Source: Bryopsis sp. KO-2023 (lineage: Eukaryota; Chlorophyta; Ulvophyceae; Bryopsidales; Bryopsidaceae). Taken from it: DNA of 64,000 nt. Positions 1 through 64,000 of the stretch are shown here, one piece after another. The position numbers and the translations under genes were made by a program. The notes beneath the pieces were generated by a model, which saw only the letters and a list, made by a program, of their open reading frames with translations, made no database searches and was not told the origin of the DNA. The stretch lies in assembly GCA_030272585.1 (NCBI GenBank), contig BSYQ01000008.1, forward strand, positions 3,720,001 through 3,784,000, read 5' to 3'. Numbering within the stretch: position 1 is the first letter of the stretch; every line of letters starts with the position of its first letter.

Positions 1-2640
1 GTGCAAACATCAACTAAATTCAGCAAACTTCAAAAAGTTGGTACCAACTATGATTACGACAACATAAAATCAATCAATCAATCCTCTTAACAGGCCTGCT
101 TTATTAGTGCACCAGGATCCCTGCCAGCCCCGAAAATAAAATTTCTGCAGGTGGCTTTATGTGACCTGCTGTCTGGCTGGACACCAAAAAAGCCGTCCAA
201 AGAAGTCGCTTTTTTCATGTTCTGGAGGGGGTCAGAAGCAGACTCTTTGAGTTTTCTATTTTCAAGCATGGCATGTGCAGCGAGCTGTGATCTTGAATTA
301 TGGAATGAAGCTGTTTTGAGCTTATTATGGTGACACGGTTTACATAATCGGGCAAAGGAATTGATTCTCATTGATGAGTATGGGTTTGAAGCGAAAGGAA
401 AAGGAGGAATTTTAAAGGAAAAAAAGCCTGATTAAACAGTATCAAGAAGAGGATGAAAGGGGAAAAATGGAAAAAAAAAAGACAAAAGACACTTTGGATT
501 GACAGTAATGTAGGATGAGGGGCACTGCTCGCCGTAGGACAAAATAGTCTAACCACAGAATATGCATCCAAGTCCAATCAGAATTTTCCTCCCAGATCAT
601 TGCAGTACCACAATTTGGATCCATTCAATCCGTTGCAGGGTGGAATTCAAAGTGCATGAAAAAACACTTGACAGTTTTCATAATATGGCACCATCTGATC
701 GGGTGGTGGTCACATGTTTTTAAAGAAAAGAAAATTTTACTTTCTTGCTGCTGAAGCTGAGGGTGAGCAACACTGCTGCATCCATTGATAAATACTTTTT
801 GTTCAAAAAAAGTTCTGTTCTGTTCTGCATTTCTAGTTCTGTTTCCTGCATTTCGAAATTTGATTAGGTCTGATGGGGACTGGCCGAAAAGCAAGGGTCA
901 GATCTTCCACGGACTTCGATGGAATTGACCTTTATTTTAAGAATAGGCGTATGTGTTTTAATCCTTGCACAATTCTTCAGACTTTTTTTCCTTCTCTCCC
1001 ATCAGGGCCATGTAAATTGATATTCAATTACAGATTTGTGTTTTTTTTTTGGCCGCCAATTATACTTAGGGATTTTGGGACAGCGAGGATTGGAAACAAC
1101 AATACATCTTAGAAAGACTGTGGAGACTGAATGACTGACTGACATCGTGGCAAATTGATACACAGACCTGCCCACCTATATTCATGCATGATTCCTGGGA
1201 AGGATGATGGGAAAAAACAGTTTCCTGTTAATTTCGACAAAATGGGCATGAAATATATGTATGCAAAGCTACCAGCATGCATGCATATTGGTCTGATTGT
1301 TGTAATTGCGAAAAGAACTGTGCATGCTGCAGCTATTTTTTTTTTCACTGGTCCAGTATGACTGGCGTCTACGTTCGTTGATGGATCGACTTTAGAAAAT
1401 ATGAATATAGGTGAATCGTGTGCAACATACACTGCCTTCCAAAAACTAATATCCTAATTCTCACTTTTTCTTGTTGTGCACGACTATATGTTGGCTGCCC
1501 AGAGCCAAGGATTAGTGAAGGAGTGGGTTTAGTGATGATCGACGTCTGTCATGAATCGATTAATCAGGTCGAGAATGTTCCTGTCGATAAGGCAAAAAAA
1601 AAACAAACAAAAAAAGCAAACATCATATTACATTGTGGAGGAGAATTGATGATTATTATTATTATTATGATGATGATTATTATTCCTGTCGATAAGGCGT
1701 TGATGTGGGTGTGGAAGAGTTTCTGAAGGATTGTATTCTTTGGTTTGGTATGATCTTTATCTAGGACAATTTTTGTTGTTGCAATAGAGGCGTTATTACA
1801 CCGGTCCGTATCTACAAACACTGATTGTCATTCAAAAAGAAAAAACAAAATCACCCCCTCTCATAAGAAATCGAAATAGAGGCCTGGGCTTCTACGCATG
1901 TAATATTGATTGATTGATTGTATCGCGCAGGCTTTTGTCCGAAATCAAAACAATATGACACAAATGGACATGTAAATATAATCACAATGATGACTTCACA
2001 GTGTGCACAATAACAACATCTAAATCAGCGAAAACCATTTCTTTCGATATGACGCTGGCCTTTTCCTGCCCATTCCTGCATTCCCTTGAAAAAGGAAACC
2101 CAAGCAACCCCCCCTCCCCCCCACCCTGCACAATCCCAACCAGCCAATCATTCACACGCCAACAGTTCACCCCATCTGAAAAAAACAGCAGAAAAGGTGC
2201 TGGAGAAAAGAACACTTGCATGGGGATGTTGATCTGACCACAACAGAGTATGTCACTGCCCAGCACCACCCATCCTGATATATATATATGTATATATGCT
2301 GCCCATTCTCAACCGCTAACAGGAAATGCGAACTGCAGGGGATTCCAAAACACACATTTTCCATAAATAAATCCCTGGGCCAGACAGCCAGGCAAAAGGA
2401 AGATACATATACGTGTTTGAGAAAATATGTGAAGGTATTGTTGTGGATGAAGTCCAGTGCTGGGGCTGCGTGAAATGGAGAAATAAACAGCCCTGTACTG
2501 GAAATCAAACAGGGGTCAGCGCATCCGATTCACTGCCATCATTAAGTTGAGGAAACTTGGGGCTGTGACTCCAGCAGCCAAGAAAAGTTGGAACTGAGTA
2601 CAGAACAGCAGCAGAGGATAGGAAATTGCACAGAATCAGA
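1..2640. other. Gene-poor stretch, no confident gene
   Basis: Apart from the LINE tail listed separately, I see no gene I can support. Both strands of about 87-371 are open, including a 94-codon minus-strand frame, but neither matches a family I know. The rest is AT-rich with short repeats: an ATT/ATG run near 1650-1685, TTGA repeats near 1905 and a TA run near 2278-2297. Confidence 0.5.
1788..1873 (-). mobile_element. LINE 3'-UTR fragment
   Basis: This stretch of about 85 bases is nearly identical to the 3' end of the LINE at 59910-61198, including the terminal block that reads GGACCGGTGTAAT on the minus strand. No coding part is present, so it is a very short 5'-truncated insertion in minus orientation. 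No clear target-site duplication could be fixed by eye. Confidence 0.7.
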
Positions 2641-2667
2641 TTCTAAGGGTGTCTAGAAAAAATCTGC

Positions 2668-2721
2668 AAAAAACTATTGGACCTTTTCTCGAACCGAGCG
2701 TGTCATCCTTGCGCAGGGGCC

Positions 2722-2753
<32 letters not shown>

Positions 2754-2776
2754 TCAGACGTTCACGAATGAACGAT
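2668..2776 (-). ncRNA. U6: U6 spliceosomal snRNA
   Basis: The minus strand carries the conserved U6 core: the ACAGAGA box, the AGC triad, then the GCATGGCCCCTGCGCAAGGA block ending in GACACGC. The 5' end folds into a perfect hairpin with 6-bp stem CGTTCA/TGAACG and a TTCG loop, as expected for the U6 5' stem-loop. A run of six T at 2673-2668 ends the gene, as for RNA polymerase III. U6 pairs with U4 and then U2 and the 5' splice site, forming the spliceosome catalytic core. A TATA box lies upstream at 2795-2802. The 3' tail departs from the animal sequence but keeps the length of about 107 nt. The gene looks functional. Confidence 0.93.
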
Positions 2777-2794
2777 TAGGAGGGCAGCGAAAAT

Positions 2795-2802
2795 GTTATA
2801 TA
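2795..2802 (-). promoter_or_regulatory. TATA box of the U6 gene (Pol III type 3)
   Basis: TATATAAC on the minus strand ends about 20-25 bases before the U6 5' hairpin, the usual spacing for an external Pol III promoter. I could not recognise a proximal sequence element further upstream. Confidence 0.7.
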
Positions 2803-4629
2803 GTCGTTTTTGACGACTCTCCAAACTTTCGACCCCCAAGCTGCCTTGTCTTAACGCTCCTAACGCGTTGTAACGCTGGCCTGGACCACGTACTCCCCGA
2901 GGGCCTTGAAGCGGGATTCTGACGCGATCATCTTTTCCCACCGCGGAGTGTTTTGTGCCGTCTTGACAGGGGATGCAAAAGTTTGTCGTTTGGGACTGGA
3001 TGTAGATCACGACGCAGTCGGAAGCGCAGGGGCCGCTTGTTGCAAGGAAGAGTGGATCACGTGACCCTTTCCTGGTTTCCGGTTGGAAAAGGAAAGTCGT
3101 CGTCACGGCAGAACTGCACCGCTGCGCTTTTTGGAAGCCGCCAGGGCTCCTCGAACTCCTGTTGCAGAATGTTTTACCCGTCCCATCACAGTGTCTTCCC
3201 CCCCCGATTTGCCAGAAACACGAAAATGACACAAATGAATGTGGATCGATTGATGGATGACGATGTACGATTTGCTTCTCCCAACAGCTCGCTGTTTGCT
3301 GGGAAGTGCGAGCCTGTCGGAAACTGCGTTGGTCGAATCGTGGAAGGGGGCGGGGGGATTGAACTGTCTTTTTCCGCTCGATGCTAAAATGTTTCGTGAC
3401 GGTGGTGTGCAGATGTCATGATACGAAATTCACAAGGGTTGAAAACATTGAAGTTAATTTTTCGTCAGAAACGTTTCCTCCCAGCCAGCAAAAAAAATTG
3501 TCTTCCTCTTTTTGCATTAGAGTCCACTGGCCCTCCACACCGAGCCTACCCAGCTCTGAATTGCAAAGGGAAAAATATTTTTGTCTTAATGTACAGCATT
3601 TGGAAGCAAGAATACAGGATTGAGTTGGCAGTATTGTGAGGAAATGTCTGATTCGGGAAACGGACCACACAGGAGGGTGCCTCCCTTTCTCTTTTTTGTT
3701 TACAGTCCCTCCACCCCACCCCACCTCCTTTTTGGAAAAAAAAGAAAGTGTGTAAGAACAGGTGTGCAAACAAGGCCTACTGCATCCAAGAATGTCGCTA
3801 TCGAAAGTCCAAACAAGAACCTGTTGATGAAAGAAGTCAGTCTCCAGCTGCTTTCAGCTGCGAACAAAGTAAGTGCACTTCTAACTCCTTTTCACGCAGG
3901 CAACATGAGAGGTCGTCTTACAGCTTTCATACCTGATCAGGTATGAAACCTTCATGAAGGTTTCGAGTATCTTCAACCATTTGAAAACCTTTTCGTAACT
4001 TTGTGTTGGTTGGAGAAATATTTGAGGGTGCTCGAGGGCCTCGAATCGAAAGCCCTGGCTCTCGAATACCCCGATCGGTATCCACAGGTCGATGGGATAT
4101 CGAAAACCCGAAAAAGTAACGCCCGGGGTCACCGCATGGCACCACACCGGTCTACTAAAGGGGTGGGGTCGATAATCGAGTTCAATCCAAAGATGATCGT
4201 TTGTGATCATGATTAAAATGAATGGAGTCAAGTATTGTTTCCTTGGATGTTCCGTGACAATGTTTTTAGCTTGATTAAGAGAAAGAGTGAAAGCGGAGAG
4301 GCTGCCGCCAGACAAAACGAAAAAGAAAACGTGAAAAGCTCGTCTCTTTTCCCGTTAAAACTATTTCGACTGTGAACGGAATAACGCCTTTTTCTTTGTT
4401 GGAGTGCACGCCGTCATGCCTTTCCTAATCTGCGACGAATTCACTCAGCCATGACAGAGCCAGAACCGCACGATCGGGTCTTTACTGGGAGTGGTTTCCG
4501 AAGGTGAAATCATCCTAGTCAAGAAAAGCTCCACAGGTCCACAAATGCGCGCCCACACTGCAAAGAGCAGTTCTATTTTGCCTTACATGGTAACCATCGG
4601 CCATACTGCACAAAAACACAAGCCACTCC
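2803..4629. other. Intergenic region without a supported gene
   Basis: 2950-3390 is relatively GC-rich and open on both strands (144 codons plus, 156 minus), but the two frames are shadows of each other and show no family signature. 3881-4315 also has a long minus frame without recognisable domain. The double palindrome at 3925-3964 is listed separately. Confidence 0.4.
3925..3964. repeat. Two overlapping perfect palindromes
   Basis: A perfect 24-bp palindrome (3925-3948, centre TGATCA) overlaps by four bases a perfect 20-bp palindrome (3945-3964, centre TCATGA). Neither lies in a recognised gene or at the end of a recognised element. Confidence 0.8.
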
Positions 4630-7600
4630 TCAGCTGTTCCAAGCCCCCCGACCATGCAACCCAACTAAACCCACACCCCTCCCCGAAGAACTCGATCTAC
4701 CCCCCCTGCCCCAACGACCTCCCCCCCCCCCCCAAGAACCCCCTCCAAAACCACCACGGTCCCCCCTCCTAATCCACCCACCCTCACGCTCCCTGCTCAC
4801 AAAGCTCCTACCCTCAGACCCCACCCCGCTTCCACTCACCCCCCCACTGGGCCCTCCGTGCGTACTAAACCTCCTCGTCATGCTGCCCACCATAACCACA
4901 TCGTCGAAATCTTCTGTGAAACCCCAGTCTTCCTCAGGGAAATCTTGAAACGGACCTGGCCCAGGTCCATAATCCATTCCCCAATCATACCTGGACATCG
5001 ACCTCCCACCTCCTCGACCCGCAGCACCCCCACCCCTCCCCATAGCATCCATTCTCTGCCGCTTGAAATCGCGATCCATGGGACCGGGCCCATCCCCTCT
5101 GTTTCTTTTGGAGAAATCTCGATGAGAGTTCAAATCCAGGGCATGCCATGTGTTCGGCCTCCCCATTGGGTGGTGCTGGTTGCCGGATTGGTAGTGGGAA
5201 TGGCCCATCGGCCGGTTCATTGATGTGGGAGGAGGTCCGGGTGGGGGTCGAGGTGGGGGGACGTTCCGGAGGCCAGCGAAAGGCAATGTGGGGGGTGTTC
5301 TGGCACCCCCTTTTTTAGCTGAGTCTTCAATGCCTGGAATCATGGCTGGAGCCTCCGCCCCCATACCCACCCCCGGGATTTTCCCTGTAGTTTCACTCTC
5401 CCGGGCCCCGCCCTCCTCCATGTCTTGCAAATGTCGATCTCTCCAAATGTCGCCGGACCTCTGTCGGCACCAGAATTTGGTCACGTAGTCCGAGCTCCCT
5501 GCAACCAGCAATGCAAAAAATACGATTCAATCCATTATATTTTTGGCCAAAAAATAGCCAAGAGAGATGTCCTGAACTACACTTTTCCAGTTGGCTCGAT
5601 GGAACGCACTCGATAGGTATAAACCTAAACAAAACCCCAACGAACAACTAGAAAACACTTGGAATTTTCACCTGTGGCGAGGAGATGGCCGAGGGGATGC
5701 CAAGACAGAGACCACATCGCGGTGTCGTGGGCGTTCATCAATTTTGCTTGAGCCTCGGGTCGACTGGCCATCCAATAAATGAGGGAACCGTCTGAAGCCC
5801 CACTCACGAACAGCTCTTCGTGGAAGGGGTGCCATTCACAGCAAGTCACCTCCCGACTGTGACCTCTAAAGTGGCCGAACTCTTTCATCATTCGCACATC
5901 GAAAAGCTGTTTGGGGGGGGGGGGGGGGTGAAAAAACAAACAAACACCCTTTCATTGTTTTGCTGATATCTAGGGTGGGGTTGATCCGGAGAGAATTGCA
6001 GGCGTTCATTTTTGAATTAAATAAGTGCCTTGATCTCTGATTTGAAAATTTTTAACGCCATAGATTTTTTCCATTGACTTCTGCGCGGTGAATCGGGTAA
6101 TTCTCGAAATAAAAAATAAATAAAATAAAAATAATTGAATTAACTTTTTTTTCATAAATTAATTCATAAAACGGAGGGGGTGCTACCTTGCAGACTTGGT
6201 CCCTTCCAGCTGTCAGCAGCCAATTGCCGTTTCTATTCCACCAGATTTGACTGATCCCCGCTTTGTGTCCGTACAGGGTCGAAACGCACTCTCCCTGTTT
6301 CGCATCCCAAAGCTTGACTTGAGTGTCTTTGCTGCAGGATGCGATCAAGGCCTTGCTTGGGTGCCAATCCACGAACTTCGCATCAGCACCGTGGCCTGTT
6401 GTTCCAGAGAACTGTTTTCTGTTAAACAGTGGCTTTATTTTTAATCGTTTTTTTATCTACTTTTATTCTGTTGTTGTTGTTTTTTTGGGGGGGGGACACG
6501 CCATGACACTGTGTCCAGCACAATTCTGGAGCAGGTGGGTGTGGTAATGAAATGTACGCATGCCAAGAATGGCTTTTTTTTTTCTTTTTCTTTTTATATG
6601 GTTATATATTAAGTCTGGAGGTTGGCAATCGACTGCGCAGCAGTGGAGATTTCCTATTTTTCTTTTTCAATCCAACAAAAACAAAAGAAGTGAATGAGTT
6701 ACACAATGAAAGGGGAAAAAGCGACACTCCTCGCAACCCTGCAATATCTTTTCTTTTGAAAAAGCACTGAACGCACACACACAAATACTTCACCCACAAC
6801 CCCCCCCCAAAAAAAATAAAAGACAAAAAAAACCAAAAAAAACGGGCACACTACTACAAGAGGGACGCTTTCATTTTTCCACCAAATTATATGTATAAAC
6901 ATAATATTTATATTTTATTCTGAATCCTGTGAGGGTTCCACCCACCGGTCATGACCTTATCGACTTTGCAAGTTCCGAAGTCCCAAATCCGAAGCGTGGC
7001 ATCGTCGGAGCAAGTGCAAAATTTCAAGTCGGTGGGGGAAAAGCATATCCCTCTGACGGCCTCCCTGTGAGCGACCGCATCGTTCAAAAGCTCCAGATTG
7101 GGTTTCCAGTACTTTATCCTCCCGTTGTCGTCCCCAGAAACCAGGTAATGCTCGTTGTGACTGAACCTCATTGCTCTAACTCCGAATTCATGGGCCTGTG
7201 AATTTTGGGAAGTTAAAATTAGAAATTAAAATTTCAACAGCTGGAACATGGCATCGCTGGACCAGACGAACTGGGGGGTTTGACAGTTTGGTAGCATTTT
7301 ATATATATATATATATATATTTATTTTTATTTTTTTACAGCGTAATGGCCTCGTTGAATATGGTGTTGGAGGATTCACTGTGCATCAAATGGCATGGATT
7401 CAGGTGATATTCTACCTGCAAAATGCTTTCGAAATTGAAGGTGGTTCCGCTCCAAAGAGTGAATTCCCCGCTGGCCGTGCCAGTCATGCACCTCCTCCCC
7501 TCGGGTGTCCAGAGCACCACATTTATCGCACATCGAACCTGGTTTCGAAAGAAAAATAAGAAATTGGGAAAGAAAACAGCAAATCAGCCCAAATGTGATT

Positions 7601-9774
7601 ATTTCAGTGAATAAATACATCCGACAACCACCCCCACCCCCCCCCAAAAAAAAAGAAAAGACAAAAAAAAAAGAAAAAACGGTCCCCAGGTTGGTCATAA
7701 GGGCTAATTTGAGTTGAAAAAAAACAACTAAATAAAAAAAGAGCATGGCCAAAGCACCCCCCGAAAAAAAACAAAAAAAACCCACTGTGATTACCTTGTT
7801 TTGACTGACATGCACGAATTTAGTGTTGAAGCTGGATGCAGGGATGTGTGGATAACAACATGGCGGGAGGACCTACGAAAAGCTTGGAAATTGAAAAAGA
7901 ATAAAAAGCAGCAAAAGAAAACAAAAGATTATCCATCATGCATTGTTTTTAAGAATCGTACATCAGCCAATATTCTTAATAAATAAATAAATAAATAAAA
8001 CTGTGAAGCCATAATGAAGCAAAAACTGAATATTCCTTTTTGTTTTGATTTTTATTTTAACCTGGTGGAGCCAGTCTGACCAATAGTGACAAAGCTATTT
8101 ATTTATTTATTTATATATATTTATTTGTTTATTTGTTTACTATCATTCAACAATCTTGATTTGATAGTTCATATCATGGTAGCCCTCAGCCTCGATACAA
8201 TACACTGACAGACAGAAAAAAATCAAAAAAAATGTGTATGCAAAAATACAGAAAACACCACTGCTACATCCCTTTTTCCACACTTTTTTGTTTTCCCCCT
8301 ATGTAATTGAAGTGAGGTAAATTTGAGCTCCCCCCCCTCCCCCGCCCCTTTTTTTCTTCTTGATCCATACATGACACAGGACATTTCAATTTATCATTGA
8401 GCCTATATGTTTTTGTGTTTTAAAATAAAAAAAAAAATCTCATGTTTTTTTCATACCGTCCCCTCACCTATGGTGGAAAGACAAAGAGGCTTACATCGAG
8501 AGCGCCCGCTGCTGTCGGTTGAAGGCCCCTGTTCTCCTTGAAACTGCGAATTGAGCTGCGATCCTAAATACCAACAAAAATAAATAAATTAATAAATTAA
8601 TAAATTAATTAATTAATAAATAAATAAATAAATAAATAAGTCAAATACACACCTCCAAGGGATTATAATCGTCTCCCCTCACCCCCCCCCAAAAAAATAC
8701 AACATAAAAAAATAGATACTAATAATAATTAATAATTAAATAAAAGTAATATAATCAATTATAACAAAGTCGATTTTTTTCAAAATAGTAACAATTCACC
8801 AATAAACAATTTTTGGGAAGATCAAAGCCATGCATCTTTGTTTTGTCAGCTCAACATTTTTCAGGGGGAGCAAGAATAAACAAATAAATCATTCTATATT
8901 CATGCACTACATTTCACTCCATGACCCCTCCCCGTAATCATGGATTTGTTGGAATTTTTTATTTTTTTTTTCCAAACGGACAAGTACCTGAATCATCTTA
9001 ACCACGGGTGTCATATAATCCACAGTGCGCCTGTGAAAAATGAACAAATAAAAATTCTATTAATAGTTCCCTTATGCAAAAAAAAATCTATGCACAGCTT
9101 CTAAAACATTGAAAACGTTTTGCACGAGGAAAAAACAAAAATCTGAGCGCAACCATCGTGTCAAAAAGACGTACTCCTGGCTGACTCAGAAATTCAATGG
9201 ACGAACAAGCCCATCTACTTTTTTTGTTTTAAATCAGTTCAATCAGCAATGGTTTTGATCGATACACGGATCTAGAATTAGAACTATATAGAATTAGCAA
9301 CGTCCCTCAAGGCGAATTTTTTTCCAAAAAGAAAGCACCTGACTTGGTGTAATAGGTTTTTTTGGTTTTGGTAAACTTTCTATATTTGCTGGATGCATGC
9401 ATGTGTGAAAACTGTATACACTTTGTAAAAATATTTCCTTGAGGAATCTCTACATCACACTAGAAAAGGTCACTGTATTTCTCTAGAATTAATTCTGCCT
9501 TGAAAAAAAGAAAGAAGAAAAATGTGATGTCAGCGAGTTTTGTGGCATTATGAACGAAGATTTTTTTCTTTTCTTTTTTTTTCCCGATCAAAAACTTATT
9601 CAACTGCTGGGAACGAACCGAGAAGATGGAAAGAAAGAAAAAAATAACAAACGCTCACCGAGGCACGGCGGATCTGAGTTGCTTATCGCCTTCTCCACCA
9701 TCGTTGTGAGAAGACACCCTCGCCTCTTTCCCCACCACCAACTGCTGCTTGTTCGCGTAATAACTCGTGTACAT
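4630..9774 (-). CDS. WDR33: WDR33/Pfs2-like pre-mRNA 3'-end processing WD40 protein
   Basis: WDR33 (Pfs2 in yeast, FY in plants) is the WD40 subunit of the cleavage and polyadenylation factor that helps recognise AAUAAA. Nine exons join in frame: 9774-9659, 9030-8988, 8563-8495, 7872-7795, 7538-7416, 7195-6946, 6395-6187, 5906-5672 and 5498-4630, giving 663 residues. The N-terminal family motif appears as [14 protein letters not shown] (residues 31-44), followed by [10 protein letters not shown] and [12 protein letters not shown] repeats fill about residues 103-400, with WDF, LWD and IYW ends and the [13 protein letters not shown] block. The C-terminus from about 400 is Pro- and Gly-rich with RGGG repeats, as in the family. 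ATG 9774 is the first in-frame Met after which similarity begins; a longer open frame upstream (to 10113) leaves the start slightly uncertain. The gene is divergent from the methyltransferase gene 737 bp away. Confidence 0.93.
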
Positions 9775-10510
9775 CTCCCCTCCAAAAAGTTCCGACACCA
9801 CACCAAAACCCGCTGTCTTCCTGATTGATTGATTGGTTGTGTGGGGGGGAGAAATGAGCGAATTCACATTTTGCAACGAATCCAGAAACGATTGGCGGAA
9901 TTCCGCCAGGGAGAAAACCCTGAAGAAATGCGAGTTGGAAGCGGAATCGAGAAATTTGCGTTGGGTGACTTCGTATTTTTGGCGACCGTTTGTATGGTTC
10001 GATGTGGATAATTTTTTTTTCTGCATTGATTGAGGGAGACTGAGAAACTCAAAAAAATCAGAATTATAAGGTTGGTAAGGTTTTTGTTTTTCCTGTTTTG
10101 ACAGTTCAAACACTATTTAGTTTTTTTTTTTCAAGTGATGTTTTAAGTGGAAGGGGGAAGAAAAAGAAGGAAAGATATTAAATAGAGAAGAACCTTTTTT
10201 TTTCGTCGAAAAATCCTGTATTATTGCCCCCCCAGCTGGTGACCCCCCCCCCCCCCCCCCCTCTGTGAAAATAACTTCAATATTTACACACACGTCCATA
10301 CATATTATGATTTTTAAATTACAATATGACAGATTGCATTGCAAACAATACAGTTGAATTAAGCTTTAAAAAAATCCGTTCAGAAATATGAAACATATCT
10401 TCTTTTCACATTTGCCAGTCGTCCATTTTTACTTTTTTTTTTGAAAAAAAAAGAGTGAGAGGACAGGAAATTTCTTTTCAACTTCATGAAATTGTATTGT
10501 CCAGAGTTCG
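9775..10510. promoter_or_regulatory. Divergent intergenic region of WDR33 and methyltransferase genes
   Basis: About 740 bp separate the two opposed start codons, so this stretch must hold both promoters and 5' UTRs. It contains a run of 19 C at 10243-10261 and several A/T runs. I saw no clear TATA box. Confidence 0.45.
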
Positions 10511-11795
10511 ATGCCGGAGGATTGTACCCCATCGACAAACTCGGAGTATGGAAAAACTGAATATTGGGATAACCGGTTCGATAAGGAAGAGGCCTATGAA
10601 TGGCTGGGAGGGTATGAGCGGTTCAAGCATCTCATAAAACCCCACCTAAAATCGACCGACAAAATTCTGGTAAGGTAAATTGACTGGAAAATATTTCACT
10701 GCCAGGGTTTTCTCTGGGGGTGGGGAAAATCTCAGTGAACTGATTTTTTGATGGGTATGATATAATGGACAGATTCTTGTGGTTTGTTTTTTTTTTTTTT
10801 TATTGTGAAGCTCTGTGTCAGGATTGCTGGCGATGTGAAGTTGATTATCAAAAAGATTAAAAAAAGAAGAAAAAGTTTGCAAACCATTGTCCTATTTTTG
10901 GTGCGGGCAGATTATTTGAAACTTGACTTTGAGACTGTTTATTTGTTTATTTTTTTCTGTGAATTGATTTTCCATGCGGGGGTTGAAAAAGAAAAGAAAA
11001 GATTTCTCCTCCACATCTTTGGTGTTGCGACGTCAACACAACCAACTGTCATATTACAATCGGTTTTTTTTCCCCTTTTTGAAATGCAATTCGGATACAA
11101 AAAAAAGCTTCACTGCCCCGATCGCTGTGTGCAAACATCGACCCCATATTTCATTCTATTTTTAGATCTGTGTGTGTTTTTTTCTCCCGATCAATCAAAA
11201 GGTCATAGGCGCCGGGAATTCCTCCCTCCCTCTGGATCTGTACAAGGATGGCATAAACCACATCGTCGCTTTAGACATTTCCTCCGTCCTGGTTTCAAAA
11301 ATGACCAAGCGACTCTCCGAAGCCAAAATCGATTCGATCCGCTACCAACAGGGCGACATGCTGGACCTGCCACACAAAGACGGAGAATTCGATTGCGTGA
11401 TCGAAAAAGCCACCTTGGATGTGCTGTTCGTCGAAAACGACAGCCCATGGGAGCCCCTCCCTCGAGTCCAGTCTGACATGCATACAACCTTGCATGGGAT
11501 CCACCGAGTGCTGAAACCCGATGGGGTTTTCATCTCCGTAACGTTCGCTCAACCTCATTTCAGAAAGCGGTTTTTGAGGGATGGGAGGTATTCGTGGGGG
11601 TGTTCGGTGGAAACGTATGGGGGTGGGGAGGGGGGGAGCAGCTTTGAGTATTTCGTGTATGTGATGAAAAAAGGGGCTAGGGAGGAGTTGGATGAGGGGG
11701 GCGGGGATGGGTTGGCAGTCGAGAGGGGGGTGGATGTCGATTACGTTCAAGAACATGTAGAAACGGAGGATTTCTTGACTCACATGGAGCTGTGA
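10511..11795 (+). CDS. EEF1AKMT4: EEF1AKMT4/METTL13-type lysine methyltransferase
   Basis: A class I SAM-dependent methyltransferase of the family that in animals methylates elongation factor 1A. Two exons, 10511-10669 and 11202-11795, join in phase 0 to 250 residues, close to the roughly 255 of human EEF1AKMT4. The N-terminus has the family block TEYWDNRF (about 17-24). Motif I follows the splice junction as ILVIGAGNSSLP, with the acidic end of beta-2 in VALDISS. Motif II is FDCVIEKATLDVLF, and FISVTFAQPHFR resembles the family's post-II block. The C-terminal 45 residues are Gly/Glu-rich and divergent. ATG 10511 is the first Met of the frame and needs no upstream exon. The protein is probably cytosolic, as no signal is visible. 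It may act on eEF1A or another target; the sequence does not settle the substrate. Confidence 0.88.
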
Positions 11796-13236
11796 TGCTG
11801 ACTGATTACCCAGAATGTGTATATATATATATCCGGAGGGAGTCCAGCTGATCATGTGTGTTTTTTTTCCATGATTTTACTTTCCCTCTTCCGTCCCATC
11901 CTTGATTTTTGGTTTTTCGTTTCCATCCTTTAATTTTGGTTTTTTGTTCATCCTTTGATTTTGGATTTCCCAGGAAGAGGGGTTTCGAAATGTTGAAAAT
12001 ATGTTTCATTTTAGAGGGAATGTTTTTGGTTGTGTCGAGCAGTATTTGTTGATCATATTCTGCACAAACAGCCCAGCAAAAAAGCAAAAGCAAAACTGGA
12101 ATAAAAAAAGACAAAAGAACTACACAGTCGAGGTTCCTTATTATTGCAAAGCAGAAAAACGGTTGGATGCTAATGAGTTGGTGGTGTCGGCTCAACGTTT
12201 CATTTTGACTTGACCATCTGTGCATGCAACCTCCTCTCTTCTTGACATTGGAAATACCCTAAAAATGAACAGGGAAAAAAAAACTTACGGAAAAACCTCA
12301 CATTTGAAGATGAATATTTTGATGTAAGTTTTGACTTGCGCGTTTCGAAAAAAAGAAAAAGAAACAAAAGAACTGTTTCTCAGATTTCAATTAAGCGGTA
12401 AGGAAGGATGTTCAGAAAAAAGAATGAGAAGGCAACGGGGGAAAAGATGAATCCGGTTCTTTTGTTACTGCCACAATAAAAAATATTTTGAATTTTATCA
12501 TTAATTTAAAAAAAAGGATAAAATTTTAAGCAGTCCTGAAATTTTTTTGGTAAAAAAGAAGAAAGGTTCCCAGAAGGGAAAAAGAGAAAAAGAAACAAGC
12601 CATCCAAGCAGAATTCGAATAATTCACCCAACAGCCATGAGGAAAAAAATTCCATAAACACATCGCTGAAAAAAAATATATCAGCAAGTGGGAGCAACAG
12701 CGGAAATCAAAGAATTGGCAAAGGAAAACACAAGAATAGAATGAATTAATTTCAGATTTATGTTTGTGATTTTTATATATATTTTTATTATTTTTATTTT
12801 TATTCTTAGATTTAGTTTTATTTATTCTTTACTCTGTACTTTTGTCTTTCCCAACCAACCTCACCGTTTACTAAATCAACAATGGTGCCCCCCACTCCCA
12901 TGTACAGAAGAGGCAGATAACTCTGAGGGAAAAAAAACCCCCAAAAAAACAGATCAAATTGAATCGATAATACCTCTCCCATGGGGAATAATCCAACAAG
13001 GATAATATATGTCTATATATCCTGATTGTTTTTTTCGACAAATCGACATGTAGAGTGTTTGCATGAGGTTGCAACAGGGTTAATTTCTGTTTCAAGATGT
13101 AAAACAAAATGAAAATGACCCTGGCATCTTCCTGTATTTTTTTTTTTTGTGCATTCCAAATTTTTGCAAGTCCTTTCAGAGAGAACTTTCCATTCTCAAT
13201 TTTTTTAACAAATCTTTACCATATTTTAAATTTTAG
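11796..13236. other. Intergenic, no supported gene
   Basis: AT-rich DNA with many A and T runs. An (AT)n block lies at 11819-11831 just after the methyltransferase stop. Frames up to 139 codons occur on the minus strand (11806-12225) but are low-complexity Lys/Asn-rich translations of A-runs, which I do not treat as genes. Confidence 0.5.
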
Positions 13237-13624
13237 CGATTGCCGAACCTTATATCTCACTCCCAGAGGTATTGCCAGTGAACATCCAACTGGAGAAAAC
13301 CGTCAAAAGCAAGAATTCATTGAGCAGCCATTCAAAAATGAAGAACAAACAAAGCAACATATCCTTATTAAGCCAGATACATACTTTGAATATTTTTTTA
13401 AAGTATCGAAAAAAAAAATAGCACGAAAAAAAGGATATTTGGCGTTCTTTCCAAACACGACGCTGCTCGAGCGTACCTACTGTAGCGAAGTACGTCTTTC
13501 CTAGCACGCAATCGGAAAGATTCTGTTCGACCTCAAGCAGTTTTTCCTGGGATACCATCGACACCTTGTTCGATCTGAGAAATGGCAAATCGACCTTCCA
13601 AATCACTGGTGGAAAAATTTGTAA
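13237..13624 (+). pseudogene. Unidentified coding relic with one in-frame interruption
   Basis: After a good acceptor (TTTTAG at 13231-13236) one frame runs through a protein-like sequence (motifs YLTPRGIASEHP, PDTYFEYFFKV, YLAFFPNTTLLERTYCSE) to a TAG at 13502-13504. It continues in the same frame with equally protein-like sequence (ILFDLKQFFLGYHRHLV, LPNHWWKNL) to TAA at 13622-13624. The composition is unlike random AT-rich translation. The 15 bases 13490-13504 begin GT and end AG and include the stop, so a micro-intron is formally possible, though far shorter than any other intron here. A simple decayed gene or unrecognised mobile element is more likely. I do not recognise the family. Confidence 0.4.
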
Positions 13625-14330
13625 TCGAAGAGGAAGATCAATCGCGACCAAATGGAGCGAAAACCTGTCACTGTCGGAGCGTATGTCGGGCTGGGCATCA
13701 TGGGGTCTGCAGTCGGACTGGGAGATTAGTTGTGAGGCTGGTGTAAGTAGATAGACCCTAGATATCATAAGAAGTTTTTTTGATGATTTTAAGGGAAAGG
13801 AATTGTGATTTATTTAGAATATTTGTATTTCTCCGAAAAGGAAAAAAAACACAGACATAAAAGTACCTTTTTTATATACTTACGTATTTTAATATTTTTG
13901 CCCCAGCCGTATCAAAACGTATTGCGTATTGTGACGTCTTGGGGAAGAGTGATGAGAAAGAAAACAGAGGGTGTGTTCTTCTATTAATAGAACAATTGTT
14001 AACTATTAATAGTCCAATATATTGGACTGTTCTTGTAAGATATCAAGCCTATCCAGTTTCACACCATTGTCAGAAGAGAAACTGTCCACAGTCGAGAAGC
14101 AATCTTTCCAACTGTACCCATTGTATTGTAACACATTTCTCAATACAGTGTGATTGTGTTTTTGTGAAAAAATATTTCATGTATGTTATCTCTATGTTCG
14201 TGGTTCTCACACGGAGGTGAGTTGTGCACCTCGTCTCGCTTTTTGACGTGTAAAAACTTGTGCAGGAAGCCCAAGTTCTGGGGAAAGGTTGTCACACCAA
14301 ACGTCCCGTCGAAAAGACTTACAGACGTGT

Positions 14331-14424
14331 GTTGCGCTGTGTTGTGTTGTGTTGTGTTGTGTTGTGTTGTGTTGTGTTGTGTTGTGTTGTGTTGTGTTGT
14401 GTTGTGTTGTGTTGTGTTGTGTTG
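14331..14424 (+). repeat. (GTGTT)n microsatellite, about 18 units
   Basis: A nearly perfect pentanucleotide array lies just upstream of the BTB copy A start codon. The equivalent position in copy B (about 22260-22280) has only single-unit sequence, so the array expanded after the duplication or was lost from B. Confidence 0.95.
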
Positions 14425-14445
14425 CTGCAATACGCTTGGACATCA

Positions 14446-15727
14446 ATGAATTATTCTCGGTTCGCAGCCCTGGCTTCCGCTCTGGAGCAGCGCTTCAACG
14501 ATGCCAACTTCTGCGACGTCACCGTCTTTGGCTCCGATGGTGAACCATTCCACTGTGTCGGCGCGGTCCTGTGTGCCCAGAGCGTGGTTTTTGAGAAGAT
14601 GCTCAGTTCCGAAATGATAGAGGGAACCACCAAGCAAATCCACGTGCAAGGGGTTGAAACTCACGTCCTTGAGTTGTTGCTGAAATTCTTGCATTCGGGG
14701 GAATGCATAGTGGACGCAGGGAACGTGATTTTGGTGCTCGACATCGCCAACCGCTACCAGGTGGAGGCGCTGGTAGAGCTGTGCCAAGACTACATGAAAA
14801 ATCACGTGACTCTCTGTCACAACAATGTAGTGAGGCTATATTTGCAATCCTCAGCAGTGGCCGCGGACTTCAACACGCGGTGCAAAGAGCACATGACCCA
14901 GCACAAACGAAATTCCACAAAAGAATTTCAACATGTTGGATTCCACAACCGTGTATGATCTATTGGAGAGTGCAAAGGAAGATGTTTCACAGACCAATAT
15001 TTCAGATGTGCAGTACTATGATATCGTTTGGAAAGCAGTTCATTGGCTGAAAGACCAGGAGGAGGGGTCAAAGCTGGGGGAGGGGCTCCTGAATCTGATA
15101 GATCTGGGCAAGATGTGCCGTAGGGATGTGCATCGACTATGCGCCATCGATATTGTCCAAAATTCTCCACATTTCTTCATGCAAATCACGAAAACACTTG
15201 CATTGTCAGGTCCAGTGTGCATCTACCACACGGCAAAGCAAGGTGTTTGGCAGGTGTTCAAGACCCCGTGCCCCGGTCCAAGATCTGTTTATCTGCTAGT
15301 GCAAGGTGGAAAAGGATTCTCCACCTCTTCAAGTAGCCCCCGAGGGAAGGGGGCCATCATGGGTGCAAGATTTCGACGCAGGGAACTTCACATCCTTTTG
15401 GGAAAAGGGGGAACATCATCTGTGGAAGGTGGTGGTGCGGCTGGCATCTGGACTAGAAAAGAAGTACAAGTACAAAAAGAATATAAACATAAAGTACTTG
15501 AAGCTGTGATCGTGGCTGGAGGGGGGGGCAGCGGATGCTGTGTTCCTCTTGCACGTCCAAGGAAGGATGCCTGTGTGGATAAAACTGGAGATTGGGTGAG
15601 GGAATTCCGTGTCGAGAGTGATAGGAGTGATGGGAGGGGATGCTACGAGGTGATGACCCACCTCAATTCCCTCAGAAATCAGACATTGCATGATGGTGGT
15701 GTGGGGAACCGTGCTGGAGGGGGCTGA
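14446..15727 (+). pseudogene. BTB-BACK-glycine-rich protein, broken copy A
   Basis: Paralogue of the intact gene at 22299-23717. The frame begins MNYSRFAALASALEQRFNDA and covers a BTB domain (CDVTVFGSDG, FHCVGAVLCAQS, VFEKMLSSEM) and the start of a BACK domain. Near 14900 two bases are missing relative to copy B, so the first frame ends at about 14958. The rest (VYDLLESAKED, DIVWKAVHWLKDQ, then the Gly-rich region) is in another frame. The end is also shorter: about 70 bases coding the Gly-rich LFGGLG...SFWQPSG stretch are absent. It is therefore a decayed duplicate of a single-exon host gene, although a truncated BTB-only protein could still be made from the first frame. Confidence 0.8.
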
Positions 15728-16099
15728 AGCCGATCAGAATTGCTGGGAATAACAAAGGTCCAAGTGTTAGCATTTGGCTTAATGTCGACAACCCATTGCT
15801 GCTCTTATAATAGGGGGACTGGGGGTGAAGAGGACAGGGTGCTCGGTTATGTTGTTCTGTGATATTTTGTTCTGTTGCATCATGTGAGTGGGGTTTTTTT
15901 GGCAATGGTCCCGCGACCTGAACTGGATTCCTGATTGCAATTGCACAAATGTATAATTTAGCCCTTGAGACAATAATTGAGACACTATCCTATCCTTATA
16001 TAACACTATATAAATATAGTATTTACTTGTGTACTATCCCCTTCTTTTGTTTTAACAAAAGAAATTTCTTGGAGGTATGGAGGATCCTCCGGAAGATCA

Positions 16100-17050
16100 A
16101 ATTTTATTTATCGCGAAGTTCAGCGGAACTGGCGTTTTGAGGGTGAGGCCATGTGGCTGTGCAGTGTAACCGTCGGAGAGAGAGGCAGAATTTTTTTTTT
16201 CTTCACACATATGCACAGCGGGCTGGACAAAAACTTGTATGACATCAAAGCCAGTATCAATTTCCAGCAAACACACAAGCTTGTGCACGATGTTTTTTCA
16301 GTTCGTTTTTCCTTCTGGGGTCGCAAGTGCAAATTAACCTGTCTCTCATTCGCTTCTCGGTCAATCACACCAACGTAGTCTCCGTTACTGGGTGCCTTCA
16401 AAAATCGCCGCAACTTGTATATTTTTCCACGACGAGTTTCCCACCTCCCAACAGATAGTTGTATGTACCTGGGATATATATTTGTGAATAAAAACGGACA
16501 TATATTTTGCCTGTCGATAAAATCTGCCAAAGTTTCGTTTCGGTGGAGTCCCCAGCAGCTTCCTGCGTGTCGTGAGCACCACCCGTTCTGGTCCTCCTCG
16601 ACGCTTTCGATGTCTGTGCTCCACCCCCACCCGACGCCTTTCTCTTCACCCCGACGCTTTTGGTGGCATGTTTGCCCCCCCCCTCTTTTCGCAACCTCCT
16701 CGGCTTTGCCTGCCCGCTCTCCAGTGCCTTTCCGGGCATCGATTTTGGACGTTTTTTCGATCTTGGCCTTTTTCTCCAGCGGACGACATCCATCTGGCAC
16801 CGTCTCCCCACTTTCGTCAATCTGTTCCGTGGCTCCGATGCTGTTCAGCCATTCCACCACTTTGCTTCTGTTCGTGCACCTCAAGCTGGGGATCCCTTTG
16901 CCCAAGTCTTGGGAAACGTAAACGAAGTGGTAGGAACCAGTGTTGGTTCCGATGACTGCCAATTTAGACTTTCCTTTCGCGTCCTGGACGTAGAAATATG
17001 CCGACAAATGCTCCGGTTTGTCGGGCTGCGGCCTGCGCTCTAGAGTATAA
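16100..17050 (-). CDS. Unidentified gene with basic, nuclear-type region (partial model)
   Basis: The minus strand has a protein-like frame from about 17050 (LERRPQPDKPEHLSAYFYVQ, SKLAVIGTNTGSYHFVYVSQ, SLRCTNRSKVVEWLNSIG). It passes into a Lys/Arg/Gly-rich region around 16830-16560 that is open in two frames, so I cannot fix the frame there. A further exon-like block at about 16440-16345 reads TRRGKIYKLRRFLKAPSNGD then YVGVIDREANERQ and ends at a good donor (CAG/GTTAAT). The C-terminal exons and the true start were not resolved. The gene is convergent with BTB copy A. Its 3' portion is repeated at 24124-24345. I do not recognise the family. Confidence 0.4.
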
Positions 17051-17081
17051 CTCACGAAAGGGACACATGACAGGCACGGCG

Positions 17082-17175
17082 CGCCAGTAGTTAAGCCGCG
17101 AAAAAAAAAAACCCGGCCGTTCGCCAGTAGTTAAGCCGCGAAAAAAAAAAACCCGGCCGCTCGCCAGTAGTTAGG
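17082..17175. repeat. Tandem repeat, 40-bp unit, about 2.3 copies
   Basis: The unit runs from CGCCAGTAGTTAAGCCGCG through an A12 run to ACCCGGCCG. Two full copies and a partial third mark the border between the gene-bearing DNA and the AT-rich island. Confidence 0.9.
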
Positions 17176-18050
17176 CTCAAAAAAAATTGGAAAAATGGAA
17201 AAAAGACAGAATGGATTGGTTGCATGCACGAAGTGACTTACCAGTACTTAAGGTGACAATACAGAAAATGTATATATTTATCACCTACACAAAATTTCAA
17301 GAGATATAAATGCCCTCAGATTTTGCGAATTTGCAACTGTTGGAAAGATAATCGATTACGAACCTTTTGGAAAGTGCAAGATTATCTTGACGGTGGGACC
17401 TCCAATCCGGATAGTATCATCAAAACAGGTCACATCAGGCATACAAACGATGCAGATACAAAGAAACTGCTAAGAGAACGTGCGTACGCGCATTGATCAC
17501 GTTCTACGTGGTTCTACGCACGTTCCACACCCTTGCATCGGATGTGGAACATCGATTTTTCATGCAAAGTTTTGCATGCATTGAGATACATCATTAAAGA
17601 ATGCCGGGAAAAAATGATACGGGATGGGACGTTCATACATAGAAGATACGGCCGTTTGCAAGGGAACTCCTATACTTGCATTCGTTTGCATGACCTTAGA
17701 ATAAGCGGTTAAAAACTAACCGATTCCGAGTGTACAATTATCTCATCGATGGGGTTTTCAATACGGATATATATTGTTATTATTATTATTATTACTCTAC
17801 CCTGTTCGGAGTATTCATAGTATGGGCATAACCACGATAACCACTACTAGTCATCATGTCACCATTAGTAATTATTGTAGCAACCATTAGTAACCATTAG
17901 TAATCATATGTAATTATCAGTAATCATTGTAGTGACCGTTAGTAATCGTTAGTAATCATTAGTAATCTCATTATTAATTATTAGTAATAGGATTATTGTA
18001 ATATGATTGTATACTGACTAATAGTAGTACAATTGTAGTACAACTTGGGG

Positions 18051-18057
18051 TATATAA
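18051..18057 (+). promoter_or_regulatory. Candidate TATA box upstream of the island ORF
   Basis: GGGG followed by TATATAA at 18051-18057 has the look of a core promoter. A 5' UTR with an intron would link it to the ORF at 18666: a strong acceptor (TTTGTTTTCAAAG) ends three bases before the ATG context, and a possible donor is near 18229. Confidence 0.4.
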
Positions 18058-18137
18058 GGAGCAAACCCCTTCATTTTTAACTAAGGTTTAACGCTTGGAG
18101 GTCGAAAGAGCGAGCTTGGAGGCTAAAAAGTGAGTTT

Positions 18138-18213
18138 GATGGGATGGATCGCGTTGGGATGAAAACGAAAAGACTTTTGATGGGATGGATCGAATTGGGA
18201 TGAAAACGAAAAG
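18138..18213 (+). repeat. Tandem duplication in the putative 5' leader
   Basis: Two adjacent copies, about 38 bases each, of a segment beginning TTTGATGGGATGGATCG and ending in GAAAACGAAAAGAC. They lie between the TATA-like box and the ORF. Confidence 0.75.
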
Positions 18214-18665
18214 ACCGTTGATTTGAAAGGTGTAAAATTAGGTGTTTTACGGGTTTTACGGGTTCCCCGAGTTTTACGGGTTTTACGGGTTTTTTTTTTA
18301 ATTAAATTAATTTTTTTGATTAAATTAATTTTTTTTGATTAAATTAGATTTTTCGATTAAATTATTTTTTTCCTGATTAAATTAAATTTTTTAATTATTT
18401 TCATTTTTCTTTATTTTTGAAATATTTGAAATCGTTTTGATTTAAAAAAATGAATAAATTTCTCTCGTTTTTTTGCGGTGTGCCTTCTTGGCGACTGCAG
18501 GGGCGCGATTGGGCTCTTATTTTAGTAAGAGTACCTTGAAATCGTTAACCTCCAAAGAAACCGGATTAAATTGATTTTATTTTTATTTAAAAAATAAAGA
18601 TTTAAAAAGGAAAGGGGAGAAAAAAGGAATATTAATGATTAATGATTTTTTGTTTTCAAAGGAAA

Positions 18666-19190
18666 ATGCCTCGCCACCGCTTTCGTACGAAACATCCTGA
18701 TTCGAAGGATATTTTCTACCAAAACTTACAAGCGAGTGTGGATACAAAAGCTCATGTAAGATTTCGATCGGAGGATTACAAATTTAGAGTCACTAAAAGG
18801 ATATTTGAATATTTGACTTTAGGAAAAGATTATTACTTGAAAGTAGAAACGATTCATACAGATGAGAATGGCAAGAAATCGTTTTTGCTGGTAAAAATTT
18901 GGGAGACGGAATACTTTTTCAAAATTCCGTTAGATTTGGTGGTTCGGCAAGTCATTATTGGAAAAGAAAATGTTAAAAGATTGTTGAGAAGCTTTAGAAT
19001 ATTCGAAGGGACGATCTTGACGATTGTATTTAATAAGACAAACGGACAAGGGGTAAGATCGGAAGCAGAAGTACGAGTTCATCACCTCTTAGACGATTCG
19101 GATGTAGTGGATTTGATCGAAAAAGAGAAAAGAAAAGAAAAGGAAGAAAAAGAAAGATTATTGAATCCTCCAAAGGAAGAGGAGCATTAG
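18666..19190 (+). CDS. Intact ORF of unknown function in AT-rich island
   Basis: A single-exon frame of 174 residues starting MPRHRFRTKHPDSKDIFYQN. The middle is a mix of beta-prone stretches (VRFRSEDYKFRV, YYLKVETIHTD, FLLVKIWETEYFFKIPLDLV) ending in VRSEAEVRVHHLLDDSDVVD. The last 25 residues are a Lys/Glu-rich helix. Codons favour A/T at third positions, unlike the neighbouring genes, in line with the island's composition. The start is the first Met after a strong acceptor-like sequence (TTTTCAAAG). No signal peptide or membrane segment is visible. I do not recognise the family. It could be a horizontally acquired gene, a gene of an unrecognised mobile element, or a lineage-specific host gene. 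Confidence 0.6.
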   Translation: MPRHRFRTKHPDSKDIFYQNLQASVDTKAHVRFRSEDYKFRVTKRIFEYLTLGKDYYLKVETIHTDENGKKSFLLVKIWETEYFFKIPLDLVVRQVIIGKENVKRLLRSFRIFEGTILTIVFNKTNGQGVRSEAEVRVHHLLDDSDVVDLIEKEKRKEKEEKERLLNPPKEEEH

Positions 19191-19843
19191 TTAGTACGAT
19201 GTAGAAAAAGGTTCGAGGCGACGGGGAAAAACTTGTATATTTGAGATACTGCTTTTAAAAGTAAATATTACAGATTTTTGAAGCAGTTCGTGTTTTTTAA
19301 TAAACGATTAAAAAAATAAAAATAAAAAAATAACAATAAGAAAAGATCGACGAAATTCATCTCTCAAAAGTTATAAGGATCTTGGATATTCGAATAAATC
19401 GATTTGACAATTTTCAAGTCCAAATAGCGTTACTCGACACCAGAGCTGGGCAGTAACCCGTTTGTAACGCACCGTACCGTAACGCACAGGGTCGGTACAG
19501 TAACGTGTCCGGTCGGTGCACGCACCGACCGGACGTTACAACACGTTGCACACGTTACAACAACGACCCAGTCGGTACAACAACGTCTAAGTCCGGTACA
19601 ACAACGATCCGACGTTACTGTAACGCCAAAGCGTTGTTGTAACGCAATACGTTATCAGTAACGTCTACGCCGGCTGCTATAACGTCCGCACCGAGGCAAG
19701 ACGTTACAACAACGATCGGTTGCGTTACATGTAACGATAACACGTTACAACAACGGCCAGGTCGGTACAACAACGTAATGACGTTGCAATAACGTCATGT
19801 GGATGACGTACAAAGTGACCCCCGCAGGGTCCCCAAAACCCAA

Positions 19844-19918
19844 GGGAACCGAGTGGGATTCGAACACTGTACCGCACGATGCCGAGTCATCTACACTGAG
19901 CGCTAAGCCAGGTGGACC
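19844..19918 (-). repeat. tRNA-like segment, left arm of the foldback element
   Basis: The minus strand shows an A-box-like TGGCTTAGCGCTCAGTG and a B-box GTTCGAATCCC spaced about 44 bases apart, as in tRNA genes and tRNA-derived SINEs. Stem pairing of a true tRNA cloverleaf is imperfect, so I do not call it a functional tRNA. Confidence 0.6.
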
Positions 19919-20013
19919 ACGATGATTTCGTGGCTGTTGCGAAAATATACCTTAATCTGTTTGTAATTCTGTGAAATTGGGGTATATTATTGCAACAACC
20001 ACAAAGTCATTGT

Positions 20014-20088
20014 GGTCCACTTGGCTTAGCGCTTAGTGTAGATGACTCGACACCGTGCGGTACGGTGTTCGAATCCCACTTGGTTCCC
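20014..20088 (+). repeat. tRNA-like segment, right arm of the foldback element
   Basis: Inverted counterpart of 19844-19918, with TGGCTTAGCGCTTAGTG (A box) and GTTCGAATCCC (B box). The two copies differ at several positions, so each arm has diverged since the inverted arrangement formed. Confidence 0.6.
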
Positions 20089-20410
20089 TTGGGTTCTGGG
20101 GACCCTGCGGGGGTCACTTTGTACGTCATCCACATGACGTTACTGCAACGTCATTACGTTGTTGTAACGAACATCGTTACTCGAACCGTGTAGGGCGGTA
20201 CAACAACGCAAGTGACACGTTGCAACAACGACCGTTACACGGGTGGCGCCCGTTGGCGACAACGTATTGTACCGACCCGGTACCGATGTTGTACCGTAAC
20301 GTGAAAATATCCGGTACCGTACCGTACCGTAACGACCCCTTACGGTACGGTACGGTATGTAACGTGTCGTACCGTACCGTAGGGGGTCGTTACGGTACAG
20401 CCCAGCTCTG

Positions 20411-21329
20411 CTCGACACTCCTATCCTAGCTGTACGGAGAGCTACTATTGCCCTTTGAAATCACAAGACCCCTGGTCTTTCGGGATCGGTTTGCTAACGT
20501 AGTGGCTTGTGCAAAATTGAGGGTTTTAAACAGTGGTTCGTATGGTATGGTGCGCTCTCTTGAGCCTAGAGGAATAGGACTTGTCGTAATCCGCTAATAG
20601 ACAAATGATTGTTGATCGATAAAATCGAATTGAAGAGATAAATCGCTAAAATGAGAGAATGAACAGCAATTAGAAATTTTTATTATAATACCACCAACAA
20701 CTTTTTTTCTTGTTTGTTTATTTTTTTATCCCAAATTTTTAGGCAACCACTTTCTGAAACGCCTCAAAATTTTAATTGTAGTATGGTAAAAACATTGCAC
20801 AGCCACCATCAAAGTTTCGTTTCGATTGCCTCCGTAAATTGTGAGTAATTGACGAATCGTGACTTAATTCAGGCGAAAAATCGTCTGAATCGTCGATTTT
20901 TCGCCAAAAATTCGTGTCTGTTGTCGCCGTGCTGGGTATTTTTTTTGTTATTTTTCAAGTGCGCTAACTGATTTGAGAGAACCACGACCCCGTGGGCATG
21001 TTTTTGAGTGCAATTTAATTGAGGAAGTGGATGAAAGATGAGGCTAGATTTGTCCCCCCCACAGCAAAGAGGGGACAAATCTAGGCCCCTAACAAACACA
21101 CACCAAATAACCCAAAAATCAAAAACATTTGTAGACGTGTAGGAAAACACTTGAATCAATTTCTGCTAAATTTTCAAACCGAAAGACATCGATTCAACCC
21201 CTGTTTCGACGAATTGACTGGAACAATGATTTTGCGTGTCCGAAATCAAGCGATTTTGGTCACGAGAGTTGTACAACTGGTCGTCAAGCTTATTGTTACA
21301 GGGAAGACAAAAGAGAAAATGGAGGATGT
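20411..21329. other. Intergenic, no supported gene
   Basis: No coding frame is recognisable. A hairpin-forming inverted repeat with 12-bp arms (AGATTTGTCCCC/GGGGACAAATCT) lies at about 21045-21086. Confidence 0.5.
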
Positions 21330-22027
21330 GTTGTTCTGTCGGATTGGTTTTGTAAAATATCGAGCCTCTCCATGCAGTGTGAAACTGGCCAGTTTCACAG
21401 TGTTATCAAAAGAGAAATGGTCCATAGTCGATCGGCTCACGAGACGCAATTTTATCAAACAAACAAATGTTATTAACTTCCAGTTCATGAGTTTATGGGC
21501 TGGATCGGTACTGGGCGGGTTTTGCTGGCACAGTCAGCCGCGGCTGACGCATTTGTGGCAGCGCTTGCGTTTTGTGTTTGGGGCAGCGTGCGCCTTGTTC
21601 TAGTTTGTGGCTTTAAAAGGCGTTGTCCTTATGTTCTCGCCACCTTTTTGCTTTTCCCGCCCACCCGGCCCGTTTTTCTTTGGTATTTTGTGCAGTTTTT
21701 TGTTTAAGTCCTGCACGGGGAAAAGAGAGTTACAGGGAAATGAATGAGGATTTTGTATAGGGGGTAATCTCTTTCGGACAAAGGCATATTTGATTTTTCG
21801 AACATATGGGACAGTTTTTTAAAGGTTGAATGAATGATTTCTTGGAGTGTCTGTGTGGTTGTGTTGGGGTGGGTAATTCGAGCCAGTTTTTTCCATAAAC
21901 AAACATAAATTACAATTTTTTTCAACTGTATCCATTGTGTCGTGACATATTTGTCAATACAATGGATTATGTTTTTGTGACAAAACACACAGTATATAGT
22001 ATCTCCACGGATATGCACAGGATGTGC

Positions 22028-22120
22028 AATCAATCAATCAATCAATCAATTACATTATAGCAAAAAGAGGCCATCACCCCCCATAATGCCAGAGCAATAC
22101 AAGGTAAGAACAACAAAAAA
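22028..22120 (-). mobile_element. LINE 3'-end fragment with (TTGA)n tail
   Basis: The block GCCATCACC...ATGC...GAGCAATAC resembles the 3' flank of the LINE at 54140-55063 (GCCATCACCCTCTATGATGC). On the minus strand it is followed by a (TTGA)n tail, at 22028-22049. It is a short 5'-truncated insertion absent from duplication copy A. Confidence 0.65.
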
Positions 22121-22298
22121 ACCCCCCCAAAAAAAACAAAAAAAAAAGAAAAATCCCACAGGATGTGCACCACATCTCGCTTTTTGACATGCAAATGCAA
22201 AAAGTGAACCAGTCACGCTCTGAAGGTTGTCGCACCAAACGTCCCGAAATCGAAAAGATTTGTGTTGCTTGGCTTTGCTGCAATACGCATGGATATCC

Positions 22299-23717
22299 AT
22301 GAACTATTCTCGTTCCGCAGCCCTGATTTCCGCTCTGGCTCGGCGGTTCAACGATGCCGACTTCTGCGACGTCACCGTCTTTGGCTCCGACGGTGAACCA
22401 TTTCACTGCGTCGGCGCGGTCCTGTGTGCCCAGAGCGTGGTTTTCGAAAAGATGCTGAGTTCCGAAATGATAGAGGGAACCACCAAGCAAATCCACGTGC
22501 AAGGGGTTGAAACTCACGTCCTTGAGTTGTTGCTGAAATTCTTGCATTCGGGGGAATGCATAGTGGACGCAGGGAACGTGATTTTGGTGCTCGACGTCGC
22601 CAACCGATACCAGGTGGAGGCGCTGGAGGAGCTGTGCAAGGATTACATGGAAAATCACGTGACACTCTGTCACGACAATGTGGTGGGGCTGTACTTGCAA
22701 TCGATTTTGGTGGCCGGGGATTTCAAGACGCGGTGCAAAAAGTACATGATTCAGCGGGCAAACGAAATTCCACTACAGCAGTTCAACAGGTTGGATTGCA
22801 CAGCCATGTATGATTTATTGGACAGTGCAAAGGGAGATGTTTCAAAGGCCAATATTTCAGAGATCCAGTACTATGATATCGTTTGGAAAGCGGTTCATTG
22901 GCTGAAAGACCAGGAGGAAGGGTCAAAGCTGGAAGAGGGGCTCCTGAATCTGATAGATCTAGGCAAGATGTGCCGTAGGGATGTGCATCGACTATGTGCC
23001 ATCGATGTTGTCCAAAATTCTCCACATTTTTCCATGCAAATCACGAAAACACTTGCATTGTCAGGTCCAGTGTGCATCTACCACACGGCAAAGCAAGGTG
23101 TTTGGCAGGCGTTCAAGACCCCGTGCCCCGGTCCAGAATCTGTTTTTCTGCTGGTGCAAGGTGGAAAAGGACTCTCCACCTCTTCAAGTAGCCCCGGAGG
23201 GAAGGGGGCCATCATGGGTGCAAACTTTCGACGCAGGGAAATTCACATCCTTTTGGGGAAAGGGGGAACCTTATATGTGGCAGGTGGTGGTGCGGCTGGC
23301 ATCTGGACTACAAATTTAATTGGTCCTGGACTTGAAGCTGTGATCGTGGCCGGAGGGGGGGGCAGCGGAGGCTCTGGTTTTCTTACATGTCCAGGGAAGG
23401 ATGCCTGTGTGGATAAAACTGGAGATTGCATGAGGGAATTCAGGCTTACGAGTGATTGGAGGGAGGGGAGGGGATGCTACGAGGTGATGACCCACCTCAC
23501 TTCCCTCGAAGATCAGACATTGCATGATGGTGGTCAGGGGGACGGTGCTGGGGGTGGAGGTCTTTTCGGTGGGTTGGGGAGCACAGAAGGTGGATTTGGG
23601 GGTTCATCCTTTTGGCAGCCCTCTGGGCTGGAGACCATCAGAATGGTTGGGAATAATAAAGGTCCAAGTGTTAGCATTTGGCTTAATGTCGACAACCCAT
23701 TGCTGCTCTTAGTATAG
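22299..23717 (+). CDS. BTB-BACK protein with C-terminal glycine-rich domain (intact copy B)
   Basis: A single-exon gene of 472 residues. Residues about 10-125 form a BTB/POZ domain (FCDVTVFGSDGEPFHCVGAV, FEKMLSSEM, ELLLKFLHSGE, VLDVANRYQVEALEELC). About 130-235 fits a BACK domain (NVVGLYLQSILV, YDIVWKAVHWL, KMCRRDVHRLC). From about 260 the protein becomes Gly-rich with GGKG, LLGKGG, AGGGAAGIW and VIVAGGGGSGG blocks, resembling the glycine-rich domain of ALK/LTK-type receptors. BTB-BACK proteins usually serve as Cullin-3 adaptors with kelch or MATH substrate domains, so the Gly-rich partner here would be unusual. ATG 22299 aligns with the copy A start and lies at the onset of similarity. An upstream in-frame Met at 22227 is possible but falls in diverged DNA. 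No signal peptide is visible. Confidence 0.82.
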   Translation: MNYSRSAALISALARRFNDADFCDVTVFGSDGEPFHCVGAVLCAQSVVFEKMLSSEMIEGTTKQIHVQGVETHVLELLLKFLHSGECIVDAGNVILVLDVANRYQVEALEELCKDYMENHVTLCHDNVVGLYLQSILVAGDFKTRCKKYMIQRANEIPLQQFNRLDCTAMYDLLDSAKGDVSKANISEIQYYDIVWKAVHWLKDQEEGSKLEEGLLNLIDLGKMCRRDVHRLCAIDVVQNSPHFSMQITKTLALSGPVCIYHTAKQGVWQAFKTPCPGPESVFLLVQGGKGLSTSSSSPGGKGAIMGANFRRREIHILLGKGGTLYVAGGGAAGIWTTNLIGPGLEAVIVAGGGGSGGSGFLTCPGKDACVDKTGDCMREFRLTSDWREGRGCYEVMTHLTSLEDQTLHDGGQGDGAGGGGLFGGLGSTEGGFGGSSFWQPSGLETIRMVGNNKGPSVSIWLNVDNPLLLLV

Positions 23718-24123
23718 GGGGACTGGGGGTGAAGAGGATAGGGTGCTTGGTTATGGTGTTCTGTGATATTTTGTTCTGTTGCATCATGTGAGTTGGGTTT
23801 TTTTGGCAATGGTCCCGGGACTTGAACTGGATTCCTGATTGCAATTGCACAAATGTTTATTTTTGCCCTTGAGACACTATGCTATCCCATTATTTACATA
23901 TAACACTATATAAATATAGTATTTACTTCTGTACTATCCCCTTCTTTTGTTTTAACAAAAGAAATTTCTTGGAGGTATGGAGGAAGATCAAATTTTTTTA
24001 TCACGAAGTTCAGCGGAACTGGCGTTTTGAGGGTGAAGCCATGTGGCTGTGCAGTGTAACCGTCGGAGAGGGAGGCCCAAATTTTTTTTGTTTGCACATA
24101 TGCACAGCGGGCCGGACGAAAAC

Positions 24124-24345
24124 TTACGACATCAGAGCCAGTATCAATTTCCAGCAAACACACAAGCTTGTGCACGATGTTTGTTCAGTTCGTTTTTCCT
24201 TCTGGGGTCGCAAGTGCAAATCACACTTGCTCTCATTCGCTTCTCGGTCAATCACACCAACGTAGTCTCCGTTTCCGGGTGCCTTCAAAAATCGCCGCAA
24301 CTTGTATATTTTTCCACGACGAGTTCCCCACCTCCCGACAGATTT
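24124..24345 (-). pseudogene. Duplicated 3' fragment of the unidentified convergent gene
   Basis: It repeats the block TRRGKIYKLRRFLKAPGNGD / YVGVIDREANE of the gene at 16100-17050. The upstream exons are missing, the duplication border lies just before the block, and the splice donor region has changed, so this is a truncated copy. Confidence 0.65.
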
Positions 24346-26087
24346 AACCCATCCAAACCAGAAACACATTTTCTCTTCACTGTCCCTTCCTTCCTATCTT
24401 ATAGATGGTTCTTTTGAGCTTCGCTCCCCCAGGGCACACACTTTGGTGGTCATTATTCTGCTGCATAGATGGAAAAACATCGATCGATGGATGGTCTTTT
24501 TGGACAGGTATTCTACTTGGATTTACGTTTATACTCCTTTAAAAAAAAAGCACAACATGAGCTGGTGATAGCATTCATTCGTTCGGAACTTTCTGATGGA
24601 TTACCTTGGACCTATCTCACACAATTTTACAAGGCCAGCCAAGTGCAATGCATTGAGTATCAACAAAAACTCTTTCCCGTGACATGATAAATGAAGCCGA
24701 AGGAAAAAGAGAGAAGGTGTTGATCTTCTTTTTTGGATGCCGCCTCATCTACTAGATAGTAGAGGTAGTACTCCTCTTGCTCCATCCTTGCAGGGACAGC
24801 TTTCGATTGTGAGCTCCAAGATGAAACAACCTACTCAACAGAAATAACAGAATTAATTCAGCTCCAAACCAGGGATGAAAGAGTTCTTGACGGAGGTGGT
24901 TTTTTGGACAGACTTTGCCTTTTCCTCAGAAAGTTTCCAATAGATCGATCAACGCGCGTCCACAGAAAATTCCACAACAACAACAGCAACAGAGTTTTTG
25001 GAACACACGGAGCCTATCCCACCACCGGAAGGGCTCTTTGGGATTCGATATTACAGGGGAAACTTGTTATTGGGTATGGTTTGAAGTGCAGCAATTGATT
25101 GGGTAGTAGAGCATCTCCTAGTTCCTTTTTCCAGAGCGAGTGTGAAAGTCGTTCGACCTTTTCCTTATCAGCTCGGTATTTTATGCACTCTGAGGGAGGA
25201 TTCTTCAATAAAGCAAGAGCACGTTGTCAATTCAAGCAAGGTGGCTCTGAAACTGAAATTCTGATAGAATATTGACACCATCTGACAAGTCAGTTGCTTA
25301 CCTGGCACTGTTGGAATGAAGTTCTGTGAGATGGAATTGAAAAGAACTGGGGCTATTTTTTTTGTGCTCCAGGTAGCACTGTTTTATATTCGTGGGTTCA
25401 CTAGCTTGTGAATATTTTATTACATTTGCTGTTGTCCTGGTTCCGACATCTGATCATGCAATCGCACCATTTGCCACCTTCTTAAGCTATTAAAAAAATT
25501 ATTTAAATTTTTCTATTCAAATTCTAGATCAGACAGATCCACCAATCGCTTTTGCTGACACCAACTGCAAAAGGGGAAAAGTGTGGAAAAGTGCCTTGAG
25601 GAAAACAACAAAGAGGGTCAAGCCAATTTAGAGGATTGGGAAAAGACGGAAACCTTCCAAAGGCGTTGTGTGCAACAGAAATAAAGCAGTTGGATCACGT
25701 GGTCCAAATGTGAATTGCAATCAACAAAACAAGATGCAAGAAGAGGTCTAAGTGCCTGTTACAGGCAAGTCAAGACTTAAAGAAAAACCTTCAACCCTTC
25801 TGTCAAAATGGTGGTCTTAGTGGGGGCTCGTTTCTTGTTTGAGTTAATGAAGTACCTGTTCCATGAATAGATGCCACCAACAAAATAAAAAGATGCCACC
25901 AACAAAATAGAAACAAATAAAAAAATTGCAGGAGTCCGAACAAAGGAGCCAACTACGCAGTGGAGAAGTTGAAAAAAAAATCACTTCCAACACAAATCAA
26001 ATTTTTACAAGACCTTCATTCACATTTTCAAATATAAGCTATTGTTTATTGTTTAATTCAATACCGGATACGTAGAACATTCGTCAA
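24346..26087. other. Gene-poor stretch
   Basis: Short frames occur, the best being 24469-24687 plus (72 codons, containing LVIAFIRSELSDGLPWTYL) and 24904-25098 plus (64 codons). They read like possible exons but have no family I recognise and no clear partners. 25400-26050 shows nothing beyond AT-rich sequence. Confidence 0.4.
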
Positions 26088-26376
26088 GCAGGCCTGGTGC
26101 CTTGTGGGTCGTAGCTTGACGCCCAAAATTATAGAAAAGGGTCCAAAATTGATCAAAGTTGAAATCTTGCCTGGAAAGAAAAGAAAACACCGCCCAAAAC
26201 CAGTCACACAGAGCACAACGATCCGCATCTTCCAAAAACGTGACAAATCACCAATCAAGACGAGGCCAGCTGCACTTCAAGACCCCAGCTGCACTTCAAA
26301 CGATTCGGCCAAAAACACGTCCTTTGAAGACAAAAAAAGTCTGTTCTGGGAACGGCGACATCTGAAAAAAATGAAC

Positions 26377-26948
26377 TCAACGGCCACCTCCCCCGCCACC
26401 GCCACCACCGCCTCCCCCTCCTCCTCCTCCTCCACCCCCGCCGCCGCCGCCGCCGCCACCACCACCACCTCCGCCGCCGCCGCCACCTCCTCCACCGCCG
26501 CCACCATATATGGTTATATAACAGCCTCCGTTGCACTTACATTGGCAACGCCATTCATCCCAGTACGCGCCATGGCAGCACTTGTTTTTGCCGAACCAAT
26601 AACAGTCTGCGAAGTATCAACCAAAGAAAGCAACTCAAATGCTTGTCGCGAGAACCATAAAATCGCACCCGACACGGTTGTGTACATTTTCACTCACTTG
26701 TCCAACCGCAACCAGTCAATCGGCGCCCGGGAGCCAAAGATCCTTGTGGAGCCTTGATGCCTGCATGAGAAAGGAGAGCATTAGGTTATCCAGTAAGGCA
26801 CGATTTTATCGCTGCAACTTGTTGAACGAGGAGCGAGAAGCGAGGAGCAAGAGCTGGAAACATGAAACCGACCCGTTTCGGCCACCGCCACAGTCACAGC
26901 TGCGCTGGCCACGAGGCCAACCAAGAGAATCGCGACAAAGGTGCGCAT
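26377..26948 (-). CDS. Secreted eight-cysteine peptide with 41-residue polyglycine tail
   Basis: Three exons (26948-26873, 26760-26698, 26606-26377) join in frame to 122 residues. Residues 1-23 form a clear signal peptide (MRTFVAILLVGLVASAAVTV AVA). A short linker (IKAPQGSLAPGRRLTG) leads to a Trp- and Cys-rich core spaced C-x4-C-x7-CC-x9-C-x-C-x-C-x3-C, containing CCHGAYWDEWRCQCKC. Then come YITIY, 41 consecutive Gly coded by mixed GGN codons, and a final Arg before TGA. Intron 1 has a weak donor (G/GTCGGT), but the paralogue shows a 14-base indel just inside it, confirming that region is not coding. The product is presumably exported. The even Cys number suggests disulphides, and the Gly tail could be structural or adhesive. 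The family is not known to me, and the function is open. Confidence 0.82.
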
Positions 26949-27016
26949 CGTCAGCTGCAATCTAAAGTGCTTTGCGAACAGTGTTTCTTTTCTGCAGAAA
27001 CGACTGTCCATCAGCG

Positions 27017-27023
27017 TTTTATA
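27017..27023 (-). promoter_or_regulatory. TATA box of secreted peptide gene, copy 1
   Basis: TATAAAA on the minus strand lies about 70 bases before the ATG at 26948. It is conserved at the same position in the paralogue (43269-43275), which supports a real core promoter with a leader of about 40 bases. Confidence 0.7.
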
Positions 27024-27135
27024 CCCAACCTGCTCACCAGTTCTTCTTCTCGGTGCCTAGGTGGTCATATCATGGCGGTCGAACCCGACAAATGGTGTGA
27101 CCTGGATTGCTATGTGGTCACTAGATTCATTGCGT

Positions 27136-28048
27136 TCACGAGGCCGGTCACTTTTTCTGTGGTTGGCTGGGAATCGTTCTCTCCTTGTTGGTGGGGTGTG
27201 TGCTCCTTGTTACTTCGTTTTGAACCCAAAAACGAGGTCAAAAAGTTCGGCCGTCCTAGTGATTAATCATGAAGAGTGAACGACAACAGGATCACTCCTG
27301 AGTGGCGGTTGAATGTCAGGGGCAAGGATCACTCTCTGGGTTTGCACAGCGACAGACCATTGTCTACTTTGCAAAGCACAAAGGCTGATGAATTCCAAAA
27401 CTCGTCTTTCTCATGAAAACTTAAAATTTGGCGAGCCACAAACAAACAAACAAACATCAATTACATTTTGGCGAGCCACAACAGGGAACCACGCGTGCCC
27501 AATGCAATTTATGTTTGTTTGTTTGTTTGTTTGTTTGCCCAGTGAGAGCTGTACTCGAGACGCTGACAAACCTGGACGCAAACACACCCAAACCTTTAAA
27601 AACATGAGAGTGCGTACGCGTTTGTTGGATAAGGAAGAGGGGTTTGTGCGTTTGCAAGTTCCCTCCAGTTTGCAAGTTCCCTCCCCACTGGGAGTCCTCA
27701 GGTGAAGCTGTCTTTCGGAGGTTGTTGCCGATGGATGTTCCTGTTGCAATTGTGTTTTGAGTACCGTGTTTAATTTGTCAGAAATACAAGGGCGGGCGAG
27801 GTTGATCCACGGTCAAACCAAGTCGCCAGCCCTCGTCCTAAAACCAATCGTTTTGTGGATCCCTTATCTCTGGGTTAAGTTCGGGTTCAGGAATTGCGTT
27901 TTGGAATCGTTTCTCAGCGGTCGACTGTGCCTCCTGTTGTTTCATCTTCTTTCAAACGGCCTTCCTGGGAATTGAACCCAGTTATCGAAGCAAGGTTTCC
28001 TTTCAAAAGTCTCTCTGGACTGCAGGAATGAAAGGAGAGTTCGGCGAG
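27136..28048. other. Intergenic, with tetranucleotide repeats
   Basis: No gene is supported. At about 27443-27465 an (ACAA)n run, and at 27510-27537 its inverted counterpart (GTTT)n, flank a segment that includes a repeated 15-base piece TTGGCGAGCCACAAC. Confidence 0.5.
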
Positions 28049-28050
28049 TA

Positions 28051-28698
28051 CCGTAGATAGGGTAATTTTTGCGTTGGATTAATTTTTGCGAGCACGAAAA
28101 ATCGCAAAAATTAGTGTCGCAAAAATTGAAGCACCGCAATTAACAAGCGCGCGCAGACATCCCACCAACGCAAACAAAGACCAGCGCAAACATCCCACCA
28201 ACGCAAACAAAGACCAGCGCAAACATTCCGCCAACGCAAACAAAGACGAGCGCAAACAGAGTGTTCGTGTGTTGCACAGAATTGTGCCCCATTAATATAT
28301 TTTTTTTCGCTGTTGTGTTTTTTTGTGTTTATTGTTTGAATGGGATCGATTTCTTGGGAGTGCTGTCGTCACATACTCGAGAAATGGAGTCGCAGAGGTC
28401 GCGACTGATTTTCAGGGAACACTGAATTGGTTGTATTCGGGAATGCTCGCTTGTGAACGTTTTTTTAAGCAACAGTTCTGATCTTCTTTCGAAAGAGATC
28501 GTGCGGTGTTTTGTGTGCGCAGCTTTTCTTTTGCGCAGCTTTTCTTTTGGGCAGCATTTTTTTTGCGCAGCATTTTTTTTTGCGCAGCCTGATATTTGCG
28601 TTGCACTAATTTTTGCGACCAGATTGAATCGCAAAAATTAGTGTCGCAAACATAAAACACGCGAAAGTTCATGCGCGCAAACATTACCCTATCTACGG
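28051..28698. mobile_element. TA-flanked MITE, 648 bp
   Basis: Terminal inverted repeats begin CCGTAGATAGGGTAAT and end ATTACCCTATCTACGG, with TA on both outer sides (28049-28050 and 28699-28700), as for Tc1/mariner-type insertions. A sub-terminal inverted block (TTTTTGCGA...TCGCAAAAATTAGTGTCGCAAA) occurs at both ends. The interior has three tandem copies of a roughly 32-base unit containing CCAACGCAAACAAAGAC (about 28158-28250). No transposase frame is present. Confidence 0.82.
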
Positions 28699-28932
28699 TA
28701 TACCATTGTTTAAAACGGCCTCTCTCTGGTGCCATTCCACTTCAAAACGCAATGAATTGAGTAAAATGTACAACCTCGCATTTACCCTTTGCATGCATAA
28801 CACAGGCACGGATTGAAAGACGCAACCAATTACATATCTGCTAAACAGGCTGTTTCAACAGTTCGAACAGGAGTTGGGGAGAAAAACAAAAAATCTATGA
28901 AAATTCAAGGGGAAAACTGTTTTAATTTGGCC

Positions 28933-30880
28933 TCATTGATCTTTGAGTTTGGCCATCAAGGGGTCAGCCATGCTGCAGGTAGCCGACCCAGGATCGGCCT
29001 CCAAATTAAAATCTTTGATCACATTGTCCACGACCAGCATGGAGTATCTGGATAACCAAAACAACAAGCATGCAGAATGACTGGGTCCAAATGGTCAAGA
29101 CTTTTCAAACATATCGAAAAATGATATTCGGCCTTGACAAGAAAGACATGCCGAAAAAAAAGTTGGCGTCGCCTTAACTACATTTTAGGGCAAATAGAAA
29201 AAAAGAAGAAAATAATTTATATTTAATTTGTTTTTTTTTTTTTAGGGGGGGGGGGGTCCTGCTTTGTGCAGTGGACAAAAGCCACATGAGGATTTTTCTT
29301 TTTTTAATAGGAATTTTGCCCCCAAAGAAAGAGAGCAAATTCCTGAGCGGAAAATCAAAATAATTTTTCAAATTAAGACTCTCTTAAAAAGCTCATAATT
29401 TCAAGAGTTTGAAGTATCTACTGAAAACAAAAAAAAGAATAGGGCAAATTTTCTGGAATACATCACAACTGGAACTGAAAATGAAGCTGAAAATGAAGGA
29501 AAAGGTCTTTTTCGCACCTCTTTGATCTTTTGTTTCCAAGAAATGCAGTGGCATCCAGGACCAAATCAAGAGCTTCAGTGAGCGCGGAATGGGTGTCGGC
29601 CCACATCTCGATCTGACAAACCCACAGCTCCACATATCAAATTGATGTTTATTTTTTTCTTATCAGATTTGTTTTTTCTTTTTCGCTTTGGATTGACCAA
29701 GAAAACAATCCATCCCCTCTTAAGGTGAAAAAAAAAAAAAGAGAAAAAGATTATGTTTCAATATTTTCTTCTTGATTCTTTTTTTTTTTTTTTTTTTTTT
29801 TTTTGGGGGGGGGGGGGACATTGAAACAAAATACAATGCCTTGTGCTGATTTTCTTCTTCTTGACCAAACACAACAAATGATACCAATAATAATAATAAT
29901 AATACAAATAAGAATAATAATGGTAAGATAACACATATACATGTATGTTATATTATAAAGTTCTTTTTTAAATTTTTTTAATTTACATATTTTTATGTTA
30001 AGACATATTTTTTTTAACGAAGGGATTCACCTCCAAGATCACATTACGTTCCACATATAACTTTTTTTCAATGAAAAATCAAAAGCGAATGTCCACATAT
30101 AACTTTTTTTTAATGAAAAATCAAAAGCGAATGGATGGGAATCTTGGTTAATTATCGTCAGATCTATCCAACATGGAGCTTACACCCATGAGATACTGCA
30201 CAGGAGTTTAAAAAATAAAAATAAAAGAAAAGAAAAGATTAAATCAATGGGTGGTGTATACCTTATTTGAGGCTCCTTGAGCCTCCCCCCAGGCTGACAT
30301 AACAAACGGATCATTCACAGAAACAAAAGCGACGATATCCACTCCAAGTTCCTTCAACTTGTCATAATTGGTGACATAGGAAGGAAGGTGGGTCTGACAT
30401 ACAAGCACAAACACACAAACTTGAACACACAAGTTTGAAGTTTGAAGGGTTTTTTTTCAAACTTGAAAAAAGTGGTTACAGTTCATTTCATGCCACTTGC
30501 ATTGCCAACTCTACTTTCTGCCTTAAAAAGATTGATAAAGATGAATAAACAATAAAATAAAAGCCGACCATAAAATCAGGATATCAATTTTCTTTTTCGA
30601 CGTTTTCGTGCGAGATCTAACAAGACTACCTTGGAGCAGGTGGGCGTGAACGCGCCTGGAACCGCGACGATGACGACTTTCTTTCCGGCGCACACTTCGC
30701 GGATCTTGAAGCTGCCTTGAGGTGAATCCTTGTAAAGAGTGACGTCGGGCAGAGCATCTCCTTCCTGCAGATCAAAAAGTTCATTCTGAGCGACTGCGTT
30801 GATCTACACCTCCCAGATCGCGGGGATCGCAACGTAGCGGACGTGTTCTACAGCCAGGGCTAGTATACCTTGGGTGCCAT
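28933..30880 (-). CDS. PRDX5: Peroxiredoxin, PRDX5 / type II class
   Basis: A thiol peroxidase that reduces hydrogen peroxide and organic peroxides. Five exons (30880-30869, 30764-30630, 30393-30262, 29612-29518, 29047-28933) give 162 residues, the usual length of this class without a targeting peptide. The first exon codes only MAPK. The peroxidatic cysteine lies in [11 protein letters not shown] at the exon 2/3 border, followed by [18 protein letters not shown] and [13 protein letters not shown], both family hallmarks. The exon 4 block [20 protein letters not shown] precedes the C-terminal YSMLVVDN. The cysteine in SATCSMADP matches the resolving cysteine of atypical two-Cys PRDX5. Without a presequence it is likely cytosolic, and the ending KLKDQ is not a clear peroxisomal signal. 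All joins keep frame and phase. Confidence 0.93.
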
Positions 30881-31357
30881 CTTTTTTCACTGAGCGAGAA
30901 ACGAGGAAACGGTCGGTGCGCGCGTGCCTTTATGGTCTGGAGCTTGGACCACGCCACCTACCAACACACCCCTTCTTGTGAATTTGGTAAGCATTTCAAG
31001 CCATCAGTCAGCATACGTCATCCTGACGTTTGGGGCACCCGAAACAAGTGGCATAAAAAAAGCGTGAACTACCCTTCAGTCCAAAAAAAAAAAAGAAGCA
31101 AAAACGAAAACGAAAACGAAAACGAAAGAAAGCAGAATATATATTTATAGAATTGGAAAATCAAGTATGGAGCAATTTGGTTTTCTTTGGGGTAGAGAGA
31201 AGAAAGAAAGCAGAAACGAAGGAGTGTCGACAAACGAGCCAAGGAGTCAGCCTTGACCAAAATCTTTGCAAGAAGTCGCTTATGGATTCAACATGGTCGG
31301 GTGCCTCCCAGAGCTTACTTTCGTTTCAAACAAACAAGCCGGTTGAAACGATTTAGT
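30881..31357. other. 5' flank of the peroxiredoxin gene, no further gene
   Basis: No coding frame is supported. A GAAAAC repeat run ((GAAAAC)n-like, near 31102-31122) and A-runs are visible. The peroxiredoxin promoter should lie in the first few hundred bases; I see no TATA box. Confidence 0.4.
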
Positions 31358-32083
31358 CCCAATTCGCCGCGTACCATTTCGCCGCATCCCGCTACGCCGT
31401 CGTCAGACAAGCGCATTTCAACACGTGAAAAAACTTTTCGAACTTTTCAAGTCACTTTCGCGACGACTGCGGTGCTTGGGAAAGAACGTCTGCTGCCCTG
31501 ACGCGCGCACGAACGGATGAGTGTGCACCAATGACGGGGTTTACTCCCACTACTCCCACTACTCCCACTACTCTGCCGGTCGCGCTAACCCTAACCCCTA
31601 AACAACCCCCCCTTTTTACGCTTTTTGTCAGAGTTGCAGATGTCGGACTAATGCGAGTCCGAGTAACGGGAGTCGGAGTAGTGGGAGTACACCGATAGAC
31701 GGCGGGAAGGGATGGTGGCCTTCGAAAGGAGGTTCGAGTCCTCCTCCCACCGACACCACAGCGAATGTCACATTGTCAGTAGAGAGAGGTCGGTCCTGTT
31801 CGAGCCATTTTTGTTTTCTTTCGTTAGTTTCTGTTGCCCCCTTTTAGATTTTCTGTCGCTTCTTCTTGAACCTCCTTGCAACGGCCATCATGCAACCCAG
31901 CGTGTCGATGCACGCTGGTCAGTACGCTCGTTAGCACGCTTGAACGCGCGCGTTTTTCCAGAAGTCGTCGCTAAACCGATTGTGGCGAACAGAAAAAGTT
32001 CGAAAAGTGCAGTCACGTGTTGAAATGCGCATGTCTGACGGCGGCGTAGCGGGATGCGGCGAAATGGTACGCGGCGAATTGGG
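31358..32083. mobile_element. Non-autonomous DNA element with about 95-bp inverted ends
   Basis: The ends are CCCAATTCGCCGCGTACC at 31358 and its reverse complement finishing at 32083. The inverted similarity extends about 95 bases inward, through AACACGTGA and CTTTTCGAACTTT. The interior has short CCCACTACT repeats (about 31549-31575) and an inverted GTAGTGGGAG counterpart (about 31670-31690). No coding frame is evident. The right border touches the 5-bp target duplication of the TRIM element, so this element was probably there first. I could not define its own target duplication. Confidence 0.75.
31585..31602. repeat. Interstitial telomere-like motif
   Basis: CTAACCCTAACCCCTAAA, about two to three TTAGGG-like units on the minus strand, inside the 31358-32083 element. 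Too short to mark an old chromosome end by itself. Confidence 0.5.
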
Positions 32084-32088
32084 AATAC

Positions 32089-32948
32089 TGTGAAGGGGTA
32101 TTCACCAAGTCGTGTATAGGACACCAATACCAAGAGATATTACATTCACCTCAGTCCTCCCTTAAATAACCATTCACGTGAGAACCGTACCGCCAACCAA
32201 TAATACCCAACTGCCGGTCTGACTCACTACAGTATTTCCCCCCAAGGTTGGATCGCGTCCTCGCGTCCTACAAACTTATCCACACCCAATTCTGTATCAA
32301 CAAAGAAACACCAACGAAGCCACGATCAATCCCTCGTTCGACCCAAAACCTTGGCAACACTGTCGAAAATCACTCTCACATTCCACAAATCTCTGCACAA
32401 AATGGTCTCCAGCTCTTCCTTCGCTTCATGGTCGTACTGCCGTGGTTCACGCTGCACCGCCACCGTCGTGTCGAAAACCCCTCCCTGGGCCCACCGCGCT
32501 CGTCGTGCCAGCGCCACCGTACTCGCCACCATCCCTCGCTCCTCGGAACTCTCTGTAGACATCATTAATAATAATTGCGGAATCCATCATCTCCGTTGAC
32601 CTTTCTGCTTCGAACTCGACGCCTGTAGACGGGGTCACTGAAGCCGCGCCAACACACGCCAGCGTCCATTCGCAGCTCTCTCTGTGGTCCTGAGGTAACC
32701 TCCCTCACCCACTCTGTCTTCACGCCGCTTATATCACAACCGTTCCTTCCCCCTGACTCTGGTTGGCTCCTTTCGGACCACGACTCCCCTTCTTGGCCAC
32801 CAAACTGTGAAGGGGTATTCACCAAGTCGTGTATAGGACACCAATACCAAGAGATATTACATTCACCTCAGTCCTCCCTTAAATAACCATTCACGTGAGA
32901 ACCGTACCGCCAACCAATAATACCCAACTGCCGGTCTGACTCACTACA
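32089..32948. mobile_element. TRIM-like LTR element, 860 bp
   Basis: Two direct 143-bp repeats (32089-32231 and 32806-32948) start TG and end CA. They appear identical or nearly so by eye and enclose about 574 bp. The 5-bp direct repeat AATAC at 32084-32088 and 32949-32953 is a clean target duplication. The internal part has no gag-pol coding capacity, which fits a terminal-repeat retrotransposon in miniature (TRIM). The near-identity of the repeats points to a young insertion. Confidence 0.88.
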
Positions 32949-32953
32949 AATAC

Positions 32954-34419
32954 ACCGTTGAAACATTCGTTGTTGATGTGTACTGCATTTCCACCTCCTG
33001 ATTCAGGAGTCCTGAATCCTAACAAGTAATGAACAAAAGTCTGAGTAGGTCGGTTTAAAGGCTTCATTTTTCACAAAATGGTTGGGAAAGGATATATCAA
33101 TGTACTCAAACATCAATCTTAAACATCAGTTTTCAACATTCGTATGGTCTCCTGGAGCAACGGCGCCCACCCAACAAGTCAAAGCGGTCTTTAAATTCCT
33201 AAGGCTCCCCAAAAAAATGTCAATTGAATATCACGAGTTGGTTCAATAGAATCACTTTCCAAATTTCATAAGGTCAATATTTGGCAAATTCTGTTCCGAG
33301 GCCTATCGAATCAGCCTCATTTGGTCAGTTTTTTCTTATCCAAAAAAAAAGCCTTCATTTTATTCGTTTGAATCAAGATATCCAACCATGGAGGATGGCC
33401 AATGCTTACCCCTCTTCCATAGATTACTTTGCACAATACATCAACGCAGTTGAGATTTTCTTATTTTGTTGAGAGAAAAAAAATAAAACTGGACATGTAA
33501 AAAAAAGCTCCGCCTTCGTCTGTTTTCGCCCATGAATTTGTCTTGCAACCCACTTGCAACCCAAAAATGATTTATTGAGGGGTGTTCAATTTTCCCCCTT
33601 GGGGTTTCTGGGGATGTTCTTTGGCTCTTTTCAACACTGAAACGCAAGCAAGCAAAAGGATCAAAAATTGATTTACGATTCTACCCAAACACTGTGTCAG
33701 ACCGCTCACTATGTCAGACTGCTCACTATGTCAGACCGCTCACTATGTTGTCTTTCCTTTCTTGTTCTCACAGCAAGGAGCGCTGTAGAATTCGTCCAAA
33801 AAATTCTCAATCCTCCCCTCGTTTTTCTCTTTCTTTTTTTAATTGTTGAAGGGGATATGATTTTCAGAACGAAATATTTACACCAGCAACGAGTGCTGTA
33901 AAATCGTTATAAGTTACAACAATTTGCATTGTTATTTCAGTATGTTTCCTTCTTTTTCTACCCTTTTTTTTTCTTTCCATCCAGTAAAAGAAAAAACATA
34001 CTATTATAGCTATTTTTTTTACCCCTGTTCCAATATCAAATCCTAGTATTTTCAGTACAAAAAAGCATTGTGCCAACCCCATTTTCCAGAGGCCTTGAAA
34101 AATTCAAAAAAAAAGAAAATTATATATATATACCCCCCCAATGAAAAAATTTCACAAAACATCAGAGAGATAATCAATTCGCTCCCTTCCCATTTCCTTT
34201 TTCTTTTTTTTTTAACAAAATATTTTTCAATTCAATTTACCACCCCCAACACACAGCCCTACATTCAATCCTTTCTTGCGTTTTTTTTCGGCCAAGAATT
34301 TCCACCCCCTGGTTCCCTCATTCATCTAAAAACATGCAATTTTCTATTCTAAAACAGGAATGATCGCCCCAACCCCCCCCCTTCCGCACCAAAACACACA
34401 CCCAATCATTCCTTGACAT
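32954..34419. other. Intergenic, no supported gene
   Basis: AT-rich sequence with T and A runs and only short frames. It contains the small tandem repeat at 33696-33746. Confidence 0.5.
33696..33746. repeat. Three tandem copies of a 17-bp unit
   Basis: GTCAGACCGCTCACTAT is repeated three times, the middle copy with a single C to T change. Confidence 0.9.
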
Positions 34420-37400
34420 TCAGCGAAGTGGAATGTCACCAATTCCCTCCAAAATGGCAAGAGCTTCGTTTTCATACTGCTCCGGAAAACTGAATTCCGC
34501 ATCTTGCCCCCAGCCGTCCATACCATCGGTCCCCATCATGGTGTCATTCAACTTTTCATCATCCCAGGCCATCAGGTGTTTGATAAGAGGGTCTGACATG
34601 GACATCGCTCCAGTGTCCACTTCAAAGCCAGCTGGGCGAACTCCACATAGCCCTCCGCTTCCTCCCCGAAACCCAGGCCTCAGCCCATCGCTCCCAGGAT
34701 CAAGCTCCGAGTTGAGATGTGCATGTACATTTGCATGTGCATGTGCATGTGATGCATGCCTGAAATCTGATTCCCGATGCCCATCCCCATTCGGCTGCGG
34801 ATTTGCATGCATGAAACCTAGATGATCTCGGACATGCATGTGGACCGGCGTGTTTCTGATATGTATTTGGGGGTGCTCCCCGTTTTGCAAGGAAGCTTCC
34901 ATTCCAGGTGGGGGCGATCCAGACGGAGTGCTGCACTGAACAGAGCCCACCGACGGTCCGGATTTTGGCGAGCCAGGCCTCGAAGTGATGTTTCTTTTGA
35001 TTGCTTCCTGATACGTGAAAGGCGAAGGGGGTGGTTTCATCGCTAGCGGAGGATCAGGAGGCTGAGGCAGACTGGGCATATCGATCGGGGTTCCGATGTG
35101 CGACATGGGGCCGTCGGAGAATCGATTGGCTGGTGGGGTGGATGCTGGATGGACGGCCAGGGTGGGTGCAGGCGGGGTTCGAGGGGAGGGCAGGATGTTG
35201 AAATCGCTTTTGATTGGGCGAACAGGAATTCCACGTAGCAGTTGGATCATGGAGGGCTTTTTCTGGTCCGAAGAAGAGCCTTGGGGATTTTGGTCTGGGC
35301 GGAGGCTGGCGGTGATTTGTTGATGCAGGGCAGGATGTTGGTAAGGGGAGATCGGGGAGGGGCCTGGTGGAGAATCGGCTGCTTCGGTCAAATCGATGGG
35401 ATCGGTGCTTTCCAGGCTCACTTGCATGAAATCTGCCGACAAGCTGTCCGCCTCGTCGAAAGTCGGCAAGTTGGAAGGGTCCTGTGAATGAGCAAAAAAA
35501 TAAAAAATTAAAAAATTAAAAAATATATATATATATTATTGTATTTTAGGGTAAAAGATATCTGGGATGTTCTTCATCCTTCTGAAATTGACTGGATCGA
35601 TTTTCCACATGCCATGTTTTTTACAAAATTAATTATGGAAAAAATCGTCACGCTAATTACGTTTTTTTCTGACAAGGTGTAATAATTTTCGGGCGTAACA
35701 CGTTTTCCCGTAATTAATATTTAGTAAAAAACACGGTGTTGAAATATATTCCCCCTAAAAGACAAAAATCTTTGAAGACTTGGCAAATGGTTTTTCAACC
35801 TCGTTTTTCACAGTTTTTCAAAATATTCATCCACCGTGAAAATAAAAATAGTACAAAAAAACCCCGTAAGAATATGCACCTTCTCGAACGCTTCCGAGTC
35901 GAAATGTAAAATTCCCCAATCGGGATGACCAGGTTGCGCCCAAGCCTCCATGGCCATGCGATGGAGCTCCCCCATCGCATCGTACTGCCATGCCCAATCT
36001 TTTTTCAAAACAAACTTTTTGTCTTGTACCAGGGCTGCAAAAAAAATCGAAACGGGCAAAAAGATCACCAATTTCAATTGACTTTAAATAAAAATTAACA
36101 AAAGAAACCACCACACGATAATATCGATATAACTGTCCATCTTCTGAATGCTGAACTTTTTGAATAAAACCGGAAGCTATACAAATCAGGGGCAAGGTCA
36201 AAACAAGAAACCGAGCTCTTTTTTTTTTTTTTTCGAGCGAAAAAATGGGGGGGGGAAATAGGAATGTTACTTACCGACAGGCCCTGTGGCGAAGTCGATA
36301 ACGGCACAATTGGACTTGTAAATGATGAGTTGAATGGTGCCAGCCCTTTCTCGAGGTCGAAAATATCGCATCCTGTTATCGTATTCCACTGCCTTTGCAG
36401 CATGACCGACCATTCGATTCCAATCCACGTCCGATAATTTCATGGCATGTATGATCTGCAGAGAAGTAAAAAACAACATGATTATGCGAATATGTATTAT
36501 ATTGGTCCAGATTCCCGGTATATATTTCTGCTTAGTTGGAAAAGTCTTTTATTGATTCGTTGTTTTGGGACTTGACTTGGAAATCAATCTCTCTCAAATA
36601 AGTTGCGGACACTTGATTTTACAGGATTTTATTCTTTTGAAGCAGAGAGAAAAAAAAAATATAAGCATCGAATTCGTGGTTCATCCCCTCAACACTCCTT
36701 CATTTTTAAAAAAGTGGGCGCACTGAGCCGATTTTTTGCTTTTCATAAACATTCCAGTTATGCCATTACAGATTTTTTTTCTTTATGTTTTTTCTTCGAT
36801 GCAAACGACGTTGCGAGGGTTTTTTCCATAAAAAAACCAAAATCAAATCCTACCTCTTTCCGAACGGGACCATGCTGATTAACAAATCTAGCACACTCTT
36901 GAAACTGGGCGACTGCGATGCAAAAAAATTAAAATTAAAATTAAAAATTAAAATTATAATTAATTTTTTTATTTTAAATATAATAAAATATACCGAGCCT
37001 CTTCACTGATTTATTTTTATTTTTATTTTTTCTCATTTTGCGGTCGGCAAAGTGAAACCCACGCGCTGAAGACGAGGTAAAGCATTTCAATCGTTCGTTC
37101 ATATGATTAGCTTTTTTTACATTTTTTTTTTCAAGGTCCACTGCAATGTCGAAAGCAGCTGAAAATCATTACATGAAACCTCCTTTTCGGCGAAGGAAAT
37201 TAAAAAAAGTAGGAAAAAAATGAAGAAAAAACAAACAAACACACAAACAAACAAAAAGCAAACAGATGGGCAAGCGGCGCAATAGGATACGCAACGATCA
37301 ATGTGGATCCACTGACACACGCCGATTGGTGGGCTGCCTGCTCTTATATTGCTTGCTAGCTTGGTTTAGCTAGCTTTTTTTTTTTCTTTTTTTTTTTTTT

Positions 37401-40400
37401 TTGGGGGGGGGGGAGGGGTTGCACCTGTGGAAACGCTCTTGATTAGGCCGTCGGCTCTGACATGTTGGCACAGGCTTTCGAATTTTTTTGCCCTTTCCTT
37501 CCCCATTCTATCGAGTTTTTCCACATCATCCGTCAGGAAAGGAATTTTCGCCTTCAGTAGGGGCCTGGCTCTTGAAGTGACCTGTGTTTTTGAACCAAAA
37601 AAAAAAAAAATAACAATTAAAAAAAAGAAGAAGAAAGAGAAAATGCAAATAGTTTTGAAAGATAATGCAAGTCGTGCTCTCTTCAAAATAAAAATAAAAA
37701 TGGATATTTCGTTTTTTTTCGAGTGTCGATTTTTAAAAACATGTGCTTATAGGATTCTTGTGCTGGTTATGCCCGTTAATTGATGCTTTTTTTTGCACGA
37801 ATACATTTTATTACATTGATAATTTGGATATAAAATTTTCCGGCAAAACACATTTCCATGAGAAAGGGGCTGCTCTCTTTAAAACCTTGCCTTGTGAAAA
37901 ACACAACATCAAAAAATTGTTTTTTATTCAAACATATGGAGGGGAAAAATTTAAAAAAAAAATCGCAGTACAAAACAGACAAAAAATTTATGCAAATATT
38001 TTTTTTACCGTTGCGAAGCTTTTTGAAACGAAAGCCTTGATCTGGTGAGGGAACGGAAATCCTCTGGTTTCTGGACACACTCTAACCAGCAATCGAAACG
38101 ACCCGTTTTTACAGCCATGATGAGAGCTGCTGCTCGTGGTGGTGGTCAAGTCGACAGGAAATGTAGCAACCCCACCCTTAGTTCAAAAAAAAGAAACAAA
38201 ACGAAACAAAACAAAATTAAGCCCGTTTGGTCCATTGGAAACCACAGAAAGAAAGCAACTGGTTAAGCATGATATAACCAGAACCAAGATGTATTGATTG
38301 ATTGATAACCAGAACCACCACATGGCTCAGAATCCTTACAGGGGGGGGGGGCCTGATGCAAGAGCGACATGAGGTAAATCAATTAACCCGATTAGTAATT
38401 GTTTTAGTAAATGTTCTTGGTAATATGCTATCAAAAAAAAGAAAAAGAAAAAAGAACATTGTGTACATATAAAGCAGGTCACTCTTTTGTAAACGATGCA
38501 GAAAAGAGTGAGGGGAAAAAGAAAGCTGGGGAAAAAGCTGGGCACCGCTGTATCCATAAATTGTGAATTTTTTTCAATATATATTTCTTGACAAAGAAAA
38601 CACAAACTTGTTTCAAAAGGAGAAAGTGATTTTTATTTTTTTTCTCACCTGCATTCTGAACCGAATGCCATCGTCCTGTTTGTGCTGAGATGTGGTCGAT
38701 TTACTGTCCAGCAATGGGAGGCCATCCTAAATCAAGCAATAAACAAAAAAAAAGGGGGGGGGGGAGGGAAATTAACAACTTTAGCAAAATCAACCCTCTT
38801 CTCAACAGCATCGGCTGTCAAATATCATTTTGCAACACATGCCAAAAAAAAAAAAAATACTCGGAAAAAAAGAGGAAATCCTGCAAAGAAAAAGAGTGAG
38901 GTCGTGGTATTTTTATTTATTTTTTTGCGGAGAAAAAAGTCACACACATGACCAAACCATGAATGAACAGATTTGCAATTCACATTAGGCAAACTTGCCC
39001 AACGAATGCCATCCACAACGAGGTGATTTAGCCACCAGCCAAAACCCTGGTGTGAAAAACATATCTACAGATGGAGCTACTCACCAGCTTGAACATATCG
39101 ATGTACGGACGGAAATCTTTCCCACAGTGCGAAACCTCGTTGTTTGAATTTGGATCGAACTCATGGCCCTTCAACAGCGACACTATCAGCTCCATATCTT
39201 GGGGGACGATTTCGCCGGTCCTTTTTTCTTTCAAAACGATTTTCATGGGCTGGCCGCAAGTCGAAAGCAGTCCTCCGTGCTCGATGTATTTGTCTGACAT
39301 GAATTCGTTGCCGCATTTTCGACTCGGATTTCGTTCGCACAATAGGCAGGAGGTCTCCCCACAGCCGGTTGCCCTGAATCATGGAATATGTAAGATGTAT
39401 ATGTACATACATATATATATATAGAGAGATTAAACGAATGAATGATTGTTTAATTTACATTAGGTGAACTTGCCCAACGAAGGCCGTCCACAACGAGGTG
39501 ATCCAGCCCTGCCCTTAGTAAAAATCCGGCTCAATATACTCAGTTCTAGGAAAACCTCCACAGTTGCATCTAAGATACAGTAAACCTAATAGAAAATCCC
39601 TTTTACAAAAAAAAAGTGAAAGTGAGAGTGAGAGTGCCTAACAACACCCTGGAAACGAAAACTGCCTATATCTATCTGTTCAATTTTTTTTTCCTGTTTT
39701 TTTTGCGAATGTATAGAATCAAGTTCCATTCAAATTGAGCAACACACTTACGCGCAATCGTGTGTTAGCTCCAGATCGAACAAAATCGAAGGACTGCCAT
39801 CGGCACCATTGAGTTGTTCCGTCAAAGCCAAAGATGGGGCGCCGTTTGCTGGATTTAAACCTCCAGAAAAATACGATTGGACCCCTTTTCGCTTGACCTC
39901 CCTCAAACCATCCAGTAGCAACGGACAGCCTGTCCCCCCCCCCCAAAAAAAACAAAATGAAATAAAAATGAAAACGTAAAATTCAAAGAAAAAGTGAAAT
40001 CCAATTTTAATAGGGGAAAAAAATAGCAAAAATCAAAGTATTATCCAGAATGAAAGGTCATTTTTTTGTTTTTTTTTTATTATGTCAAAAAAAAGTAAAG
40101 AAATATCAAAGATAGCAAATATGAGCAGAAAATAACCACCAAGGAAAAATTCGCTTACTGTTTGGATATTTTTCTGCAACTCCGGGAAGAAAATGTTGCT
40201 CGAAGAATCGATCCAAAAATTCCTGTGTGAAATCATAAGGAAAATCATCGAAACACGAAAAAGAAAAAAAAAGAGAGAATGACTTTTTCATTTATTTTTA
40301 ATATTTAAAAAGTTTCGATTAATTCCAATTTGTATTTTTAATTTCCGACTTGAAACCAATTCAGCATTCCCATATCAACAAATCTTCATCAATGAATTGA

Positions 40401-40606
40401 ACTTTTTTCTTTCCTGTTAGAATAAGACTCACCACAAAATCATTAGAAAAACGTCTGTCCACCTGGAAAAACCAATTCCCCCATATAATTAGAACAAATT
40501 TTTAAATTTACAAAGATAATTGGAAAAGGCCCCTACCAAGGAAACATTTCTTCTTCAAAAAGAAAATATACAGATATATTACCCCTTTCATTGAGTTACA
40601 AGACAT
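34420..40606 (-). CDS. CBP60-like calmodulin-binding/transcription factor-type protein
   Basis: Twelve exons (40606-40583, 40462-40433, 40222-40159, 39929-39752, 39373-39085, 38726-38649, 38176-38009, 37581-37425, 36912-36854, 36455-36275, 36034-35880, 35481-34420) sum to an intact 814-residue frame with consistent phases. Residues 20-280 match the pattern of the CBP60 DNA-binding core: IVLKEKRTGEIVPQDMELIV, then GVATFPVDLT and GSFRLLVRVCPETRGFPFPH. Residues 280-460 resemble its conserved C-terminal part: FLTDDVEKLDRMGKERAKK, STVAQF, MKLSDVDWNRMVGHAAKAV, RMRYFRP, then WQYDAMGELHRMAMEAW. A Cys-rich insert (GCGETSCLLCERNPSRKC) is unusual. Residues 460-814 are Pro-rich with His/Ala repeats and an acidic end, like an activation region. 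CBP60s regulate immune genes in plants. The assignment rests on remembered patterns, so a related Ig-like factor is possible. Confidence 0.62.
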
Positions 40607-42426
40607 TTCTTAAACCACCAAAGAGTGGGTTGGTCATTACTAATATGATCAGGACCCTCCCTTGGTGCGGCCAACTCAATCAATTGGCACTGGGTAACTC
40701 GTCCATTTCGTCCGTCCGACAGGCGAATTCCATACACTTGAGAGGGGGGGGGGGGGGGGGAGATTCCAAATTCGACTGCAAGTATGTCCACAGCGATTTC
40801 CGCGATCTCGGAGTTGGAATCGCGCAATTCTCGAAAAATTCAAGGACCCATGGTTGTCCAGCCGCACGCATTCATCGTGATAGTCCCGGAAGGTACTAGC
40901 GTTCAACAAGGAGTTGCGATCCACGCCAGGGCATATGTATGAATGTGTATACGACAAGAGACATCCGCGGGGAACGAGCAGTGGGTTTGCTTGGGACTGT
41001 CACAATACATAAACCAGGACGTCGCGCAAGGATACTCACCGCCATGCTCCAGTTAGTGCAGCTCTCCTGTGCCTGGGTCGAAGAAGTTGAGAGATCTATC
41101 GGGCTGTTAAGAAGAAATATGATCGACGTGCGGGCTGCTTCGTAGCGGCTTTTCGGTAGGAACGGGGACAGGACGTATGATGCCCATCGAAATGACCGCG
41201 AGTGATTTTACGCGCCACGTGCGTCGCGGCCGAGGTAGTGATGCAGGCAAAAGAAGCTATCAGGAAGCGACGCGAGGGGGACTGTAAAATGGGAGTGAGC
41301 CCTTTTTACAGGGACACGGTACGATTCGTAGGTGGTGGGGCGTTTGCTGGGCAGCCAGCTTTCTACATGACCTCTTTTTCCGAAAAAAAGGGGTAGCAGC
41401 CGCCTTTTTGAAAGTCGACGTTAAAACTTCGGTCTTGTAGACATTCTTCATCGAGCACCTCTGGGCAATGTCTCTATCCACTGCTGTGCTACTCCACTCC
41501 CCTCTTTACCAGTTTCCCCAAAGACTTCGACTGGCGCCAAACGGAAAAAGGAAACCTTGCAGAGTGCAAGCGAACATAAATAGATAAAGAAAAAATTAAA
41601 CGAAACGAAATGAAATGAACCAGCCGGCTCTTGCAAGAATCTGATGAGTACTCTCAATCAATCCCACCAATACAGCAATTACAGCTTACAAAACGGATCC
41701 TTGCAAAAATACCTTCGAGCATTTTTTTTTAAGCCGTACTTGAGTCAGGTAACCTGACCCACTTCAGGTCATTCGCAAAAGCGACCTAAAAAATATTTAT
41801 TTACCCGTTCCGTTCTTTCTATTTTTGTATCCACCCTTCGAAAGATGCTGTGGTGCTGTGGGTTATTTCCAGAAGCCGTTAAAAGTCGCCAGGGACGGTT
41901 CCTATGTGCGACATGGGGAGGGTTGGTTTAGGGTTTAGGGTTGTGCGAGCGACCGGCATAGGGCACATTCGTCGGACATGGGATTTGTTTTTTATTTTAT
42001 TTATTTTTTTATTTTATGAGATGTGTTATTTCCTGTGGTCTTCTAAGTTGGCTGGATTCCTCCAAACTCGTGGGTACATTGCTGCTACTTTCCTAGTGCT
42101 CCTCAACACTGGCTAGCACAATTCCTTCACAAAGTTGGATTGATCGAAAGTTTACTGTATCTTGAAATATTTGGATTGTGGTTTCCTGGAGAAGATGCTT
42201 CCCTTGATGGGTGATACCAACCTTCTGATTGTGTGTGTCAAAAAGATGCATGCCAATTTCTATGGGTGGGTGGTTTCTTTTCTTTTCAACTAGCAAATCG
42301 CAAAAGACACACTGTGTCAACTGGCAGTCCACAGGATATTTTCCAAAATCAACACAAATCCAAGTTTTACAGCACTCTCACATTTGCAAATTCAAACAAT
42401 GGTTTATATAATTAATTGTATTGTAG
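40607..42426. other. Intergenic, 5' flank of CBP60-like gene
   Basis: Minus-strand frames at 40588-40957 are open in all three frames around a run of 17-18 C and could hold an alternative upstream exon, but no frame is convincing. Nothing is supported in 41000-42426 apart from a telomere-like motif. Confidence 0.4.
41927..41942 (+). repeat. Short TTTAGGG telomere-like repeat
   Basis: TTTAGGGTTTAGGGTT, two plant-type telomere units. Probably an interstitial remnant or chance. Confidence 0.45.
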
Positions 42427-42671
42427 GCCTGTTGCCTTGTGGGTCGCAGCTTGGCGCCCAAAATTATAGGAAAGGGTCCAAAATTGATCAAAGTTGAAAT
42501 CTTGCCTAGAAAGAAAAGAAAACACCACCCAAAACCAGTCACACCAATCACCAATCACTCAGCTGCACTTCAAACGATTCGGGCGGCTTCTTCGTTGAGG
42601 CCAAAAACACGTGCTTTTGAGACAAAAAAAACATCCATTCTGTGAACGGCGACATTAGAAAAAAAGTGAAC

Positions 42672-43200
42672 TCAGCGGCCACCACCGCCGCCACCGCCGC
42701 CACCGCCACCACCGCCTCCTCCTCCACCCCCGCCGCCGCCGCCACCACCGCCACCACCACCGCCGCCGCCTCCTCCATAACAGCCTCCGTTGCACTTACA
42801 TTGGCAACGCCATTCATCCCAGTACGCGCCATGGCAGCACTTGTTTTTGCCGAACCAATAACAGTCTGCGAAGTATCAACCAAAGAAAGCAACTCAAATG
42901 CTTGTCGCGAAAACCATAAAATCGCACCCGACACGGTTGAGTACGTTTTCACTCACTTGTCCAACCGCAACCAGTCAATCGGCGCCCGGGAGCCAAAGAT
43001 CCTTGTGGAGCCTTGATCCCTGCATGAGAAAGTAGACACCATCGAATTCGGTTTTCCAATAAGGCACAATTTTATCGCTGCAACTTGTTGAACGAGGAGC
43101 AAGAGCTGGAAACATGAAACCGACCCGTTTCGGCCACCGCCACAGTCACAGCTGCGCTGGCCACGAGGCCAACCAAGAGAATCGCGACAAAGGTGCGCAT
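42672..43200 (-). CDS. Secreted eight-cysteine peptide with 33-residue polyglycine tail
   Basis: Paralogue of 26377-26948 with the same three-exon plan: 43200-43125, 43019-42957, 42865-42672, 110 residues. Signal peptide, linker and eight-Cys core are identical in sequence to copy 1. The YITIY pentapeptide is reduced to Y, and the polyglycine run is 33 instead of 41, again followed by Arg and a stop. The base change at the exon 2 border is silent (Gly in both). Intron 1 lacks 14 bases present in copy 1. Exact conservation of the exons against indel differences in introns and tail suggests a recent duplication, possibly with selection on the core. The function is unknown; export is inferred from the signal peptide. 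Confidence 0.82.
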
Positions 43201-43268
43201 CGTCAGCTGCAATCTAAAGTGCTTTGCGAACAGTGTTTCTTTTCTGCAGAAACGACTATCCACCAGCG

Positions 43269-43275
43269 TTTTATA
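43269..43275 (-). promoter_or_regulatory. TATA box of secreted peptide gene, copy 2
   Basis: TATAAAA at the same distance (about 70 bases) from the start codon as in copy 1, within identical flanking sequence. Confidence 0.7.
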
Positions 43276-43614
43276 CCCAACCTGCTCACCACCTCTTCTT
43301 CTCGGTGCCCAGGTGGTCATATCATGGCGGCCGAACCCCACAAATGGTGTGACCTGGATCGCTATGTGGTCACTAGATTCGTTGGATTCACGAGGCTGAT
43401 CAGCTTTTTCTACACCGGGTTGTGGTGGTTGATGTAATTGATATCATCGATGTTTGTTTGTTTGTTTGTTTGTGGTGGTTGATTCGCTCTCTCAGAGTAA
43501 TAGGGGTGACAAGGGTTTTGGTTCTTCTGATAACATTTGAAGGTTTGGTTTGGTTGGTTGGTTGGTTTGTTTGTTTTTTGGAGATTCTAATTTGTTTTTT
43601 GGACGGGTTTCTAG

Positions 43615-44652
43615 ATTTTTCCGCAATAGAAAAAATCCTACTGGCTTCTTCGTGGAAGTTGGTTTCATGCAGTAGCCTATTTTTCTTCTCTACATTTTGT
43701 TCGTCATGATTTGTCGATTCTTTCGGGGGTTTCTTTTTCTTCAAACCATCCTTCGTGGAGCTTTGCCGCTGTGCAACTTGATGATATTTTGCCGCCAGCA
43801 GCACTCAGTTCCCCCGAGGAGTGGTTCGCGAAGGAGCAGGTTACCCAGAAAGCGTTGACGTTGCTGGTTGGGGAGCGGCGGTTTGATGCTCTTTTGCGTC
43901 AAGGGTTCCGGCGGGATGAGGCGCGTTTGCGAAGTCTCTCTCTTCCTTATTCTGGGGCTTACCTTTCTGCTTTGCCTAATCAGGCGTTGGGGACGGAGCT
44001 TTCTTCGGCGGCGTTCAATATTTTATTACGATGGCGGTTGGGTCTCCCCATGTATGAGGATGGCGCTGTTTGTCCCATGTGTCATTCGTCCATGGATGTT
44101 TTTGGTGATCATGCTATCATGTGCCAAGTGGGGGGCAGTGTTTTGGCTCGTCATAATAGTATCCGGAACTTTTTGTTCCATTTTTCTCGGTCGGCGGGTG
44201 TGCGTCCTCGCATGGAGTTGCACGTAGATTCTTCTTTTGAGCGTCCGGCCGACGTATTTTTTCCGTCTTGGCGGCATGGTAAGGCGTGTGTTATTGATGT
44301 CACTGTTTCGCATCCTTTACAGCAAGCCACTTTGGCTCGGGCTACTCGCGAAGCGGGGGCGGGCATTTTACGTTGTGTGGATCGCAAGGCTCAAGTGGCT
44401 GAGAAATGTCATCGTTTGGGGTTTGATTTTATCTGTTTTGCGGCCGAGTCTTTTGGCGGGTTTTCTTCGGACAGTGGTCATTTGATTCGTTCTTTATCCC
44501 GCGCAGTTGCGACTTGTCAAGATCTCCCGGTTTCAGTTGTTGTTGAAAGAGCGTGGCAGCAGCTCTCTCTTTCTTTACATCGGCCTCAGGGTAACGCTTT
44601 TTTGGAGCGATCTTCTTTGTCGTTTGATTCTTTTGCTTTTGATCGAGGGTAG
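43615..44652 (+). mobile_element. 5'-truncated LINE, restriction-like-endonuclease type, ORF C-terminus
   Basis: The frame codes the C-terminal third of a LINE polyprotein. A zinc-binding block (CPMCHSSMDVFGDHAIMC) is followed by a PD-(D/E)xK-like endonuclease core (RPADVFFPSWRHGKACVIDV TVSHP), as in R2/NeSL-type elements. It aligns along its length with the LINE at 59910-61198 (LRSLSLPYSGAYLSALPNQA / LPHSGAFLAALPNQALGTEL). Reverse transcriptase is missing through 5' truncation. Upstream similarity starts around 43615 (SWFHAVAYFSSLHF). The frame from about 43711 to the TAG at 44650-44652 is open. The 3' UTR differs from that of the other copy, so they belong to different subfamilies. Confidence 0.82.
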
Positions 44653-46906
44653 ACACAGTATTGGGTTTGAGGTTGATGGATTGTGGACATAAATACGGAC
44701 TTGTGTAATTAGCTTCTTCGTGTGTAATCATGATTCATTACCGACACATTGAACGAGACGTCACGACTCGTGACTCACGAGCATGCTGGGAAACCAATGG
44801 GCATATTTTTGGGTGCCTCGAAAGCCCACAGCAGGTGGTTCCGAGTTCCCCGAAGTGGGCAGAACCAACAATGAGACAGGGTTGGGGGAAAAAGCGAACC
44901 AAAATGGAAAATGTTGTCTGATGTTGATGGACATCCATTTTAATTTTAGTATTGTTGAATTCACATTTTTAGAGAAAAAAGTATGACCCCTATTCCAACC
45001 AAAGTCCCTTCATATGCCACAACCCGGAGTTCTAACTGTACAAACTGCATCGCAACTAACCAACTGAATTAGCCCCTTCCACAGTATGACATACATACCG
45101 TATACAGAAAAAAAAATGAAATTGTTGAATGCTTTGCAGTCACCCTTTCTATTTCAAAATCTGCTTAATTTCATCTCACAAAGCAAGTCCACTACACATC
45201 AACCATGGTTTTGAGTCTGGAGCTGAGAATCTTCTGCATGTACGTTTTAACCCAAGTATTTAAAAACCTGTTTTGAGGATTGTTACTTTGTAGCAGAGTT
45301 GGGCTTGCTCTTATGGGTGTGTTGATCCAGGGTTGAAAAATAAAATGGTAAAAGATATGATTGTGTTCTCCTTCAGATTTTTTTTTCTTTTGCAGGGATC
45401 AATCGAGAATTCAGGTACAGAATTTTGTGCGACCTCCACAAAAGAAACCCCAAAACATGCCGGTTAGGAATGGACAGTGGTATCTCAATCAATGGAGGCT
45501 GTTGGTTAGCAACTGGCTTGGCTTGATACAATGGTGGAAGACATGATGCAGCCCATTGAACAGAACAATGTGTGCGTCAAAGAAAAGGATGGAGTTGAGG
45601 AGAGTGAAGGAATTTTACAAACAGGGTTGGAGTTTTAGAGGGTGGAGGAATTTTTCAGACAGGAGGTGCTAACCTCTTTTTGGAACGAAGCCTCGACTCC
45701 AGTGATGCTGAGGTGGACTTGGGAGAAAAACCAAGCAGCATGGATTCAAAATTTCTGGCGGGGAAGATTTTCGGCCAAATCTACACGTAGATAGCACCGG
45801 GGGAATACAAAGAAAACACCCTTGGCTTTTTTGTAATCGATCAGAAAGAGGCGGCGGTGGAAAAAACAATCGGGCGGGTGATGATCTGTATTAGTTGTTG
45901 TAAGAGCGTTTTTGTTTTTTTTTGGACTCTTTCACAAGTTCGACTCCATAGGGTGCGTGAATGAGGATAGCAGGAGCGCACCCCCCCATCTGCACGCGCG
46001 TCTTGTACGTATGTTTCAAGACATTTTTTTATTTTATTTTTTTTGTTTGGAAAGCGACGATGTCTGGCGAGCGTTGAAAAAAACTTCTTGTTTCGCTCCC
46101 TCAGTTTTGCGCTTCTGGCCAAGTGCTGAAAGTAGTATAAAACTCACAATTTAAAATTTGAACAAAATTTTTGATTGTGTATTCGTGTGCACCTCTCCAT
46201 TGTACCATTACTCCAACAAACAAGAAAATGTGGGTTTCAAACAAAAGCTATTATACGTTCTTTGTTTACCACAATTATATGATTTTTTCGATTCCTGACT
46301 GATTTCCGGTTGGCGACCTTCAAATTTTGACTAAACTTGGTTTTCCACGGTTATTCATCTTTTGTTTGTTTGTTTGTTTCTTGCCGTTCATGAAAAGTCG
46401 CGTTAAAATTGATTTCAACCAACACCCAGGTAATATTTCTCTTGGTCAATCGAAAATGACCCCGACTTTCGCAGCTTTTAGTCAGCCCCTGGTGTCAATC
46501 CCTTTGTTTTACTACTCAACATTCGAAGCCAAACACTCTTGTCCAGAGCTAAGCGATGTCCAAGTCTAAGCAACAAACATGCAATCTTTCCCTCAAAATT
46601 CGATAACCCTCTCCAGTCTTTCACTCCCCTGGAGGTTGTGCCAGCAAACAACCCACAGCTTGTTCCCTTTTTCATGACTAAGTTTTTTTTGTTTTTGGAT
46701 TCCCCCGATGCCACGGGCTCTGGCTTGGAATGTCTCGCAATGTTTTTTGTTGGTGGTGGTGTTAACAACCCCCACTCATCCCCTTGTTGAAGAAAACCGA
46801 AATGAAAGATACCCGAAGGTCCATCCATCGGCTTCAGAATAACTTACCAGTAGCTATCTATCTATCTATCTGTCGGACATCCACCAGCTCTTGGTGAGAA
46901 AACGTT
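44653..46906. other. Gene-poor stretch
   Basis: The first 100 bases are probably LINE 3' UTR. Beyond that I see only short frames without family signatures. A (TATC)n run lies at 46858-46872. Confidence 0.45.
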
Positions 46907-47806
46907 TCAGCTGGGGCTAATGTGCGAGAAGTACTCATCGACCCCCACACCTATGGCTCGAGCGATATCTCTGATCGTGCTAATCTTCCCCAGCTGTTCG
47001 CTGTCGCGAAGGCTGCTGACGAAGCCTGGACAAATCAATACCGCAGGCATGTGGGTGTGTTCCAGAACGTAGTAGTCACCACTCTTCACCCCCCTATTCC
47101 TGAAACCAGTCGTGCCGACGACCGCCGCCAACACCGCCTCAGCGCACAGCCCAGCCGCCTCTCCTTCCGTTGCATGCACGAAGGCTTCTGCGCCGTGGCC
47201 AGTAGGAAACGCAGAGTTGTAGTGAATGCTGACGTAGAGATCGACGCCCAGCTCGTTGGCCAATCCAACCCTCTGGATCAGAGGAATGAAGACGTCCGTG
47301 GTGCGCGTCATAGCAACGTTGTATCCTTTCTCATGCAGATAGTCAGCGACCATAAAGCCTGTGGAAAGGTTGAGGCCTTTCGTTGTCAGACCGTTCGCCA
47401 CGGCTCCTGGACGGGAGCCGCCCCACCCCGGGTCGATCAGGATCGTTCTCTCATTCTGCCAGCACACAGGTCAACGCCAACCGTGAGCACAACCATCCAC
47501 AGACATTTGACCAGAGAACTTGGACTTTACACTTTACCAAGGTGCCGTACAGAGTGTTCAAAGAGGAAACGATCATGGATAGACAACGGCGACGCTGAGC
47601 AAACCAACCTTTGTCCGCTGGGAGCTTGTCATGGTTTCAGAAGATCGGGTCCCTGTAGGTTGGAGATGCTACTATCAACCCAGAAAGAATCAAGGGAGCC
47701 CTGGCTCCTCTCGATATGCCTTCATTGCATCCCACTTACCTCGTACAGGGGTCTCACGTTCGCTGCTGGGGCCGCCGCCTTCTGGGTGCGTTTCGTCGTT
47801 GCTCAT
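46907..47806 (-). CDS. N-acetylmuramoyl-L-alanine amidase fold (Amidase_3), catalytic site lost
   Basis: The 549-bp exon 47455-46907 codes a complete Amidase_3-like domain: ILIDPGWGGSRPGAVANGL, NLSTGFMVADYLHEKGYNV, MTRTTDVFIPLIQRVGLANE, LYVSIHYNSAFPTGHGAEAF, then RGVKSGDYYVLEHTHMPAVL. Active family members have a zinc His in DPGHGG, a zinc Glu in the following EK motif, a zinc His in SIHAN and a catalytic Glu in LVELGF. Here they read Trp, Thr, His and Cys, so three of four are replaced and hydrolysis is unlikely. My upstream model (47806-47740, 47652-47609) adds a short polar N-terminus starting MSNDETHPEGGG, in phase, total 219 residues. These short exons are less certain. No signal peptide is seen. 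The fold is bacterial or phage in origin, so lateral transfer followed by repurposing is likely. Confidence 0.72.
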
Positions 47807-48749
47807 CCTGGGATATCGCCACAGGCTCAACTTCCATCGCAGTTTTCTTGATAATTATCCTATAAGGCGTGGTTAGTGCGGGATGAACAAACAACCGCGT
47901 ACCTCACGAAGAAAGGGAAATGCTCGCCTGGCGAGACAGGGCCTGTCTAGCGCCCGAATAGGTGTGAGGCGATCCAGGAGCACTCTCGATGCTTAGGGCA
48001 ATGCAAAGACCCACAACGATTTTCGCGGGAAGCAAGCAAGGCGAGGTACCTGTTGCGTACGACGATTAGTGCCGGCGTGAACAAATGTGGCCAAAGCACC
48101 TATATTCGCAAGACAGCAGAATTCGTTTCTGGGGTTTGAGCGGCGTTGGTTTCAAGGGGTGAAAGAAGAATGCGAATTCTCGTGGCCGGGTCGAAGCCCC
48201 TCTAATGACACCCTCTAAGCGTTGATGTGTTCTCTCTGTGATTTGCGACTGGCCGTCACTTCGTTCTGAGTCGTTTTGGGGGTTAATCATTCCTGTGTGC
48301 GTGCTGACCACGGCCACTTCTTGCAGGTGTAGACCGGCGCCGATCAGACACAGACACCTCCATTCGTTTTCCATAAGAGTTTTAATTCAAAAGTTCTGTT
48401 TCTTGTTTTCTGTTTGGATGGATGCTCAGGTTACTCACCTGAGATGAGGCTGACGCTTCGCTGGCGTTTGTCCGAAAAACGACTCAGATTCAATTGACGA
48501 GTCCGTCCCTGGTGGGTGCCAGACATGACAGACATGGCGCTTATGACCGACGTATGGATTTTTTCGACGTTCGTCTGGAAAATTTAGTTTCTACCGTGCC
48601 AAAGGCGAACCGTGTCCAACACGTAGACGGAGCGATGAACTCATCAATAAACTACCAAAAACAAGTGACAGCCAGACGCAAATGAAACAGACAGAATGCA
48701 TCAACGCCCACGTCTCGTCGATAAGTCTGAGACGCAGTTTGAGAAAGCA
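47807..48749. other. Intergenic, no supported gene
   Basis: Frames of up to about 100 codons occur on both strands but show no family signature. The region is more GC-balanced than most gene-free parts of the window. Confidence 0.4.
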
Positions 48750-51000
48750 CGATTTGAGCGCACTCTGTGCTTTCACCCTGGCCAGTCCCCTCCTCTCTTT
48801 TGATTGTTGTTTGTTTGGTCTGACTCAGGGTTGTTTTGGTCCTGGGAGAAACCTTTTCTTATCTTAATCCTGATGAGACTGTGAAGAGGCAAAATTGAAT
48901 GTCGAAATTCATGAATTTGTTCACTGGGTAAAGCAACAGTTCAGAGTTGAGGCAGGGAGTGAATTAAGACTCCCGATGTGGGTGCTTTTAGGTGGCTCTG
49001 TGTTGATCTTTCGGCTTGCGTCCCCGCCCGCACCCAATGCGTTCTTGTGCTTGATGGGATGAAATGTCTTTTTGACCGAGTGGGATCGATTTTTTTTTCA
49101 TCGTCGGACCCGAGCCGAAAGATTTAAAAGAAAGCCGCCTTCTTTTGTTCTTTCCCAGCTGTGGCAAAACTATTACTTAAATTACTCTCCAAGTTCTTAG
49201 GATCTGTAGCCCAAATTTTTCTTGTTAGCCCTGGATCATATGGAGGCGTTTTTCCGAGACCACTTTGTTTGCGCTCTGTCTTCTCCTCTCCCTCCTGATG
49301 AGCCTCACGCCAATATTATAAAAAAAATGAGCATCTTCACAATCCAAAAAAAAACGAGATTGGCACTCTTTTTGGGGGTTATTTTGCTTATACCTTCTGA
49401 TAATTTGAAACATAAGAATACGTGGATGTCCAAAAAATCTTCCCCCTTTGTGTTGTTGTGTGGTTGCCTTTTTTATTTGGGGGATACGTCATTTTGAGGG
49501 TATGTTAATGTGTAAAATATCATAAGCCGTGAGGAGACAAAGTGTGCTTGTCTTTAAGGACTGTGTGCCTCAAATATTTATTTCCAAAACAACAAGAAAA
49601 AAGAGGCTGAGGCGCCTCCACATTTTCTTTCGAGCAACCGCCACCAGAATAGTGATGCTCGGCCACCAAACAGACAATTATTAATGGGCACGGGTCCACG
49701 GCAGAAGCTCGACTTGGGACGTTCAGACGCCAGTCAAGGGAGGACCCCGTGGAAAAATGTGACTACGAATGTGGCTATAGGTTGTCAAAAGGGAAAGGAA
49801 GATAGAGCGCTGATGCAACCATGGATGATGGTAGCAGTTTTTAACTTCCTTTTTGGATTCGAAGAATTGGCTGCATGCAAGCAGATTTCGACTTGTTATT
49901 GTCATGCTTTTTGCTTAATCCACACCTGATGACCACCTCTGAGAGCAGGATTGTTTTCAAAACAAGCAGCGAGCTTGTCCGAATTGTGCCAGCGAAATCG
50001 TCCCATTCGAAAAAAAAAGCTCGGCATTCCTGCACAATAATGGAGCCAGTGCATTATCATTCTGTCATTCTGTATTGATTGATTTATCAATCAATCAATA
50101 TATATCTTTGAAAAAAAGACAAATCAGACAACAGACAGAGACAGACAGAAACATCCACTTGCAGTACAGTGGTAATTTCCGACACACCTTTCACAACAAA
50201 TTTGTTGTGAAAGGTGTGTAATTTAAATTACATTCAATCTTTGCCGAAAAACCCATTGTCCCAATGGTTTCTTTCAATAGCAATATCTTGTCAAAATGCT
50301 TGGATAGCAAATCACGAATTTCTTTGTTGTAGATTTCCAGACACGAGGCCACACCAAAAACTCTTTTTTACTGCCTGCACACAGAAATTAATGAAATGTG
50401 AATACACCCTGTCTTTCAAAAGCAATTTTGCCACTGACCACAATCAATTTCTTTCGCTTTTTGAATGTAGCTAAATTATTTTCGAAAATCAGATTTTAAC
50501 AGACAAAAACATTGATGCCTGGGCTGCGATCAATCGATATAATTTTAAGAGAAAAAAAGATTGAACAAATGGACAAAAGTCGTATGCACAGAATGGACAG
50601 AAGGTGTATGCACAGAACCCCCCCCCCTTTGCTTTCAAAAAAAAAAGCAAACTGATTAGCTTCTTGTGTCACTTTTTTTTTGGTGGTGGTGGGGAGGGGG
50701 CACAAGATTTGCTTAACAACTGCTCACTTTCTTTCGATATTCTGTTGAAATTACAGTCCAAGGTGTTTCGAATTGTTTCCTTTGCTCGAGTGCTTGTTTC
50801 TGCCTTCTGATGTGTGCGATTTCCCCGTCCAAGTTTGACCATGTGCAAACATCGTCCCTGAATTGAAAAAACCCAAGCAAGCACAGTGTCAGTGGTCTAA
50901 ATCAACATTCTGAAGAAGTACAAACATTTAAATTGGTCTGTATTTTTTCATGCATTCCATCGATTTTTCGTGTTTTGATTTCCCCTTAGTAACCATCCAC
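48750..51000 (+). repeat. Large inverted duplication, arm 1
   Basis: This arm matches 57645-61962 in reverse complement. Checkpoints are 48754-48850 with 61860-61960, 48900-48975 with 61760-61850, 49226-49500 with 61200 and 59640-59905, 49500-49690 with 59440-59640, and 50210-50998 with 57652-58440. It lacks a LINE, about 290 bases near 61465-61757 and about 500 bases near 58860-59350 that are present in arm 2. Confidence 0.88.
49680..50857 (-). pseudogene. Kinesin motor remnant in arm 1
   Basis: From an acceptor at 50858 the minus strand reads GTMFAHGQTWTGKSHT, the kinesin ATP-binding loop (GxxxxGKS kept), in an exon that soon loses sense. A second exon-like block near 50330-50270 reads KEFLV and, one frame away, CLEIYNKEIRDLL, another kinesin hallmark (LEIYNEEIRDLL). 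The frame change inside that block is also present in arm 2, so decay preceded the duplication. A further plausible block near 50035-49960 reads EWDDFAGTIRTSSLLVLKT. Later motor motifs (SSRSH, DLAGSE) were not found. Confidence 0.65.
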
Positions 51001-52357
51001 CACTGCATCCCGCCTGAACAGTAATATCGAACTTTCTTTTGTTTCCGACTCCAGACCTGGTCGAAAGTGAAGCTTCTGGCTACTTCATCTGGATCCCCTT
51101 TGAAGTTCTTTAACCTATAATCAAAAGACCAGACTTTCATTTTGGTACAGAAAAACTGTAAATAACCGAATGTGGCTGAAAGAGGGATGTGTCTTTTTTC
51201 AGGAAAATAACACACCAGTCCCTGTTGCTTTATAATCAAAAGTCCAGGGAAAAAGGAAGAGAGACAATATAGAAAAGAATAAGACCGAAGGAAAATCGAT
51301 TTCTTAATCCTAAAATGAAAAATCAACCCGGCATGGATGTGTTAAGATCGTGTTTCTTTTTGAAAAATGAAAAATAAAATGATCTTTGAAAACTACAATA
51401 GCGGAAACTAAACAGGAAGAACAAAACAGACCTAGACTTGTCGGCTGGAGGAATCCATTTCGACAATCCTTTGCCTTCCATCTTGAGTTTCTCGTAAATT
51501 CATTGGACGGCAGCACACCACCACCACCACCTGAAGCAAACACAATAAATCCTTGGCTTGAGGGAAAGAAAAAAAAAAAAAGCAGACAAACAACAACATA
51601 TCTTTGGAGCTGTTCTCCTGAGGGTTGTGACAGCCCATTGCTGGACCAAAAAGGTATGATTCTGTTGGCAGCTGCCAATTCTACTATGCATGGAGAAAAT
51701 GGGTGAAATCCACAAATCAAATCAATCCCCTGCGAAATGAAACCACCACGTTCCACGCCAGAAGGCAAAGTTCCATCCATTCGTGATGCTTTTATGTTCA
51801 TAGCATGGCATTGACCATCTGATACCAAGGGATTCAACTTCAGCTCGACTTTTTGCGACAACATCAAACAAGAGGGGAGGGGGGGATGTCCAGCATACAT
51901 TATCAGAACAATGTTCAAAATTGGGTCCATCCCCACCTCACATAGTGAACTTCCAGCTGAGTGGCGTGCTGGAATCAAATTTGGCAGCCCAGATCTTTTC
52001 GATCCTTGTGGTATCCCGCGTTTGGTACAGATTCTCTCAAGACATCGAGAATTCCACAAAGGTGGTACTAGCCTTCAGCTTATTCAAGCTCAAGTTCTTG
52101 AAACAAAAATATGATGCAGATGTTGACCAAGATGATATTTTTTCAATGTGCTGAATGCTGCTTCATTTTGGAATATTAATGAACCTTGTACGCAAGACAA
52201 GCAACAATCACAGCTAGGAAACCCTTACGAAAAAGAGCCTGAGTTTATTTCTTCAATTTTCATTTGTTTTGTAGAATCATGCATGTAGATGTGCAATAAA
52301 ACACATATATTGTTTTGAACATGTTTTATTTCTTGAATTGGCTGTCGGAAAATTTAC
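51001..52357. other. Spacer of the inverted duplication, unidentified frames
   Basis: A 249-codon minus frame spans 51310-52059. The upstream half (SGLPNLIPARHSAGSS, VELKLNPLVSDGQCHAMNIK, GTLPSGVERGGFISQGI) looks protein-like, while the downstream half is low complexity. I do not recognise it. Confidence 0.35.
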
Positions 52358-52724
52358 CGCTTGGATTCCAGCGCTGATGCTATCTTCAAAAAGGGACAAC
52401 GCAATGTCAAATTTGGCGTTTTGGACGCACACAGGCACGAAAGTTTTGTACACAGAAGCGTGGGGCTTGCAAGTGGCGTCCTCTGCCGCCGCTGACTTCA
52501 TTTCCTGGTAATACCCGATTGCCGAGTCGCATTGCGACGCGCCGCAGCAAACAGATATAATGGCCCCGTAGAGGAAAACGTTTGGTCGAAGGGAACGCAG
52601 AGACATGGCATGGAAAATGGCTCGATGGCTTTTTCCACGATGCCGTCCGACCACACATCAGAATCAACATGGTGAACGCAGGTTCCCTTATCGGAAACTC
52701 AGCGACCTCAATGATGCGCCCCAC
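52358..52724 (-). pseudogene. Pentatricopeptide-repeat (PPR) protein remnant
   Basis: PPR proteins bind organellar RNA through repeated 35-residue helical pairs. The minus strand codes about two and a half repeats: LRPNVFLYGAIISVCCGASQ with AIGYYQEMKSAA, then KPHASVYKTFVPVCVQNAKF with IALSLFEDSISAGIQ, ending at a donor at 52357 (GCG/GTAAAT). Upstream, PIREPAFTMLILMCGRTASW continues the repeat pattern in a different frame. The switch falls inside one repeat, so the gene is probably broken unless an unseen splice restores it. Other exons were not found. Confidence 0.6.
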
Positions 52725-54139
52725 TTCACCGGATTCTTCTCCCTTCTCAATATTGTCAGCCCCCCCCCCTTTTGAAATTTCCTTCCAAACTCATTGGAAG
52801 GTTGGGGGCGTAGCAGCGAGTACTGATCAGAGTTGGGAAAAAAAGCAAACTGTTCCTCCCGTACATTCATCGTTTTTTTTGCATTTGTTGTCTTCCAAAA
52901 AAAAAAAAGGACCCCTCCTCTCACTGGCACTACAATGTCGACAATTGCATGCTTCTTCTTTTTTTCCCTCCGCCGAACCAACCACTTCGGTTACCCCACA
53001 TAAAGAAGTGTGTTTCTTCTCCGTTCAAAAAAATAGGACAAGTGGAAAACCAGGGGTGAACATAATACAAATGGAACCATCGATTGATGCCAACATGTCC
53101 CGAACGATACCCCCCCCCCCTTTTTCATTCAACATATGAATTTCGGTAAGAAGCATTGCCAATTCAGCAAGAATCTAGTGCCCACACGCGATCTCGATAA
53201 GTAACCTGCATATTACCCAAAGAAACAAGACGACCAGCTGTCAGCTGATTGAACCAAGGCTACATGTATATTTGTTGTTGTTGTTTTTTCTGTTGCATCC
53301 ACTGGAACCCCTTCCGGAGGCACTGGAACCACTTTCAAAAACCCCGGTTTCCTTCGAAAGAATGCAATCTAGGAAAATCAGAAGGACGAACATCCAAAAA
53401 ACACAGAATTTAAACACATCAACAAAGCTCTATTTTTTCTTTCTTTTCTTTTTTTTCCTTCCGCAGTAGTTGTTGAACTGATTGTCACATTTCCTGCAGC
53501 GTGAAAATGATTTCCTATGTTTTAGAACCAAGAAGAAGGAAAGAAATGCTGCCCACCCACCCAATAATACTAACGCTCTCTGCATGACGACATTTAATGA
53601 ACCCCCAACCCCTTCCTCAGTCAATCAAATTATTCTTGGATGCTCAAAATGTGAAAGGGAAAAAAGCATGTATGAAAGAATGAAGTCTGCTGCCCTTCAT
53701 TTTTTTTTTCTTTTTGCCTCTGTTGGGGGGATTGTTTGGGGGGCGGCTTCGGAATGTTTCGAACTCAGGCGAATTTGGGCCACACCTTTGGCAGTTTCCG
53801 CGTCTTGGCCAAGGCCGACTCCCGTGCGTCCAGGGCGTGCGCACCGCTGTATGTACATACCAAAAAAAAAGGATGAGTTTCTAAGTCACATCATGAGGGA
53901 AAAAAACGCGCTCGACGAAAACTGAAATGTGAAGGAGAGAGAAATTAAAAATCAACTAACCGGGCACTAATCGGGTCAAAACATATTTTCGATCATGACG
54001 TTGATCCGCCAGAGTGGGTGGCCCCCACTCTGGCACGACACTTGGCACCCATGATGGCAACGATGGTGCAACCAAGGTCGTCCCCCGGTTGATCCCGGGG
54101 GGGTCTCGTCAACCGATCAGGATTCAGCATAATCATAAT
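52725..54139. other. Spacer, no supported gene
   Basis: Several frames of 60-185 codons occur but are low complexity or shadowed. A perfect 10-bp hairpin (CCAGAGTGGG/CCCACTCTGG) lies at about 54009-54033, beside GC-rich sequence with a run of G at 54098-54104. Confidence 0.4.
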
Positions 54140-55063
54140 CATAATTACAACCCACAGCAAAAGAGAGCCATCACCCTCTATGATGCTGGAACAAAGACAA
54201 AAAGGAAAGAAAAGAAAAAGAAAAACAAAAAAAACAAAAACAAAACAAAAACCTTAGGATTGTAAACCTGCTGAACGTATTGAAGCCATTTTGCTGATAA
54301 CTAAAGCTAATTTGCCCGATGGCACCCTACTAAAAAGATCCTTGGGATTAGCCCATCGAAAAACATCTGAATGCAAAGAACGAAAGGAAGAATAAAAAGG
54401 ACATTCAAAAAGAAAATGCCGTTCATCTTCCACCGCGGATCGACACAACCGACAAATCCTGTTTTCCCTTGGTACACCATTATATCGTCCCACTTCCACT
54501 TCCAAGAAATGAATACCACAACGAAAACGAGTAAAGAAAACCCGAAGAGAAGTTGGTTTTAAAGTTGTCAAATACCGTTCAAATCTGAGGGAAAACTTAA
54601 TATGCCGATACCAAGATATAACTCGAGATGCAGATGAACCGAAAACATGTTCAGCATGCATAGCTTTATAACGACGCTGAAATTCCGAAATGTCCACCAA
54701 AGTCGTAGAAGAAAATATCTTCTCCGGCCAAAACCGTCTGAAAAAACCCAAAATACGCCCAAACCAAGAAGATCGAGATGCGTGATATTGATCAAAACCC
54801 CAACAAAACAATCTTCCATGCAATCGATCAACTGATAACCCAACCAACTTGTTCCAATATCGGCACAATTGCGACCAAAGTGCTAATTCTAATGGATAAC
54901 ACCCTAATTCCCCGTACAGAACCTCCTTTGGCGTATATCGAGGCAAACGGAGGATACTTCTCATAAACTGGAGATGAATTGCTTCCAACAAACGCCACTG
55001 AGAAACTGTTAGGAATGGACCCCAAATAGGAAACCCATATCCTATACTGCCCAAAACATACAC
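54140..55063 (-). mobile_element. 5'-truncated LINE of a second type, ORF2 C-terminus
   Basis: The minus frame of 269 codons shows the end of a LINE ORF2: MRSILRLPRYTPKEVLYGEL, which is common to the region after the reverse transcriptase, and a CCHC-like zinc knuckle CRLCRSAVEDERHFLFECPF near the end. It resembles the C-terminal zf-RVT region of apurinic-endonuclease-type LINEs rather than the restriction-like type seen elsewhere in the window. The 3' flank ends in an (ATTATG)n-like tail near 54131-54145. A related 3' end occurs at 22028-22120. Reverse transcriptase and endonuclease are absent. Confidence 0.75.
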
Positions 55064-55812
55064 CTTAAAAAGATTGTATCAGGATTCGCCCACCATGGAA
55101 ATTTCGGCATTTCGATCGTCGATGGGGTAGCTAACTACCTCATTGACATCGCTAATGCCGGTGGTTTGATTCATTGCCCAAATAATTTCTACTTCTTTTT
55201 TCTCCGTGCCACTCGACAGAGGGAAGGAATGGTCGGAACAACCTGGGTTCGACTCCCAGGCATTCCTTTGACGAAGTGAGTATGGTCGGCTGGTCAAAAG
55301 CAGCTCCCCTCGCTTTTTCCCAGCAGTACCTGCACCCAACAGCCCCCCGTATTTGCCTGAGCGCCAGGAGCGCCCATGTCTTGTGAGTGCAAATTTCGGA
55401 GCGGACGTGTCGCATCCCCAGGGAATGGGAACTAGTTCTGTCGCAGCCATTGTTGTTGTTGGCTCGATTAATCTGAAGGAAAACAATACACTGCAACCCC
55501 GACCCTCTTCTTTTTTTTTGGGGGGGTGGGTCTCGACAGACTTGATATTTACCTTCTGTAATTCCCCCCCCCCCCCTTTTTTTGAAAGAAAACAAAAAGT
55601 TCAGACAAGAGATGGTTTTCGAGAAAAAAAGGGAAAAAAAAAAAAAGATACATGTTAGGTTCCTTCGGCCCATTGATATTCTTCAACATTATGTCATATA
55701 TCTTTTTATTGATTATTAACCACCACTCCCTTATTTTCCTAAACAGTTTGCCCCATTGCAGGTGGGGGTGTTCTTTTGTTTTAATTGCTGTTTTTTTCCC
55801 TATTGCCCCCAG
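55064..55812. other. Spacer between LINE and Argonaute remnant
   Basis: The minus frame 55079-55486 (135 codons) continues upstream of the LINE but has no domain I recognise. It contains a B-box-like GGTTCGACTCCCAGG at about 55246-55260 (plus strand) without a convincing A box. C and G runs lie near 55520 and 55563. Confidence 0.35.
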
Positions 55813-56480
55813 GTATGCCTTCCAGTATGCCTGTAGAATCGCAGTGCAGCAAGGCCATCAAGAAGAAATCTCAGATTTCAAGGTGCACTTCAAGGAGCTG
55901 CTGAAGGAGTTCTACAAGCGAACAAACCAAAAGAAGCCCGAGGCCATCATCTACTACTGGATGTTTCTGCCGGGCAATTTGAAAAAGTGCTGCAGTATGA
56001 GTACGGCCAAATGCGAGAGGTCAGTGAACCAATCAATACACTGTGTCCATTCTATTTTCCACAAAAGCGGATGCACCCACTCTGTTCTTTTTCAGGATCG
56101 ATGTCCCAACAGCTATTCAATTCTCAGTGAACCCACGGTCTGACCCTTGATCTTTGGTCCCTTGACCTTTCACAATCCTATTCCAGAATGCTCCAATAAA
56201 AAAACAAGCAACCGAATGTAGTTTCAATGCAGTTGACTGTTACATCTGCAGGGGTGCAAGGAAATGGGCGACGCCCGAGCTGATTACTGTCCACCCATCA
56301 CATTCGTCACTGTTCAAAAGCGACACCACACTCGGATGTTCCCCGAAGGCGAAGCCCACCGATCAGGAAACGTGATGCCAGGGACCATTGTGGACACGAA
56401 AATCAACAGCCCTACAGGATTCAACTTCTATATGTGTTCCCAGGCTAGATTGCAAGAGACGTCTCGGCCTGCAAATTTTT
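55813..56480 (+). pseudogene. Argonaute PIWI-domain remnant
   Basis: Two exon-like blocks (55813-56019 and 56252 to about 56480) match the AGO-clade PIWI domain. The first has CRIAVQQGHQEEISDFKVHF and RTNQKKPEAIIYY. After a loss of about four bases exactly where YRDGVSEGQ should stand (it carries a catalytic Asp), it resumes in another frame as VSAGQFEKVLQYEYGQMRE. The second has GCKEMGDARADYCPPITFVT, VQKRHHTRMFP, GTIVDTKINSPTGFNFYMC and TSRPANFF, then loses similarity. The N-terminal, PAZ and MID parts and the last PIWI segment are missing. Argonautes are the small-RNA-guided silencing proteins, so a relic implies that the genome has or had RNAi. Confidence 0.78.
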
Positions 56481-57289
56481 TTGATCGTTTTTGTGGGCCA
56501 GAAAAATGGGTTTTTTTTGTTCTCTATATGTTTGTGTAGTAGTTTGATTTTCACCTTTACTTGATGTTTGTATGATGTTTTTCCAACTGGTTTTTGGCCG
56601 TGAATCAATTACAAGACTGAATTTGATTGATTTAGATTTGAATAAGTTGCCGAATCCATTCTGTTTTGCTTTAAAAATAGAAAATCTGTTGAGATTGTCC
56701 AATGTTAATACAAAGGTTTTGTTTGTCGACTAGGTGTGCTTGCACCTGTGTATTACGCGTAATCCCCTGGGGATCAGCCGCTGACGAAAGGAAAGGGAAA
56801 GCAAAAAAAAAGAAAAAAGAAAAGAGATTAATGCTAAACAAATAAGATGCGATCGTTTCACTTCATTTTCCTTTTTCCCTCCTGTTTGTTTGCATTCAAT
56901 GTTCAAAAAAGGGGGGATGAAAAAAAAAGGGATGGTTTGAAAATAGGACGCTGGGTATACCCAGTTGCTTTGAACCGAAAAACAAAAAAAGAAACCAAGG
57001 GAATATGCCCAGATATTTTCTTTTGATTTTTCTTTTTATTATTTCAAGGTAGAGGTGGCTGTTTTCATTTTATCGAAAAGGAGGGGGGGGGGAGTGTCGA
57101 TACGAAATAGGCAGGGAACAAGAAGGGAAAAGAAAAGGGATAAAGAGGACTATGTTGTGGTGTTGATAATAATCTTGGGGGGATCTAAAGGTGCTGGGGA
57201 TTTTGTAACATGAAAAGACATGGTTGAAACAAACAAGAAGAAAGGCTTGTGCGGGATATTTTGAAAACCAGGCACACAAAACAGCCACC
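56481..57289. other. Spacer, no supported gene
   Basis: AT-rich DNA with A-runs and G-runs. No frame of interest. Confidence 0.5.
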
Positions 57290-57644
57290 CACGCACAGAT
57301 TCAAAAAAACCCCGCACACTGTGCGGGTGTTGTCATTTCCACCCCGCACAGGTTGTGCGGCTGAAATCAGCCTCCCTGCGGCTGTTTTTAAAACAAGGTG
57401 TACAAGCCGTTTTACCTCGCACAGAGCCAAAATAACCCCGCACGGCTCTGTGCCCCGGTTTGGCCCAGTTTATTGCGGGGTGTTTTGCAAACCCCGCACA
57501 GAAGCCTGAAACCCGGGTTTGGGCACGCACAGAGCCAAAAAAACGCCGCACGGCTCTGTGCCCCGGTTTGGCCCAATATGGTGTGAGGTCCCAATTTAAC
57601 CCCGCACAGACTGGAACCCCGCACACAGAACCTGACGTTGCAGT
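57290..57644. repeat. GC-rich block of short palindromes and tandem units
   Basis: CCCGCACA and its complement TGTGCGGG recur many times. A segment with CGCACAGAGCCAAAA, then CCGCACGGCTCTGTGCCCCG and GGTTTGGCCCA, appears twice about 108 bases apart (57417 and 57525). Each unit can fold (CAGAGCC/GGCTCTG). Composition differs from both flanks. It abuts the border of the inverted duplication. Confidence 0.75.
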
Positions 57645-57787
57645 GTTGGATGGTTACTAAGGGGAAATCAAAACACGAAAAATCGATGGAATGCATGAAA
57701 AAATACAGACCAATTTAAATGTTTGTACTTCTTCAGAATGTTGATTTAGACCACTGACACTGTGCTTGCTTGGGTTTTTCAATTCAG

Positions 57788-59570
57788 GGACGATGTTTGC
57801 ACATGGTCAAACTTGGACGAGGAAATCGCACACATCAGAAGGCAGAAACAAGCACTCGAGCAAAGGAAACAATTCTAAACACCTTGGACTGTAATTTCGA
57901 CAGAATATCGAAAGAAAGTGAGCAGCTGTTAAGCAAATCTTGTGCCCCCTCCCCACCACCACCAAAAAAAAGTGACACAAGAAGCTAATCAGTTTGCTTT
58001 TTTTTTTGAAAGCAAAGGGGGGGGGGTTCTGTGCATACACCTTCTGTTCATTCTGTGCATACGACTTTTGTCCATTTGTTCAATCTTTTTTTCTCTTAAA
58101 ATTATATCGATTGTCGCAGCCCTGGCATCAATGTTTTTGTCTGTTAAAATCTGATTTTCGAAAATAATTGAGCGAGAGCCTACATTAAAAAAGCGAAAGA
58201 AATTGATTGTGGTCAGTGGCAAAATTGCTTTTGAAAGACAGGGTGTATTCACATTTCATTAATTTCTGTGTGCAGGCAGTAAAAAAGAGTTTTTGGTGTG
58301 GCCTCGTGTCTGGAAATCTACAACAAAGAAATTCGTGATTTGCTATCCAAGCATTTTGACAAGATATTGCTATTGAAAGAAACCATTGGGACAATGGGTT
58401 TTTCGGCAAAGATTAAATGTAATTTAAATTACACACCTTTCACAACAAATTTGTTGTGAAAGGTGTGTCGGAAATTACCACTGTACTGCAAGTGGATGTT
58501 TCTGTCTGTCTCTGTCTGTTTGTTATTTCTGTCTGTTGTTGTCTGATTTTTCTTTTTTCAAAGATATACCTCCAGGGATGTGTGATGACAAATCAATCAA
58601 TACAAAATGACAGAATGATAATGCACAGGCTCCATTATTGTGCAGGAATGCCGAGCTTTTTGTTTCCGAATGGGACGATTTCGCTGACACAATTCGGACA
58701 AGCTCGCTGCTTGTTTTGAAAACAATCTCAGAGGTGGTCATCAGGTGTGGATTAAGCAAAAAACATGGCAAATAGAAGTCGAAATCAGCTTGCATGCAGC
58801 CAATTCTTCTAATCCAAAAAGAAAGTTAAAAAACCTGCTGAAGCAGTTATTTTTTCAGAAGCTTTTTAATCTTGTTTTTTTTTTGCCGCATCCATTCATG
58901 TCTATGTACCAGTTCATACACCCCCATCGATCATCTTCTTATCCATATCCCCGATATTAGGTGTTCACTTCTGGGCATGGATTCCTAATCCACTCCAACA
59001 ATTACTGCATTGGATACTGGCATCAACTCTAAACTTGAGCTGGGAGCCCTTTGGAAACTGTGTCTCATGAAAAACTACGAAAATCTGGGGGCGGTGTGCT
59101 AGTCGAATCGTCAGAATTCAGGTGGATATCAAGAAGGGGCTGGGGACACCCCTTGATGCAACTTCCACCCATTGCTTTGTGGCTGCGAGTGGGTTGTTTT
59201 ATCCGAAGTTATAGCCAGAGATTGAAACTGGCATCAAAGAGTGGTGTCCGTGGACATTACACACATTATTCGGCACAATTCTTTCTGACCTGCACTTCCA
59301 GTCACTGGAATCCAGTGGAAACCCACTGTAGCAAACCATCAAAATTCAACAGCACGATCATCCATGGTTGGATCAGCGCTTCTATCTTCCTTTCCCTTTT
59401 GACAACCTAAAAAAAGACCAAGGTATTTCTGAATTGATGGTAACACACGTGCCCATTAATAATTGTCTGTTTGGTGGCCGAGGATCACTATTCTGGTGGC
59501 GGTTGCTCGAAAGAAAATGTGGAGGCGCCTCAGCCTCTTTTTTCTTGTTGTTTTGGAAATAAATATTTGA
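57788..59570 (+). pseudogene. Kinesin motor remnant in arm 2
   Basis: Counterpart of 49680-50857. The P-loop block reads GTMFAHGQTWTRKSHT, so the Walker Gly is Arg here while arm 1 keeps GKS. The second block at about 58280-58350 gives CLEIYNKEIRDLLSKHFDKI in one frame. A third near 58645-58740 reads NAELFVSEWDDFADTIRTSS, then LLVLKTISEVVIR. The motor is incomplete and frames are broken. Confidence 0.65.
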
Positions 59571-59909
59571 GGCACACAGTCCTTAAAGACAAGCACACTT
59601 TGTCTCCTCACGGCTTATGATATTTTACACATTAACATACCCTCAAAATGACGTATCCCCCAAATAAAAAAGGCAACCACACAACAACACAAAGGGGGAA
59701 GATTTTTTGGACATCCACGTATTCTTATGTTTCAAATTATCAGAAGGTATAAGCAAAATAACCCCCAAAAAGAGTGCCAATCTCGTTTTTTTTTGGATTG
59801 TGAAGATGCTCATTTTTTTTTTAATATTGGCGTGAGGCTCATCAGGAGGGAGAGGAGAAGACAGAGCGCAAACAAAATGGTCTCGGAAAAACGCCTCCAT
59901 ATGATCTTT

Positions 59910-61198
59910 ATTACACCGGTCCGTAGCTACAAACACTGATTGTCATTCAAAAGGAAAAAACAAAATCACCCCCTCTCATAAGAAATCGAATCACTAAAAA
60001 TCGACGACCGTTCAAGCAACGCAGAAGCTAGCGAACGGTGCAAGGAAAGAGAAAGCTGTTGCCAGGCCCTTTCCACAACTATCGACGTAGGAAGGTTTTG
60101 AAGAGTGGCAACCATACGCGATAAAGAACGAACCAATGTTTGACTGTCAGACGAAAACCCCCCAAAAGTCTCTACTGCAAAACAAATAAAATCCAAGCCC
60201 AACTCGTCACATTTTGACGCAGCCCGGCGTTTTCGATCCAGACCGCGCAGCAAACCAACCCCTGCTTCCCTGGAAGCCCTCAACAAAGAGCGAGATTGTA
60301 AAGGATGAGAAACCGTGACATCAATCGCACATGATTTGCCAAACCGCCAAGAGGGAATAAAAACATCCGCTGGGCGCTCAAAAGTGGAATCAACGTGAAC
60401 CTCCACACGAGGGCGAACCCCAGCGGTTTTTGCCAAACGAAATAAAGCATCACGAATAGCATCGTGGCGAGCCAAAATGCTTCCCCCCACATGACACATA
60501 ACAGCGTGATCCCCGAAAATATCCATCGACGCGTGACACAAAGGACAAGAAACCCCCTCGTCGTAAATTGGAATTCCCAGACGCCACCGAAGCAAAAAGT
60601 TGAAAGCATTCGACGAAAGTTCCGTACCCAAAGCTTGGTTGGGAAGCGCAGCCAGAAACGCCCCACTATGAGGCAGGGACAAACTTCGCAACCGTGCCTC
60701 ATCCCGAGTGGCACCTAACAGAAGGAGCTCCTCCCACCGTTTTTGTCCCACCAAAAGGGTCAATGATTTCTGCGAAACGGAATCCTTAGCGAACCATTCG
60801 TGTGGAGAACAACACGCAGTCGGCGGCAAAGAGGATTCAAGTTGCACAACTGCGTTGCCCCACATAGAATGTTCCGCTGAAAACCCCACCCCCGAAAAAC
60901 GGTCCAACTGCTGACGACCAAAATGAAGAGACGAAAAATAAGCCGCCGAATGAAACCAGGTACCCGAAGATACTCCCAAACCCCCACACCGAACTGGAAG
61001 GCTAGCCTGAACCCAAGCCGAAGACGAAACGGAAAATCCAAAAAACTTTTCCACTGAAGCTCGTAACAGAGAATCAAAACGGTCCAAAAAATCACCCACA
61101 CTCGCATATAGAGAAACAGGGGTGGTGCGAAAAAGGTGTACCATCCGACAAGCCCCAAGAGACGAACGCAAAAATTGAAACTGGAGCCCTGGATCCTC
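59910..61198 (-). mobile_element. 5'-truncated LINE with 13-bp target duplication
   Basis: Same family as 43615-44652: CPLCHASMDIFGDHAVMC zinc block, RPADVFIPSWRFGKSCAIDV endonuclease core, and upstream FGFSVSSSAWVQASLPVRCG and FHSAAYFSSLHFGRQQLDRF. The frame is open for about 410 codons to the stop at 59966. The 3' UTR ends near 59910. The flanks carry the direct repeat CCTCCATATGATC (about 59895-59908 and 61195-61208). Arm 1 of the inverted duplication has the uninterrupted single copy (GATCATATGGAGG at about 49237-49249), proving both insertion point and truncation point. Reverse transcriptase is missing, so the copy is immobile. Confidence 0.9.
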
Positions 61199-61559
61199 CA
61201 TATGATCCAGGGCTAACAAGAAAAATTTGGGCTACAGATCCTAAGAACTTGGAGAGTAATTTAAGTAATAGTTTTGCCACAGCTGGGAAAGAACAAAAGA
61301 AGGCGGCTTTCTTTTAAATCTTTCGGCTCGGGTCCGACGATGAAAAAAAAATCGATCCCACTCGGTCAAAAAGACATTTCATCCCATCAAGCACAAGAAC
61401 GCATTGGGTGCGGGCGGGGACGCAAGCCGAAAGATCAACACAGAGCCGCCTAAAAGCACCTCCAGTCAGTTGAATCAATAGTTTGGCTTCTTCAAATGTG
61501 GCACGTTTTAATCCGATCACAATGCAACATTCAGGTTCTCAAGCTGGCATCCGTTACAT

Positions 61560-61757
61560 TTTGTTTGTTTTTGATAATCCTTGCAGGTGCTTGAAGATTG
61601 TGGGATGCTGGATAAAAATTCGTTGTTGCTGGACGATGAGGGGCTCATCTATATTCTCCCTGATTCTGGCTGAAACGAGGGCTATTAAAAAGTGTTTTAG
61701 ATTTTTGTAGAGGGGGAAAAAGAAGACAGGGAGGGAAGTGTAACAAGTTTGTTTTTC
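61560..61757 (+). repeat. Direct duplicate of 63325-63480
   Basis: Shared blocks include GATTGTGGGATGCTGGATAA, AAATTCGTTGTTGCTG, GATGAGGGGCTCATCT and GAGGGGGAAAAAGAAGACA. One frame reads VLEDCGMLDKNSLLLDDEGL, so it may be an exon relic. The sequence is missing from arm 1 of the inverted duplication. Confidence 0.7.
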
Positions 61758-62010
61758 CCACATCGGGAGTCTTAATTCACTCCCTGCCTCAACTCTGAAC
61801 TGTTGCTTTACCCAGTGAACAAATTCAGGAATTTCGACATTCAATTTTAAGAATAAGAAAAGGTTTCTCCCAGGACCAAAACAACCCTGAGTCAGACCAA
61901 ACAAACAACAATCAAAAGAGAGGAGGGGACCGGCCAGGGTGAAAGCACAGAGTGCGCTCAAATACTCTAAGCTCCGGGGGCTTTCCAAACCGCGAATCCC
62001 AACGCAACAC

Positions 62011-62395
62011 AATGAACACCATGTTCATTGTCGTCGGAGCCTTGGCCGCGTGCCACTCTGCTCACCCCGCTGGTGCGCTGAGGAACATTGCTCTGGCTGT
62101 TCGGCACTGCGGATCGGGTTGGCGGCTTAACGTTTTACGCTTTCTTCTGCAGACACCTCGACGGTGCTGCAACTTGGTCCCCAGAGATCGTTGCGTGACC
62201 CGGGTCTCCCTTGTAAGTTCAGTCGTATGTTTGGTGTATGGGTCTTGCCAGGAAGTTGGAATTCCTGTTTCTGCTGTGCTGTTCTGTCGATCTTGTTGTT
62301 TAATTCCAACTCATCTGTGTCTTTTGCTCTGCAGGCATGACACCAAGCAAGACTCTTGCTGTACTGGAAAAGCGATGTGCGATTCCGGAATGAGG
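62011..62395 (+). CDS. Candidate small secreted protein (tentative)
   Basis: ATG 62011 starts MNTMFIVVGALAACHSAHPA, a signal-peptide-like stretch, followed by GALRNIALAVRHCG. One splice model uses donor G/GTTGGC near 62117, acceptor CTTCTGCAG at 62151 and a second intron from about 62212 to 62335. It gives an in-phase short protein ending MTPSKTLAVLEKRCAIPE. The first intron would be only about 35 bases, much shorter than others in the window. Reading straight through instead gives a Cys-rich and then very basic sequence. I cannot decide between the models, and no family is recognised. Confidence 0.3.
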
Positions 62396-62399
62396 CGTC

Positions 62400-64000
62400 A
62401 TTGGGGAAAAAAGAAAGGCAGAAAAAAAGACAAGGGGAGGAAAAGGAGAGGCAACAAGAAGAGAGGTGGTTACAGAAAATTTATTGCAGCGTCAAAATCT
62501 GTGGCTCATTGGTGTGCTGGATTCGTTGTTGATCAACGAAGCTCATGGTTAGATTTTCAGAGCTGAGGAAACAACAAGTGGAGACGCATCCAGGGATTGG
62601 GGCGTGTATGTGAAAGACCTACAGAAGCTTGTTCGAGAACAAGCTTCGGAAAGATCAGCTCTGCAAAAGGTACCTTTTTTTGGTGTGTCAAAAAACTATT
62701 CACCTTCTTTTTTGATTAAATCCACTATTATTCACTTGAGTTTGGACTGGTGGAAATTTTCCAGCCAGTCCAAGTGGCTGATGTTATGGAGCCATTGAAA
62801 TCAATGACTGAAGGATAATATCTTAATTGCACAGCTGTGTACAAACAAAAACCAAATGACTGATATTCAAAGTGAGATAGATTTTCATGGATCAAACGCA
62901 AGAAACATAGAATGTAACATGATTCCCTGTTCAACCAACAGGTGATGGTGAATGAATTCGAGCAAAGCTGCAGTTTTGGATGTGTGTGTGTGTGTGTGTG
63001 TTTCAAGACGTCCAGGCTGGAGCCCAACTGGCTGCAGAACCAAATTTAATTTTTGTCAAGGTGGTGGTCAAGCCAGCAGCCGGATTTACTGCTTGCCAGA
63101 AAGATGACGGGGATCATAATGGAAACCAATGCCGATGGCGTCGAAAAAAAAGCATTGGATGATTCATTCGGGGGAAAAAAAAATGCTCTGTGGGTAGGTA
63201 GGTAGGAAGAAAGGCACTTATTCATTGAAAAAGGGGGTTTATTTTTTGTTGGGAGGCTTGAATGGATGGTGGCACTGTTTGGTAGAATTTGTACATTAGG
63301 TTTTGTATATATTTTTTGTAGATTCCTTCCAGGTGCTTGGAGATTGTGGGATGCTGGATAAAAATTCGTTGTTGCTGAACGATGAGGGGCTCATCTTTTT
63401 CTGATTCTTAAAAAAGTGTTTTAGGTTTCTGTGGAGGGGGAAAAAGAAGACAAGGGAGGTTTTTCCCACATCTATACGTTTCGTTCGTCGGAAAACGCCG
63501 ACATTCTGCCCAAAGAGCTCCGTCGGGTCTCAGCGACTGCTTCTTTCATAAGCCGAGGCTTCTGCAAGTCTCAACTCACTCCCTGTTTGCTGCACTACGT
63601 TCGCTTTGCGTTCGGAGCGCAAGTGGATAGGTCCTACCAAGCAGTAAACGTAACAAACAACACCGGTCTTTCCCGAACGAACAAACAAACAAACACACAA
63701 AAGAACGAACGAACAAAAACTTTGGCAGCCGTCCCACCCGCTGGCTTCCCCCCTCGCCACTGTTTCTCTTTCGAGGGTCCCGCTCTCCGCCCCCCTGTTA
63801 CCGTCGTCGATGATGGCCCGGCCAATCGGGGACACGGAACAAGGGTGCTTCACTGAGCTAACCTGACAACGGTTGTTGACTGTGTCCGTATTAATCCCTT
63901 TTGCGTTTCGTCGTTTGAGACGTTTTTTTTCCAGAAACAAGTGACTGTATTTTGACTCCACTTTCTGTGGATGAGCCGCATCAGTCCGCAGAACCGTGAT
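62400..64000. other. Window end, no supported gene
   Basis: Possible exon relics at 62570-62670 (VYVKDLQKLVREQASERSAL) and the duplicate at 63325-63480, plus a (GT)n run at 62980-63000. A 141-codon plus frame at 63431-63856 has no recognisable domain. Confidence 0.4.

Follow-up and report, generated by a model that had tools for sequence, protein, structure and literature searches.

A multigene family of small, apparently secreted proteins with a cysteine-rich head and a polyglycine tail in the green alga Bryopsis sp. KO-2023

Introduction

Plant class II glycine-rich proteins (GRPs) are described as proteins with a GG(X)3GG repeat pattern whose C-terminus bears a Cys-rich motif (PMC5852109). 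Polyglycine itself is reported to form networked PPII helices, and PPII bundles rich in Gly are described for several proteins, including the snow flea antifreeze protein, Obg and phage spike tips; for a Gly-Tyr-rich hair protein a disulfide-stabilised PPII model has been proposed (PMC8409303). With regard to the processing of secreted precursors, an RxLx/RxxL motif is described as being cut by the plant subtilases SBT6.1 and SBT3.5, and PROSCOOP12 as being cut between TGRRLM and GSG (PMC13082318).

Here we describe two genes from a 64,000-nucleotide stretch of the Bryopsis sp. KO-2023 genome (the window, that is, the whole stretch of DNA that was analysed). To judge from their sequences, they belong to an expanded family of small and apparently secreted green-algal proteins.

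Results

Two three-exon genes in the window

The window contains two three-exon genes, both on the minus strand, at the positions proposed in an initial annotation. The spliced frames are open and four of four introns are of the GT-AG type. The parts of the genes are as follows.

26873..26948, minus strand: gene 1 exon 1, leader peptide MRTFVAILLVGLVASAAVTVAVAET plus 1 base
26761..26872, minus strand: gene 1 intron 1, GTCGGT..TGCAG, 112 nt, phase 1
26698..26760, minus strand: gene 1 exon 2, short spacer, GRRL motif and Cys 1 (IKAPQGSLAPGRRLTGCGWT)
26607..26697, minus strand: gene 1 intron 2, GTGAGT..CGCAG, 91 nt
26377..26606, minus strand: gene 1 exon 3, remaining seven core Cys, ITIY, 41 Gly, Arg, TGA
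43125..43200, minus strand: gene 2 exon 1, leader peptide
43020..43124, minus strand: gene 2 intron 1, 105 nt
42957..43019, minus strand: gene 2 exon 2, spacer, GRRL, Cys 1
42866..42956, minus strand: gene 2 intron 2, 91 nt
42672..42865, minus strand: gene 2 exon 3, remaining core, 33 Gly, Arg, TGA

The product of gene 1 has 122 residues and ends in 41 Gly plus Arg, that of gene 2 has 110 residues and ends in 33 Gly plus Arg, which confirms the annotated run of only Gly up to a terminal Arg. The Trp-rich core with the spacing C-x4-C-x7-CC-x9-C-x-C-x-C-x3-C was likewise recovered in both genes. The coding parts had been called identical except for tail length and ITIY; this holds for the proteins, but the non-tail coding regions differ by a single synonymous base in exon 2 (62/63). 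A reported difference of 14 bases in intron 1 could not be reproduced, as the two introns (112 versus 105 bases) agree at 92 of 98 aligned bases besides gaps. Across 100 copies generated from the window with a first-order Markov model, the longest GGN run was 5 codons, compared with 41 and 33 in the real genes. Because the runs in the Markov copies are far shorter and the gene structure is repeated in 25 further full gene models, the gene pair and its Gly tails are not the product of chance.

Family across the assembly

The two genes had been presented as a twin pair. However, they are two of at least 28 family members on four contigs of the same 91-Mb assembly, 27 of which were modelled in full. 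These 27 models have exon order, intron positions and leader in common and cluster mostly by contig; for gene 1 exon 1, an identical 26-residue match occurs at five places on contig C8. The genome looks like that of a green-plastid alga. A chlorarachniophyte host, considered on account of genome size, is disfavoured, because the polyubiquitin units directly adjoin one another and lack the inserted residue known from Cercozoa. Many open alternatives existed, and the splice models were chosen for intron 1 donors of the form GT(C/G/T)G(G/A), acceptors of the form (C/T)AG and exon positions consistent across groups. Five of the seven close copies of the C2-left group also allowed another open model, in which exon 2 is longer (78); the TGCAG acceptor was used in this group, with an exon 2 of 54 that matches the other C2 and C4 groups. 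The exon 2 model is uncertain for one copy, L015.

Elements around the genes

The following elements were located on either side of the window genes.

27017..27023, minus strand: TATA box (TATAAAA), gene 1
43269..43275, minus strand: TATA box (TATAAAA), gene 2
27064..27073, minus strand: conserved upstream motif ATGATATGAC, gene 1
43316..43325, minus strand: conserved upstream motif ATGATATGAC, gene 2
26165..26172, minus strand: AGGCAAGA element 3' of gene 1, preceded by a pyrimidine run
42500..42507, minus strand: AGGCAAGA element 3' of gene 2
26005..26009, minus strand: TGTAA, putative poly(A) signal, gene 1
42367..42371, minus strand: TGTAA, putative poly(A) signal, gene 2

The TATAAAA sequence starts 75 bases before the ATG in both genes, in line with the TATA box annotated about 70 bases upstream. 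The AGGCAAGA element was found with 27/27 genes and is a possible acceptor of a 3' UTR intron, which would end at TAG|GCAAGA. The TGTAA after both genes may be a green-algal poly(A) signal. Inverted repeats had raised the suspicion of a conserved downstream RNA hairpin, which was rejected: with 16 of the 27 sequences as input, RNAalifold predicted no more than three pairs, none changed on both sides, and an Rfam scan of six loci gave no match at the downstream element. Alternative splicing from a GTAAGT within the core to a downstream TAG|GCAAGA was also dropped. The stretch downstream of the core is read as untranslated because it contains indels between groups and no conserved frame was seen in it.

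Selection on the non-tail coding region

For the non-tail coding region, comparisons between the five main groups gave dN/dS values of 0.10-0.28, limited by a dS that is often near or over 1. By this measure the region is under purifying selection, and random substitution in the core, named in the initial annotation as evidence against its reading, is not the pattern among the paralogues. At the nucleotide level the core exceeds the introns in identity only to a moderate degree, and some pairs show no excess at all; the argument for constraint therefore rests on dN/dS. L015, the single copy almost without a tail among the 27 modelled, had a dN/dS of 1.34 versus its sister group and 0.24-0.45 versus other groups. 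The high ratio against the sisters in this near-tail-less copy looks as if tail and head were needed together. L015 offers a natural comparison within the family, its head appearing the least constrained relative to its sisters.

The cysteine head

The conserved, Trp/Tyr-rich head of about 34 residues contains eight Cys in 27/27 proteins, within 33-35 residues (52 in L015), and 4-8 aromatic residues. With His and the terminal Arg left out of the count, its net charge ranges from +1 to +7 across the 27 genes. This charge would fit an antimicrobial peptide and a structural building block equally.

The initial annotation knew of no family with this architecture, and no relative emerged from Pfam, PDB, or viral and prokaryotic collections. 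A Pfam scan of six members with E up to 10 yielded one sub-threshold match only (PepSY_2, 0.032); Pfam was the sole family library scanned, and HMMER keeps few matches with an E value above about 0.1. In the PDB the best E values were 0.014 for a profile of seven exon-3 cores and 0.63 for a single sequence, and the matched proteins look unrelated; these searches gave no sequence relative among solved structures that would place the head with the knottin or cystine-knot peptides. The Cys-knot-like character ascribed to the core in the initial annotation is conjectural. Literature word searches for polyglycine in Cys-rich, secreted, algal or antimicrobial settings found no relevant paper, which is weak evidence of absence.

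The main rival to a structural role is a secreted antimicrobial or allelopathic peptide, in which a head that is cationic, rich in Trp and braced by disulfides would disrupt the membranes of microbes or bind to their wall, the Gly tail would serve as spacer or aggregation arm, and copy number would provide dose and variety. The charge, aromatic content and Cys density of the head, the multigene family and the propeptide-like spacer are all consistent with it, and it would provide a new peptide scaffold from algae. We nevertheless regard it as unlikely, though a serious contender: in the majority of C2 and C8 copies the head carries a charge of only +2, selection on the non-tail region is purifying and not diversifying, and a long conserved polyglycine is unusual in a lytic peptide.

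Leader and cleavage motif

A hydrophobic leader, judged by eye and conserved in the 27 models, is the candidate for the annotated signal peptide. A GRxL motif stands shortly before Cys 1 in 27/27 proteins and three residues before it in 26. As a sequence, G-R-x-L conforms to the RxLx sites of S1P-type subtilases in plants. All 27 proteins have an RxLx/RxxL motif in front of the presumed mature part, a feature of S1P-type substrates. The genome contains subtilase-domain matches. L-(A/T)-G-C was also considered as a lipobox, a reading rejected because the gene is eukaryotic and has introns.

GRxL resembles the sequence at which peptide ligands of plants are cut, which is compatible with a signalling or recognition ligand (in mating, aggregation or stress) that is released by a subtilase as in plants and sensed by a receptor at the cell surface. 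For class II GRPs, an interaction with wall-associated kinases has been reported (PMC5852109). A ligand with at least 28 similar copies and so bulky a polyglycine tail would be unusual, and we consider this role improbable.

The polyglycine tails

Long pure polyglycine is insoluble and rare in proteins. In the present family 26 of 27 modelled genes encode a tail of 26-80 Gly, so the long Gly-rich segments typical of PPII bundle proteins are present. In 25 of the 26 tails there are 26-55 Gly and at most one interior non-Gly residue. The annotated purity of the tail thus holds for the window pair, but in some other members N, S or D interrupts the tail, or the tail is Gly-Tyr-rich, as in the divergent member L084. 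Interior non-Gly residues, with junction and C-terminus excluded, number 15; nine are in L047, whose tail is patterned as G10-N repeats, and five represent one Asp across five close copies. A C-terminal Arg is found in 26/27 proteins. Pure polyglycine might also be a mere flexible linker.

All four GGN codons are used among the 1081 tail Gly codons of the 27 genes (GGC 387, GGT 336, GGA 292, GGG 66). Tail length varies in a repeat-like manner, as would be expected if the tail were a GGN-rich DNA repeat that is in frame by accident, with no feature at the protein level. However, every one of the 26 tailed copies stays in frame up to the Arg codon (L047 goes on with RRFS), the third codon position is free with the first two nearly fixed, and the head is under purifying selection, which leaves this explanation very improbable. 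We give equally little credence to a role in ice binding or in coating some other surface by means of polyglycine II bundles. Gly-rich PPII bundles are described for snow flea antifreeze proteins (PMC8409303), but the algal tails, except that of L047, are without patterned residues for an ice-binding face.

Discussion

Our preferred, still tentative reading, to which we would give almost an even chance, is that of a secreted, propeptide-processed protein whose disulfide head and self-assembling Gly tail make it a building block of matrix, wall or adhesive. The leader would be removed in the ER and the eight Cys would form four disulfides. An S1P-type subtilase would cut after R-x-L-(A/T), just before G-C, and the mature head with its polyglycine would then be exported from the cell. 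The Gly tails may associate as polyglycine II (PPII-type) bundles, with the aromatic, cationic head anchoring to wall or mucilage polysaccharide. The protein would thus act as a self-assembling matrix, wall or adhesive unit required in high dose. Binding of carbohydrate by the head is a guess based on its Trp/Tyr content.

A bolder form of this building-block reading, which we hold to be possible but rather doubtful, is a natural polyglycine material, in which disulfide-capped subunits with uninterrupted tails of up to 55 Gly are packed extracellularly as polyglycine II fibres. We know of no other organism with a structural use of homopolymeric glycine. With 26 polyglycine copies tied to one conserved head, the family would serve as a natural model for the assembly of polyglycine II and as an extracellular material that assembles by itself and is genetically defined.

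Comparison with known systems

The pearl-oyster K-rich matrix proteins (KRMP) are similarly built, with a signal peptide, for which the algal leader is a candidate, a basic Cys-containing core and then a Gly/Tyr-rich tail; unlike the algal family, they are animal proteins with a different Cys pattern. The plant subtilase-processed precursors PROSCOOP12 and RALF23, as described, share with the algal proteins a leader, a spacer and an RxL-type site directly before the mature part. No homology is claimed, and for the algal proteins the cleavage is an inference. The Gly-Tyr-rich hair protein is similar, by its description, in being Gly-rich, disulfide-stabilised and structural. PPII bundle proteins have long Gly-rich stretches in common with the algal family, but the phage helices are described with six and seven consecutive Gly, compared with 26-55 Gly in 25/26 algal tails.

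The plant class II GRPs AtGRP3 and CrGRP have a signal peptide, a putative feature of the algal proteins, and resemble these in keeping a Gly-rich and a Cys-rich region apart and in being small with a predicted extracellular or wall location (CrGRP is given as 116 aa; PMC8096328). In contrast to these proteins, the algal Cys core precedes the tail in the 26 tailed models, GG(X)3GG is replaced by nearly pure Gly (25/26) or by G10-N in L047, and the family is without a Pfam match (six members scanned). By these sequence features, the algal proteins fall outside the class II GRPs, which they resemble with the order of the domains reversed.

Gene structure and genomic distribution

Both genes predicted by the initial annotation as three-exon, minus-strand units were confirmed by GT-AG introns and open spliced frames.

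26948-26873, 26760-26698, 26606-26377, minus: exons of gene 1; GT-AG introns, open spliced frame of 122 residues
43200-43125, 43019-42957, 42865-42672, minus: exons of gene 2; GT-AG introns, open spliced frame of 110 residues
26165-26172 (gene 1) and 42500-42507 (gene 2), minus: AGGCAAGA, also found at 25 other family loci

The tails of gene 1 (41 Gly) and gene 2 (33 Gly) each end in Arg and TGA. Outside the tail the genes had been described as identical except for a lost ITIY, which holds apart from one further synonymous base. Intron 1 does differ, with 92 of 98 bases identical besides gaps and a length difference of 7; the 14 bases claimed were not reproduced. The similarity (84.3%) spans 26090-27158 and 42425-43411, so a single duplication apparently took in promoter, gene, introns and 3' region. 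First-order Markov randomization of the window, done 100 times, gave GGN runs of at most 5 codons, compared with 41 and 33 observed; recurrence of the gene structure elsewhere is the more telling argument against chance.

The supposed twins proved to be two of at least 28 members in their own genome. Six-frame protein searches of its 91,088,769 bases (28 contigs) with three different cores located five members on the window's contig C8 (window at 3720001-3784000), three on C12, six at 6.9-8.5 Mb (right) and eight at 2.2-3.7 Mb (left) of C2, and five on C4, where a further, divergent one lies at 1.78 Mb; these counts are lower bounds. Twenty-seven genes were modelled in full. The divergent member, L084, was read solely as six-frame translations and has the order leader MRGLVAILLVGLLAAAAFAEIG, GRHL, CHNEHKYCCSYAYWSTRTCRCECSYC, and a tail containing Gly, Tyr and Ser that passes into a Gly run with an Arg end. 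A tree built from the non-tail coding regions (leader, spacer and core) of the 27 genes, 25 of them distinct, recovered C12 (support 99/96), C8 (93/91), C2 right (99/100), seven C2-left copies (91/90) and four C4 copies (88/84); loci L032 and L047 fell into no group, and no more than 5 of the 22 inner branches reached the firm level. The groups mostly match contigs, which fits local expansion plus spread.

Promoter and 3' elements

The TATA box noted upstream of both window genes recurs in most of the family: TATAAAA or a close variant lies 73-84 bases ahead of the ATG in 22 of 27 genes. The remaining five have GATAAAA at this position, seen in the alignment for L022, L032, L040 and L041 and in the sequence of L023 itself. 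Sixteen of the 27 genes have CACGTG 94-109 bases upstream: the six on C2 right, seven of the eight on C2 left and three of the five on C4. All 27 genes carry AGGCAAGA 164-323 bases 3' of the stop, followed by a conserved TCAA. It is possibly a regulatory element or, because a pyrimidine run mostly precedes it, a 3' UTR intron acceptor; only 12 of the 27 genes, gene 1 and gene 2 not among them, have a fitting donor no more than 60 bases from the stop. TGTAA, the poly(A) signal of chlorophyte algae, follows 122-163 bases past AGGCAAGA in 24 genes, the exceptions being the three C12 copies.

Polyglycine tail

Tails of 26-80 Gly were found in 26 of 27 genes, L015 (C12:564273) having 3. The description of a pure glycine tail up to a terminal Arg is accurate for both window genes; some other members have interior non-Gly residues: one Ser in L018, an Asp in each of five closely related C2-left copies, and nine in L047. 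The tail of the last (C4:820011; 80 Gly) consists mostly of G10-N repeats with an 11-residue period and an RRFS end. Three genes have extra residues at the junction: ITIY (gene 1), LPR (L032) and SR behind one Gly (L041). Each of the 26 tailed copies keeps its frame as far as the Arg codon. The 1081 Gly codons of the 27 genes (3 from L015) comprise 387 GGC, 336 GGT, 292 GGA and 66 GGG; with all four in use, third positions are free and the first two nearly fixed. Such mixed codons with near-constant Gly contradict a slipping single-codon microsatellite as the tail's origin, and are what selection for glycine would give.

Cysteine head and selection

The spacing C-x4-C-x7-CC-x9-C-x-C-x-C-x3-C was found by alignment in the C8 copies, as annotated, and in L006 and L007 of C12. 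C2 and C4 heads have x6 in place of x7, and L047 finishes C-x2-C. Every one of the 27 cores has eight Cys, the first being out of register in L015.

Between the five main groups dN/dS was 0.10-0.28 over the whole non-tail coding region, which points to purifying selection there; the paralogues do not show the random core substitutions that had been considered initially. Values involving L032 or L047 (without L015) were 0.17-0.56. Pooled within-group values, from pairs that are not independent, were 0.21 (C8), 0.22 (C2 right), 0.41 (C2 left), 0.34 (C4) and 0 (C12, one change in all); these copies are young, and their resemblance says little about selection. Compared with its sisters on C12, L015 reached 1.34, from 6.5 synonymous and 30 non-synonymous differences. 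Relaxed constraint is likely, graded no firmer because its values against the remaining groups are 0.24-0.45 and its longer exon 2 model (114) is uncertain. The exons do not stand out by nucleotide identity taken on its own: in the between-group pairs compared, the exon-3 core gave 0.70-0.85 and introns 0.60-0.81, and between gene 1 and L015 intron 2 (0.79) exceeded the core (0.71). Intron identities have a high floor, since unrelated flanks already give ~0.6 by the same method.

Genomic background

Chlorophyll a/b-binding domain matches are many (in the two loci inspected by eye, of LHCII type), alpha-tubulin has as best PDB match 6u42, a Chlamydomonas axoneme entry, and polyubiquitin lacks the insertion carried in Cercozoa. 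Together with a plant-type signal recognition particle (Plant_SRP) RNA and TGTAA, these point to a green alga. The Plant_SRP RNA gene (L036:304-591) and a tRNA gene (716-799) adjoin a C2 family copy. Ten diverged ubiquitin-like matches (26-104 bits) cluster at C17:134903-198226. The window also contains the following.

2671-2773, minus: U6 spliceosomal RNA gene
14260-14958 and 22227-23717, plus: two highly alike BTB-domain open frames, apparently duplicates, the second with Gly-rich stretches
43711-44652, plus, and 59966-61219, minus: a pair of related open frames, presumably akin to a segment of a LINE reverse-transcriptase ORF; the latter, the one scanned, had no Pfam match
46907-47467, minus: 186-aa open frame matching Amidase_3 (N-acetylmuramoyl-L-alanine amidase, E 4.1e-40), a peptidoglycan enzyme on an algal chromosome

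Relatives, possible processing and possible function

A Pfam scan of six members, admitting E values as high as 10, gave no relative apart from one sub-threshold PepSY_2 match, and none was found in PDB; 100 pattern matches in IMG/VR and 80 in prokaryote genomes gave no confirmed case. The claim that no known family is involved is borne out within these collections, to which it is limited.

The putative secreted protein would combine a rigid Cys head with a tail of polyglycine. Polyglycine peptides assemble into PPII-helix networks, and unrelated proteins use Gly-rich PPII bundles (PMC8409303). The many gene copies, their TATA-type promoters and the conservation of the sequence suggest that expression dose may matter. 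On this dose argument and the PPII behavior we tentatively favor self-assembly as a wall, mucilage or adhesive component. The cationic, aromatic head would also suit an antimicrobial role, which we consider unlikely.

G-R-x-L is present in all 27 models, three residues ahead of the first Cys in 26 and directly followed by (A/T)-G in 25. According to PMC13082318, RxxL/RxLx is the cut site of plant AtS1P/SBT6.1 and SBT3.5, as in PROSCOOP12 (TGRRLM|GSGASG) and RALF23 (INRRIL|ATRRY). This genome has 23 exon-level subtilase-domain matches, and S1P-type cleavage may occur at GRxL. The site's likeness to the peptide-hormone cut sites of plant PROSCOOP12 and RALF23 would accord with signalling, an improbable role in our estimate. 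For the favored matrix component, likeness to Gly-rich matrix proteins is at most an analogy. The family lacks defining features of plant class II glycine-rich proteins and is therefore kept out of that class; the parts list, with a putative signal peptide here, is common to both, but domain order and repeat type differ.
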